NCBI GenBank assembly: GCA_030248295.1
Contig: JASANH010000850.1
Span: forward strand, 1,240,001-1,304,000
Source of the DNA: Mesodorylaimus sp. YZB2_4
Lineage: Eukaryota; Nematoda; Enoplea; Dorylaimida; Dorylaimidae
DNA: 64,000 bases
Reading direction: 5' to 3'
The position numbers and the translations under genes are program-made. Position 1 is the stretch's first letter. Every line of letters starts with the position of its first letter. Of the stretch, positions 1 to 64,000 are shown piece by piece. The notes under the pieces were generated by a model that worked only from the letters and a program-made list of their open reading frames with translations, had not been told where the DNA came from and made no database searches.

Positions 1-308
1 TACTCACATGACCAGGGCTACCCTAAAGCGCGACAAAACTAAACATTACAGATCGAGCTATCAGCTTAACAGTTTTAGAAACACGATCAAAACGATCCAA
101 GATGCACTACAAAAAGCTAAATGAGGTAAAGAATATGAAAAGCGCTTTACAGCAACAACGCAAAAGTCACTATGCGACATGTGCAGCCTACTTCATAATC
201 ACAAGCGCCACTAAAATATACACTGTCACTATGGCATAGTCCGAACTCGACCCAATATACACGTCCTTATCTCATCATCAACGCCATCCAAAAATGCCAA
301 ACAGACGT
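1..308. other. Window edge, nothing recognised
   Basis: Left edge of the window, 3' of the zinc-finger gene on the minus strand. I see no coding segment, repeat or structured element here; it probably holds 3' UTR or intergenic DNA. Confidence 0.4.
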
Positions 309-3300
309 TCAATACAAGCCAAGCTGTTGGTCCTTCGAGTGAATGCTGGAACGACTCCCACATGTCGAAGACTCCGCCGCTGACGTGGCCCGCTGCATGT
401 AATTGTATTTTCGATACTTCGGCTTATCGTAAAGACCGCATCGCAAAGCTGCTTCTGGCGTGAACTGAAACCGAACCAAGGAACTGTTAGCCAGCATACA
501 ACACCAGCATCAATCATTATCCCAACAACCCTGGTTTGGAAACATCAGGTGCTCTCGCCAACAAGGGAACATCCCCAACCGTTAAGTCGAACTTGAGAAA
601 ATGAAAAGTTGTAACATGTTCCTGGGTGCAAAAGAAAGCTCTGTGCAAAATATTAGAGGCGTCTGGCCAACTGGTCAGCAGTGGTCAGCGTCTAAAGTCC
701 TGAGTTTTTGTGTGGTAACGAAGCTGAGCGTTGAGAAAAACACGCAGAGTTCTTTCCAAACCAGGTTTTTGGGTTTGGCGTTTCGAGTTAAAGCTTCCAA
801 CACTCGGGTTTGGGGTTTTTTCCGAAAAAAAACCCAAAAATCCAGCAGAATTCGAAAATTTCACTGTACTCTGCGCGTTGACCACTGCTGACCAGTTGGC
901 CAGACGCCTCTAATATTTTGCACAGAGCTTGCTATTGCACCTAGAAACAAATTACAATTTTTGGTTTTTCGAAATTCGACTTGACGGTTGGCGATGTTCC
1001 CTGGTAAGTGCTCACCCAAATGACAAGACCTCAGAGACTGCTTAACTCTAAACCTTACCTGCTTCTTCGGATATATCGTATCCTTGCACTTCTTGCAGAC
1101 TTCCCAGGCATTTCGAGCCGACTGATGGGACAGCCACGAACGCTTGCACCGATTACATTCGAACTCTCCCACACACACGTTCGACCCCTGATACGGGGTG
1201 GCTTTCACTGAGGACGGAAGGTGCTAAAATGAAAGAAGTTTACAAAAGATGCTATAGACCAAGGCAAGGGGACGACTACGGGCGGGCGGGACTTACTTTT
1301 TGTGGGCAATATTTTACGTAATGATCAGCGCGGGCGTAGCAGTTGTGACAAATATAATCTTGCGGAACCCAGTGCTTCTTTTTCTCTGTCTCCAGCACGA
1401 GTTGCAAAGCAGCTTTCACCTGCTCTTCCTGCAATTACGCATCGTTGAAATGGGGAACGATAATACATGACACGGAAAATTATTTGATGCAGGGGAACTA
1501 CAGTAACCCCCACATACGGATGGGGCTATACGCAGTATGTCGTGGATTGCTTCCAGCCATGGAGGCCCGAAAGGATAGCTGTTACTAATATCTTACCGGA
1601 TCTTCCTCGATGTAGCCAACACGAAAAACGGAGTGCTGTGCTGAAGCCGATATTTCTTGTCTTCGATACTCATCCTTCAACGCAGACACGCCATCTTGAT
1701 GTTTGACGTCAATTCCAGTCTAGAAGTCAAGAATCATTGTCAGCCAACCCAAAGAGTCAGAAGGGCAAGGAAAGGCAACGTGCAGAGCAAACTAAGCAGC
1801 GGCCGCGGTGGTGCAGCGGTTCGGCATTCGTTTATCCGTTGCTTGAGAGCAAGTGGCTGGACTCGTCCCGGGTTCAATCCCCGGTGATGGAGGTCGGTTT
1901 GAGAACCATAAACCCTCGCTGAACTTGCACGCCAGGCCGTGGGTGACTCATCTGTTACCGCCGAGGTGCTCCGACTGGAGAGACGGAAGCCGAACGAGTA
2001 GACAGTCTCGGCTGTCGAACACCGACAGGGTTAAAAGCCCACCCGCCATCGTCCAACGAAGTCGTTGTGCAGTCCAGGATGCCATCGCGTGGAGGCGCTC
2101 CTAGTGGAGACACGCAGTAGGACGCTGCTGTGTCTCCCAGCACAGCCCTGCCTCTGAGGCTTGACTGCTGGCCGGCTAGAGGCAAAACGGGCTTCGGCTT
2201 ACCAAAATATAAAATAAAAAAAGAGCTAACTAAGTGTAACCAGCATCCCTGGCGGGTGGGAGAAATTGATACGCTCCCCTGGCTAGGGCGTCAACCTCTT
2301 CGGTTGATGTTTCTAGGGCAGGTATAGTCGCGAGACTTGCCTTCCTCCAGTCGGAGTTTTTTGCCTCGAGACTTCGGTCTCGACTATCTCCCGCCGCCTG
2401 GGTGCGCTGGTTACATAAGCAAACGATGGGACTGCTGTAGTGACGAGCGTCCAGTAAGAGAATAGGGACCTGCTGGGCGGGCAGGCAAGCATGACACTAG
2501 AACACCCAAAGTCTAACGATGCCTACAGTATGCCGACCAAAAACAGGCGCCAGGGATCCGACAGGCATCATGTTAAATAATGCCTGGGGTATAATCCCTC
2601 ATGATTCCACTACCGGTGACATATTCCACTGACGATGAGAGCCCTTCTGATCATCAGGTCAGGGCTAACCCAGGGTTGCAAAACAGAATACGAAGGTACA
2701 TGGTTTAAACTACGAACACCTGCTACCGAACTTATTATCGGACCAACCCTCCCACCCCATCTCACAGAAGTTGTCAGACATTGGTGCAATGTGCTGTAGT
2801 GACAAAATTCACTTACCTCGTGTTTAGTGGCGGCTGGTGTCGACCGTTTTATTGGAAAGAGGTCCGTCGACGGAACGAAGCCAGCGCTGATGAATGCCTG
2901 ATCGCTGTGATCTGTCCAGATCGGTTGGCGCAATTGCTGACTGAAGACGCCGTAATCAGAAGATGGCGATCGGGATGGGATCGGAGATGCTGGCGATAGG
3001 CCGCTCGTCGCCGATACCTCCAAAGAGCACGTTTGCTCAGCCGACCCGTAGCTGCCCGATGTTGGTGCAGGCTGGCGATCCATCGGCGATTCGATCACGG
3101 TCGAGAGCATTCGTAGCAACGATCCTCGAAGCGGGTCCGATTGAGCCGGTGGCCAAACGTCGGTTTGCAGTTGCACACTAATTGGACACCAGACCGAAGC
3201 TTGAGCTGGACTCGTTTCTGCGTGATTCCACCACGAGAACGAACGTTGCGTCGGCCATTTGCTTTGCTCCACTTCGCTCCATACTTGGCCACAAACAGGC

Positions 3301-3467
3301 GGCGAGTTCGAAGCCGCCGAAACCCGATTGCTAAGAGGGGACCAGGTCGACTGCGTCCATTCACTTCCCGCCGACCCAACGTTGTAGCCGTTAGAAGGAC
3401 GTCTGTCATGGAAACGCTGACGCAGCAACTCGTTAGCCAAACGATTAAATTCGAACGTGCTGTCCAT
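309..3467 (-). CDS. ZCCHC24-like protein with CCHC knuckle and 3CxxC zinc ribbon
   Basis: Five exons read on the minus strand: 2817-3467, 1597-1719, 1297-1428, 1059-1223 and 309-464, all joined in phase 0, giving about 408 residues. The start is the ATG at 3467, just after a TTTTTAG acceptor-like site. Exon 1 (217 residues) is Ser/Pro/Gln-rich and looks disordered. Exon 3 carries the knuckle YICHNCYARADHYVKYC and exon 4 the ribbon, with CNRC and CKKC pairs and the block TPYQG preceding it. The order knuckle, TPYQG, ribbon is that of animal ZCCHC24, a putative RNA-binding zinc-finger protein. The knuckle spacing is C-x2-C-x5-H-x4-C, one residue longer than the usual x4. Family members end with a further Cys-rich segment; the last exon here has only scattered Cys, so exon 5 is the least certain part. 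Introns hold a SINE, a multi-hairpin element and a foldback repeat. Confidence 0.72.
564..1002. repeat. Foldback (inverted-repeat) element in a ZCCHC24-like intron
   Basis: The segment from AGGGAACATC at 564 to about 700 reappears inverted at about 845-1002. Shared stretches include GAGGCGTCTGGCCAACTGGT and CTCTGTGCAAAATATTAG. The arms are about 130-150 nt and the centre holds AT-rich sequence with AAAACCC-like runs. No transposase is visible. I cannot see a convincing target-site duplication. This looks like a non-autonomous MITE or foldback element lying within the last intron of the zinc-finger gene. Confidence 0.8.
1798..2222 (+). mobile_element. tRNA-derived SINE, copy 1
   Basis: It opens with a tRNA-like head: box A region GGTGGTGCAGCGGTTCGG (about 1807-1824) and box B GGTTCAATCC (1871-1880). 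A body of about 300 nt follows, then an A-rich end near 2205-2222. The inverted copy at 17645-18078 matches it along almost the whole length, and an older copy lies at 13040-13350. It sits in intron 1 of the ZCCHC24-like gene, opposite to the gene's direction. I do not recognise the family name. Confidence 0.85.
2236..2414. other. Compact multi-hairpin element, unassigned
   Basis: An outer stem pairs GTAACCAGC (2236-2244) with GCTGGTTAC (2406-2414) and continues imperfectly inward (GGGAGA with TCTCCC). Inside are at least two clean hairpins: TCAACC/GGTTGA (2291-2307) and TCGAGAC-TTCG-GTCTCGA (2366-2383), the latter with a TTCG tetraloop. A weaker ACGC/GCGT hairpin lies at 2271-2291. It follows the SINE directly. 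It could be a short palindromic mobile element or a structured RNA; the sequence does not decide. Confidence 0.55.
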
Positions 3468-6290
3468 CTTGACCTTTTTTCTGTTCTAAAAATGGAAGGG
3501 ACACCTTATAACAGTACTGCGTTGCATTTTCAATCGTGCCACTTCAAGCAGGTGCCTATACAGGCCGCGCCTCGCCACTCGAAGCAGCCTCTGATCACCA
3601 GGCAGCTTACCTGATAAAGGGATGATCGAATCTATAATCAATTGAAACCCCAATAAAAGAGGCAACACGCAAGTAAACTGCAATTATTAGTCTCGAACTT
3701 CGAGGCGGTCGACCACTCTGGAAGATGCTCGAATCGAGTGAGTGGTTGAAGTCGCTCAACACTCCATGCCCCTCGACCAGGTGCTGGCTTCTGATTGGCC
3801 GACGGCTAACACCACCTTCGCCAGTCCCGATCGGCCGTCGAAGCGCCATCTAGGCCACCAGGGGGCTGGCGATCATCGTGTGAGGCGCCCCCGCTGTCGA
3901 TCGATTTCGCCGCGAGCTATGACCCAAGTCGAGCAAATGAGCCAGGTTAATGTAATTATTCGTTGACGGCCACAGGTGCTCATGAACACGTTCACGTTTG
4001 GGAATCCCGATAATTACATCCTTTTATGACTCGGCCCAATCGAGGCTGCTTCCTTGGCTGCTGAAGAGGCCGTAAAGACCTGCCGATAGGATCGTTTGCG
4101 TACTCTCATATAAGGTAATGCAATGCGCAAATAGGCGTCAAACATGCCGCCCGCAGCAAGATGAGCCATGCCAAAAAAGAAAGAGGATCGACGGTTTTCG
4201 AAGGCTCTCGTGAATGGTTTTGTTTATGACCCCAGTAACCGCTGATGCGGTCGGTGCCGTTTCGTCTTCTTCGACCCCGTGCATTCCAACTTGGATTCCC
4301 GCTGATGAGGCTATTAGGCAAAAGAGGGTGCGGCACAGACCGTTCCAAGCTGGGCACGTGGCGTCGATTGTTGTGTGTGGTCAATAAAATGGCAATGCTG
4401 CCCAAAAATATTACCTCTGGCGAGTTGCATTGTAATGTTAAAGACTAGACACTGGCGCATAATGGCAATCTCACCTTGCTGCGCGCATAGGTCACATGCG
4501 CTCAATTCGAAGGCGCTATATACGGCTAAAATTCCTTAACGAAACTTTTCACCCATACACTGAACTCGCAGCAAGATCTCTTGGGCAACAGGTGCATCTA
4601 ATGTCCTTTAGCCAGTAGAAGATTTTTCATTTGAACGAAGGTCCCTGTACAGTACATAGATCTTAAAACTTTTCGGCTTTTACTCTTGTACTTTTAATCG
4701 TACTTTCTTTAAAATTGTTTTATTTGATAGCGGTAAAACACCACACCTAAGACGTGCTACCCACCTGCCGTTGCTACAGTAGGGCGCAAAGGGATGACCC
4801 CAAAAAGCAAAGGATGCAAATACTGTTTTGATGTAATCAGTAACTGGCTATTTGCAGTACGAGCCATAATACCGTCATTTATGCAATGTTTTGCTCACGA
4901 AAGCAAAATCCATATCAAAACGGGCCGGTGTCAAATATGCTTTCCACAAGTACAACACGGTCATTAGTCCGAAGTGAGACCTGTTGACCAGAGCGCATCA
5001 TCCATCATTTAGCTGAAGGAAGCTTTTAGTGACCGATTTCGTTTAAAAACTAATCTAATTCGCGATCTGGTTTTTGGCTCGCCGACAAGTGCCTGGTCTT
5101 GCGTGTTTGCTCAGGGCCTCGTAGCTGCCGAAGGGTCGGTCTGTTTTGTTCGGTGACTCCGATTTAGCGCCTTGCTGCGATAAATGATCGAGCAGGCCTC
5201 CTGGACTGGTCAGCCTAGCCGCGGCGTGAGAGCGACTAGCTGGCGCCGACGTATCGCTAAGGTGGTCTATCATCTGAAATCTTGCTACATTATCCAGATG
5301 CGGTTACAGTAACCCTGCTAGGCCATAAATGAGTGCGCAAGTGATTCTTTCCACAACTACTGCCCGAAAGGCTGACCTACCTTAAATCCCTCTAGCTAAA
5401 TACTGAATCAGTTTTGTGATCGGTGCAGATCGAAATGATAAGCACTTGTGTGAGTAATGTGAGTGAAAGTGCGGATTGCAACGCACATTTTTTGGAGGAT
5501 CTGCGTAAACATTATTATTTAGAGTAAAACAACTCTAAGATGTGCGTGCCGATATCGTAAAGCCAAGGAAGCCTGAACAGCTCCACACCCCTGTCAGTAT
5601 AAAAACAATGTCTAAAGAATTTAGGAAAGATTTATCAATTCTAGGGGTACAGCATTCAAAGGTACGGACCTGGGTATATGAGGGATTTACTGTATAGGAT
5701 ACTGAACAGCTGCTACACATTTCTTTAATCCAGTACCTATTGCTTGGCCTGCTTTATCTCTAGGCGCACAGTATCCATTTTGGCGTAGAAATTTGTCCAT
5801 CATTTACTGCATTACCTTCGTCCTACCCATGTCATTTCTACGTAACGATTTACACAGCGTATACGGGGATAAAAATGCAGTTTGCTCTCCCGCTACGCTC
5901 TTCTGTTCCTGTTCCTGTTTTACCACATCAACAAACGCTAAACAGCGACACATCGAAGGTGAAGGGACACATTACTGTCATCTCATCACATCTAGTCCCT
6001 CACTCTCATACGATAAGCAAGCAGTAAAAATGCGGACAGATGTTTGCATCTTATCACATCCACCAACAGGTATTGATCGCAAATGTGCAATAGTCTGCAT
6101 TGTTGGCACTCATAAACCAGTTCAGTATAAAGAATTTTTTGTTTTTGCCAGTTTATCTGCTCTTTCACTTGGTCGCCATTTTGCATTGCTCCTTTTCAGA
6201 ACAAAGACCAAGGATACTTTTTCGATACAGCCCTGTCCGTTTTTATGGCTGAAACTGAAACCTAAACTGGTCCTTCATCAGCGAGGCCGT
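3468..6290. other. Intergenic, no gene recognised
   Basis: Between the ZCCHC24-like gene (promoter side) and the H2A promoter. Frames are broken by stops, and I see no conserved protein segment. It probably contains the 5' regulatory DNA of the minus-strand gene. One copy of a dispersed repeat lies at 5904-5975. Confidence 0.45.
5904..5975 (+). repeat. Dispersed repeat, copy a
   Basis: It begins GTTCCTGTTCCTGTTTTACC, then ACATCAACAAACGC and a downstream GGTGAAGGGACACAT block. It shares order and spacing with copies at 19859, 25048, 43004 and 58943. Confidence 0.7.
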
Positions 6291-6294
6291 GCAC

Positions 6295-6302
6295 TATAAA
6301 AG
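6295..6302 (+). promoter_or_regulatory. TATA box of the H2A gene
   Basis: TATAAAAG lies about 175 nt before the H2A start codon and is followed by a 5' UTR without upstream frames of note. A transcription start near 6325 is inferred from usual TATA spacing. Confidence 0.65.
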
Positions 6303-6475
6303 GGCCCCTGTTGTGCCTTCCATCTCGTTCTGTCCGCAGCACTGCTTCAATCCGTTAGTTCGTTCGATGGGTCTGGTTCAGTCGTTCCTCCATCATCCGC
6401 CCAGTATTCGATCAGCGATCCCCACCAGCCATCAATACGCCGGGTGAAGACACGTCAGAAGAAAAGGACTGAAAG

Positions 6476-7201
6476 ATGTTTTCGTCAAAGAAATCACATG
6501 CTGGCGTGACTTTTCCAGCCAGTCGAATCGATCGCCGATTACGCGAGGGCAAGCAAGCAAACCGAATCAGTTCGGCCGCACCCGTGTTTATGGCCGCCGT
6601 TCTGGACTATTTGACAGCCGAAGTGCCCGGTAAGTAAGAAAGGTCGCAGCTTTGTGAAAATCGAACTGATCGAAAGTTGCAACAACAGTCTTTGCAAGGT
6701 TCTGAGCCTTTCTTCTTGACGAGTCTGTGGCATCGATCAGAAGTTTGGATCGGTTCCCTGTTCAAGGGTCTCTTCTGTTCCTCCCTCCTCCCTGTTCCCC
6801 AGTATTCGATCAGAGATCCCCGCCGTTCCAACTGTTCCTAGCACCCGGTGAAGTTGTTCATTTTACTTACAGAGCTAGCTGGCAATGCCGCTCAAGACAA
6901 CAATCAGAAATGTATAACACCAAGCTGCATCCAATCGGCCATTCGCGACGACGACGAATTGAACACGCTACTCAAAGATGTGACCATCGCCGAAGGGGGT
7001 GTTCTGCCACTCATTCACTCCGCCCTCTTGCCAAATTCAACGATCGAAACCAAAGGCGACTCCAAAAGCAAACCGAGATCGTCCAAAATGATTTCAACCA
7101 GGCCAATAACTGACGGGGATCCAAAGTATGGCAAATCAGATAAAGACGACAGAGACGAAACGAAGAAGCCGCCCATGAGCAAGCGACTCAAAGCTCACTA
7201 A
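6476..7201 (+). CDS. Divergent histone H2A variant, intron-containing, long basic tail
   Basis: Two exons, 6476-6629 and 6873-7201, join in phase 1 to give 160 residues. Exon 1 covers a short N-tail and the start of the histone fold, ending [10 protein letters not shown]. Exon 2 resumes [10 protein letters not shown] and runs through [11 protein letters not shown] and [10 protein letters not shown], the recognisable H2A core. It should pair with H2B in a nucleosome. The acidic-patch positions are kept as acidic residues (D, E, E, then DDE). The segment that is normally KKTRIIPRH is strongly altered (NQKCITPSC). The C-terminus extends about 55 residues past the usual end and is rich in Lys, Ser and Asp. 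Metazoan replication-dependent H2A genes lack introns and usually end soon after the fold, so this is likely a replacement or germline-type variant rather than a canonical copy. A 246-nt intron contains a duplicate of part of the 5' UTR. Confidence 0.88.
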
Positions 7202-7297
7202 TATTTCGTAATCGATCAGCGCTTGCCCGAGTGATATAGGTCGCCTGAAAACTCAATGTAATGAATAACGCGTGTAAAAATTTTATACTCTACGTAA

Positions 7298-7326
7298 CGG
7301 ACATCGCAGCAGGTTTGCGATGTCCG
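7298..7326 (+). other. Perfect 11-bp hairpin downstream of H2A
   Basis: CGGACATCGCA (7298-7308) pairs perfectly with TGCGATGTCCG (7316-7326) around a 7-nt loop, about 100 nt after the H2A stop. It is not the canonical metazoan histone 3' stem-loop, which has a 6-bp stem and 4-nt loop. It could still be a 3'-end or termination signal. Confidence 0.7.
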
Positions 7327-7329
7327 CCA

Positions 7330-9190
7330 TTTCCTTTTCTATTTTAAAGATTCACAAAATACAACACGCGTTCTAGACTTCGTGGCCATCAACATCTGAC
7401 TTGACCTAGGAACAATTGAGTATTATGAGAAGAGTCTCATCGGCATCAGCCTTGATTGCTTCAATGGCCTTGCGATAAGCATTTTAAGCACGATTTCTAT
7501 CTGACAATGGCACAAGCAATGAGTATGTCATACTGCCCTATGAAAAATATTGAGCCTCCATTGTGAGCTGTACAGCCCTGTTTTGATTGGGGTGTATGAA
7601 CTGTACAGCCCATTAGCCGTGACACTGTTCTGATTCTGCCAGCGCTACAAGTTTGATGATTTGATTAGTTCCTGTGCAAAAAGGTGTCTGATAAAAAACT
7701 TTCTGCTGCAGAGTACTCTGGTTTCCATATCTATGTACATTATCTATCATTAGTCCATGCATTTTCGCATCATTTTCGGCTCATCATTTTTATCCCCACC
7801 CCATGTCAGTTACACACACAGTGTCCTGCTACCTCGATCTCGAGGCTCTAGAAAGAGTGCATCTACAGTAGAAAACTGATGGTGGTGCACTTCTGATGCA
7901 GCACATATCATCTGCTGATCGTGACCTGGGCGAATGTCAACGGCGCACCCCAACACACCCCGTCCCCCCGGCGCACCCGACTTTAACTTGTCAAGGGTTT
8001 TCTTAGCACTGCTGAACCCTGATAATTAGACTTGCGATTACTTGATTCCGGTGCAAGGGATCTCTGAAGAGCTTGCTGGAAGTGAATAGAAGCTACTGGC
8101 ACTTGCTTGGTATCACGCTTTTAGGGCTATGTCTTGCTCAAAACTGCACTGACTATGAGAACCAAGAGTCGTTTGTATGCCCCCTCTTCTGGGCCCCAAC
8201 TGCCGTTTCATCTCCTTCAGCCAAGTGAGATTTCGAGTAAACACAGTATCTGGGATGGGTATCCAGTTGATGAGGGGACCTCTTTGAGGATTCACGGTTG
8301 GATGGAAGGAAGTAAATTGAGGAAGGAAAAACAAGTGCAGACTGACCCGTATAAAATAAAACAAAGTAGGCATGACTACACGGTTGATCATGGACGTTGA
8401 ACATGTGACAGGAAAGGGCCCACACCAAATAAGGCTACCTCAGCTGCTTTTGTAGTGTTACACTGCACATATTTTGTGTAATCTAAACCAGAATAAGCAG
8501 GAATTTGAACTACTGTTTTTTACGGGCAGGTCGTATGAAGACTGGTAATCTGATTGTAAGCTGAGCTTATTCCTGGGGAGGAGACACTGACCGCTTCCGT
8601 GTCTCACCCTGATCCATCCACATTTTCTGCAGGCAGACCAACTTGTGAATAACGCTTGCCTCTAATCGTAAGTCCTGTTGTTGTCCCGTTTCAGTGAGAA
8701 TCGTGACTTTTAGCATTATCTCATGTCTGTGCGGCGTATTTATCACCTGCTGTCGTTGCTATGCTATACTTTCATGTAAGAATATCTGGCGTTGGAAAAA
8801 ACTTTTTGAAATTATAATCCCTCTGTAACTTTGTATAATCTTATAAACCTTGTTTTAAAAATATTAGACCTTATGAGAAGCGTTAACTGCATCAGCATTA
8901 TGGTCAAGAAGTGAGAAATAATTCGGAGATACAAAATCGAGTGGATTTCCGTCGATGTTCAAGTTCAAATTGAGGAGATCGTGGTACTGATCTTAAGCGT
9001 ATGGTGATCGGATTTCGACTTTAATTTGCCGATTTAATTCCGTTATCTCGTCGCCTCTCGGTGAAATTTAAGACGAGACAGGTTAGAAATAAAATTCGGA
9101 ATTTTCGATCGAAAAGGGTAAAAAAGCGATTTTGGAAGGGCCTAATTTTTTTAGCACAGTGTTCTTGTATTTTTAGCAATTATATCTTCG
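7330..9190. other. Intergenic, no gene recognised
   Basis: Lies between H2A and the HEAT-repeat gene. A few open stretches of about 90 codons near 8110-8430 overlap on both strands, with no recognisable domain or splice context. The last 200 nt are AT-rich 5' flank of the next gene. Confidence 0.4.
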
Positions 9191-9200
9191 CGAAATAGTT

Positions 9201-12200
9201 ATGTCTCAACGCGAATTATTGTCAAATTTATGCAGCCATACGAAATTGGAACGAGATGCGGCACTGAATCGGTTGGCGGAAATTATCCCTAATTTGAGCG
9301 TCGATGAAATTGCGTATGTGACTGCCTTTGAAATTAAAATCCGAAATTCCGTTTGTGCGTTTTCAGTGCCAAAAGCAGCGTTGCTGATTATTTTATGTTT
9401 TAGGGCGTTGGAATCAGATTTACTGGAAGTCATGAACAACAATGCGTCGGTCTCTTGGGAAGCAAAGAGTGGTTGTTTGTCGGCTTCCCGAATTCTGTTT
9501 GAGGCTTCGAAAGCGTCTATTCAGTTTGCTGATATTCTTCAGAAACTGGCTTTAGAGTTTCTACTCGATAACGAAGTGAGAGTTCGAGTTGCTGCGGGTA
9601 GGTTTCTATAACACAGGCGGACCAAGATTTGTCTGAGCTTCGGAGTATAGCGAGAAACTCTTTAGGTGAAATTCTTGGCTCACTCTGCCGATTTCGGGGA
9701 CCCAGTGTTTATGAAGCTTGTCGTCAGCAGGTCACGAACTTGATCCACGATTGCCTTGAGAGGCAGATCCAACTTGAAAAAGAGGAATCGTCGGACACCG
9801 CTCGCTTGGCTGGGAAGCTTGCCCGATCTGACTCCTTTGACGAGGTATGTCTCGGTAATTTGGTGTTTGACAACATAGGGTCGACTCTGTCTGACGATTA
9901 GTCGGATAGAGTTGTCCAATTTGGCTGATTCTATTTTGCCTTAACACTTCTCGCACCCTTTTTTAAGGAAAAGGCCATTAGGGCGGACGCTGCAAAAATA
10001 TTCCACGACACGGCAGGTTGGCGCAACCTGGAGACGAGCATGAAGTGCTTGCAAGCCATGGCCGAAGGATGTGGTGAAAAGTTCCTTCCATATATTAACG
10101 CTGAATTCTTGGATCTAATATTCTCAACGCTGACTCACACGAATCGGTTCGTACGCGAAACTGGATTTTTCCTTTGCGGCTCTTTGGTTTCGTGCAATCG
10201 AGACAGCGCTCCAACGAGTGGCGGTGAAGAAAATCCAATTTTCAAATACGGCCCTGATTTGGCTCACCGTCTTGGCAAAGGATTGGCTGACAATTGGAGT
10301 CAGGTGCGGATGGCTGCCAGCGTCGCTACGCGTCAATTTCTCACCAGCATTCGACCCGCTGAAGCTCGACTGGCTTATTACCCTCAGTTATTGCCACCGC
10401 TTTGTCTGAACAGGTGCATTGTATTCGTTGACATCTCTCTTGTATGGGCGACCATGTTGTTCATTTTAGATACTACCTGGCCGAAGGTGTCCGTCTTTAC
10501 AATCAGGAAACTTGGGCGATAGTTATGGGACAAGAAGGTCGGCACTTGGTCGAGCAGTTTATCGAAAATGTCGTCGCGTACTACATCGAGCAGACCAAAG
10601 CTGATAATCACGCCGTGCGGGAAGCCGCATGTCACTCGATAGCGGAATTGGCATTGAAAGTATTGAATCATTTGGGAGTGTTTTTCAAACCCCTGTGCTG
10701 ACGATCATGGCAATCCAGAGAAGTGCTGTAGCCTTTGTGAGACTCAGTCTACATATACCTTTCCAGAGGAGCCTTCTAAGAAACCATTAGGCAGGTTCGA
10801 CAAAGAATTTTTCAAATCAAGGACCAACCATTGACTGTACTTAGCTGCTCTGCAAAATCATTAGGGTTTTTCGCCGGTCGAAATTCTAGAGGTGTGAGTT
10901 ACAGGGGGTTCAAGCGAGGTATTTTCTGTCCTAAAGGAGGTATACCATTATATCTGGGCCAATGAGTAAGAAAGCATGCTGTTGGCTTCACTGATAATTT
11001 CCTCTTTATAGATTGACAAGGCCGCCGTGCATCCGTACGTGGGTCCGCTATTGGAAACGTTGCTCCAATGCTTTAATGACGACAGTTGGCCAGTTCGCGA
11101 CGCGGCTTGTGTGGCATGCGGTAATTTCGTCTCATGCTATCCGGAAGAGTCGAAGCCGAGCCTGGAGCAGCTGTATCCGTTGTTCTTCGTCAATCTCTCC
11201 GACTGCATACCGTCAGTTAGGCAAGGCGCTGCCGAGTCTTTGGCCCGCGTCGTGGTTACGTACGGTTGGGATTGTTATGAAGCGGTGATTGGTCCCTATT
11301 TGAAGACTGGGCTGCAAAAAATCGAGGAGCAACCAGCGCAGGATCTAACGTCGATCGGTAGTGGCAGTGGACGATCATCCCCGTTACCACTCAGCGCCAG
11401 AGACGAGAGCACATCAGTCGATTCGCAACGTTTTGGCGGTTTGGAAAAAGGACTGACAACTTTCGGCGTGGCCAAGAGAATTCACGACAATGATCCCGAT
11501 GTGCACACTGATAAGCCGGTAGGTGAAGTTTATTAGCTTCTTCGTGGACAGCTTCGACTGACTAGGGAATTTGGCGAATTTGATGCTACAAGAAGTAGTA
11601 GAATAAAGGAGGTCCTGTCTGTAAAGGTTTAGCGGCTTCTGGCCATGTGGTCAGAAAGTGGCATGCGCGAAACGTGGAGTCAAATGTTAGCCCCTGACGG
11701 TGGTCCCCTTGTTTAGAGACAGAGATCTGTTTCCAAAAAACAGAGGGCAACCGACCGCTTTGTATTAGCATATACAGGATTGGTGACTGGCCGTCGACCT
11801 TACCGAGCGAGTGGGCGGCAGCAGCTAAAACTTTGCAGAATGGGCTGTTCGGTAAGCCTTCACTGCATTTTGACTACTTCTCGTGGTATCAAATTCGATT
11901 TAAGGTACGATTAGGTACCGGCACCAGGTACTGTAAGGAGGTCTAGTGGGGCTGTTTTCTTCATACGTTCTTCAACGTGTTCAGGTTAGGTGCGCTATCC
12001 GAGATGTGACCTAAGAAGTTGCCGTTCCTAGTGGAACTGTAGAGCATGTATTGGACTTGCAAATTTATTGTCATCAAGATCAGACGGTATCCAGTCCGCA
12101 GATGGAGGAGAGATAGAACCCCTTCCCAAGGGGGGCAACCCCCCCCGAAAGGGGGAAAAAAAAAACACCCCCCCCCCCCCTCCCCCCCCTTCCCCCCCCC

Positions 12201-12275
12201 CCCCCCCCCCGCCTACAAGGGGGGAAACCGGCGGGGGGGGGCCCCCTGGGGGGGGCGAGGCCAACCCCCCTTCTT

Positions 12276-12312
<37 letters not shown>

Positions 12313-13682
12313 ATGTAAGCTTGACTTTTCTGCGTTTTGAAATGCAAAATTGTGTCGAGTCAAATACTCTACAGGTTTTCTTGTAGAGCGAGTCAACTCA
12401 TCGTCAGGCTAATGTGCTCTGCGCGGGATCCGCATGCATGATTGCGGCCACAGTACCTCATGATCACATCTTTTGGATGGACCAGGGGAGGTTGTTGAAT
12501 GAGTACACATGATAGAGCAAGCCTGATCGGCGTGAAATTTTGAGGAAATGTATTTTAGTTTCTTTCTTTAGATGTATTCATGTGGAAGCCTAGCTCCAAG
12601 AATGGGCCGAGGCGGTTGTTGTGATCGGAAATTTCGTCGCCCCACGTCACCGTGGGAGGTCAGTGATGGATGTGTGCATTTGATAGCCGACTTGTCGTTG
12701 GCAATCGGTGCTGCCAGTCAAGAACAACAGAAACGACTGGGATCAACAGCAGCGAAAGTGACGGAGCTGTTGCCATTGGTGGCCCGAGTGTTGTCTCGTC
12801 GTGATTACGTTCATCACGTGCAGCTGATGGAAAGTCTGTTCAGACGTGTAAGTATCGCCTGGCGGTGACTGATAATTACTGTGCATCAGTTATATTTTTC
12901 TAGCTGCCGCACATAGCAACAGGTCTGGGAAAGAGATATTTTAAACCGTTTCTGGACGAATTTTTTGAGCCGTTATTTTATGCTTTGGTAAGTTTGTACG
13001 CTGTGGCGCTGCGCTTCGTCGTTTGTCTGCCCATATTGCTTGGTATTGGGTTATTCCGGGTTCAGATCCAGGAATCGGTCTAGTAAACCTTTGCTGTCCT
13101 GGGATTTCTCACCCAGTATCGTCCATGTGCTCCGGCTGGAGAGACAGAAGCCAAAATAGTTTAACGAACATTAGTATAGGGCTCATAGCCCTTTCGCCAT
13201 TGTCTGATGGACTGGTGTCCAGGATGTGGTTCTTATATGGAGGCGATGGGAAGCTGCTGCGTGCAAACAGCCAGTATGGTCTTGTGTGGGAGGTTTCGGC
13301 TGCTGGCCAGCTATAAGCCAAACGGGGTCCGCTCCAGTGGGCGGAGTCCAAAAAAATGTTGGCGTCACTTCAAGGAGACCTATTCTGGCGTCGATCGCAG
13401 CTTTTGTAGCTTGTCATCCGATGTTCATTTTAGACCTGTGGTTGCTCTTTAACGGAAACTGCCGCCAGTGAGTGCATACGCGCATTGGCAAAATGGACCG
13501 GACCAACTATTCTGCGTGCTAAAATCGAAGCATTACATAATCCAAAGTAAGTTATATTGGTGCGGTTTTTGTTTGCTCTTTGCTAACAAGGTAACTTCCA
13601 TTTCAGATACCTGAATTTGTTTGATCAAGAAATGACGATGGATTTAGGGAATGCTGGAATCGTCGACACACATATGGGATGA
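9201..13682 (+). CDS. HEAT-repeat protein of unknown name, 10 exons
   Basis: Exons: 9201-9313, 9404-9575, 9617-9844, 9968-10413, 10470-10659, 11012-11518, 12572-12847, 12904-12987, 13434-13546 and 13607-13682. All phases close to give 734 residues. Helical HEAT pairs are visible throughout. The clearest is in exon 6: DDSWPVRDAACVACGNFV, then IPSVRQGAAESLA. There is an acidic/Ser linker and then a segment MYSCGSLAPRMGRGG before further repeats. No catalytic motif, signal peptide or membrane segment is seen, so a scaffold or transport-receptor-like role in cytoplasm or nucleus is possible but only inferred. I recognise the pattern as a broadly conserved HEAT protein but cannot name it. The third exon uses a 41-nt upstream intron, chosen because it restores frame where a shorter intron would not. 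Intron 8 carries an old SINE and intron 6 a poly-C tract. Confidence 0.82.
12120..12312. repeat. Poly-C/G low-complexity tract
   Basis: Runs of C, G and A up to about 30 nt fill this stretch of intron 6. The sequence is either a true simple repeat or a consensus artefact over one. Confidence 0.85.
13040..13350 (+). mobile_element. tRNA-derived SINE, copy 2 (degenerate)
   Basis: It shares with copies 1 and 3 the box-B-like CGGGTTCAGATCC, GTGCTCCGGCTGGAGAGAC with AGAAGCC, GTCCAGGATG, and GGCCAGCTATAAGCCAAACG near its 3' end. It is shorter and more diverged, so older. It lies in intron 8 of the HEAT-repeat gene, in the gene's direction. Confidence 0.7.
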
Positions 13683-13898
13683 AGAAGTCATACAGCGAAG
13701 TTTCTGTATACTTTCTGTCCAGCTGTCCTGCTCGTGACTGCTGTGATAAGTGCTGGACTGCGACAGCTATTTTGGACAGGACATACCTAATTGGGCTTTT
13801 GTGGCTTTGAAATGATGGATGTGCTTGAAATTGATTTTGGCATATACTGTATACTTCGTACAGTAATTTCTTAAATGTCAGTGTCATCTATTACCCAG

Positions 13899-13904
13899 AA
13901 TAAA
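13899..13904 (+). terminator. Poly(A) signal of the HEAT-repeat gene
   Basis: AATAAA lies 217 nt past the stop codon and is the first canonical signal downstream. Confidence 0.45.
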
Positions 13905-15112
13905 CGAAATCTTAAACACTGCTTTCTAGCGTCCCTATGGTCTGAAATTACTGAGGCCAGCTTTAGATTGCTTTTGGAGATAGTGGGATCGCAAAGGATA
14001 TTTAGGCGGAATGCAGATAAAGGGCACTTTGCCTGGTGCGAGGAAGTAACAAGGGCACTGCTGATAAGCTGTGACTGACCCGCTAGAGGAAAGGGAGTTA
14101 CCCGCGATTCTGCGCATTGGGCTGGCAGACCTGTTTGCTGGTCCATTTTTTAGGACGTCCATCAGTCCATTAGCGAACTGGCAGGCGTGGGAAGTTTGGT
14201 AACGATAATGTTTGCGTTGAGGGGAATGCAATGCATGCCTGGCTACCGAATCGGATACCTGGCGGGTACAATACGGCTTCGGTGGGTGGACGGACGTGCG
14301 CCCGTTTCATGAATTCCCTTGCCTAGTCCTTACGTGCTCTGTTTACCAAAACTATAACGTAGTTGAGTGTAGCTGGTAAATTTTATAACACACAAGTTTG
14401 CCGCCGCCTCGTCGCCGCGTCTGGCGTATAGATGGCTCGTAAATTGGCTCGTGTACTTGCATGTGCACCAGCAGGCCAGGTATTCGTGACGCCTTCCACA
14501 TTCCACGACCAAGTTCACTCCAATGGCGCGAACAAGCGACTACTGTCCAGCTTCCGGCTTGGGAGGGCTTTTCACTCTGAAGTTGACTCAACGGATCTGA
14601 CTCCGATCGCAGACCCAGGCAAGGCGGCTCGGAGTGCGCTTACGATTAGTCAGACCGTGGTCAAGGAAGGGCTGATAAAGAAGCCGGGAAAATGACGAGT
14701 AGATTGGGAAATGGATGGCAGTCCTCCTGTTCACTTTTTCAACCTTTGGCGACATATTGGTCGCCTTAGGAAACGAGGTCGGGCTGGGAGGAACTGGTCT
14801 TGGCGTAAATGCGCCCTTGATGACGGTCGTATAGTTGGGGCTCGTGGTGCTGAAGTTGGCACGCGTCGACTCGCTCCTTTTATGGAATGATGGAACGAGT
14901 GCGAAGGATATGCCACAAAATAGAAAAACGTCTGCCCTACCTATGTCAAATGTTCAAGGAAAAATAGTTTTGTATATTGGTGCAGGAAATACGTAGATTC
15001 ACGTAATACTGCGTAACCTGGGGTTCATTTCTTTCTTGCTGGCCATGGCGATTACCTAAATTTGACCCATTCCTCTTAACATGCCCGAATAACTGTTCTT
15101 GTTTATTTGTTA
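13905..15112. other. Intergenic and calponin 5' flank
   Basis: An open stretch at 14432-14695 (87 codons) has no recognisable domain and no clear splice sites. A TTTGTTAG acceptor-like site near 15112 precedes the calponin start and may be a trans-splice acceptor or the end of a 5' UTR intron. Confidence 0.4.
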
Positions 15113-15214
15113 GGTTTTCGATTGACTTCCGACAACCCGCTCGCATTCGCATTTTACTGTATTGAGGAGTCGCCGAGTAGCATCACACCTGCCATCCTGG
15201 AGTCCTTTTGCGAC

Positions 15215-17104
15215 ATGGCCAATCACGGCCCGGTGTACGGACTGAGTAGAGAGTTGCAGATGAAGGTAAGCTCAGTGGTTGATAGTAGTGATGGCAGTGA
15301 TTTCTCCCCTGAGCCATGGCCTGCCACCAATTCCAGAACCAAGCCCGGTTCAACCTGCACGAATCGATCGAAGTATTGGACTGGATTCAAGCGTGTACAG
15401 GAATACCATTCGAAATGGAACCGTACAGAATGAGTGGCGAGGCTGATGTCTGGGAAGCTCTACGGACAGGAGTGCAACTGTGCATGTAAGTACTGTACGG
15501 TTTAGCGGCATCGCAATGTGCTTAGCCAGACAGAGGCTGCAGTGATGTTCTAAAGTACAGAATATGCACATATATAATGGCCAGTGCTGCCCCTTGCATC
15601 ATAGAATAGACAGTACGCCAACTAAGACATCATGTGGCCTCTCAAGGTGAAATTTCAGAAGGCCAATCCTCCCACCTTTGGTGTGCCAATCATGAATGAG
15701 AGTGTTCTGAAAAAAACGAATAAGTTCATGGAAGTTTACTTTTAGTCGCATCCTAAGAGCAGTGATGCTGATTGTGACTTGGAGGGTGATTGGAAAGTAA
15801 AGACTTGGACGCGGGGTAGTCTCGCATCTCAGGACACTTGCAATTAGGCATGTAGTATGTCACAAAATCTAAGCACCTTTGCTCCACTGTAAATGTACAT
15901 TTAGAGTTCGTGATACTCGTCGGACCGTCCATTTTGCGATGACCAATTGTCTCGGAATGTCGGTACGATGACCAGTGTATGTCTGGCCTAGTTAAGTCTA
16001 CTTATGGCCTGCCTAAGTCTACATAACAGTACACGCAGGAGATATAGACGAATGGGAAATGTGCAACCTTGACCTCACAGGTAGTGCGAGTAATTGCATA
16101 TTTCGACCTAACGAAACGAAATGCATAATTATATTGAAATAAATGTATTTTGATTGAAGAAGACCATAGGAATGTGGTGCGCGGCGAAAGTGAGATTTGT
16201 GCTCTCTAATTTTTTAGACTTGCGGAACGAGTCATGGGTCGCGGCAGTATTCACTACATCAAAAATCCAAAAATGCCTTTTCATATGGTGAGTGTGCTTG
16301 TCTGAGACAGATTCGAAAAGCATGCACGCTTGAGTAAACTGCCGCCCAGCAGTCTTCTTCACAAATCGCAAGTATGAACTCCGTGATTATACTACAAACA
16401 GGGTACCAAAATGGTCACTGTGCCTATGCCTAGGACTATCCGTTCCTGCAGTGTTTTCCACGGCTAGGCAGCATTACTAGAGGGGTAAATGGCTAGGAGT
16501 TGGTGGAAGATTGTGACCCCATTTAAGCATTTCTCTGCATTTCAGATGGAGAACATATCCAAGTTCTTGGAAGCCATAAAACAGTACGGCGTGCCTGAGA
16601 TTTCCTGTTTCCAAACAGTGGACCTATACGAACGCAAGCAATTGTACAAAGTGATCGAGTGCCTTCGGGCCTTGGCTGCTGTGGTACGCATTGCAGTGCT
16701 TTCTTGACTTGTGCTCTGATAACTACAGTATGTCCAGGGTTCTTCGTTGCCCATGACACCATAGCTGAGCTCGTAGATGCTCCGATCCTGCGTGGGTGGT
16801 CGACTACTGTATGCACCAGGCACTCCGCCAGTATCCCTGTGTTCTCAGCCGACCTGACCGATCCATTTTCATCATCCTGACCCGTTTATAGTTTCTGTTT
16901 CAGGCGGAGAAACGTCGTGCCCCCGTTCCCACAGCCAAGTTCGCAGTCAAAATCGCTGATGAACAGCCTCGACATTTCACTCCTGACGTATTGAACAAAT
17001 CGCACGCCGTCATCGCCTTGCAGTACGGCAGTAATAAGGGAGCTTCGCAGAAAGGTATGACCCCTTACGGACTGACCAGGCAGATACTACCTGATGGAAA
17101 GTGA
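15215..17104 (+). CDS. Transgelin/calponin-like actin-binding protein
   Basis: Exons 15215-15265, 15337-15485, 16218-16287, 16546-16683 and 16904-17104 join in phase to give 202 residues, the usual transgelin length. The start MANHGPVYGLSRELQMK matches the family opening. A single calponin-homology domain follows (WEALRTGVQLC, then FLEAIKQYG and FQTVDLYE). The C-terminus holds one calponin-type repeat, ALQYGSNKGASQKGMTPYGL. The expected role is F-actin binding or bundling in muscle or cell cortex. The tiny exon 3 (70 nt) supplies SIHYIKNPKMPF and was placed because it completes the codon split on both sides and the PGSVKKIN-like part of the fold. The frame stays open upstream of the ATG, so a longer N-terminus cannot be excluded, though the family start argues against it. 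Confidence 0.9.
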
Positions 17105-17644
17105 ACGGACGAAGGATTCAACATGTGCACGAACACACTGGTGATGAGACATTCGATGTGCTTTTTCTTTGTTAAGTTTGATATCTTGTCTTGCATGTGG
17201 TCTCTACAGGAGACGGTGCGTGAGACCTGTCCCGTGCAATCTCACTGAAGGCGTGGGCAGGGTTTGCAATGAACTTTCATGGTGGAATGCGCTGCCAGGT
17301 ATGATACTCGTATGGACTTGAAATTAGTGCTGGTAGGCATCGGGCGATTACAGTAACGTACTGAAAAGGAATAGTTGCTAGTTCGCTGCTAGTGTGGCTT
17401 AAAAAAATGAATCGGGCGCATTAGTCTTTCAAAAAGTGAGGGTTATTGAAATGGAGAACTTCTGGTCCTCACCCATCTCCCATGCGTACATCATAAGGAG
17501 TTGTTCCATGGGTGCATGCCCCATGCCCCATTTGTAATATGACTGCATACGTATATGCCGCCTCACAGTACGCACTTTATACATACTGCACTCAGCCTTG
17601 GGTTCAGCCATCTAGACCTCCCAACACCGATTAGCTTCGTCTAC
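17105..17644. other. Calponin 3' flank, nothing recognised
   Basis: No coding segment seen. This probably includes the calponin 3' UTR. Confidence 0.4.
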
Positions 17645-18078
17645 TTTTTAAAAATTTTTGTGGGCCGAAGCCCGGTTTGCTTATAGCCGACCAGCAGTTG
17701 AGCCCTAAGCAAGGCTGTGAGGAGACCAGCACTCACAACAGGATCCCTCTGCGTGTCTCCACTAGGAGCACCCCACGCGAGGGCATCCTGGACTGAACGT
17801 CGATTTCCTTGGACGGTGGCGGGCGGGCTGTGAACCCTGTCAGTATTCGACAGCCGAGACTGTCTACTAGTTTGGCTTTCCTTCCGTCTCTCCACTTAAA
17901 GCACCTCTACGGTACCGGTAAGTCCCCCATGGCCTGGTGAGCAAGTTCAGCGAGGGTTTATGGTTCGCAAACCGACCTCCATCGACAAGGATCGAACCCG
18001 GGACGAGTCCAGCCACTCGCTCCCTAGCAATACGGAGAGACGAATGCCGAACCGCCGCTGCACCACCTCGGTCGCAGC
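17645..18078 (-). mobile_element. tRNA-derived SINE, copy 3 (full length)
   Basis: Read on the minus strand it starts GGTGGTGCAGCGGCGGTTCG, has box B GGGTTCGATCC near 17995, and ends with AAAAATTTTTAAAAAG. It matches copy 1 across about 430 nt with few gaps and is the best preserved of the three. Confidence 0.87.
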
Positions 18079-18109
18079 TCCGTCTACTTGATCACCATAC
18101 TCACGATCA

Positions 18110-18181
18110 GTGTGGCTAGCACACTGGACTGGTATCGCTAGAGGTGTCGGTTCGATTCCTTTTGAAGGCTGAAGTTTTTTT
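18110..18181 (+). ncRNA. tRNA-like Pol III unit or SINE head
   Basis: An A-box-like GTGTGGCTAGCACACTGG is followed by a perfect B-box GGTTCGATTCC (18149-18159) and then a run of seven T (18175-18181) that would stop Pol III. It does not fold into a full tRNA with an acceptor stem that I can see. It differs in sequence from the SINE head next to it, so it may be a second SINE family or a decayed tRNA. Confidence 0.45.
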
Positions 18182-18588
18182 GTATGAGGCTCCTTCCAGT
18201 TTTACAACACCATGCTGAAAACGATAAGCATACCGATCAGCAGAATACAAAACTACATAAGACTTCTGGGCTCGTTCGTGATCTCCCACGATCATAATCA
18301 AAACAGCTATGATAATCATTATACATGAATTACTTACAGTGCTGTAAATGCGAATTAAAACTAGCTTGTTATGGGTTCCTCTGCTGCTGCGCCTCTCGCC
18401 TTATCTCTCGGTGTACCAAATTCAACAATTTGATTGTCTACAGTAGCATCCAAACGATGCTTATTGAATGACTTTTTCGGCTGCAACGCCTAGCGCTTCA
18501 TTGGCCACAAGCAGTGTACACTGCGCAGTGTCTTCATTTGTCATGGAGCCAAGCCGTCTCCTACAGGCTGCCGTGGTGTGAGGTTATC

Positions 18589-19257
18589 ATGTGGAAAGCG
18601 TTATTTGCTCCATTTGGGGGCAAAAAGTCGCCGTCGCCCTCACAGACTGAAGAGGACGATAAAGATGGTTCATCCACTGCCAGTAGAGATCTCGAGTCGG
18701 ATGCAACGTTGATGGAAGTGAACTCGGAAATCTTGGACATCTCTCACAAAAGTGTTCTCCGAAAACCTCATCCGCCGCCGTACAAAAAGCGAATCGTGAG
18801 GCAACGACCGACAAATGTGCCGGCTGGAAAACCAGCCTGGTCACCCGCAAAAATCGCTCGCAAAGCGCCGCCGATATCGATGATGGTCGAGTCATCAGGA
18901 AAAGCGAGTAAGCCTCAGATCGCCATGCCCGTCGTCGTTCTCGAGGCGAAGGAGATGAAGAGACTTCGTCTGATGAAACCATCAAAGCGGGTGACCACCA
19001 GGAAGCGGAAAACAGCCGACGTGGACACAGCGCAGACGACGGGCCTTCGCAAAAGAGGGAAAACGCGGACACGGACACGGACGAGGTCGAGGTCGAAGCA
19101 CAAACCAAGGAAGCCCGGCAACCTTGAACCAAAAGCACTTGCAGCTCTGCCAAAATTCATGCGAGTTGTCGTCTCACCAAAGAAGTCGCGTTCAAGGATG
19201 AAGCGTCCGCTTGCGAAATCGGCCCACAAGGTTCCGCTGAATCCCAAAGCACCATGA
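18589..19257 (+). CDS. Basic, disordered single-exon protein
   Basis: This 222-residue frame starts MWKALFAPFGGKK. The frame is open for 25 codons upstream, but this ATG begins the compositionally distinct part. It is rich in Lys, Arg, Pro and Ser, with an RT/RS run TRTRTRTRSRSKHK and several possible nuclear localisation signals (KKRIVRQR, TTRKRK). No globular domain or known family is recognised. A nuclear, nucleic-acid-associated role is only an inference from charge. The consistent codon use supports a real gene. A partly overlapping open frame on the other strand is taken as a shadow. Confidence 0.55.
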   Translation: MWKALFAPFGGKKSPSPSQTEEDDKDGSSTASRDLESDATLMEVNSEILDISHKSVLRKPHPPPYKKRIVRQRPTNVPAGKPAWSPAKIARKAPPISMMVESSGKASKPQIAMPVVVLEAKEMKRLRLMKPSKRVTTRKRKTADVDTAQTTGLRKRGKTRTRTRTRSRSKHKPRKPGNLEPKALAALPKFMRVVVSPKKSRSRMKRPLAKSAHKVPLNPKAP

Positions 19258-19650
19258 CCAACGACGGTCGTACCAAACATGGTTTTCGCTCTCGTGCTTC
19301 CGTAATCGTTGATGTATGGTGGCTGATTGTGAATCCGTGACCGTCCGCCATTCATCCTGCCTTGAGTGCTAATGATTAGTCTTTCGAGAAACCTCCAGTA
19401 AAGTTGTCGTTTTACCCTTACGTTTACAGTAGAACAAAACTTGAGAATGTTCGAAGTACTGTCAACTGTTGCACTTTTTCTTGGAAGGATATCAGTGATC
19501 CCATAGAGCACAGTTTCTTTGATTCTCTGAAGCATTCGAAATCCTGAATTAACCAGACAGCTTCATACCAGCCTACCCGAGTATGTATGTCGTTCTACAG
19601 TCCAAAACGACATGTGATAGAGTTATAACATTGCATGAGCACCGTGCCTA

Positions 19651-19856
19651 TTGTAGTGATAACGTGATTTCGGAGATGTCTAACTGGTTCTATTCGTGCC
19701 CTGCTCAACCTTCGGTGTCTGCTGGTCTCGTCGTGCGTGCCTAGATGTGGATTAACTGGGGATCCTTGTCCTGGGTCACGACGAGACCAGACAGGTTGAG
19801 CAAAGTACGAATAGAACCAGTCAGTAGACATCTCCGAAATCACGTTATCACTACAC
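19651..19856. mobile_element. MITE with about 80-bp inverted repeats and TA flanks
   Basis: The left arm starts TTGTAGTGATAACGTGATTT and runs to about 19732. The right arm returns the same sequence inverted (about 19777-19856), including CGAATAGAACCAG and ACATCTCCGAAATC. A TA dinucleotide borders each end (19649-19650 and 19857-19858), as in Tc1/mariner insertions. There is no coding capacity. Confidence 0.87.
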
Positions 19857-19858
19857 TA

Positions 19859-19915
19859 TGTTCATGTTCATGTTTTACCACATCACCAAAGCCTACTCGA
19901 GGGTGAGAGTAATCG
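19859..19915 (+). repeat. Dispersed repeat, copy b
   Basis: GTTCATGTTCATGTTTTACC, ACATCACCAAAG and CTCGAGGGTGA, directly beside the TA-flanked MITE. Confidence 0.75.
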
Positions 19916-21640
19916 TGTGATTAACAAAAGGCTGCCGATTTGATCCTACTAATCGTCTGGTATCCTGTACACAATTATGATATTGTAGATATGCTCACCT
20001 TGCCCTGTCAATCGTGACATCTGCAGGTGTTTGCGTACGGACAGAGACAATTAGTTCACTGAAGTATCAATTTAAATGTGACACGTCAGATAAAATCTTT
20101 TCCGTTATTAGGGGAAGGGTAGAACTTAACCTTATTAGGGAAAGTAGGATCCAGGGATCGACCCCTCAAAAAGCTAGCAATTTTAGCCGTAAGGTGAATT
20201 TCTCGCCATACCTTGCATCGGCGATAGGTGACTTATTCTTCCTCCCGATCCAAGCTTCCTTACGGGGTGGGCCCTGATATTTTGCAACTGTATGTACAGG
20301 AGTTCTGGTATCACCTCGTGAACTGTCTCAACATTTGAAAGAGTTATCTGTGATCTTTTGGCAGCAGCAGAAACCAAAGAATCAGCAGCCGTGCATGACG
20401 GGTGATTCGAGTTTTGCCGATTAGAAACTCATCTCTGTTCTCTCATGCATGTCGCGTGCCTATGCTAATAGCCTCATTGTAGCAGCCCACAGTTGAGAGA
20501 TTAAGGCAACCGACCTCGCGGTCCGTTTTGAATTCCACTCATTAGAGCGTGTTGATTTCAGTCCACATTGCTGGTATGCATGGGTGGAGAGACGGGTCTT
20601 TGTTTCCACTTTCATTTACGCACGTGGCCAAATGTCTGAAAAATTGTCTATCGACATCCGTTTGCACAAGTGCATGACGGCGGATGAAGGCTCGGCCAAG
20701 TTTTACGGAGGGTTCAAGAAGCGCTCTGAATATGCACCTTTGAGGATGTCCTTTTCCTCTTTTCTGCTTATGTACATACTTCCATGCAGCAAGTAGTCAA
20801 CTTCTGAACCCGGTTCTCTAAAAATGGAGTGTAGAAGTATGACGAAAGGCGCCCTTTCGGAGTCAATGATTCACTAACTCTGCGCCGAACAGGCTCGTCC
20901 CATTGCTGGCCTGGCCGATCGGATTTTGTAAAGAGTAGGTGATAGCTGGTCAATGCGCTTTCGACTGCTGGCTATTTCCAGATGGGCAGAGTGGATGCAG
21001 TTGCTTGGTAACTGGTTTACCGCTGGCCATATTTGGATCAGAATGGACCGAGTAGACTGGCTTATACAAAATGTATTAGCCAAACCGAATGAGTAGAAAA
21101 GTGTTTTCGAGCTATTTTCCATTTCCTCCCATGATCAACATCGGAACGGGGTGTTGCCGCATAGCGTCAACATGGCTGGGTTGCGTTTCAGTCGGGAAAC
21201 CTGTTTCTTTTTCCTCAAATCCTCCCTCCCTGTGCTCATGGCACGACTGGTTTTGATCTGCTTTGTCGTGTTGTATTCAATTTTTAAAAGTTGTCTTCGT
21301 TTGACTGGCTTGGTTTGAGTTGATGGCGTTCAGGTCGATTCCCTTTCACCGTGAAATGGGATGTCCTGATCCTTGAGGATTCGGATGTTGCTGTTGATTA
21401 GTTACGTGATAAGCGTAGTTTGTGCTATTCTTCTTTACTACAACCCTCGAAAAGGGCTAAGACGTGACCAAAGGCTAGACGGATTGCACTGCAGGCTTTC
21501 CCCCTACCCGCGCTTCTTCCTCAGCCCACCTCGCGCTATGACTCGTGAGCCGAAGCTGAGGGTGGCATTGTAGACAATAGGGTGTCAAGCCTTCTGTCAT
21601 ACGAGTTACGAGTGAATAAAATAGAATCCTTATTTAGGAC
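19916..21640. other. Intergenic, no gene recognised
   Basis: No supported gene. A short hydrophobic frame at 21385-21570 (MLLLISYVISVVCAILLYY) could be a signal-peptide exon of the PPxY protein gene downstream, but I found no donor site that joins it convincingly. Confidence 0.35.
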
Positions 21641-21728
21641 ATCAGATTGAAGGTGCGTCTTGCTTTTTAGTCGGAAGTGCGAGGTGAAACGGAGGTCCAA
21701 CACGGACTCGCCTCAATCTGAAAGCACG

Positions 21729-22214
21729 ATGATGAACGACCTTATTTACCCAAGTATATTTGGAATTGGCGCATCCGTGCTTATGATATTTTTGGTAATC
21801 TCTTGTTGCATCCGATGGCTTCGATACCAAAAAATGGAGCAGCTCCATTCGACAACTTCTAACGGAACTCCATCTCGACCACTTGCGGATGCTTCTTCAA
21901 ATACATCGCCTTCAGTCACTTACCCTCCATCCTATTACGAAACTTATTACATTCCAGTTCCTGTGCTTTCGCCTAGCCAAGGTATAAGTGGTGCTAACGT
22001 TAGAAACGTTGGACAAGCACAAGTCAGAGATGGCATTCCGATCGGCAGGACAGTGACTGTTGCTCCTTATGAAACGTCAACTGGCAGTCATCCTGCAACC
22101 TTATTCGACGATGTCCCGCCTCCTTCGTACGACGACGTAATTGCAGCGGGCAAAGCTTGGACCGTTGCCAGAACAAACAGAATGGCCGCTGTCCAGGATC
22201 CCTCGCCTGTCTAA
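21729..22214 (+). CDS. Single-pass membrane protein with PPxY tail
   Basis: This 161-residue frame starts MMNDLIYPSIF. One membrane segment (about residues 8-28, GASVLMIFLVISCCI) is followed by a Ser/Pro/Tyr-rich cytoplasmic tail. The tail contains YPPSYYETYY and, near its end, DDVPPPSYDDVI, a good PPxY motif for WW-domain proteins such as Nedd4-type ubiquitin ligases. The layout recalls Shisa- or WBP1/VOPP1-like adaptors, but the Cys-rich extracellular part of those families is not seen. The frame is open upstream to a TTTTTAG acceptor-like site at 21669, so a 5' exon with the ectodomain may be missing from this model. Confidence 0.55.
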   Translation: MMNDLIYPSIFGIGASVLMIFLVISCCIRWLRYQKMEQLHSTTSNGTPSRPLADASSNTSPSVTYPPSYYETYYIPVPVLSPSQGISGANVRNVGQAQVRDGIPIGRTVTVAPYETSTGSHPATLFDDVPPPSYDDVIAAGKAWTVARTNRMAAVQDPSPV

Positions 22215-22819
22215 TTAGCTTGAATTCAGTCTGGCCTTATTGTATCTGTGTGAATTATTTGTCTTGTCATGTGTACGCCTGTAGCTTTATAGCAGCTTTG
22301 AAAAGCGGGCAGTTTGGCCATAAAGGGGAAGACCATGTATGTTCATGTCGGGTTGTCCGTATGTCGAATGTTGGTTTGCGGTGGTATCTGATACTGTATC
22401 ATGCCTGTTTCCATGTCCGGCATTTTTCAGGGAAGTATATTGTACAGATTTAGTGGCATCACAACACTCACCAGCCCAAAAAGATCCCAGAATCTACAGA
22501 ACTAGCCGAGGCAATTCGTAGCTTTCGATTCTATTCCCATCACGCAAGAGAGCACTCATCAGCATCAACAAAGTTAGTTGGACTGGAAACCAGCCTCGTG
22601 CGTAGTCAAAGGAAAGTTACACGCACACGCACGCAAAACCTACTGACGTTACTACTGACACCTACAGGCCCCATATTATTTGATCAGGTTGCCCTTTAGT
22701 TTGTAATAACCAGTCATCGTCAAGCGCCCCAAGGTATGAAGGTGGCATAAAATCACCTCACTTAGCATCTTTTGTTTCAATCTTTCAAACGCATTGCTGA
22801 AGAATGGTTACGGAACCCT

Positions 22820-23224
22820 TTCCATTTTCTACGGTCGTTATCACAACTGTATTCTTTATTTTCTTTATATTGCTTTGCATCTGTGGCATATGACGGTGTC
22901 GAGATAAAAGGAACGACATCAGTAGTCAGCAGTGGGATCTGCTGACAGCTTCTAATCATAGCCATGGAAGTGTCTATGGAATCTATTAGGCCGAGCTACT
23001 TCATTTCTCGTGGTCCAGCAACTGTACTTCATCAAACGCCAGTGAATGATGGTCCTTATCATCCGAGAACTGAGGCCTTGTCAGCTTCGATAGAGAGGCA
23101 ATGGACTCACGACCCTCGCAAAGCTTCACTGGGTCGATCAGTCAGACCAGTGTTTCTTTCCCAAGTACACGTATTGAAATTTATGAAGATCCCCCCCCCT
23201 TCCCACCCTATCACCCTCTCATGA
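22820..23224 (+). pseudogene. Possible decayed PPxY membrane-protein paralogue
   Basis: A hydrophobic stretch (TVVITTVFFIFFILLCICG) is followed by an in-frame TGA, then a basic segment RCRDKRND. A further frame shift away, a C-terminal end reads EDPPPFPPYHPLMK with a PPxY-like FPPY. The order (membrane segment, basic stretch, PPxY near the end) mirrors the intact gene 600 nt upstream. It could instead be a spliced gene whose introns I cannot place. Confidence 0.3.
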
Positions 23225-23947
23225 AATAGTGAAGGAAGGAAAAAAGGAACAAGATATTTTCTGATTAGGTTTTTTGAGTCGTGCTTTTTAATTGCATGTC
23301 TTAAAATGGCAGAGATTCTGAATGATCATATCATAATTCAGAATCCTTGCGTGTCCATAAGTAAGCAAAAGAACAACGACTTGCGACTGCGCATAAGGTT
23401 CATGCATGCACGACTCGCACCAGCACAGCCCCATCACGGACCGATGCATGACGATTGGCCCCATCACTGAAAAGGTAAACCAGCCACCGTCAGACCCACC
23501 TACACGTTGTGTGTCGTTGAAGCAGCGTGATTCATTTGTATCTGTAACCTTAGAAACATGGCTTCATGTGACTCATACCGAACTGGAGAAGGGCATATGT
23601 TCAAAATCGGGCGCTACCTGCAAATTTGCAGTCTTCTCACTGGTCGTAATGGGAGCCCGCCAAGTACGACGAGAAGCCAGGTATCTTTGATGACTCTCAC
23701 CTGGTTTGCGGGTAAGACCAGCAAATGACAGGAGGCTCCCACAACAACAGGTGACAGGAGGTCAGGCTTATAAGGGCCACCATATACCAAGGTCCAGGTA
23801 GCAATGGCAATACCGCAACACAACCAGCCAACACAACTTCGTTTTTCTTTGTACTGTCGATCGTAAGCATGAGAAAGCGCATACAGAACAGTATCAGACG
23901 ATATTGGAGCATACATGGTCACCGAATTCAGTCACCTCTTCATCACC

Positions 23948-24727
23948 TTATTTTTCTGTCTCAGAGGACAAGACCGGCTTAAAACGATGGTATTTGGCCG
24001 TCTTTGTCGATTTACTAATATCGCGTTTTGAAGCTTCAGAATAGTATTTGGCCGGTCGATGAGTTGCATTGATTTCTGACGACGCTCGGGCCAGCTCGGC
24101 CAGGGGCACTTTGATGATTTCTCTGATCGATTGCTTTCTTTCACTTTTGGATAATTCAGGCGCCGTAGGAGCTCGGTTGGAGGCGGCAGTCTTTGACGTC
24201 TCTTCCGTCACAGTACGCACCAACGACTTGCGGTTAGGTATTTCCACCGACTTACCTGATTTAAGGCTCGTATCCGGTGTTAGGGACTGGTCCAACTTCG
24301 TGGCCGGAAACATTGGTCGTTTTTGACGTCGGGTGAAGCAATAAATGAGTAATATCATTATCACCGCCGCAACAACAGAACCGACCACACCGGCGATTGC
24401 GTAGACCCAAATCAGCGAGTCTTCGGTTGTATCAACAGGCGTACTCTTCGTCGTCGCTTGTCCTTGAGTCCTGTCGGTCGCGGACTTAGTAGACTTCATT
24501 TCGGCCGCACTGACCAATTTTCCTGGAGACATGCGTTCCCTTGAAGATGACTGTACACGCGCGGTGGTCTGAGCACCACTAGTTTTGCTCGATGATTGAA
24601 CCGTTGTTAATTCGGTCGTCGATCCGCTTAAAACGCCGGTTTGGTTTAAGGGACTTTGCCCAGTCATCAAAGCTTCTACCAGGTGCAAAGACAGTAACAG
24701 CAGAAACATATGTTGTGACGCATCCAT
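23948..24727 (-). CDS. Mucin-like type I membrane protein, single exon
   Basis: This frame gives 259 residues from MDASQHMFLLLLSL. An open extension of 35 codons upstream lacks signal-peptide character, so this ATG was chosen. A signal peptide (about 1-21) is followed by a Ser/Thr-rich ectodomain of about 80 residues, likely heavily O-glycosylated. A membrane segment follows (about 104-131, YAIAGVVGSVVAAVIMILL), then a 128-residue basic cytoplasmic tail rich in Ser/Thr/Lys. No known domain is seen. It is divergent with, and about 660 nt from, the VWA-domain gene. Both encode type I proteins with Ser/Thr-rich stalks and basic tails, and they may share regulation. Confidence 0.68.
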   Translation of the reverse strand: MDASQHMFLLLLSLHLVEALMTGQSPLNQTGVLSGSTTELTTVQSSSKTSGAQTTARVQSSSRERMSPGKLVSAAEMKSTKSATDRTQGQATTKSTPVDTTEDSLIWVYAIAGVVGSVVAAVIMILLIYCFTRRQKRPMFPATKLDQSLTPDTSLKSGKSVEIPNRKSLVRTVTEETSKTAASNRAPTAPELSKSERKQSIREIIKVPLAELARASSEINATHRPAKYYSEASKRDISKSTKTAKYHRFKPVLSSETEK

Positions 24728-25047
24728 CTGAGGGTGTTCAGGAATATGATGGTGCGTACATTCGAGCCGTTCGCTCACCTCGCTACAGAAGACTGATTGG
24801 GCCGGGGGATAGCCCTGCCAACCTACCTGCATAACATTGTTTACAATGTCATCGTACGCATGCTGGCATGGATGTACCTATCTAGTAAATACGTGCATGT
24901 TGGGACGGAGGTAGTGCTTTATATTACAGTAGCTTCTAACGAGACTGTCTCTACTAACAATGTATTTTTGATTCTGATGAGATTGATTTGAGAAGAGTCA
25001 TGCGATGAGCGAGATCGATATACTTCGAATACACTGGTCCAACATCA

Positions 25048-25125
25048 GTTCATGTTCATGTTTTACCACATCACCAAACGCTTATGCGCACTCGAGGGTG
25101 AAGGGACACATTTCACACGATTTGA
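25048..25125 (+). repeat. Dispersed repeat, copy c
   Basis: The best match to the shared core: GTTCATGTTCATGTTTTACC, ACATCACCAAACGC, CACTCGAGGGTGAAGGGACA. It lies in the divergent promoter region between two membrane-protein genes. Confidence 0.78.
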
Positions 25126-25384
25126 TATGCCAGTAACCAGTAACCAGTACGATGAGAAGACTCATCAGAACGGTACCTACTCTTATGTTGCGGCTTTGAC
25201 CTGCTAAGCAAAAGTAGCCGTCCAATGCAAGGAAAGAAACGCAGTGTACACCTATAGTACCTGCTACAGATACGTGCAACATTAAAGCGGTTGCTTTTTC
25301 TTGCATTTTTGTCTCTGCGTTTTAGGCATGCTTCCTATGAGGTGTCAGTGGCGATAGATCTTGGGAGCGGCTGGATAGTTTGCA

Positions 25385-26869
25385 ATGTCGCGAACAACCA
25401 TCTTCTCAATTTATCTCGTTGTCTTCACGCTGGTTCCAACCGCTTGGTCTGCGAATGGCGTTGATCGAATTCGGAACTACACGCTATGGCATCCGTGCGA
25501 AATCGTGCTTGTAGTCGATGATTCGAGTAGTGTCACCGACCCTCAGTTCGCTCAAATGATCAATGTGATTCACCGACTTCCAGATTTCTTCGGCTTAGGC
25601 TCAAACTATTCGCGCGTTGCTGTTGTCACATTTTCCGACTACCCATTCATCGCCCTAAATCTGACATCTGATGAAAAGGCTGTTCGGGCATTAAATCCTC
25701 CGCGCGATAGCGGCCAGCGATTCACAAACACATTTTTGGCGTTGGAGGCGACTCGAATCCAAGTATTCGATAATGCGCGGCCCAAAGCAACGAAGCTGGT
25801 TATTTTGATCACCGATGGTTTGCCTCAAGTTGATATGTTCGGCCATATATTTTTTACTGAAACTGAGAAAGAAGCCGCTGAATTACGGAAAATGGGCAGT
25901 CAAGTTTACGTCGCTTATGTTGGAACTGACTATGAAAAGGACCCCCGAGTGCGAAATCATACCCTGATCGTCGCCGGAGATCCGTCTCGAGTGTTCCCGA
26001 TCACAGATTTCGACAAGTTGGCAGCCGAGATCCTTCACCAGGTGCAAACGGATATTCGGTGTAGGTTCGAGGAAACGTGTCGTTTCAGCGAGAATCAAAC
26101 ATGCGTCGCGGAATGGTGGCGGCCAGAGGCTGGCAACCTGAACTGTGTTAATCTTCGACCAAATTCATCGTTCACCCGTGTATGTGACACTCGGGACTGT
26201 CAAGAAGCGTGTGACAGATGGAACTGGAGCAAGCCAACATGTGAACCTCAGAATGCTGGAAGGAGTGTCGTGGTCACTCGGGATGGGCCGACTCCACCGC
26301 CGACAGAGCACGGGCCAATCTATGAATACTGCGCGCGAGAGAAGAGGGTTATGTGCCCGGGATCAACCATGGTCTTGGATACCACTGAAGTATCGTCGAC
26401 AACGACGGAAAGGCCTGACCCAACCAGTGCTCCAACCGAGTCAACGACAAACAGCGACAAACTCGGAGATAAATCGGCACCGCCTCAATCATTCTCGGAA
26501 GGCTTGTCAGCATGGATAATTGCAGTGATCGCAATCGTCTGCGTATTGCTCCTCCTTGTCGTTATTTTTGTTTCCCTATGTTTCATTCAAAAGAAGAAAC
26601 GAGCTGCCGCTATTATAGCCAAAAAGGAAGCGGAATCTAAGCTGTCTTCAATGAAAGCAAAGCAGGCGGTTGCGAAAAAACCTTCTCAAAAGTCATTGAA
26701 GCCTCTGGTGGCGGATTCGGCGGGTGTGCTCTATGGGTATGAAAAAGCCAAGGCCGCGGATCGGAGTGTCGGTGTCAGCCTGCGCGGCGATATCATGAAA
26801 TCGACTGCTATTGGCGACAAGACAAATCCAAAACCGATCTTCTCAATCAAACTCAGCAAAATACATTGA
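25385..26869 (+). CDS. von Willebrand A-domain type I membrane protein
   Basis: A single exon encodes 494 residues. The signal peptide is MSRTTIFSIYLVVFTLV. The VWA domain spans about residues 38-222. A complete MIDAS is visible: DDSSS (D45, S47, S49), a Thr in RFTNTF (T114 or T116) and ITDG (D144), so divalent-cation-dependent ligand binding is expected. A Cys-rich segment (about 226-325) and a Ser/Thr stalk follow, then a membrane segment (376-401) and a basic cytoplasmic tail of about 90 residues. At least six N-glycosylation sequons lie outside the membrane. A role as an adhesion or matrix receptor is inferred from the family. The lack of introns in a 1.5-kb gene is unusual beside its spliced neighbours. 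A poly(A) signal lies 120 nt downstream. Confidence 0.88.
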   Translation: MSRTTIFSIYLVVFTLVPTAWSANGVDRIRNYTLWHPCEIVLVVDDSSSVTDPQFAQMINVIHRLPDFFGLGSNYSRVAVVTFSDYPFIALNLTSDEKAVRALNPPRDSGQRFTNTFLALEATRIQVFDNARPKATKLVILITDGLPQVDMFGHIFFTETEKEAAELRKMGSQVYVAYVGTDYEKDPRVRNHTLIVAGDPSRVFPITDFDKLAAEILHQVQTDIRCRFEETCRFSENQTCVAEWWRPEAGNLNCVNLRPNSSFTRVCDTRDCQEACDRWNWSKPTCEPQNAGRSVVVTRDGPTPPPTEHGPIYEYCAREKRVMCPGSTMVLDTTEVSSTTTERPDPTSAPTESTTNSDKLGDKSAPPQSFSEGLSAWIIAVIAIVCVLLLLVVIFVSLCFIQKKKRAAAIIAKKEAESKLSSMKAKQAVAKKPSQKSLKPLVADSAGVLYGYEKAKAADRSVGVSLRGDIMKSTAIGDKTNPKPIFSIKLSKIH

Positions 26870-26988
26870 TGGGGCAAAGGGAGCCGCGCTGCGAAACGTG
26901 CAAAAAGAAGCTGATTGCGATGTAATTACGTGAATGCAAGATGTGCGGTGGGAAGTGCAGGTGTACGGTAGCGGGGTGGGAAAAGGAA

Positions 26989-26994
26989 AATAAA
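26989..26994 (+). terminator. Poly(A) signal of the VWA gene
   Basis: AATAAA, 120 nt after the stop codon. Confidence 0.55.
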
Positions 26995-27079
26995 CCATGA
27001 AAATGACTGATCTCATCGATTGATATCGATCGCATGAGTATGCTATCATCGTAGCAGTCTACTACCGTTCTGTCCCATT

Positions 27080-28215
27080 TCACCCCGCCAAATTACTCAT
27101 GGCCTCGATTTTCTGGCGAATCCATCCGGCGTATGCGGCCAAGCGGACAAATACTGGTGGTTTGTCAACTTCAGCACAGCCTTTATGGGCTACGTAGCTG
27201 GCAACGCCGTTTTGAACCAAGCTGCCATCGTCATTTTTACAAACAAAGGGGCCCCAGAGTCACCCTATAAAGTATGCGGCTATACTGTATGCCGAAGGTC
27301 ACCTTGGAGCGGGAGTAGGCACGCTTACATGGCAGGCGGACAATTTAGCGTCTAAGGCACCAGCGCAAAGAAAGGCGTAACTCCAGGCTTCTTTTTGCCA
27401 ATCCCATCGTTTAGTACAGGTGGATATATCGTGCACTGGAGATACTGCTTGCTTCAATTCTTCCGGAGACTTTTTACTGTCGCCTGAAAAGACCTTGCCG
27501 ACCTCTCGAACCTTAATCCCACTATTTTTCCTCACTTTCATTTTGGCCCCATCCCGTCAAGACGCAAGTGCGTTTTAACTGGAGCCTTTTCTCCTTCTGG
27601 GACAATGCAGACAGGCCTGATCGTGTCAGAAAAGGCAAGCGGTGTATCCAACTTCAAGATAGCAACATCATTGGTCTTAGTAGCCTTTGTGCAGCCCTCG
27701 TGGTAATTGAAGTCAATGACCCTATGGCGTTGTTCACCAGCAGTCACTTTAGATGAGCGAGTTGTACCAGCGAAGACTGTTATGAATGAGAATTCGCCTA
27801 CCGATCCACTGAAACATGGACAGATCTCTGTATTACTTGGGATGGTTGTAGATAGTCTGCACGACCATAATGTACTTCGGTCTGGTGGAAACACAATGAG
27901 CCGCTGTTACAACGAGGTCGCTTTCTTCTTTATCCCCATTGACACGCAATGCTGGCACCGCAAAAGTGTTCTGTCCCATTAAAACGGCGTGCTGACTTGC
28001 CATGACCAAGAATGTGGTCTCGCTGTATCACCACCGATCATACGGTTATTGGATGGTAAGGAAGGCTGGTATGCTGAGGCCTGGCGCCCAAAGTCAGCCC
28101 TTACCAGCGGTGGTTAGTATGTGAAACACCTGCAGCAACAAACGAAGCATCAATCATCATCATCATTTCTTACCTGGTGAAGCATCAAGAACACGAAAAA
28201 GTTTTGCCTTGCCAT
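27080..28215 (-). pseudogene. Chymotrypsin-like protease pseudogene
   Basis: The same five-exon plan as the intact gene next door is visible. A 14-codon signal exon (28174-28215, MARQNFFVFLMLHQ) comes first. The TAAHC exon, the NDVAI exon, the FLCAGA exon and the GDSG exon follow. At least four frame disruptions are seen: near 27980, near 27950 (between CGAS and LRV), near 27560 (before the GWG segment) and at about 27250, where GGGG replaces an expected five G inside the GDSGG motif. Reading frames on either side remain protease-like, so the decay is recent, or some breaks are sequencing indels. The conserved Cys before GDSG is still present. Confidence 0.8.
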
Positions 28216-28681
28216 GCTGAGTAAAAGATGATAATGGGAAAGAAGTCGTATAAAGTTGGATGTGATGTGATCTCGAGCTGAGCACAGAAGCCATTGTTCG
28301 GCGTTCAAATATGGCATCAATAAGGAGCATTGTACTAGGGTCCGCAGCAGCTACGCTAACAGAGCAGCTGTGGACGCACTGTGATGGTACTTCTTTCAAA
28401 CGTAGCCGCGTATCGATAGCCTTTCGAACTCTGGCCGGAATACGGTGTTTAGTCCAGTTTGCGACTGACAATGAACAGTCCGGCTGCGCGAAGGATGCAG
28501 ACTATAGACACTGATTAAAGCTTTTACTTTCCTAGTCTCCGCTACAGCTCATGTCCACATTTGCACACAATGCCGCTCCAGTCAGTCTGCCCGAATTTTC
28601 ATGTATGTGGAACTTTATTAGTGGGACGTTCTTTCGAGCTTGTTTGATTCAACAGCATCATAGGACCAGTCAGAAATCACA

Positions 28682-29811
28682 TCACGACTTTACAAGCGTG
28701 CTCAGTTCATTGATCTTCTCTCCGATCCAGTTCGCATAGGTTGTCAAGCGGGCAAATACAGGCGGTTTCTTCGAGCTGCACTTTCTGCTGGCAACAAAAC
28801 CAGCTACTCCGTGTTGAACCCAGCTGCCGTCTTTCTGTTGGCATACTAGCGGACCTCCAGAGTCACCCTGAAACAGTGGAATTTTGTCACAATGTGTCCA
28901 TAGAATGGTGTAGCTCTGACGCATACGTTGCGCACGGATGAACTACCGTCTGGGACACCAGCGCACAAGAAAGCGTTGTTCCATGCCTCACTCTTCCCGT
29001 TCCATTTCTGCTTACACGTAGCAACGTCATATGCGGGAGCTAAAGTCTGTTTGAGCTCGTCAGGTGAGTGTCCTGTGAGGCCTGAAACGAAAACAATTAT
29101 TGTTACTTACGAAGGCGTCCACGGTGCTTGCGCACTTTCATCGCGGCCCGAGCCAATAGCGACGCAGGTTAGGCCAACTGGAACAGGATCATCGCTTTTG
29201 GCCAAACACGAGCGCCTTACAGAGTCGGAAAATTTTATCGGCTTATCTAAGAGGACAATTGCTACATCATTGGCATTGCCTGAGTAATTTGCGTGGATAA
29301 CCATGTTAGCAATCATTCGCGATTCTTTTCCGGGAACTCCACACTGTCTCTTATTTTGCGAAGCAGCAACGACCCGGTGACGAGAAAAGTCTCCAATCAA
29401 ACCTCTGAAATGAATTGGAGATCAAACCTGTGCTCTGTGGTCATGGTCAGCCTGCGCTTACTTATTCCTGGGAACACAATGCGCAGCTGTCAGCACGATG
29501 TCATTCTCGTCAATTTCATCCTTGATGCGTAGTATTGTCCCACCACATATGTGTAAGTTTACTTTGCGGAGACTGATCTGCCATGGCCATGAGTGAGGTC
29601 TCGCTGTGTCACCCCCAACGATTCGCGCGGTTGTGGATATGCTGACCGAATACTGCGAAGCCTGCCGACCGCATCCGACACTTGCAGCGTGGGTGCAATA
29701 GGCCTGGAGAATCATAGTGAGGGACATCTTGATTTGGTTCCTCCCACGATAGCCTCATAACTACTTACCCCGAATATGACCAGCAGGAAAACTGTGAAAC
29801 AATGCGACATC
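28682..29811 (-). CDS. Secreted chymotrypsin-like serine protease (S1A)
   Basis: Exons 29770-29811, 29462-29703, 29136-29404, 28927-29081 and 28682-28867 give 297 residues. The first exon is the signal peptide [14 protein letters not shown]. The mature enzyme starts near [14 protein letters not shown]. The catalytic triad is His in TAAHC, Asp in NDVAIVLLD and Ser in GDSGGPLVC. The residue six before the catalytic Ser is Ser, pointing to chymotrypsin-like rather than trypsin-like specificity. Two oddities: the Cys normally two residues before GDSGG is Arg (CGC for TGC), leaving its partner in RKCSS unpaired, and the usual GWG is GSG. The exon 3 donor is GTGCGC, chosen because it restores phase; the better-looking GTAAGT further on would leave a 29-nt intron and break frame. 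Confidence 0.85.
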
Positions 29812-29870
29812 ACGTAATCCCTCACCCCGACTTCTTCGTTCAGCTGCCATACATTCGATAGAAAGAGCTA

Positions 29871-29878
29871 AATTTATA
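29871..29878 (-). promoter_or_regulatory. TATA box of the protease gene
   Basis: TATAAATT on the minus strand, about 60 nt before the ATG at 29811. Confidence 0.6.
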
Positions 29879-29879
29879 C

Positions 29880-30850
29880 TCTTCCGTAAGAGTAGCATTT
29901 TAATCCTGGTCAAACAGTTTAGTTGCACAGGTTACAGGAACATTTGTACGCCAACTTCTTTGCCAAGGACATCTACTGATTTAGACTTCGCTGCAAGACT
30001 TTGGCTATTACTAATGACTATTTGGCCAACCTGTTCTCCAACTTCCATGCCACCATGCACACTGTCCTTGGCGCACTGAGACATCGTCCTTATAGTCCAG
30101 TGCATCAGAAGAGAACATAAGCTGCGTGACAGCGTAATAAGCATGACGGTGTGATTCCCTGCGTGCAGCTTGCTAGGTTAGGACTTGTATTTCGTACCTG
30201 AGAGAAAACATGGCCCCTCAGGTCACCATGGCACTTACGGCTGGGAGGGAACTAAGTCAACTAATCCTGGAATTCGAGATAACAATAGTGTTTTTCGTCA
30301 TCTTTGAGCCAAGTAGTTCCTTTTGCGCACTGTAACAACAGCAGCTGCTAGTGACTTGTCTTTGTAGCGCACACGGACATATGACGCAGTTGAATCCAGA
30401 ATGATCATCGATGCGAGACTACCATGTGGGGAACGAGGCGTTCACAAGGCACGTAGGTTTTACACTCCATTAACTTAATTTTCTGGCAATAAAAAAACCA
30501 GAGAAGACCTGGATGAGCCCAGTCACGAGCCAGACCTAATTTCCTCCCAATCGGGATCAGTTTAGGCCTAGGCTACATGCATCTCGCGCGATCATAGTCC
30601 AATTTGAAAAGCAATACTTGCCGCAAACTTGTTCTAACTTTCCGCCAGACATAGAAAAAAAACCTATGAAAGGCACGTGCAAATATTCATCGACGACATG
30701 TAACGACCCATTTATAGAAATTCGCGTCGCTGGCGAAGAAACCAGATGTGAGACTGGAGAAGGAGTGACCCTGTCGGACCTAGACTCAAAGTAGAACGAC
30801 CTGATTCTCCAAATATGAAGAGCTGAAGCGAAAAAATTGCTGCCTTCGTG
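29880..30850. other. Intergenic between protease and collagen promoters
   Basis: No supported gene. A 70-codon minus-strand frame at 29932-30144 has a plausible amphipathic composition but no recognisable family, start context or splice sites. Confidence 0.35.
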
Positions 30851-30855
30851 GTGGC

Positions 30856-30863
30856 TATAAAAG
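30856..30863 (+). promoter_or_regulatory. TATA box of the collagen gene
   Basis: TATAAAAG, 65 nt before the collagen ATG. Confidence 0.7.
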
Positions 30864-30920
30864 ACTGGCTGAACGCGCATTGAAGTATCAGTCGCCTCTT
30901 GGGCTGGAAAAATTCAAATA

Positions 30921-31941
30921 ATGACTCCAACTGACTTCGCCGCGTCGTCAGCCATCGGCCTAAGCGTCTTAGCTATGCTTACTTGCATCGTCACCATTCC
31001 TATCGTGTTCCAGAAGGGTGCCACTATCCAAAATGAGCTCTACGATGACATGTCCGAATTCAAGACGATCACGGACGATGCCTGGACGAACGTGATGGCT
31101 ATGCGAGCTGTGCCATCAGGCTTGCGAAAAGGTCGTCAAGCCAATGACTTTGGTCATTGCCACTGCTACGATGGTAAAGAGTGAGAAGCAGACTACGAAG
31201 GAGTCAAATAAGGAGGGTCTTATTTCAGAAAACCCTTGTCCACCTGGACCGCCAGGCCCGCCAGGCGAGCCGGGCGCAAATGGAGAACATGGACCAGATG
31301 GAAAGAAGGGAGAGACTGGGCCGCCAGGCTCCGTCCCACCGTGGTACCACATTCCGACCGCTGGTCCTTGCCAGAAATGCCCACCAGGAGACAAAGGACC
31401 AACTGGCCCACCTGGAAAACCGGGAGAGCCTGTAAGCCGAGAATAAGGTGTCAGTGAAGAAATAATTGACCGTCAAGACTTGCAGGGAAAGAAAGGCCAG
31501 CCAGGAAGTAAGGCGCCCGATGGAAAGCCTGGCCCTGCTGGCCCAGCCGGCCCACCAGGACCCCCCGGCCCACCAGGTCCAGGTGGAAAACTTGGCGAGA
31601 AGGGTCCACCTGGCAGCGACGCCGAAAAAGGCGAAAAGGGGCCACCCGGGCCTAAGGGAGAAAAAGGACCGCCAGGCCCTCCTGGACCAAACGGTGACAA
31701 GGGCGCAGCTGGCAAGAACGGTCCCCCAGGGCCAGCTGGTCCTCCCGGCCCTCCAGGTCCAGGTGGCAAACCTGGAGACAAAGGTAACTAGTTTCCGCGC
31801 TGGCCTAACTAGCACTAACAGTATGCCATTGCAGGTGGCGTTGGCCCACCTGGCGAGCCTGGGGATCCTGGCCCGGATGCCCATTACTGCCCTTGCCCGC
31901 GGCGAACGGCCAAAACTGCTAAGACCCACAAGAAAGCCTAA
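30921..31941 (+). CDS. Nematode cuticle collagen
   Basis: Exons 30921-31173, 31229-31431, 31486-31783 and 31835-31941 give 286 residues. The N-terminus has the nematode cuticle collagen signal-anchor domain: the hydrophobic stretch [18 protein letters not shown], then [17 protein letters not shown]. It is followed by the RKGR subtilisin/furin-like cleavage site. A Cys pair (CHC) precedes Gly-X-Y blocks interrupted by a non-triplet segment with PCQKCPPG. The longest triplet block is exon 3. The C-terminus [10 protein letters not shown] carries the conserved Cys pair for inter-chain cross-links. The product should be a secreted trimeric collagen of the exoskeleton. It is the strongest indication that the organism is a nematode. 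TATA box and poly(A) signal are both present. Confidence 0.95.
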
Positions 31942-32063
31942 TCGATTGGACAACATGCCCACTGGTGCTACATATGAGTTTAAAAAAACAATGCAGTTTT
32001 CACTTACTTCCAAGATACCGTGCTTTCTCTTCCCCAGCGCCTTTTCAACTCTGATTTTCTGAC

Positions 32064-32069
32064 AATAAA
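32064..32069 (+). terminator. Poly(A) signal of the collagen gene
   Basis: AATAAA, 123 nt after the stop codon. Confidence 0.6.
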
Positions 32070-33860
32070 AGTAGATCACACGCTTCGTTGTGCACTGTCT
32101 TCAAGCAGCTGCCAGCTGTAATGTACTTTCTCCCGTGTCCTCCTGCGCAATACAGCAGATGGTCTGGCTTAAATGCACGATCTGTTGCAGGCACTATGAA
32201 CGTGCGGTATGCTGATATCTTTTCCCCAACTGCCCTCCATAAGCAAAAAGGAACAGATGAAGTGGTCGCAGCACACTAAAAGTGCTTTGTAAGAAAGCCC
32301 ATTTTTTAAAGCAGTTTAAGCAGATTTCGGCACATGATAGTGCGCCACATCGGTGAATCACTCGTGATTTTGGCGTTCCTTTGATTCAGAATAGGTATCG
32401 GCTTACATTTTATGCCACAGCTAATAAAGCAGTAGCAGTAGGTGAGGTGCATCGAAGCATAGTAAGTCCTGGGCATTTCACAATACAGTACCTTCTTCGG
32501 AGAAGAAATGCTAGTGCATAAAAGTGCGATGTGCATTTTCGTATAATTTTTATGCATTATGCTTTGCAGTATATTATTCTCTCACTTTCTCAAACTAGAG
32601 ATCGAAAGGAGATCTGATCTGAAACCGATCACTGTCAGAAATTCTCCACGCTATTATCTCTTCCAAAAGTGACGCTAGCACTGCTGATTTGGCACTCCTT
32701 TACTGTAAGTCTATGGTCTCTTGTAATAACAAAAAAGAATTCATGATGTGATTCAGGATTTTGTGATCATATTTTTCCTGTACTGGGTCATGAGACTGTC
32801 AATCCACACAGGTCGCAGTATCTGCTCTTTATATGTATACTTCACTATAATAATCTTAATAATCTTACTTATATCCACTGGGACCTCTTTGATCGCTGCG
32901 AAACAAGCGGATTTATGGTAACCGCGCTCAAGATAAGCTCGAAATAATCAACCAGCTCTATCGTTGGAGAACAAGATTGAAAGTATAACAACCATCTTTC
33001 AGCCCAAAGTAGGACAGAGGTGAGGGGTCATCCAAAAACGAATGGGATTGGCTCATCTGCACCCAAACCCACATACGGGGGGGTGGGGGTGGGGGAAGGC
33101 CCACTAATCTCTGGCCTTGGCCAGAGAGGGCCGACTGGTCAAATGGCCAGTTTTGGTATCTACAGTGCAGTAGAACTGGTCGGTGTCAGAATTTCATAGT
33201 CCGGGCTAGAGCTCAAGCGTCAGAACCTTCCTTACGGCCGACAACGTATCGTGGTGGCATTTGACAACTAATACGCTTCGTGGGCTTGCCTCGTCAGCCA
33301 CTGCCTCCAGACGAGTCGAAAATTAATCATAAGTGCTACTGCTGCCAACATACTCCCAGTCACATCTGCACGCATGGCAGCTCAGGGCTCCCCCTTATTT
33401 TGACTTTTAGAGAGACGAAAAATGCACTGCCTTTTTCAAATGTCTCACAAAGCCAAAGCAATAGTATGATTATGCTGATGATGATGGGGTTTTCAGCTGA
33501 TGCGGAAATGTGCGATCACTTCCATTCCTATCAGTTCACGGCCATTGTCACAGCCAGGCAGACACGACGAGAGGGAGTGAAACTGGCCTGGGGCTCAATC
33601 AATATGCTTTGTTGGGGCGGAAGCTCTCACCTGTTGTTGACGAGGAGCTCCTTTCATATCAGTCTGATTAAGTTTTCGATTCTGGACACTTCTACTAGAC
33701 AAGTGACACTTCGCTACTTGGTCCGGAATACTGGCAGGAGGTAGAGGACTGTAGAGAACTGTGATGCCCACGAGGCTCTAAAGTCATTATTGCTGATATG
33801 CCATGATGCATTGATGATGAAAACATCGCCTTAAGTTGAGCCTTTACAATTCTCCAACCT
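32070..33860. other. Intergenic, no gene recognised
   Basis: A G-rich tract at 33075-33096 could form a G-quadruplex. A 154-codon frame at 33280-33744 shows no recognisable domain and is not supported by codon use or context. A TATTTAAG near 33876 may serve the next gene. Confidence 0.4.
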
Positions 33861-33968
33861 TTGCTTCGCCGAACTATTTAAGTAGAGTAACTGGGTTTCG
33901 GGTAATTCAGTGTTTACCAGCTGCGGGGACTGGTTGGACGAGCGCGTGGTTGGGTCGACGGTCGAACA

Positions 33969-34385
33969 ATGCTGGAAGAATCTGTGTTGCTGTTGACGGC
34001 TGTGTGCTGCCTGTTGTTGGCCGCCGTGCTCCTCTACACCGTCTTCCGTCTGCTAACTGGAGGTCGAACGGGCGGTCATCACAAGAAATCTGCGCCGAAG
34101 AAGAAAGCCAAGACATCCAGCAAAAGCAAAAGCAAAGGAAAAAGCAAGAACAAGAGCAAAGGCAAAGACAAGGACGGAGGCAAAGGACAAGTCGCCGAGC
34201 AAAGCGACACTGGCGCAGCGGACGATGGAGGAAGCGTTGTGCAGCCGATTAAAATCAACAACGTTGGCGAAGCCGATCCGATGTTCCAGCCCGGACCTCC
34301 ACCACCGAAAAAGAAAAGGAAAACCAAGGCTAACCTCAAGAGCCGTCTGCTCGGTGGCGACGATGATTCCGATCGAACTCTGTGA
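33969..34385 (+). CDS. Small single-pass membrane protein with Lys/Ser-rich tail
   Basis: A 138-residue single-exon frame. A hydrophobic segment (about residues 5-29, VLLLTAVCCLLLAAVLLYTV) is followed by a strongly basic Lys/Ser/Gly repeat region (KSKSKGKSKNKSKGK), an acidic/polar stretch, and an end with FQPGPPPPKKKRK. It is probably inserted N-out or as a signal anchor, with the Lys-rich part in the cytosol. No family is recognised. The gene resembles the other intronless membrane-protein genes of this window in layout. The Lys repeats are codon-mixed (AAA/AAG/AGC), which argues against simple DNA slippage. Confidence 0.6.
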   Translation: MLEESVLLLTAVCCLLLAAVLLYTVFRLLTGGRTGGHHKKSAPKKKAKTSSKSKSKGKSKNKSKGKDKDGGKGQVAEQSDTGAADDGGSVVQPIKINNVGEADPMFQPGPPPPKKKRKTKANLKSRLLGGDDDSDRTL

Positions 34386-34507
34386 GAAATCGTTGAAGTG
34401 GTACGCGTGATGACTGCGCCTCGTTTCATCTGTGTCATGTGCTTGGCGTTTCGCAGTTCGAGCTCATGTGTGAACTTGTAAGCACAGTAAAAGAGCAGCG
34501 TCACTGA

Positions 34508-34711
34508 ATGGCGAAGATCCTGAAATATGGACTTTCAGAGGGGCCGTCACCACATATGATAGAGGATCAGGTGTGGATCAGCAGGCAGATCCGCATCCAG
34601 GTCAATGCAATCATAGACCGAATCAAGGAGCTTGTTGATCATACACTAAATCACCCAACCGATGAAATTCAGACGATCGATATTCGTGCCATCCCAAGAT
34701 CTATTAGTACT
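34508..34711 (+). CDS. Possible first exon of an unrecognised gene
   Basis: The frame from MAKILKYGLSEGPS runs 68 codons with a helical look (IRIQVNAIIDRIKELVDHTL) to a good GTAAGT donor at 34712. A possible next exon begins after ACAG at about 34935 and would add about 23 residues before a stop. No family is recognised, and the second exon is weakly supported. Confidence 0.35.
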
Positions 34712-34959
34712 GTAAGTGTAGCGTCTGTATCCAATCTGAATAATATACAGTATAGCACTCGCTCTCTCCTGTTATGGATAGTCATCCTTGATTCGCTTCC
34801 ACTGCTGCTGCTCTATAATACTCCATTCTTTCTAGTAAGCTCAACACAGAAACGTCGACTGGGCTGGTTTGTCTTGAGAGCAAGGGACCCCTTTGCTGTG
34901 GATTGATTCTACTCATTGCGCGACACACGTGACAGACTAATGAAACGGCGCGTCACACC

Positions 34960-35560
34960 AAGTCCTCGAAGAAGGAGGGACGAGGAGGGAATGACGAGTG
35001 GAGATGACCAGGTTGTATCTCATGGGTTTGAATACAATTGTCGTAAAACGTGTTCGGCCAGTAAGAGATTTTCGATCAATCTGATCATCTTATCTTCCTT
35101 CCTGATAAAATTCGCGAAGCTATGTTGTGATCTCGAATTGGAACACAGCGAATTTGAATAAGTACAGTACAATGTTTTAGTCCAAGCATTGTTCTTGGTC
35201 TATATGCCAGGTCTTACAGCGTGCTAGGGGTAGAAGGATTTTATAGCATCCCTTCCTTACCATTTACGACTCACTGAACTGCGTGGAGCTCTTTCCGTGA
35301 TTAGCGACTATGTACGCATTCAAAACGGCGAAACAAAAATGGTTCTAGCTATCATCAAGTTGCCTACCTTGCAACCTAGACATGTAATGTACGTAAGCAA
35401 GCACAATGATAGGGTTCACAGGATAGCTAGACATCAAGAGCACGAAAACAAGATTTATCATAAGCCAAGCAAAAACAAGCAAACTCAAAAAGCACTAGCA
35501 ATATATGCATCACTACTCCATGCACGAGTACATCCCCCTCCATTTGCAAAACTTCTTCGT
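34960..35560. other. Gene-free stretch
   Basis: No gene or repeat recognised. It lies 3' of the first RNase H1-like gene, which is on the minus strand. Confidence 0.35.
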
Positions 35561-35569
35561 AGATGAATC

Positions 35570-36481
35570 TCATTGCACGCGGCCAGTAGCCCAGCGAGAC
35601 AAATAACTTGCATTGCCTGGTCGACCAGCGATATAACGTATGTCCAGTCCGCTTTGAGCCTGGTCGAAACGCTGCCACAAGTCGATGTTCGCCACGGCCC
35701 TTGATTTGTTTATGCGCTTCCAATTATTCGCTTTCCACGTGTTCAACCACTTCGATCCACCATCGATCAGATAAGTACTGTCGGTGATGAGGTTGACGCC
35801 ACTGCAGCTCTGTTGCTTTGCCTGCAAAAGGTATTTCTGTAACATAGTCTCCGGAGCAGGAGGTAGCACGTCAACCAGACAGGTCAATGTTTCACTGGTC
35901 TTTGACCACTCGAGTCAATGGTCGCTGCTCTGGTGAATTTCATGCGGAGTGCGGAAGCTCCCAGTAACCTTCCCTACCACGATAGATCTCTGATTCAAAA
36001 ACAGTAGACTGAAGGTGAGTGTTCTATTGCTTAGCGAGCATGTTGAAAATGCGGTGGCGGAAATGCTGTATCCTAATTGTACCCGAGTTATTGCACTCAA
36101 TACAATGGCATTATCCTAACTCAATTACGAGAAACCAGCAACTCCCCGATTATGGGCAATTGATCGAATTGACCCATTGCCCATAATCCAAGATGGTTGG
36201 TTTAACCCACAAAGGAACTATCCAGCGACGAGTCAGGATTATATCTGAGAACTATAGTGGACGCACAATGTAGTATATACCTCTTCAAGAGCTGCTATGG
36301 CTGCCGTCAATAAAGCCCGATTATTCGTCAGACCATTATTGTCTGTCCAACACTTGCCAAGCTTAAAAACACTTCCCAACTGGCTCCAATATACACCAAT
36401 ACCACATGTGCGTCGTTGGCCTTTGCGATGATTGTTCAAGCAGGAGCCATGAACTTCAACGAAAGGATAACTTTCACACGC
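35570..36481 (-). CDS. RNase H1-like pseudoenzyme A (5' end not found)
   Basis: Two exons are clear, 36281-36481 and 35570-35821, joined in phase 0. The first holds the N-half of an RNase H1 fold (YPFVEVHGSC, GIGVYW, NNRALLTAAIAALEE). The second holds the C-half (LITDSTYLIDG, DLWQRFDQAQSGLDIRY, then GNASYLSRWA). RNase H1 cleaves RNA in RNA/DNA hybrids with four carboxylates (DEDD). Here the first Asp is His, the Glu is Leu, the second Asp is kept (TDS), and the last Asp region reads ASYLSRW. Hydrolysis is therefore not expected; hybrid or RNA binding may remain. Paralogues B, C and D follow in the same direction. An N-terminal exon upstream of 36481 is expected by analogy but not seen. Confidence 0.75.
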
Positions 36482-36796
36482 CTGAAAAACGTCTAATTCG
36501 TAAACGCTCTTATTTCCGGTGCTAAATCATTCCGAACATCCATCGAAAGGGTTATTTAAAAGAGTCTTAACTCATTCGCCTAAAATATCTACCTGACGTC
36601 CCTGGCTTCGTTACTACTGTACTGTAGCCCTACCCGATTTCGTCTTGCTTATGCTACTGTCACACATCTCTTGCATGCCTACACAGTATGTACGGTACCA
36701 TAGTTGCAAATTAAAGCCCCTAATACGCAAGGAATAAGAGGAGCAGTAATTCGAGGGGTTCATATGCACAAAATCAATCGAGCACTCAGGGATTGT

Positions 36797-39700
36797 CTAT
36801 TCGAGACCTACATAAAAGCGAGTACATAACCTAGTTATGCTGTTAAAGAAACAAAAACCCTCAGCTGCTTGTATGCCAGATATGTAACAGCTCACCCCGG
36901 GTTGGATTTCTGGTCTACCCACACAAGAATTAACAAAGCATATCTCTGGCTTGAACGAAGGAAGGATACTCGAAATCGGCGCATTATTCAATGCAGACAA
37001 GAGAGCATTGTGAGCAAGTCGACGCGCGATCGGCACGATTTTCTGGTATCCGTAATGAACGACGATCCCGACGGAAGCCTGGTCCAAACGTTGCCACAAG
37101 TCCGCATTCTCCAGGGGACCACTGGCACGGGTCCAACCGTGAGCTTTCCAGTCGTGAATATAAGTCGATGCGCCGTAGATCAAGTAATTGCTGTTACTCA
37201 GGACCATGACGGCGTGAAAACGATTCGCTTTGGCCTGCAAGAAACAAATCAGACTCGGTCCAAGGTTGAGAACCTAAGCTAGCGTTTGGTCGGCGTATCC
37301 TCGGCATGGGGCAGTCCTAATCCATACATGCCGACGGTCTGAACTTTAGCCTATAATTGCGCAATCCCCCTGACAAAATTGGTGCGCAATCCCTAAATTT
37401 TGCTGTTTTTGGTGCGCAATCCCTAAATTTTGCTGTTTTCGATGCGCAATCATTGAATTTTGTCACTTTTGGCTCGAAATCACTAAATTTCGCTGTCTTC
37501 AATACGCAATCCCTAAATTTCGCTGTTTTTGATGCGCTATCACTGAATTTTGCCATTTTTGGCTTAAAATCACTAAATTTTGCTGTTTTAGATGAGCAAG
37601 CACCATCCATAAAGGACGTCCACCAAAAAATGCGATTTTTCGGCTTACCCCCCCCCCCCCCTATCCACCTTTCATCCGTTTCGCCTGGACCCCCTAAAAA
37701 TGGACGCCCACTTGAGCACACCCCCCCCCCCCCCCCCGATCGGTTTGATTCGACTGCTGCATCAGCCAAACTGAGATAAAATTTTACGCTTTTTTTCTGA
37801 AAATGTGTCATACCTCATCCAATTTAAAACTTCACCGATTTTCCTCTAAATCCAATTTCCCTCCAAAATCAGAATTAAATCCCGCTTTAGGTGCAAGGTA
37901 GTGCTCCTGAGTTTTTGGAGTGGTTTGATGGACAGTGACAGCGAGGAAAGAAAATATAGGGCAGGCTCCTGGGAACCTTATCCATAAAATTATCTCATTT
38001 CTTGAACGGATCACCCAGATCGAGATCGGGACTCACGTCGAGGGTCGGATCAGTCAGTGCTATCCCCTGCAACATCCCTGACATCCCGATGGCCCCCTAG
38101 CGCCTGGAATCCATCGCCCTGGATGGGGAGGTCGGCCCGTGGTTGATGTTTCAGCCACAGATGTAGTCGCTCTTTCTCACATTCAGAGTACTTGCCCAGC
38201 AAACCCCCTCTCCCACCCCTGCAGGTCTTGGTTACCAAGACACCAGATTGAGCGACAAAGCCACTGGCAGCACCATTAAAATCGTTTTATCCGCCTCAGA
38301 AAAAGAGAAGCCAAAAGGGATAAAAATTGTTTAGGAAAACTGGAATATAATCGACCTGAGTCCTTGGATAGTCGTTTCATTTCATGATTCAAATATAAGT
38401 AATTTTACTCGTATCTCTAGGGTTAATACTATGATAATTGCGATAATTTTCCGAGATAACCCGCCGATTTTGTGAAGTGGACGTCCACTTGGCGGCAGCC
38501 TACCCCCTCCCCCATCCACTTCCGTCCACTTTCCGCTCACCCCCACCCTCCCCCCTAGGGTGGACGTCCTTTATGGATGGCTCCCAATCTCTGAACTTTG
38601 CCATTTTTAGCTCGAAATGACTAAATTTCGCTGTTTTTGATGCGCAATCACCGAATTTTGCCATTTTTGGCTCTAAATCACAAAATTTCGATGTCTTCGA
38701 TGCGCAGACACCTAAGTTCGTAATTTCTTGGTGAACCTGTGCGGTTCATTTTTACTACAGTCATTACGGAAGCACGTGATTACCACGCGATACCAGTACA
38801 CGGTACCAATTGCGCAGCGGAGGCGAAAACACCTTCAACGAATGATACCTAATGCGCACCAGAGCAGGCAAAAGCTGGAATAGACTGCGCAAAATTTGCT
38901 TATGCGCGCAGAATGAAGGTGAATTTTTTTAAAAAATTTCCCCCCCCCCGCCCCCCCACCCCCCCCCCTTTTTTCAAAAATTTTAAAAAATTTAAAAAAC
39001 ACCCTAAAAAAAAAAAAGGCTATTAAAGGGGGGCGCCATATTGCTAATATCAAAAACGAGTCAGAAGAGCCGAAAAGCTTAATCGACACAAAAATAATTA
39101 AGCAAATAAAAAGCACTGTGTTATGGCATAGGCAGGCATGATCTAATCTGATTGTGATGCAGTGGTAACAACCAGGCATGCTTTATCTGGATGACTAATC
39201 AAGTTTGATCCTGTCTCCTTGAACACCAATTGCGCCGCACACGTGAGGGGTGTGTCCTCGTACAGTATGCTTGTTCCGTTTCTCTCAAGCATACCCATGG
39301 CCTTCCTAGCTTTCGTCGTTGGGATTCTGCTTCATGGAGCCAGCAAGTCATATCGAGTCTAGGATCACTTCGCTTCGCTGTTCGCGCGCGTGACATCGGG
39401 TCAGCTACTCTGAATCAATATAAGGTCAAATCAAAGTTCTTGCAGGCAGCTGTCATTGAGCTCACTTGCAAAACAACGTGCCGCAGTTCTAATTTTAAAA
39501 ATACTGCACTGATATGTACAGATATGGATTATGGTAATACCTAATACGCTAATCCAAATGTAGATTCAGTTTGGCTAAGGAAGGCCCAAAGGAATTAGCG
39601 AATGTTAGACCACTGACAGCCGAACACATATTCTCTTTCTGTTCCTCTCCCACATGCCTACACAGTCCGAAGGAAAGACACCGCTGTGCTGCTCGACTCG

Positions 39701-40162
39701 ACGAATAATACCCATTCTGACCTCACTTACAGTCATGATTTAGTGATCCTAAGGTACAGGCACCGTCAGAAGAAAGAACGAAGACATATTAAGATGGCCC
39801 ATCCGATTTCCGCTAACGAGGGACCTTCCTAGGCGACATTCGCAATTTGAGTCGCCCTTTTCAATAATGAAGCCCATACAATGTGAGGGTTGGGGTAAGT
39901 ATTCAAAAAACCTTTTTTAATAAACTTGTCAACGGAGCTGAGGGCTAGGGCATTAGGGCTGTACAATAGGCCATACCTGTTCAAGAGCAACGATTGTAGC
40001 TTCCAATAAAGCCCGTCTGTGCGTTGGACGACCATTCGACAGAAGTCTGCTGGCCACACTCTCATTTCCCTGTGGCCAATATACACCGAATCCAGCCAAA
40101 ACCAGCTTGCCGCGTCCCATGCATGATCCAAAGACTTCAACCCTCGGAAGATGATCTTTATT
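36797..40162 (-). CDS. RNase H1-like pseudoenzyme B (split by a large intron)
   Basis: Exon 39977-40162 gives the N-half (RVEVFGSC, GFGVYWPQGNE, RRALLEATIVALEQ). Exon 36797-37234 gives the C-half (VLSNSNYLIYG, DLWQRLDQASVGIVVHY, ARRLAHNA). Both are bounded by good splice sites in phase 0, at the same positions as in the paralogues. The intron between is about 2.7 kb and holds a minisatellite and an inserted 978-bp element. The four catalytic positions read Phe, Leu, Asn and a non-acidic residue. The C-terminus extends about 60 residues beyond the paralogues. Pairing these two exons into one gene is an inference from order and phase. If wrong, they are remnants of two genes. Confidence 0.62.
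37376..37602. repeat. 30-bp minisatellite, block 1
   Basis: About seven to eight units of roughly 30 bp, each near GCGCAATCCCTAAATTTTGC plus TGTTTTTGGT, with scattered changes. Because the unit is a multiple of three, long frames stay open on both strands, but these are not genes. Confidence 0.85.
37603..38580. mobile_element. 978-bp element with 22-bp perfect inverted repeats
   Basis: The ends are CCATCCATAAAGGACGTCCA(CC) at 37603-37624 and its exact inverse at 38559-38580. C-rich tracts and further GTGGACGTCCAC-like motifs lie just inside. The element interrupts the 30-bp minisatellite, which resumes on the other side. No transposase and no clear target duplication are seen. Confidence 0.82.
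38581..38712. repeat. 30-bp minisatellite, block 2
   Basis: About four more units of the same repeat (GATGCGCAATCACCGAATTT, GCCATTTTTGGC), separated from block 1 only by the inserted element. Confidence 0.8.
38925..39020. repeat. Low-complexity A/T and poly-C tract
   Basis: Runs of T, A and C, including a poly-C segment at 38941-38969, inside the large intron of RNase H1-like gene B. Confidence 0.8.
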
Positions 40163-40506
40163 CTAAAATCATAAAAGCTGAAAAAGGTTCAAGCACCCGA
40201 CACTTTACCAACTCACTTGAGTATTTGAAGAATTCATGTTACTGCCAAAGCGAGAAATATCTCCACACTTATACGAAAAAGGAAACGGGCCGTCCCGAGC
40301 CTGGCGAACGACTTGCGAACTGATAGTCTTGAGAAAAAACCGTCGTTGATGCAGTCAGAAGTAGAAATGACTACGCCAGCAGGTGACCCACCACCAGATG
40401 CACACTGACGATGAATCCAGCGGTGTTGATCACAATGCGGGCTAGACGGGGTCACGAGCGTGAGAAGGAAATGAGCAGAACACTGATGCCGCCACTGCAC
40501 TCTCTA

Positions 40507-40611
40507 GGCGCATTTATAGTCGACAAAGTTTCTACTCCTACCCCAAGGGTAGGTGTAATGGCCATATACCTAAGCGTGTGCTATAGAAATTTTGTCGACT
40601 ATAAATGCGCC
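40507..40611. mobile_element. 105-bp palindromic MITE
   Basis: The ends GGCGCATTTATAGTCGACAA and its inverse TTGTCGACTATAAATGCGCC are perfect, and pairing continues to about 27 bp. The centre has a second small palindrome, CCTACCC-AA-GGGTAGG. It has no coding capacity and lies 5' of RNase H1-like gene B. Confidence 0.85.
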
Positions 40612-41128
40612 TTCTGAGTCTGTTGGCTGTTGCGCACCCCAGGCCTCCGAGGGCAGGTAGGACTCATGCGAGCAGGATGCAAGTGGAAAACTAAACAGTC
40701 TACACTTCGGTGGGTCATAAAGACGATAAAGGGATGCTTGTGCGCAGAAACAAGACTCGCGCTGCACCGAAAAATGGCTTCCCATGCAAGAACAGCAGTC
40801 AAGAACACGTGCAGTGACTGCTCGCAATGAAAATAATGTGCTTCGAGGTGACTCTTCCAAATTCGTTTATTATTTACACACCCCACACCTACAGCTCACA
40901 CAAACTCAAAATATCGACCCTGTACTCGATTCCACATACTGGCTGCAAGGCACAAATTTACAGCACTGTACATTACATGACTTCAGACTGAAAAGTTTCA
41001 AAATGAACTCAAGCTAGATACTATCGAAAAGGAAACCCGAACACTGGCCATCAAACCCACTGGTTCTAGACCTTACGAGCGACGAAAATTCATTCTTCTC
41101 CATTAGCCTTCGCCGTTTCTGAAGATAA

Positions 41129-42003
41129 TTATTCCTTGTTTCTCACGGCCTTGCGAGCCAGTCGGCGAGCATATTTTGGTCTCGGCTCCATGACATAACT
41201 GACATTCATTCCATCTTGGGCCACGTCCAATCGCTGCCACAAATCCAAGTTAGAAATGAGTTTGGAGCTGTTTTTGTTGCGTTTCCAATCGAAAGATTTC
41301 CATTTTTCCAAGTACTCCGTCGCTCCCTTGATCAAGCAGCCGCTATTGGTTCGCAGCACGATTCCATCAAAACCTTGTCGCTTGGCCTGAAAGAAGAGTG
41401 TTAGTCAAGTGACTGATTCAGACAATGAGCCATTTGCCCGAGATTAGAGAAAATAGATCCCCAACCTGCAAAGATGCCCGCCCGCTCTTAGCAACACTAT
41501 AGAGAAGTCCATAAAAAGCACTCTATAGTGAATTATACATAAGATAACAACTGTTGCCTATAGGTGGCCATCTCGTGGTGAATTCATCAACTTCACCATC
41601 TTACCTGTTCGATAGCAGTAATAGCAGCGTCTATATAAACGCGATTGCACGTCTGATCGCCGTGATCACCCGTCAACAGTTTGCTGAGATTATTCGACGG
41701 ATTACTGGGACCCCAGTACACGCCGACACCACCGCTCTCTTTGCCCCGATAATAAGCGCACAAGCCGTGAATTTCCACAACAGGATATCGGTCGTTCTAA
41801 GATGAAGCCAGGCTGGGATTTGGTGGGAGGGTCATCAAAACTCCATCGACTCTTACCTCGATATTGGGTGTTATAGGCTTTGAATAGTGTGGCCTGTTCT
41901 TTCCCTTATTCATGTGAGCCAATCGATTGTGCAATGATTTCACTGCTTTCGCCACAGAGTCGTTCGAACTAGATTTACCCTTGCCTTGCTTTCCAAACGC
42001 TTT
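41129..42003 (-). CDS. RNase H1-like pseudoenzyme C
   Basis: Exons 41857-42003, 41605-41796 and 41129-41386 join in phase 0 (about 198 residues seen). A first exon upstream is expected. The N-terminal exon is basic (GKQGKGKSSSND, NKGKNRPHYSK) and could act as a nucleic-acid-binding linker. The fold follows: YPVVEIHGLC, GGVGVYWGPSNP, CNRVYIDAAITAIEQ, LRTNSGCLIKG, DLWQRLDVAQDGMNVSY, ARRLARKA. The catalytic carboxylates are His, Tyr, Asn and Arg at the four DEDD positions. Structural residues and the GVYWGP motif typical of animal RNASEH1 are kept, which indicates selection on the fold without catalysis. The exon boundary between the halves (EQ|AK) is identical in all four paralogues. Confidence 0.82.
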
Positions 42004-42009
42004 CTGAAA

Positions 42010-43590
42010 TACAGTATACTGTACTAGCAAATATTCAAATAATAGCTACAGATATTGGTTCAGATGAGTCAGAGGCGGGAATCATGTAAGGGGAACTAAA
42101 ATTTACAACCCATTTTGGAAGTAAATTCTACCAAGGGACTACTGCAATGATGCTTACTACCAAAATGAGCGTGGGCACACTTGCAGACATGAAATTTACT
42201 ATAGCATAGCCCCTTCCCTCTTCTCCATCGAAAACATGGCAGGATGTCCGTAGCGTGGGGTTATCCCAGACTACCGTAGGAACCCATGGAGGGGAAGAAT
42301 AATAAAACCAAGTGGGTCCAGGGAGGAGAAACTATTCAAAAGGAAACATGAGGCCTTCAAGGTGATGTTAAAAAATTAGAAAGCGGTCATCTTAAAATGC
42401 TTCATAGCCATCCAGAATTTTAACCCTATCCTACTCTATGCAACAATAGCCTAATCGCAAATACTTTTGCTGTTGGACTCGTAGGCCAAACATTTCCTTA
42501 TTGTTTTCTTGGAAGGTGCAAAGTGGCAGAGCCCGCCGAAAATGCTTGTCGGAGGTTTGTGGACGAATAAGCAACCCCTTTCTGGTAAAATTTGCTGCAG
42601 CTTACCCTGTAGGACACGAACAAATCTTCATCATCCTTTCCCATTTCGCGGTGACTGCACATGTCGAACACGTATATGTAGTACACGAAATAAATAAGTG
42701 AGAAAATATGCGCTGGGAATTCTGAAGTGAGAAAGTCAAAGGGAAGAAAAATGAAAAGAAAAGGAAACCAAAACAAATGCACCCGAGCAAAATGCACACG
42801 TGGCTGTGATCTGGGAGATTCGACTGGACCAAACCAGGGGATAAACAGCCTAAAACGCGCCAATTTCAAATGTTTTCTGGGGCGCGCCTGTCCGATTAGG
42901 ATGATGGCGGATCGTCCCGAGCATTCTTATCTTGTAGCTGTAATTCGGACCCATGTTGTACCCGGGAGCAGGAGAATCAAGATAAAGTTCGAGTAAATCC
43001 ATAGTTCATGTTCATGTTTTACGACATCTACAAATGCGGGTATGTGCACTCGACCGTAAAGCGACATATCGTACAAAATGATTTACCCCCCCCCCCCCCT
43101 GAGTCGAATACGTGCAGAATAGCAAAGGTGCAAGACCAGGACTGGATCAAATCGCAAGCAAGCCATGACAGTGAATCTGGAAGTTCTATGGGCACTGGCA
43201 CGCCAAGTCAGCGTACTTTGGGTCCCAGCGACAGTACTACGCCCTTAGTGGCTTCCGTGTCTATTGCAGTCGGTCATTAAATACTTGGAACTCTTTGACA
43301 GCCTTTTTTAGAATTCGCACCAATAACTCCTTCCTTTCCTTTCCAACTTTTACGTGAAATAGGGAAAACATATTACGCCATGTATTTCCCTCAAGAAGAC
43401 TTAGCTGACATAATACTATTCCAACTCGCGAGCTACCGAGAAATCTTGTAAATTTTTCAAAAACGAAGATCAATAATAATGCCCTTTGGCGCAACGAAAT
43501 GCGAATCTAAGTTTACCATTCGAAAAATATTTTTTAACCTTTTCTCACCTTTCAAGAATTATCTCATATCACGTAGCTTCCTCACACTCT
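42010..43590. other. Between RNase H1-like genes C and D
   Basis: It probably contains the unseen first exon and promoter of gene C. No other coding segment is recognised. A dispersed-repeat copy lies at 43004-43085, and a poly-C run follows at about 43085-43100. Confidence 0.4.
43004..43085 (+). repeat. Dispersed repeat, copy d
   Basis: GTTCATGTTCATGTTTTACG, ACATCTACAAATGCG, GTGCACTCGACCGTAAAG. More diverged than copy c but the same order. Confidence 0.7.
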
Positions 43591-43593
43591 TTC

Positions 43594-45610
43594 TTACTGA
43601 ACATTCCCTTCGGCGGCCTTCCGAGCCAACTGACATGCGTTTTTTGGCTTCGAATCCTTGATGTAATGGACGACCATCCTGTCTTGCGCAAGGTTTAATT
43701 GTTGCCACAAATCAACGTTCAACACAGATTTGGAGCTATTCTTCTTGCGTTTCCAATTGAACGATTTCCATTGGTTCATGTATTTCGTAGCGCCATCGAT
43801 CAGGTACTCGCTATTGGTACGTAAAGCGATGCCAGTGTACCCTTGCTGCTTGGCCTGAAAGCAAGGAAAGTTGAGAGGTCACGTGACATTGATCAGATTT
43901 CTTATATAAGGGTATACCAGCTAAATGGAGTCAGAAGTATGGTGTGGATGTGTGCCGTGCTGATGACATCTCGCAGGACAGAAAGGGGTGTCGGTCAGGA
44001 TCATCAGAGAGGGCATTACAACGATAAATTTGAGGAAACAACCCGTTCGGGCAGGGCTATTTGCACTCACATGAGGGTAACCAAACGTCAAGCCATCGGG
44101 TTGATATTCGTCAGCCATGGGAGATCAACAATTCTCTTCTACTCGAAATAACCCATCAGGCACGAGGTTTACTCAAGTTACCCCCCGAATCGTGTAAGTC
44201 TCTATAAGCTGCTGACAATACACGATCCCAGTCTTGTTATTATTCAGGAGCTCCAAGGCAGTCCCCCAACAGCAACTACCGAAACTAGCCACTCACTGAT
44301 ACGAGCTGTGCATCATACACTACAAGAAGGGTGGCACGGCAGGAACTTTCCCACGATCCTGGCTATGCCGTAGCATTTGTTCGGGATCCCGGTCCCGATC
44401 CCGATCCCGGTCGGGATTGCCTCTCCCGAACCCGATCCCGATAAAAAGTGTTCGGGATTGGGGACTGAATATTGTGGTGATAGAATGTTTTTATTGCAAC
44501 AGGGAATGGGGCTGGTGTATGGGAAACGAGCTGTAGGGGTGATAATGGCATGATCGGATGAAACTACTCCCATAAAATGCACAAGTCCTGCTTTTTCTGA
44601 TGTACGATTTGCGCCCAGTTGGATACAGTAACAGCCCGCATTCGCCATCATTAGATGGTGGGCCTGCTGCAGAAGCTGGCGACATTCTGCTTGACACTGA
44701 CTCAGATGGTCATGGCCATCAAAATATTCAGAAGGGGAAATATAGAGACCTTGGCGGATGATTGAATTGATAGAGGAGAAGGAGGGGATTTGTTTGCTAA
44801 TTTGTAACTGATTCTTCGCTTGCCTGATTTTGAATGCAATGATAAATACTGCACTAAAAATTATCCAAGGAAAGGGAATCTGTGGCTTTTAATTTGCTGG
44901 CTACTCAGGGTGGGTTGTAGGTCATCTATAGCCAATAAAAAGCGCTCTCTTCGCAAAATCCCGATCCCGATCCCGGTCGGGATTGAGCGAGTCCCGATCG
45001 CGATCCCGAAAATAATGATCCCGAACGAACGCTACTATGCCGGAGAGATCTATCCCTCCTACCTGACGGATAGCAATAATGGCCGCTTCCAAATAGACGC
45101 GATTACACGTCTGGATTCCATACTGTTCCACCAGCTGCTTGCACACGTTATACGGGCTGTCAGTACCCCAATAAATACCGATACCGCCAATGCGTTCTTT
45201 CTCTTTGCTGTCGTTATTCAAGCACGAGCCATGAATTTCCACTATCGGATACCGGCCTTCCTAAAAACAAACCTAAAACATTCCTGATACAAAAAAGCCC
45301 AACAAGCTCTCTTACCCATAACTTCAAGTCACCGGTAGTCTCGCCCTTGAAATCACCTTGACCCTTCTCATTCTTGCCGACCTCCGAGGAGAAGCTCAAC
45401 GACTGCAACGCTTTCAACAAGGAGCCGCACGAAGCTGGTTTGCCTTTGCACTGACTTGCGTCTGCCTTCGCCTGTTTCTGAAAAGTCACAGAAAAAATCA
45501 AATAGCAATTAGAAGGCAAGAAAGTGATAAGGAAAATTCCTGCCCCCCTCTTTCCGTGGTAAGTCCGGCATATAGGCACTTACGTTTTCAACGGGGGTAT
45601 AAGCATACAT
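43594..45610 (-). CDS. RNase H1-like pseudoenzyme D
   Basis: Exons 45584-45610, 45316-45477, 45063-45260 and 43594-43854, all phase 0, give 215 residues. The short first exon (MYAYTPVEN, good GTAAGT donor) makes this the only paralogue with a plausible complete model. The second exon is basic and polar. The fold runs YPIVEIHGSC, GGIGIYWGTDSP, CNRVYLEAAIIAIRQ, LRTNSEYLIDG, DLWQQLNLAQDRMVVHY, ACQLARKA. At the four catalytic positions it has His, Tyr, Asn and Gln. No hybrid-binding domain of the usual animal N-terminal type is seen. A hAT-type element sits in the last intron only 20 nt from an exon edge. Confidence 0.83.
44371..45034. mobile_element. Non-autonomous hAT-type element, 664 bp
   Basis: Terminal repeats TAGCATTTGTTCGGGAT and (inverse) TAGCGTTCGTTCGGGAT are bounded by an exact 8-bp duplication CTATGCCG (44363-44370 and 45035-45042). 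Just inside both ends are tandem GATCCCG-type repeats in opposite orientation. There is no transposase frame. The 8-bp duplication is the hAT superfamily hallmark. Confidence 0.9.
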
Positions 45611-46835
45611 ACTGTACAGTATAAGTCAGTAGCGTTACCAAAAATTTTCTGACCTGCAAGGAGCAAAACCCAGGACTGTCGGGACCTTACGGTGTCAACG
45701 TGACAATATCCATGCACGGGCACAGGGAAAGGGGAGGGGCAGCAGGAGGGGGCTTAGTCAGCTAAAAAGTACATACTCAAGAGTCTCCCTGCGCGTGTTT
45801 ACCCCCTCCCATGGGGTTTTAGGAAAAGGACCCCCTACCCCCTGAAGTCTGATAGAAAAGCATGTTCAACCCTTCCCTTAGACAATAGTTTGGAAAAACG
45901 AGTGAATTATCGCTAGAGGTCCATTATCGCATTTTCGAAAGAAACTTCTACAAATTCAGTTTTTCCCCAACAAAAAATCCCCCCCCTTGACATCCTGGTC
46001 TCGTCCATACTTGACAATATCCTTTCAATAATCTGCAGTAGATTCCAAAATATGAAGTTCAAGATAACTTTGTCATCCGTCAACTCTGTCCCGAAAACGA
46101 GGATTATGGCACACATAAGTCAGATTACATGACAAAATGCCGGCAAGGCAAGGTCGACCCTACAATAAGTCGCCAGCCAATCAGGCAGCCGTGCAAACAA
46201 ACATCGGTAAGATGGGCCGAAAAAGGGCGCCTCATTAGTGAGCTTTGGCCACGAATTAACAATGGACGCGTCATGCAAGTGCTGTACAGCCAAGGCCGGA
46301 TAGGGAGGGAGGCGAGTCAAAACTGGCGATGAGGAGTCTCTACCAGTTGCAATCCATCACTGTATCAATAAAGTCGTTCTGAATCATATTCTCCACGATG
46401 CCATCAGAATGCGTGAAAAGTCAGAGGGCAACGATCATGGCGGTTATGTGTACAAGGAGAGCAGAGATGCCATCAATGGGAAGATTATCCGGAAACGCAC
46501 ATTATATTCCAAACGACAGTGCGGGCGTTCGCATTCGACAGTTCGTATGTTAAACGATGCTGTCGTTAAATCCAGGAGATCACAGCCATGCTCCAAATCC
46601 GGCAAAGGTTGGTGAAAAGCGCGTGAAAGATCGAGCTGGCCAGAAGTTTGCGCATGACCAATCGTGGTTGCGATTGGACGCGCCACAGTACAAGGACAGC
46701 TACCTGTTCCATATCGAATGTGAACCGGACGGTGCAGCGAGTGCGTCAGGAAATCAATGCTGCTCCTCCAACTCCCACGACATTGGACACGATGGAAATT
46801 CCAAATCAGTTGACCAAAACTGGTGAACAGTTTCT
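45611..46835. other. Gene-free stretch
   Basis: Upstream of RNase H1-like gene D. Several open frames near 46120-46830 overlap one another without recognisable domains. The sequence next to the foldback element may be part of a larger repeat. Confidence 0.35.
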
Positions 46836-48372
46836 GAGGCCGTATTCCAGAAGCGTTTTCCTGTGAGGTTTTCCAGTCAGCTGGGTGGTTTCCTCCAAGG
46901 TCACAGTAAAGCCTATTACAGAAACAATTCCGTTGACTGTTTTCCTGTCAGCGGGTCAAGTTTCCCAGTGAGCTTGAAGGGTTTACACAAAATGCCATTC
47001 CAGAAACTTTCCTTGGAGAAAAGTTCCTTCGAGTTTGACCACCTCGCAGGAAAAAACGTTTAGGTGGTCGAGAGCACCTAAAATCGGGTTTCCTGCGAGG
47101 TTTGTATATGGTTTAACATAGTCGTGTTGCTAAAATGGATTTCGTTGAATTCGATGAGGACATTTCAACCTCAACTCCAGCAATTTTCCTATGAATCAAT
47201 CTAAAATAATAAATAAAAAAAATTATCACTCCTATTAAAAAAAAAAAAAATATTTTTTTTTTAATTAAAAAAAAAAAATAATGCTTTGATGAAGAGTTGA
47301 GCAGCAGCTGCTTACTGCGCTTTGATTTTATGCAAGCAATAAGCCATATCAATTGCTCGATGGTGATTAGCCTAACATTTCACAGCTACTGCAGCTCTAT
47401 CGAAAATGATTACAGCTGTCTCCGAAGCATTTTGCAAAAAAGTCAGGTACATTAAAGGCATTTCCTGAAGGCGCTTATGCTCGAGAATGTGTGCAAGGTT
47501 GGGTGTGAGCAAATTTTAGTTAGGTTGGGCGGTTGAGACGTCTCGAGAAAACCCTGAGCAATATCGAAATCAAAAGAGTACCCGTCTGTCAACGTGGAAG
47601 TAGCGTACGACCATCATTGTATGAATTCACTAATACTGTATACTGTACATACATAGTTGGAGTCATCCCACAACTCGCACATTTTTCGACAGAGCTGCCT
47701 GCGGGATATCGTGGAGGTATTACCAGCGAGGGATCATTTCAGTCGACTCGGCCTATCCGCGCTGAAAATGGCTTCCAGTATGACACCATTCAAAGAGCCT
47801 GTTTGAAATGAGAGCCAACGGAAGTATAACAAGGCTCACAAGAAAAGGAAGGTGAGAATCGAGATCGCAATCGACAAGTGTAAGCGGCATTTTGGATGAC
47901 TTCATTCTGAGTCTCGTTGGGCACAAAACTGGCTGCATGGATATGGCTGGCCGCACGGTGCTTCGATTGGCACATGCCCGACTTTTTTGCAGAAAACACC
48001 ATAGATGAAGGACATCGTGATCGCCGATGACAACAAAAATGGCGACTGACTTTTATCGGGCTTAGGCGACGAGATTGACGCAGTTCCATTTCATCCCATA
48101 TCATGTGTGAGTGCCTGAACATGTAGTCACTTGGTTGAAACCGTAAAATCCACTGAGCTAATTCCTTCCAGCTCACTGGAAGTTTCCTTTGAGGTCACTG
48201 TGCTTCTGGAATAGGGTCACCTCACCGGGCGATTTTCCTTTGAGCTCACAGGAAAGTTCCGCCGAGCTCCAAGGGATTTTTCCCTGTGAGCTCGAAGAAA
48301 AGTTCCAGTGACCTTGAAGGAAAATTTTCCGTTCACCTCAAGGTTTCCTTCGAGTTTCTGGAATACGGCCTC
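46836..48372. mobile_element. Foldback element with repeat-filled arms
   Basis: The ends GAGGCCGTATTCCAGAA (46836-46852) and TTCTGGAATACGGCCTC (48356-48372) are perfect inverses. Both arms (about 250 nt each) contain degenerate, roughly 25-30 nt subrepeats built on TTTCCTNNGAG and GGTCACNG motifs, in opposite orientation. The centre includes a poly-A/T tract at 47215-47282. No transposase is recognised. Confidence 0.75.
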
Positions 48373-48652
48373 TGGAGGGACACTGGTCCAGGGGCCCAAC
48401 CAAACTCTAATATTTTCGACTCAGCGAAATCTACAAAATCTGTTTCTGCGGTCTGATGCAGTTATGGCATGCTTCTTTTTCTCGTTATACGTTACATGCG
48501 ACAAGTAGCAAATCCTACTTCGCAAAGAACGAATCTTCATAGTGAGACGAGAAAGTATTGAAGCCTTATAACTAAATGAGCTGAAAGAAATACTCTCTTC
48601 TGTCGGTAGTTGCCGAGTTATAGGCTCATATCCTGCAAAATAGAACCCAACC

Positions 48653-49127
48653 TCAAAAAAGTTTGCTAAAGCGACATTTTGACTCACACGCCATTCTGTC
48701 GTGCGACATTTCACACACGACGTTTTGACCCGACACGATTAACTTCGACTGAAATACAACCTCAGTCCCACTTCCAAACTGCAAGTTAACTGACCAATCG
48801 TCTTGATCTTCTAGGTTTCTCCTCAAACTGGCTTCCACCTACTTCCAACTACAGCTCATCTAACTTTCAATGTCTTACCATTTTCTCACTAATCTCTTTC
48901 TTGGACGGCGGGTGAACAATCCAAACTGAATGCTCGTCCGGCGGTTCATCGGGATCCATGCAGCAATCGATATCCTCGAAATGATAATAATCTTTCTGCT
49001 CCGTTTTGTAATTGTATGCAACGCAAGTGAAACCGTGACCATAGTTGGTGGCAGGCGAGTCAGAATAGTCCAAATCAAAATCGGAATCACAGCTGAAATC
49101 GAAATCTCGAGAATAGCCGTAAGCCAT
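48653..49127 (-). CDS. Small acidic two-exon protein, unrecognised
   Basis: Exons 48879-49127 and 48653-48838 join in phase 0 across a 40-nt intron (GTAAGA..TAG) to give 144 residues. The N-terminus is Asp/Ser/Tyr/Phe-rich (RDFDFSCDSDFDLDYSDS), followed by an acidic middle (FEDIDCCMDPDEPPDE) and a more regular C-terminal half with QFGSGTEVVFQSKLIVSG that could be beta-structured. No signal peptide or known family is seen. The short intron fits the smallest introns elsewhere in the window. Confidence 0.5.
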
Positions 49128-49129
49128 GA

Positions 49130-50249
49130 TACGTCTCCCGCAGGGTTACTACAGCGAACGGGATGATCAATCAACAAGCTTCCAGCAATGCGAACTTTCA
49201 ACATGCGAGCAGTCTGGGCAGGGGCGGCTAGGTGTGCGCGCGATGACGTGTCGCCCTACACGATGCGGGGGGGGGGGGGGGTAATAATTATCACCACCAG
49301 CCAGTCATACTGTATGCTGCGTGTGGTCCAGCAATTCAATTTGGAACCAAGCCCAGTAAAACCTGTATGCTTTCTGACGTGAGCCAACTTCGGATGCTCT
49401 ATGTTCTGGCCGTACAACGGCGAACTGATGCACAGTCATTGCACACTGAAATAGGCTTCCTTAAGACGAAGACACAACAGGGGTTCAGAAACTGAACAAG
49501 ACAAAACAAACCTCTTTCGCACATGAAGCCATGCGTAACAGGCATATACTCTGCACCTATCAGTGCACTGGTTCAGAGAGCCGGCCTGTTTCTCCAAGGT
49601 CAGGGCCATACACAAAACCGAGGTAAGGCAGGGTAGGGCATCCACACCTATTACACATGTACGTAGTTGCGTCCTAGCAGGCCTAACATTCAGAGTCGGC
49701 TTGGACACCACGCGGCTGGTTCTTCTATCGTTAGTGCATCTGGAATGAGTCTAATCTCCAGCAACGACCAAATGTGCGACTGTACAGATTGCTCGTGTTT
49801 CGAAACTGCAAAATGGCATGCTCTCTGGCTGCAGCCTCTGGCCGCTGAAGTGGCTGCAGACGTCCTAGGGCCTGTATTCAACATGAGATTTCCACGGCTT
49901 ATCGTGGCTGCGAGATCGTCAGGCATTATAGTGCTGCCATCATTGCGACTGACGTTGGGATCACCAAGCGTGATCCAATAGTTTGGACATGTTTAGTTGA
50001 TGCGCTGACCCCGACCGCCCATCACATACAGTAGAACCTTGTGGCGCTCAAGACCCTCAGACTGGAGAGTGCAAAGAAATGCCCCAGAAATCTTGGTTCC
50101 ATCAACTGAGTACGAACTCCTTTTGGCATTATATGAGTGTAACTGGAATTCGATACATTATCATGCGGCCCAGATCGAAAGTAGAGTCAAGATCTTTAGA
50201 TTTATCTTCCGCTCTGTTAGCACACCACACCATTCAAATAACTCTTCTC
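49130..50249. other. Gene-free stretch
   Basis: Contains a poly-G run at 49266-49280. No supported coding segment, although short frames overlap on both strands near 49440-49980. Confidence 0.4.
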
Positions 50250-50447
50250 TCACTGGCATTCCTTCTGAAGTAATACACTCAATTCGTCAACCTTGTTCCT
50301 GATCCAAGTCACATAAGTTGGCACACGGCTGAAAACTGGCGGCTGCTTATCCGATCTGCACTTCGCACCTTCTCCAAAGCTGACGATTCCATGTTGAATC
50401 CGCGTACCGTCATCACTCTTGCAGACGAGCGGGCCACCAGAATCACC
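50250..50447 (-). pseudogene. Orphan last exon of a chymotrypsin-like protease
   Basis: This open 66-codon segment starts at an AG acceptor with [14 protein letters not shown], continues [14 protein letters not shown] and [14 protein letters not shown], and ends in a stop. It matches exon 5 of the two intact proteases. No exon carrying the His or Asp of the triad is found in the 2 kb upstream on this strand, so it is probably a truncated duplicate. The 5' part could lie in sequence I failed to recognise. Confidence 0.75.
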
Positions 50448-50459
50448 CTGCTAGTCATG

Positions 50460-51775
50460 AACCAGCTGATCACTAGACAAGCCTTCAACTTGCTTGCCAA
50501 GTTGACGATGCTCCATCTGATGGGGCTGCGCAAATGTAAGCTGTACGCCAAGCATCTTGAGTCCGGTTCCACATTTTTTGGCAAGTTTCGACAGATTTTT
50601 TTTTGACAGATCCAAGACGTAGTCCTAGTCATTCTGTCACATTCTTTGCTGGCCAGTCTTGCTTCAACTTGCATCACTGTCAGGTCGTGTCGTTTGACGT
50701 GGCTGATTGTGGGCGCACTCGAGGCAAAAACCAACAATTTTTTAAACCCAGCTAGGCTTAATGGCACTACTGTCCCCGTTTTATCATCAGATTGTGAGGG
50801 TCAGAGTGAGATCATCAGAGTGAGGGGTCTATTACAGTAGTAAATTCAAAAATGTCTATTACAGGAACGATTACTGTGCATATACAACTTTAAGGTGTCA
50901 TATTTGGTTAATGGACTACAAGAGACAAAAATCTTTAGTTTATCGCCAATATTGTAGCCTCTAAGTTCTAAAGAAAGGTCTTGACCAGAATCAGAGGTAC
51001 TGAAGGTCCTCTGGGTCCAGGTCCTCAAAGTCCTGCAGGAAATACCGTGGATTGAATTGGGCAAGTCTGCATGCTGGTAAACCGCAACATACGGTCCAAT
51101 CCCATCCAATGTAGTTCACTAAATGTTAACATAATAAAAATTATTCCAGTCACGGACAGGTCCTTTGCTATTGGTCAAATTCATCTGATGAAATGTGCTG
51201 TGGATATTGCAATAGGTCATGGAGGAAGCTTCTCTACGGTGCCTGTCAAAATCACGGATACACTATTCGGTAATGTGTATCCGTGGTCAAAATGATACAC
51301 CACCACTGCATTTTGTTTCAAACTTGCCGCGCGCATGCCCGCGTGGCGCGGCAGTGTGCCTGCTGTTATTACCATAATACCCGCATTTCGAAATTTGTTG
51401 TTTTGGGATGCAGATATATATTTTACCCAGAATATTTTTTGCTGGCGGCCATTGAACAGAAAAAGTCGTCAAAAATTTGTGTATTTGTAAAAAGTGTCAC
51501 TCACGATTCTTAAGTTTATTATATATCTACATCAAAATTTTTGCCAAAAATTAAAAGTGAGATGTCATTTTTGTAGACCTTCTTAGCTCTTTCAATGACT
51601 GCGTGAATTTTGCACGAGCCACTACGAATTCCCGAGGGTATAAAACACCAAGTTACACATTACGTTTTTTCTGGTTTGTAACCGGAATGTGTTTTTTCCT
51701 CAAACTTTGGCTATTATTTTGAAAGCTATTAACGTTGCCTACTTCATTTTGTACTTTAAGGGTTTTCTTCATTTC
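50460..51775. other. Gene-free stretch with one perfect hairpin
   Basis: No supported gene. At 51253-51285 CACGGATACAC pairs perfectly with GTGTATCCGTG around an 11-nt loop. The 3' part is AT-rich and leads into the Tc1-like relic, so it may be that element's 5' end. Confidence 0.4.
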
Positions 51776-51779
51776 CCGC

Positions 51780-52220
51780 ATGGGTCGAAAATCTGTTCCC
51801 CTGAGTGAGAAGCTCAAAATTATTGACATGAAATTGGCGAACATTAGCAATAATAAAATTTCGAAGGAGCTTGGAGTGTCGAGGAGTTGTGTTCGAAATG
51901 TGTGGAAGCAGCATTTGGACGGTCTTTCGCCTAGCGAGAATTACAAAAACAGCGGTCGCAAACGCTGCACAAGTTCGTTCGGGCGACGATCGAAGAATGG
52001 TAACTGTAGCAAAGCGAAATCGTCAGACATCTCTACCGGATATTCAACGAGACTTAGCTGAGGCTGGAGTGTCGGTGAGCGTGTCTACAGTGTCCAGACG
52101 TCTACGAGAACATGGCTTGAACCGTGCGGCCGAGGAACGTTTGCGGGGTGTAAAGAACGAAAGGTTTGGGACAACGAAAAATGGTCAGACGTCATCTGGA
52201 GTGATGAATCATGCTGCACC
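51780..52220 (+). mobile_element. Tc1-like transposase relic, 5' half
   Basis: Frame one starts MGRKSVPLSEKLKIIDMKL and gives the first helix-turn-helix (ISKELGVSRSCVRNVWKQH). Near 51965-51985 the coding frame shifts to another, which continues DDRRMVTVAKRNRQTSLPDI and VSVSVSTVSRRLREHGL, the second helix-turn-helix. A later shift reveals VIWSDES, which holds the second catalytic Asp of the DDE domain. Nothing resembling the rest of the catalytic domain follows. It is a dead, truncated copy. Confidence 0.85.
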
Positions 52221-52438
52221 GCAAACTAAATGACTGCCGACGTTTCCGTGAGCTGTTTGTGGACCTGTACTTATATAGGTCGTCTTCACTTCTTAATTCA
52301 TGTGTCTTAACGTACTGTTCCAACGATTCTGGTGAATGCAGGTACCGTATTTATATTTGGTAATCCGTGTGTACTAAATATGCATACCTTATTTTTTCGC
52401 GCCTGCTTCTAATCAAAATCAGCTTGTGTATCACCAAT

Positions 52439-53585
52439 TCAATATTGCTTTCCCAAGCTGCTCACTTCGCGGACCTTGTTGCTGATCCAGTCAATGTAAG
52501 TTGATACTTGGGTGTAGACTGTAGGAGCTCTGTCCAGCTTGCATCCTCCTGCATCTCCGAAACTTGATATTCCATGCTGTACCCAGGCCCCTTCATTGTT
52601 TTGACAGACGAGAGGACCACCGGAATCGCCCTGAAACTGGAGTCTGACATCCTGATGTACAGTAGTCCTTACAGCTCTGGACATACCTTGCACGTCGATG
52701 CCGTCTTCGGGGAAGCGCAGACATAAGATGTGCTCCAAGTTGGACTAATAACGCTGTAGATGGTTTTATAAATGGACTTGCACGCTTCTCCGTCGACAAC
52801 TGTAGAAGTCACTTGTTTCAGGTTCTCCGACATCTTTTCCGAATCAGCTAAGGGGCAAAAATATTTTAGACTCGTTTTCTAGGAAAGACACCTTACTCAC
52901 TTTCACTCTGACCCCATCCCGTGGCGATACACGGCTGACCGACGGGAGCGTGACCACTGCTACTTGGAAGACACACTGGTCGGACAAAATCTGTAAACTT
53001 GATGGGTCTGTCTAATTGTATGATGGCAATGTCATTTGCAAGAGTGACATCATTCACGAACTGTGCATGAACAACGATGTTTTTGACTCTGCGAAAGGCT
53101 TCCCCAATTTCTGGAAAGGGTTTCAGGCCAATCGCATTGGTTCCAGCTGTTACTTGCCAAGTCGAATAGTAGGTTGGCGTGACTGCGCTGCCACTAAAAA
53201 ATTGAATGGGATTCTTCTCTGATCAAGAAGACAAACAGAAGACTATACTTGGCGAAAGCCACACAATGTGCAGCCGTCAGCACCAAATCACTTTGCTCAA
53301 CGCCCTCAGCCACACGTAATATAGATCCACCACAGAAATGACGTCCAGTTTGGGTTCGAAGGCTAATCTGCCATGGCCATGAATGGGACTTTGCGGCCTC
53401 GCCACCAATAATGCGAAGAGTGGGAAATGACGGCTTGTATCGATCTGCTGCTCTTCCACATCCGACCGTAGATTGAGCATTGACGGTGACCACCTGAGAG
53501 GCTTGCATGTGCATGGTAAAAGTCGTATATACTTAAATACAGTACGTACCTGGAATATGGCAAAAACAGCACTGAGGCGAATCAT
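52439..53585 (-). CDS. Secreted chymotrypsin-like serine protease (S1A), second intact copy
   Basis: Exons 53550-53585, 53249-53493, 52901-53193, 52687-52847 and 52439-52630 give 308 residues. The signal exon is [12 protein letters not shown]. The mature N-terminus is near [14 protein letters not shown]. The triad is His (TAAHC), Asp (NDIAIIQLD) and Ser (GDSGGPLVC). GWG is intact, and the Cys before GDSGG is present (STCKGDSGG) with its partner in GGCKLD. The residue six before the catalytic Ser is Ser, as in the other copies, suggesting chymotrypsin-like specificity. The exon plan and phases match the gene at 28682-29811, so the two share ancestry. Secreted digestive or host-interaction roles are both known for nematode S1 proteases; the sequence does not choose between them. 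Confidence 0.88.
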
Positions 53586-53649
53586 GTTCGAAATCGTGGA
53601 CCCTCTACAAAATCAGGCAAAATAGAAAGGCACGCAAGGCCTTCGCGTC

Positions 53650-53656
53650 TTTTATA
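53650..53656 (-). promoter_or_regulatory. TATA box of the second protease gene
   Basis: TATAAAA on the minus strand, about 65 nt before the ATG at 53585. Confidence 0.62.
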
Positions 53657-53659
53657 GGC

Positions 53660-55850
53660 CGCAAGAATGTGAGAGAGCCCGTCGTCAGGTGAGCAAACTG
53701 ATCGCCGTTATTGACGATGTCCAACTAATGTTCTCAATCGAGGGGCTGGAAGGCTGTATTTAAGCAGCTGCATCAAGAATCGAATGGAGAAGTTGTTTGA
53801 TGAAAGAAACACAGTGGCAGAAGGCAATGAGAAGAGGATACCAGGGAAGGTGACTGCAACAAGTAGTCAGCCTGACCGTCGTGTTCTGATCTTATTTGCC
53901 TTGTACCTCGATCCTACTGTAGATCACCCTAGATCTGGAATATGCTTACTGTGAATCCTCGCGTTACCCAGGGGATATAGGATTTAAAAGGGGTCCGACG
54001 GGGCTCTAAGTGAGGGGACTTAAAGGATTTCGAACAGGCCTGGCGCATATGTTCCTGTAGAAATGTATCCACTATAATGAGGCCTCCTTACTTGTATGTA
54101 GGTCCTAAACTTTCGTATAAATGATGGCGACAAAAATGAGAGGACAAAATATTTTAAAAGGAAACCATGGGTGCGCGAAATGTATCTTATGACGCAGCTA
54201 CCTGATTATCCGCATCACAGTGCATATCGACTCTATCCAGAAGATGATCTCAATCGAAACTGTTGGCCTCTCTCCCATAGTGCATACGAGAACCCCAGAT
54301 CACGAGCCATCTAGCCAAATTCGAAATTATCAAATCACATAGCGTCGGCCTCAAAGCAATTTAGCCGTCACTGATTCAACTCCGCCCACTTGGCCCACCA
54401 TGTTCTCAGGCTCACAGATAACCACACCAAATCTGCTTCACAACTTAAGCTTGTTGAGGTTGCTTTTGCCTCTGCGCCGCCTCCAGCTCTTTTTCGTTCT
54501 CTATCAATGCAGCAATTCTTCGACCTCGAAAGCGCCAACAAACCATGCGAAGCCTGAACGTGAGGCAAATTCTAATGCTTCAAACAGTTCTGCAAAACCA
54601 CAAATGATCGCATCGCATCGCGAGCAAATGATGCTTCTTGTTTCTGCAGTAAGTGCGTTTTGGCTGATTCAAAAAAAGAAATGCTCGAATCCAGGTAAGG
54701 AAACATAATGCAATTGGTGCCAATTTACTGCACTTGCTAAACCCAAATCGAACAAGTCAATACTGATTCTCGAGATGAATTTTGGGAGAAAATTTCGGTT
54801 TTAGTAATGCGGGTGGTCTTATTAATTCATGCCCTAATGTGTGTGAACGAATTGGAGCATGAAAAAGCCGCACCTGGCACTTTTTGTCACAAAATTGACA
54901 AATTTCTTCATCTTCGAGGTGTGCTGTCACAGTTGAGCTTGTATCTCCCGCGTGAGTATCATATAGTGTAGTGTGCAGTATTGTAAAGCTTGCTCGCCAG
55001 GGCTACGGCCGGTGTGGTGTATGGGGAGCCGTGATAGAATTGTCGTCTTGTGCGGTTGGGCCTCGAGATTGCTCTTCGCCACACGTGGTCACGTCGGACA
55101 GCAACGTGACATTTCTATTTGCAGCTAGAGGGCGACCATGCTTCGTGAAATCGGCAAAAAACGAAAATTGATGGCCCGACGCACATCCACCATAATCAGT
55201 ACTTTGGTTCAAGCTAGTGCTTTGCATGCCCGCACACTCAGAAGCCAAAACTTTAAACGTTGTTTTCTCAAAACTGATATTTTGATACTTGATGCCTTTT
55301 GGCATATACCGGTAGGTATCGAAATGATATTACCACACCATGTTCATATTCTGGACTTCTATCCCACATCATACCCGTTCGCTTAGATGACTCAATAATG
55401 CCAGACAAAGAGGAATACAGTAACCGATTTGTGGGTGGATGCCTTGGGGCAATTGATGTGGGGATCTAAATGGATAGTAACACTAGCACAGCTTAGAGAG
55501 CCGAAGATGCTCAGCACGTCTGTGCAACATGGAGTACGTGTCATTAGACCATGGTCGGATAACATGCTTATATCTGCCTACACCCCAAACGGATTCCATT
55601 TTCCAGCTTGCACTAACTTCGTCCTTCACTTGTCTGTCCCCCCCGCCACATCCGGCCAAGCAAGCCTCTTACAGCGTTTATCTGTCTCCTTCCATTCTGC
55701 GGTGGCTGCACAAGAAACTCGATGACACCCTGTGAGAGCAACGGACTACGGTTTTGTGGTACAAAACCAGTTCCTCCCTTCCAAAACAACTTGTTGCAGT
55801 CCCCAGTTTGGCGACGAGAACAAGAGAAACGATTCTTTGCCGTTGAGTGT
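53660..55850. other. Intergenic, no gene recognised
   Basis: Frames of 70-100 codons occur (54400-54708 plus, 55003-55305 minus) without known domains, splice sites or neighbours that would support them. The last part is the 5' flank of the receptor kinase gene. Confidence 0.4.
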
Positions 55851-55857
55851 TCGAAAA

Positions 55858-58800
55858 ATGAATGTCTTTGAGTTCCTATTTTGGCAATTTCTCCCAGTAA
55901 TTGCTGCATTCATGCAGGAAGCTAATGGTTCCACAGACTGGATTTCAGTCGAACCACCACCACACCCAACAATTGTAGCTATAATCGAAACTGATCAGTG
56001 GACACTCGAAACCGAAACATCGACGGAGAAGCAGACCAAGCTAAGTGTCATTGAGAACAGTATGCTTACCCTGGTCTGCTCAGCTCCATATCCTGTAATG
56101 TGGCATAAGAATACAACGACGGTGAGTCTCTGTCAAGCCATTGAGGATCCAGAATATGGAAAGCCCATGTGGTCTGTCTTTTAGTTCGAGTACCTGAAAC
56201 AAAGGCGCCTCGATAGCCCGCGGCCAGGTATGGATAACGAGTTCGAACTTGTAGCTGCCAAGCGATACGAGTCAGTTATGGTGTATCGTAACTTCTCTGT
56301 GGCTTATACTGGCGCTTACCGCTGCTCAGTCGACCCCTACCCGCTACCTCAACCAGTCAGAATCTACGATAAGGATTTTCTGTCCACGATAGTCCAACTC
56401 GCCTTGCACCCTGTTCCAAGTAAGCAGTGGTGGCTGCTGACACAGCCATTTTGGATTATCATCCAGAAAGCAGCTATAACTTGTAGATATCACCAGATCT
56501 GTCCAAATTCTACAAGAAGGCTTTGATATCATTCGGCCAAGGGCGGCGTCTCACTATCGATACTGGGATTCCCATTTGGAGATCTCCATCATCCACACCA
56601 TCCCGCCTGGGCTTGAAATTGAGTCCTTCCTGGACAGCCCATCGGACCTGTGTCTGAACAAGGACAATTCTGTTTTTCTTACTGGTGCCATGAAAATAGA
56701 AAGGAAAACCCTATCAAGAGGTATTGGAAAAATCAGTGCTATTCTTAGCACGGGTTCATACATATGCCGAGGCGTATACAGATTCGTGTTTCGAAGCCAA
56801 ATGAATGATACCAGATCCGAACCTGATCTTGTTTCGAATGAGGTGAATTTGTTTACTGACACCATCGATCATGTCATAACGGACGCCGATGTCATCACTC
56901 GCACAGAGAGCACTATCATGCTGAACCGACTCTGGTATTATGAGATGAGAATGTACGTATCCGCACCGATCACATTGACAGAAGCGAGCCTGCTGTTGGA
57001 GGTGCGAGAGCAAGACGGAGCTCAATGCACGTCAAAGCCGATTCCAGCAAAGCAAGCCACGGCCATATGTGGAATTTACGGGTTCAGTTTGTTCGACGAT
57101 GATTACGATTTCAAAGGGGTCAGTGTGGTCGCGAGAGCATGGAATTCGTGTACTCTTAGGGTGCGTGTAAATGAATCCTCGAGCATCAGTTGGACTACTC
57201 CCAGTTTATCCAACCAATCAGTTCCTACCCTGACCTCTTCGCTTTTCATTACTGTGTTCGATGGTGGTCGGTTTGGATATTCATTCGAAGGTGCTGTAGT
57301 CAAATCTGATCCGGAGGTCGCTAGTGGAACTGGGATTGTTGTGAATTCTTTTCTGACACTGAACTGCCTTATGCCGAAGTGCCATCATTTGTGGGTCACG
57401 TGGCGGAAGGATGGCCCTTTCATTTGGCCCCCGTACTCTAGCAACATGATTGGCACTTCGATAAGTGGTCACTGGAATGCCACGATTGAAGTAACATCGA
57501 TAGACCAATGGACCATGACTTATGCTTTGAAATTCCAACCCGTTTCTCTTGAACACACCGGCCTCTACTCTTGCTTGACCATGAGTTCATCTTCAAGGAA
57601 GCAAAGAAGAATTGCGCAGTCCTACGCACAGTTCCAGGTCAATGTGGAAAAGTACAGAGCGCCTATGTTTTCAACAGACGAAACCCATGAGCTGACTCTA
57701 CTAAATGGCACTGTCAAGTTAACATGCAGACCCGATGGCTTGCCAAATCCAAAAATTTCTTGGACCTGGGAATCAAATACAATGAATCCAAAATTACCAT
57801 CTCCCGCATTTAGTGAAACCAATGAGACGATCTTTGTATTTCAACCTGGCGTTTATAACTGTAATGCCTTGAATGAATATGGTCGCAACGAAACGGCTTT
57901 TGTGGTTCTTCCTGAACCTCCGTCACCCCAACTTATTGCCGGCTCCTCCTCAACCTCAGCAAGCATTGCATTGCCACTGGCCATTGTCACGCCCCTCGTG
58001 ATGATTGCGCTTTTTGCGGCATTCTTCCTTTTTAGATTCTGCAAACGAAAAGCAGTGAATGTAAGCCTGAGACAGTGCGAAACAGGGCTGCTCATCGTCA
58101 AACCTACGTTTTAGGCGTCCTTTAAAAGGCTATCCCAAATGTTCAAGAACACTTCACGCACCCCCATCCCAATCGACGACACGGCTCCCTTGAATGATCA
58201 AGTCCAGAACTTGCAATATAATCAACAACTCGAAATCGATCGCAGCTTGTTCACTGTGAATGACAAACTACTAGGCATGTGAGAATTCGGGACCATATAC
58301 AAAGGGGAACTGAGATCACCTGAGACTGGAGACGTCCGCCAAGTGGCGATAAAGATCCCCAGAGGTACAGTAAGACACATTGTATTGTACTGTGTTGGTA
58401 CATGGTACCGTGCTCTATTCCAGACCCCTTGAATTTGCAAGCCTATCGAGCTTTGACGGACGAAGTAAAAATAATGAGCCACATTCGTCCCCACGTCAAT
58501 GTCATCTCACTTATCGGTGCGTGTACCAGAAATGTAGAGCACAGAGAATTATACGTGCTGATTGAATTTTGCGAAAATGGATCGTTAAGAGACTACTTGA
58601 TAAAACACGCAATGAAATTCGAAGGTTTCAAAGTCAATGCCGCTGGGCAATTCTTGGTACGTCTGGGTAATTTTTGTTGTGCCCTTGCTACTGTGACTTG
58701 TGTGGTGACTAGATATCGCCCCGGGGCTTGCCTGGGCAGGCGGGAGGAGCGGGGAAGTATGAATGGTGTAAGGCTCTTTGTTCCACTCATTTTCTGGCCT

Positions 58801-61036
58801 CATGATCTGATTAAGGGAGGCACTCCAGATATCAGTTCGCTTCAGACCGTCTGCGGTGCTTGCCAGCTTTGACCAGGGGTCTAGGATTAGGAAACACTGA
58901 AAGGGATCCTGCTGTCGTGTCTTGGTTCAGTGGGAGGCCCATGCTCCTGTTCCTGTTTTACCACGTCACTAAACTCAGTCAGGTGTAGCAGGCGTGTTTG
59001 GCATGTGGAGAAGGTAGTGCATTTGGTTGCCTTAACTGGCCGCTTTATGCACGGAGCAGTATGCGGTTGCCTTGACTGGCCGCCGCATACAGCGTATCAG
59101 TTGCCTTCGTTGGCCGCTCGATACGCTCCTCTAGGCGAGGCTGAAACCCGTCGGGTTGGTGTCTCGGGCACCTACGACTAGGTGACCTGCCTGGAGGGGT
59201 TTTGAGTCCATCCGTTCCCCGCGGTATCTTCTTCAATGGAGGGCTACTCCGCCTATTACACAGGCACTCCGGGCCTTTGTTCTTGATGAGCTCATGGACT
59301 TTATAGCTGATGAATTCTAGTGCTAAGCAGGTTGGCGAGTTGTTAAATGTACCTCTGCTGGCGTTTACTTGAGTCTATAACGTTATCGTCTCCGAGTCGG
59401 TTCCCTGGAAGCCTCAACCTCAGCCGGTGTAGTGTACATCTGCGGAGTATCAGCTGCAAGCAAGTATAGGAGAGGGTCAGGACATAGCGCACAGAGGGGT
59501 CTTGTCAGAGTACCTCGAGCAGCCAAAACACTGAGCGATCTTGTGTATAACCTGTTTTCTTTGGGAGTATACACGCCCTCCCCGTTATCGCATAGGCCGC
59601 GTGTACACTCCCCAAGAAAACAGATAGTAGCTGATGAAACAGATCTTTGACTCCAGTACGCACCAGCAACGTTTACACAACAACACAGCCACAACGTATA
59701 CACAACACAACATGTGCAACAATGTGAAAGCTCGTTCGTAGGTGCATATACTCGTATATGTTCGTTCTATACTGGATCCTAATTGGCCAGTAAAAACCCT
59801 TTTAATTACGCTAAAGAACCATGCTTGCTTGCTAAAGACAAGCAGCTAAATCTACAGTACATAGGTCTCTGACTTTGAGATTTTCAGGGTTCCCCTGGAG
59901 CTGTGGAAGCTTTGCTCAACTACGCTTATCAGGCTGCGAATGGAATGAGCCACTTGGCTGCACAAAAGGTGAGTTTAATTTACACATTTTGACATGAACT
60001 GTTTCTTCATAAGGGTTTTGACTTCCAGGTTATTCATCGCGACTTAGCCCTTCGCAATCTTTTACTCACCGTCGGCCACATCGTCAAAGTGTCGGATTTT
60101 GGCATGTCGAGACACAACACGAAAAGTGCAGTCTACAAAAAGCGCCTGTCGGTAGATGTGCCTGTTCCAATATTTTGGATGGCCTTGGAGTCCCTGTTAC
60201 ATGATCAGTACACGCATAAGTCTGACGTGTGAGAGATATCTCATGCTCATGGTTGAACACTTATCCCCGCAGATGGTCTGTTTAGATGGTCCTTTGGCGT
60301 GGTACTGTGGGAAATGTTCAGCTGTGGCAAACGTCCTTATACGGACCATGAGGTCGATTTCAATTTTCGCTTATGGTTACGCGCCAGTGAAAATAATCGA
60401 TTAGGACTGCCTACAATCGCCTGCGAAGAAATGTATGAGACAAAGTGATCGGGTGTCGCACGCACTGCCCACGGAGCTGTGCGACAGATGATCCCCAGCA
60501 GATCCCTTACCGTGGTCATTTTCAGATACAATCTGATGCGCGACTGTTGGAAAGAAGATTCAGAAGCACGTCCAAGTTTCAGCGAATGCAAGAGGATCAT
60601 ATCACGAATTTTGGAGCAGCGATCGCCAGATATGTACCAATCGATCGCACTGAGCTTATCCGAAGCGTGGTTGAACATACCACTCAGTGAAAGCAGATCA
60701 GGACGTTCGAGTCCGACTGTTGTGGCTGCTTACACAGGGCGCGGTCCCGTTGCCGAGCAGCCAACTTCACTGTTCCCGATACCATTTGGTCAGGACGACC
60801 AAAACATGGATTCTGTAGCCAAACCGGCTGCGATAACTGTCATTGCGGAGTCACCAAGGGGTGAGACTGAAAGCAAGGACATCATTGAAATGCGAAAAAT
60901 AAGCGGATATTCAAGCGGATTTTGTCCAGATAACGCCGACAATCAAATCTTATCAAAATCAAAGGAAGGTGCATCAGGAAGTGCCAAATCTGATATTCCT
61001 TATGGCGTTTGTGTTTCTACCACTTTGGATTCGTGA
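55858..61036 (+). CDS. Ig-domain receptor tyrosine kinase with an in-frame stop
   Basis: Exons: 55858-56121, 56185-56419, 56487-58060, 58115-58364, 58424-58656, 59888-59968, 60029-60228, 60286-60444 and 60526-61036. All phases close, for 1168 codons. Signal peptide MNVFEFLFWQFLPVIAAF. The ectodomain has several Ig-like domains (GAYRCSV; LTLNCLM with GLYSCLT; VKLTCRP with GVYNCNA). A membrane segment follows (IALPLAIVTPLVMIALFAAF). The kinase has VAIK, an alpha-C Glu (TDEVKIM), HRDLALRN, DFG and WSFGVVLWEMFS, placing it near the VEGFR/PDGFR/FGFR group (VER-like in nematodes). The glycine loop reads LLGM-stop-EFGTIYKG: TGA at 58280-58282 replaces an expected Gly codon. APE is ALE. If the stop is real, the product is a 746-residue kinase-less receptor. 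All other catalytic residues remain. Confidence 0.85.
58943..58985 (+). repeat. Dispersed repeat, copy e
   Basis: GCTCCTGTTCCTGTTTTACC then ACGTCACTAAACTC, in the fifth intron of the receptor kinase gene. Shortest copy. Confidence 0.55.
59019..59127 (+). other. Three tandem hairpins sharing a GCC-TTNNNT-GGC core
   Basis: Units at 59019-59050, 59059-59090 and 59091-59127 each have an outer stem (GCAT/ATGC, GTATGCGG/CCGCATAC, AGCGTATC/GATACGCT). Each encloses the same core, GTTGCCTTNNNTGGCCGC, in which GCC pairs with GGC. Outer stems differ but stay paired, which is the pattern of compensatory change. Further small stems follow to about 59200 (CCTC/GAGG, ACCCG/CGGGT, GGTGTC/GGCACC). It lies in intron 5 of the kinase gene; the function is unknown. 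Confidence 0.6.
59552..59623. repeat. Short palindromic element
   Basis: The 25-nt arms CTGTTTTCTTTGGGAGTATA(CACGC) at 59552-59576 and 59599-59623 pair with two mismatches around a 22-nt centre. It is probably a very small MITE in the kinase intron. Confidence 0.65.
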
Positions 61037-61955
61037 CAAGGTTCATGCATGCTGCTGACGGAGCTGACTGTTATGACCTCAACCCTCTCTCAATGTACTT
61101 TATGTGCTGGATATGCCATTACTACACTAGTACAGCATGTTGTGGATGATGTGGGGTGTCAGTAGTAGTCAAAACCTGAGGCTGTTGCACTTCTCCGAGC
61201 CCCCATCCGCACTCCAACGCGGTCAAGTCAGATAAAGCTGTCCAAGTCTTCCACCAAGTGGTCTATATTTACCTGCTTGCTTTTCTAAGCTTCCGAACTG
61301 TTTGATTGACAATATGGATCAGCTCTTTGCTCGACTCGTGCTGATCCATATTGCATGCTACTGCATTTAACAGGTGCGTGGTAATTCAGATCCTCCAACT
61401 CATACAAGCAGACTGGGACCTGCAGATCCCGTGCGTCGTTTATGTGCGCTTCGTATATCAGCTTTGGGTGCCAATGCATGGTTGTCCCCGTAAGTTGTCA
61501 GAGGGACCAAAAGCGGATACTTATTCAAGGAAAAAGCCAAGGCGATGGGTTTCCCTGCCATTTGGGTCTCTTGTCCCAGCTCGCCAACAAAGGGCTCGCC
61601 TGAGCCACTGTCAGGAACATTTCCCAATTTCCAATCTGCCTTAAGCTGCGTATATTTTTTTGCTTTTTTGGATTCGAGTTTTACACCTTTTACCTGACGC
61701 TGGTGCTAACACACGAATGACTGTCTGACTGCTTGGCGACATGGGACCTAGCGGGACACAAAAAATTCTTGGCAAAACACTGTTTTCCGGCTGTGGCCAA
61801 AGCTAGTCTCGATCAAGAAGACGTTCAGGCAGACCCTTTATTATTCCCGAATGTCCATGCCACGCACGCAAACAACTACTCACATTACTTACTGTGATTA
61901 CCAAAATGTGAAAAAGCAAAGAAATGCTCGTACATGAAGGCTATCAACGAGGCTT
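61037..61955. other. Intergenic between converging kinase and SMC5 genes
   Basis: Holds the two 3' UTRs. A perfect 14-bp hairpin lies at 61310-61353 (CAATATGGATCAGC with its inverse, 16-nt loop). Otherwise nothing recognised. Confidence 0.5.

Positions 61956-64000
<2,045 letters not shown>

Follow-up and report, generated by a model that had tools for sequence, protein, structure and literature searches.

The window analysed here, 64,000 nucleotides of contig JASANH010000850.1 (assembly GCA_030248295.1) from the dorylaimid nematode Mesodorylaimus sp. YZB2_4, carries four genes (g1-g4) whose RNase H1 domains have lost their catalytic residues, and two further genes of this kind (d5 and d6) lie elsewhere in the genome. 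In the reading that we prefer, to which a probability of about 0.5 is given, these genes are nuclease-dead duplicates of the cellular RNase H1 that were selected as nucleic-acid-binding proteins and would bind RNA/DNA hybrids or duplex DNA without cutting. The cellular RNase H1 would have been duplicated and the copies would have lost nuclease activity; selection would then have retained the dead copies as binders of hybrid or duplex DNA, and in this family nature would have its own equivalent of the engineered D210N RNase H1. A more specific proposal is put forward tentatively: an animal lineage may possess a natural nuclease-dead RNase H1 family (five or six genes, against the one active-type gene found) that is dedicated to reading or protecting RNA/DNA hybrids (R-loops); in three members a new N-terminal domain stands where hybrid binding would otherwise be encoded.

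RNase H domains, gene models and loss of the catalytic site

The four minus-strand RNase H1 domains of the window belong to g4 (35570-36481), g3 (36797-40237), g2 (41129-42662) and g1 (43594-49127). Matches to the Pfam RNase_H family (PF00075) were obtained for all of them (E 7.9e-19, 6.4e-12, 2.4e-10 and 9.4e-16, respectively) and for d5 (E 2.3e-13) and d6 (E 2.1e-13), and homology to type 1 RNase H (RNase H1) was significant for all six. The g4 domain also matched the human RNase H1 chain 2qk9 (E 6.1e-15). The four minus-strand paralogues proposed in a preliminary description of this DNA were thus recovered, with Pfam E-values of 2.4e-10 to 7.9e-19.

In g1, exon 1 (48879-49127) contains the ATG and encodes an N-terminal domain of 83 aa, with an acidic start followed by a Tyr/Trp/Cys-rich stretch, and ends at the donor ATG/GTAAGA (slash, splice junction); exon 2 (45316-45477) encodes a linker of 54 aa, and exons 3 (45063-45260) and 4 (43594-43854, stop at its end) encode the N-terminal and C-terminal halves of the RNase H domain. 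The first two exons extend the earlier gene model, and exon 1 lies beyond the coordinates that had been given for the cluster (35570-45610). For g2, an exon 1 of 19 aa with a phase-0 donor (42606-42662) is proposed on the basis of an open frame and a splice site; it is followed by a linker exon (41857-42003, 49 aa) and by the exons for the N-terminal half (41605-41796) and C-terminal half (41129-41386, stop at its end). The g1 and g2 linkers are weakly alike: 50% in an alignment of 24 aa, with E about 0.03 when only the window is searched. The first exon of g3 (40217-40237; 7 aa, MNSSNTQ, phase-0 donor) is proposed on the same grounds; exon 2 (39977-40162) encodes the N-terminal half, and exon 3 (36797-37234) the C-terminal half with a tail to the stop that is unique to g3 among the genes. 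In g4, the N-terminal-half exon (36281-36481) begins at a phase-0 acceptor, the C-terminal-half exon (35570-35821) has a stop at its end, and no in-frame ATG was found. Inspection by eye located an alternative phase-0 donor, CCCGGG/GTGAGC, in g3 exon 3 (inside 36890-36901), which may splice g3 into g4 and give g4 its 5' part.

All 13 modelled exons, each on the minus strand, are open and have lengths divisible by three, and the 9 introns between them are all GT-AG and phase 0, in agreement with the intact frames and splice sites described before. The common splice boundary noted at that time, A[IL]x[QE]/A at phase 0, is present in all six dead genes.

Catalytic residues were compared with those of 16 reference rows: the canonical RNase H1 of the same genome, two viral sequences (L059, L061) and 13 bacterial sequences (L062-L074). 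Scans with the canonical protein as query in viral contigs (2 relatives) and prokaryote genomes (13 relatives) supplied rows for this set, and L061 came from a scan with the dead-family alignment. The rows are termed active or active-type on the presence of the catalytic residues in the sequence; the viral match L060, partial and poorly aligned, was left out of all counts. The catalytic Asp, Glu, Asp, His and Asp were found in 16/16 references at each column and in 2/30 cells of the six dead domains: the first Asp, the Glu and the last Asp were kept in 0/6, the second Asp in 2/6 (Asn in 4/6), and the catalytic-His loop is deleted in 6/6. In the order g4, g3, g2, g1, the N-terminal-half exons encode H, F, H, H at the first Asp column and L, L, Y, Y at the Glu column; the C-terminal-half exons encode D, N, N, N at the second Asp and S, R, R, C at the last. 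Across the six domains, Tyr, Leu or Ala replaces the old Glu, and 4/6 have Arg for the last Asp.

The metal-binding carboxylates are therefore all gone in g1-g3, whereas g4 has lost three of the four. The fuller alignment brought back none of them at the catalytic sites. The residues listed in the preliminary description stood at every site but the last Asp of g1, which is Cys and not Gln (the earlier alignment was one residue off); the deletion of the catalytic-His loop in g1-g4 was absent from that description. Four columns that are strongly conserved elsewhere (Tyr8, Thr9, Val132 and Asn141) are also absent from all six dead domains.

Predicted nucleic-acid-binding positions and known relatives

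Thr47 and Asn106, which we take to be the equivalents of human Thr181 and Asn240 in the DNA phosphate pocket, and Trp91 (these three lying in the DNA-strand pocket and channel) were each kept in 6/6 dead domains: 18/18 cells, against 2/30 for the catalytic residues. At N16, N48 and N49, presumably RNA-side positions by their roles in the human enzyme, 9/18 cells were kept, with Asn in 4/6 domains at N16 and at N49. Calculated charges of +5.0 to +9.0 make the domains basic (canonical enzyme, +5.0). Arg45 is Arg in 2/6 dead domains and likewise in only 3/16 reference enzymes; its human equivalent, Arg179, is a residue of the DNA phosphate pocket (PMC8713576, excerpt). Position 87 is Trp in 2/6 and Tyr in 4/6 dead domains, and the equivalent human W221 stacks on a DNA sugar (PMC8960830, excerpt). 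Binding of RNA/DNA hybrids by the dead domains is plausible, the DNA-side columns being kept. The incomplete retention of the RNA-side positions, the scarcity of Arg at position 45, the loss of Tyr8, Thr9, Val132 and Asn141 and the failure to find a hybrid-binding domain (see below) count against the preferred reading.

The dead proteins might instead be DNA-binding factors for DNA duplexes or DNA in general, with the ancestral preference for hybrids lost because the DNA pocket was kept and the RNA-side contacts were eroded. The uneven retention of the two sets of positions and the basic charge speak for this alternative, which we consider unlikely given that most of the domains retain Asn at N16 and at N49 and that W87, although Tyr in four, is aromatic in 6/6.

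The RNase H domain of animal RNase H1 (human RNASEH1; PDB 2qk9, 6vrd) is homologous to that of the dead family. The family differs from it in having no hybrid-binding domain in the N-termini tested, in lacking three or all four of the carboxylates as well as the His loop and, in three genes, in having a different N-terminal domain. The engineered RNH1(D210N) binds R-loops without cleavage, so that R-loop stability is raised, and is used for R-loop detection (PMC8038378, excerpt). Like that protein, the dead family has lost residues of catalysis and retained the domain, and 4/6 of its domains have Asn at that aspartate; in contrast to it, the family is natural and multi-gene and has lost further catalytic groups, and its binding is predicted. 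The Ssd1/Dis3L2 RNase II pseudonucleases of fungi, RNA-binding proteins that have lost the active site, sometimes after gene duplication (PMC8097288), offer an analogy in mode of action as nuclease descendants without an active site; they are of an unrelated family and fold, whereas the present genes are RNase H1, from an animal, and number five or six in this one genome. Among the best-ranked open-access titles and abstract openings (subscription journals being outside the scope), no natural inactive or duplicated RNase H1 family was reported.

Dead RNase H1 serves as an R-loop trap in the laboratory, and a natural, expanded animal family would allow one to ask whether cells purposely protect or read hybrids. 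RNase H1 would then join the nucleases that were turned into binding proteins, and the genes would provide natural sequences in which catalytic residues and DNA-strand contacts diverge under selection.

N-terminal domain and the old active site

The N-terminal domain encoded by g1 exon 1 is common to d5 and d6. Along some 58 aa, exon 1 of g1 and exon 1 of d5 are 48% identical (E 5.7e-12 and 5.3e-12); the match to d6 exon 1 is weaker (E 0.07 genome-wide, 1.7e-6 against the window alone) and was missing from one of the genome searches. No Pfam match to the g1 domain was found, and the best E-value in a PDB search with the N-terminal domain was 0.079. Pfam Cauli_VI, the hybrid-binding domain, was sought in g1, g2, d5 and d6, but not in exon 1 of g3 (7 aa) or at the start of g4, and was found in none of the N-termini searched; hhalign detected no relation between the N-terminal domain and the canonical hybrid-binding domain (probability 0.1). 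Standing in place of the latter in g1, d5 and d6, the new domain may have a role in targeting or in partner binding. Two weak genome matches to it were also seen, in C520 (E 2.7) and C771 (E 5.6).

Secretion of the proteins, which had been suggested before, was rated low: the N-termini of the five genes for which one was modelled gave no evidence for it in a crude Kyte-Doolittle scan (maxima -0.53 to 1.16), d6 (1.16) and g3 (0.95) being the least clear-cut. The earlier interpretation was borne out in part: catalytic loss, open frames, sequence constraint and RNase H1 ancestry found support.

It is also possible, with a low probability, that nucleic-acid binding is gone and that the RNase H fold is a protein-protein scaffold, or a regulatory partner of active RNase H1 or another complex, with the N-terminal domain doing the work. 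A family-specific Glu at the old active site would fit such a role (alignment column 13, two before the lost first Asp; invariant in 6/6 dead domains, Tyr in 15/16 reference enzymes), as would the N-terminal domain of g1, d5 and d6, which has no Pfam match. However, the N-terminal exon was found in only 3/6 dead genes in the genome and window searches, and the invariant Thr47, Asn106 and Trp91 would require another cause.

The same Glu, together with column 123, two after the old Glu and acidic in 5/6 dead domains, could be taken as a rearranged active site in proteins that are still nucleases. This is highly unlikely: only one of the 18 columns that are invariant across the six domains is acidic, the old Glu has given way to uncharged residues (Tyr, Leu or Ala), most domains have Arg for the last Asp, and the His loop is gone in all.

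Selection and probable descent from the cellular enzyme

For g1 and g2, dN/dS was 0.19 (bootstrap 0.08-0.32), well off 1, as the earlier proposal had called for, although dS is near saturation. Three further dead pairs gave 0.18-0.24 with upper limits of 0.41-0.45. Across the 15 pairs, the 13 with finite dS ranged from 0.16 to 0.49 and 2 were undefined; these values are rough because synonymous sites are near saturation. Identity between the g1 and g2 domains is 57%; in 500 simulations of neutral divergence at d = 1.58 it peaked at 19%. These comparisons show constraint on the encoded protein sequences. Catalytic residues have been lost and yet purifying selection is apparent, the combination expected of a pseudoenzyme, as judged within one genome and with dS near saturation.

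Genome searches beyond the window returned, besides d5 and d6, one partial copy of d5 on C290 and one canonical RNase H1. No exact SL1 leader was detected in the genome; 133 hits for the cuticle-collagen N-terminal domain fit a nematode source, but the 14 control genomes of that search, all prokaryotic, do not set nematodes apart from other animals. Exon by exon, the dead genes are 31-58% identical to g1; their modelled exons contain neither stops nor frame breaks, and their splice sites are intact. In neutral simulations at 0.5 substitutions per site, only 6/4000 (g1) and 4/4000 (g2) stayed free of stops. With dN/dS also well below 1, there is very little chance that the genes are decaying pseudogenes that are open by chance, even though g4 lacks its own start codon and the codon changes in the middle exon of the d5 copy on C290, where these searches found no other family match, are non-synonymous in 6 cases and synonymous in 3.

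The canonical gene has the catalytic residues and the hybrid-binding domain (Cauli_VI, E 3.6e-20) and matches the human chain 2qk9 (E 2.4e-40). The phase-0 intron of the six dead genes occupies the same position in this gene. In a tree in which the canonical protein was the sole animal RNase H1 and retroelement RNases H were not included, the six dead domains formed one group (100/98) beside it (94/85); after removal of the catalytic columns and their neighbours, the group was recovered at 85/87, beside the canonical gene at 91/79 (neither 94/85 nor 91/79 is starred). Shared intron position and phase and the tree placement support common descent with cellular RNase H1 and agree with the Pfam matches on the ancestry proposed earlier. 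The favoured interpretation is that the six dead genes and the canonical RNase H1 of this genome share an ancestor and that nuclease activity was lost once.

RNase H folds occur widely in retroelements and viruses, and retroelement sequences were outside the tree, but an origin of the family from such an element is scarcely credible given the intron that matches the cellular gene and the position of the six domains beside it. When viral contigs were searched with the dead-family alignment, 45 stretches fitted a pattern and one encodes a relative: this protein, L061, keeps all five catalytic residues.

Gene models and the rest of the family

The window covers 1240001-1304000 of contig C3. Four minus-strand RNase H domains were found in it with Pfam, in agreement with the preliminary description, which had reported four RNase H1-like genes in tandem with intact reading frames and splice sites. 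The halves of each domain were placed by homology and the genes were modelled on the minus strand as follows: g1, exons 49127-48879, 45477-45316, 45260-45063 and 43854-43594; g2, exons 42662-42606, 42003-41857, 41796-41605 and 41386-41129; g3, exons 40237-40217, 40162-39977 and 37234-36797; g4, exons 36481-36281 and 35821-35570. All 13 exons are open with a length divisible by three, and the nine introns among them are GT-AG and phase 0 (9/9). The long g3 intron (39976-37235) contains tandem arrays of a 30-base unit at 37379-37603 and 38585-38720 (period also read as 60 or 90), and the last g1 intron a short GATCCC (6-base) array at 44385-44442, with a like motif again near 45000.

A search of the 145-Mb genome with the RNase_H model gave at least eight matches (match counts for the family are lower bounds), all within seven genes: the four in the window, d5 (C3:1322552-1323944, plus strand, about 19 kb past the window end) and d6 (C3:345816-346780, plus strand) on the same contig, and one canonical RNase H1 on contig C4 (C4:647918-648858, minus strand). 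The canonical protein carries a hybrid-binding domain (Cauli_VI, E 3.6e-20) followed by RNase_H (E 1.6e-33). Genome searches with three family proteins each recovered all seven genes; with the canonical protein, the matches were itself, a fragment on contig C290 and five of the six domains that have lost the DEDD catalytic residues ("dead" domains), g4 being missing. The fragment (C290:99034-99249), also matched by two of the three family-protein searches, is a copy like the middle exon of d5, from which it differs by six non-synonymous and three synonymous codon changes (6/9 non-synonymous). It is probably a young broken duplicate; neither the family-protein searches nor the canonical-protein search gave further family matches on C290.

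In g2 and g3 the first exon was placed only by an ATG with a fitting splice site. Exon 1 of g1 was placed by homology to its counterpart in d5 and to the weaker match in d6. For g4, no in-frame ATG was found upstream of or within its first exon. Because a phase-0 donor within 36890-36901 of g3 (judged good by eye) would splice in frame to g4, the two may form a single gene that encodes two dead domains; the family therefore comprises five or six genes and six dead domains.

The related first exon of g1, d5 and d6 (identity to g1: d5 51%, d6 35%) has an acidic start, then a Tyr/Trp/Cys-rich stretch. In the family-protein searches, N-terminal stretches matched the g1, d5 and d6 loci only, and not each pair each time: the d6 query matched d5 and not g1. 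No counterpart for g2, g3 or g4 was found in the window search. A Pfam search of the g1 N-terminal domain gave no match, and a profile of the three compared with solved structures gave none better than E 0.079. The domain occupies the place of the canonical hybrid-binding domain, and no relation between the two was detectable on comparison.

Catalytic loss and residues kept

An alignment was made of the six dead domains and 16 reference enzymes: the genome's own, 13 bacterial and 2 viral, with one more viral match left out. Asp10, Glu52, Asp76, His135 and Asp145 (canonical-domain numbering) are each present in 16/16 reference enzymes. In the order g1, g2, g3, g4, d5, d6, the dead domains read H,H,F,H,H,H at Asp10, Y,Y,L,L,A,L at Glu52, N,N,N,D,N,D at Asp76 and C,R,R,S,R,R at Asp145, and His135 is deleted in all six, so that 2 of 30 catalytic cells are kept. 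The DEDD-site residues first reported for g1-g4 stand at the first Asp, the Glu and the second Asp; at the last Asp only g1 differs, with Cys and not Gln. By homology these genes belong with RNase H1 and, judged by their residues, they are not active RNase H.

Among 22 columns conserved in at least 15/16 reference enzymes, the 17 non-catalytic ones keep 59/102 cells in the dead domains, and the catalytic columns are less kept than these (one-sided Mann-Whitney p = 0.010). Four of the 17 (Tyr8, Thr9, Val132, Asn141) are lost in 6/6; they lie beside Asp10, within the deleted loop or directly ahead of Asp145. Gly11, Gly24, Thr47, Trp91, Asn106 and Trp110 are kept in 6/6 (the Trp110 column is Leu in the canonical protein). 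Two residues ahead of the lost first Asp, all six have Glu, where 15/16 reference sequences have Tyr.

Thr47 and Asn106 align opposite a Thr and an Asn of human RNase H1, the DNA phosphate pocket residues Thr181 and Asn240. The column of Trp87, which matches human Trp221, is Trp or Tyr in 6/6 dead domains, and the RNA-side positions Asn16, Asn48 and Asn49 are kept in 4/6, 1/6 and 4/6. Human Arg179 is a further phosphate pocket residue (PMC8713576) and Trp221 stacks on the DNA sugar (PMC8960830). Arg45, which matches Arg179, is Arg in 2/6 dead and 3/16 reference sequences.

Origin and selection

The identical splice boundary noted in g1-g4 extends to d5 and d6: all six dead genes are interrupted in phase 0 at A[IL]x[QE]|A, and the canonical gene has an intron of identical position and phase. 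In a maximum-likelihood tree whose only animal RNase H1 is the genome's own, the six dead domains form one group (support 100/98) and the canonical enzyme adjoins it (94/85, not starred). With catalytic columns and their neighbours removed, the values are 85/87 and 91/79. The g3 and d5 branches are long and the branching order inside the group is unsettled. From these sequences, the simplest history would be that a duplicated cellular RNase H1 was inactivated once and more duplication followed. Loss of the second Asp probably came later or occurred more than once, since this residue's only two keepers, g4 and d6, group together (93/90; 96/91 minus catalytic columns).

The preliminary description had held that the copies are not simply decaying, and dN/dS among the paralogues lies away from 1: for g1-g2 it is 0.19 (bootstrap 0.08-0.32; dS = 1.58, dN = 0.30), and the 13 of 15 pairs with finite dS range over 0.16-0.49, all rough ratios because dS is near saturation and the method (Nei-Gojobori) is simple. 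Upper limits are 0.41-0.45 in three further pairs, and saturation leaves the ratio undefined in 2/15. Independently of these ratios, identity between the g1 and g2 domains is 57%, whereas neutral simulations at dS 1.58 averaged 9% and never exceeded 19% (n=500). After neutral drift of 0.5 substitutions per site, 6/4000 (g1) and 4/4000 (g2) copies were free of stops.

Predicted function and surroundings

Human RNase H1 D210N binds R-loops, cannot cleave them and raises their stability (PMC8038378). Four of the six dead domains likewise have Asn at this aspartate, and all six have lost further catalytic groups too, while none has changed at Thr47, Asn106 or Trp91. The proteins therefore most likely bind hybrid or duplex DNA and do not cut it, a function inferred from the residues that are kept. 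Nucleic acid bound in this way would be shielded from active-type RNase H1. Maintained dead enzymes are an already known kind, and nucleases turned RNA-binding proteins are known as well (fungal Ssd1, PMC8097288). Among the matches listed in the open-access literature, none was seen to report dead RNase H1 genes that form a family in nature.

A genome search for the exact SL1 leader gave no match. The nematode cuticle collagen N-terminal domain has 133 genome matches, from which the host is taken to be a nematode. One of them is in the window: a collagen gene at 30873-31791 (plus strand; Col_cuticle_N, peptide E 3.5e-16, then Gly-Pro-Pro repeats), about 4 kb past the low-coordinate end of the cluster. 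A long open frame at 25379-26866 (plus strand) encodes a von Willebrand factor A domain (E 1.3e-21), and 56480-58869 (plus strand), possibly a receptor kinase gene, encodes immunoglobulin domains (E 3.9e-10) followed by a partial protein kinase domain (E 2.5e-9).
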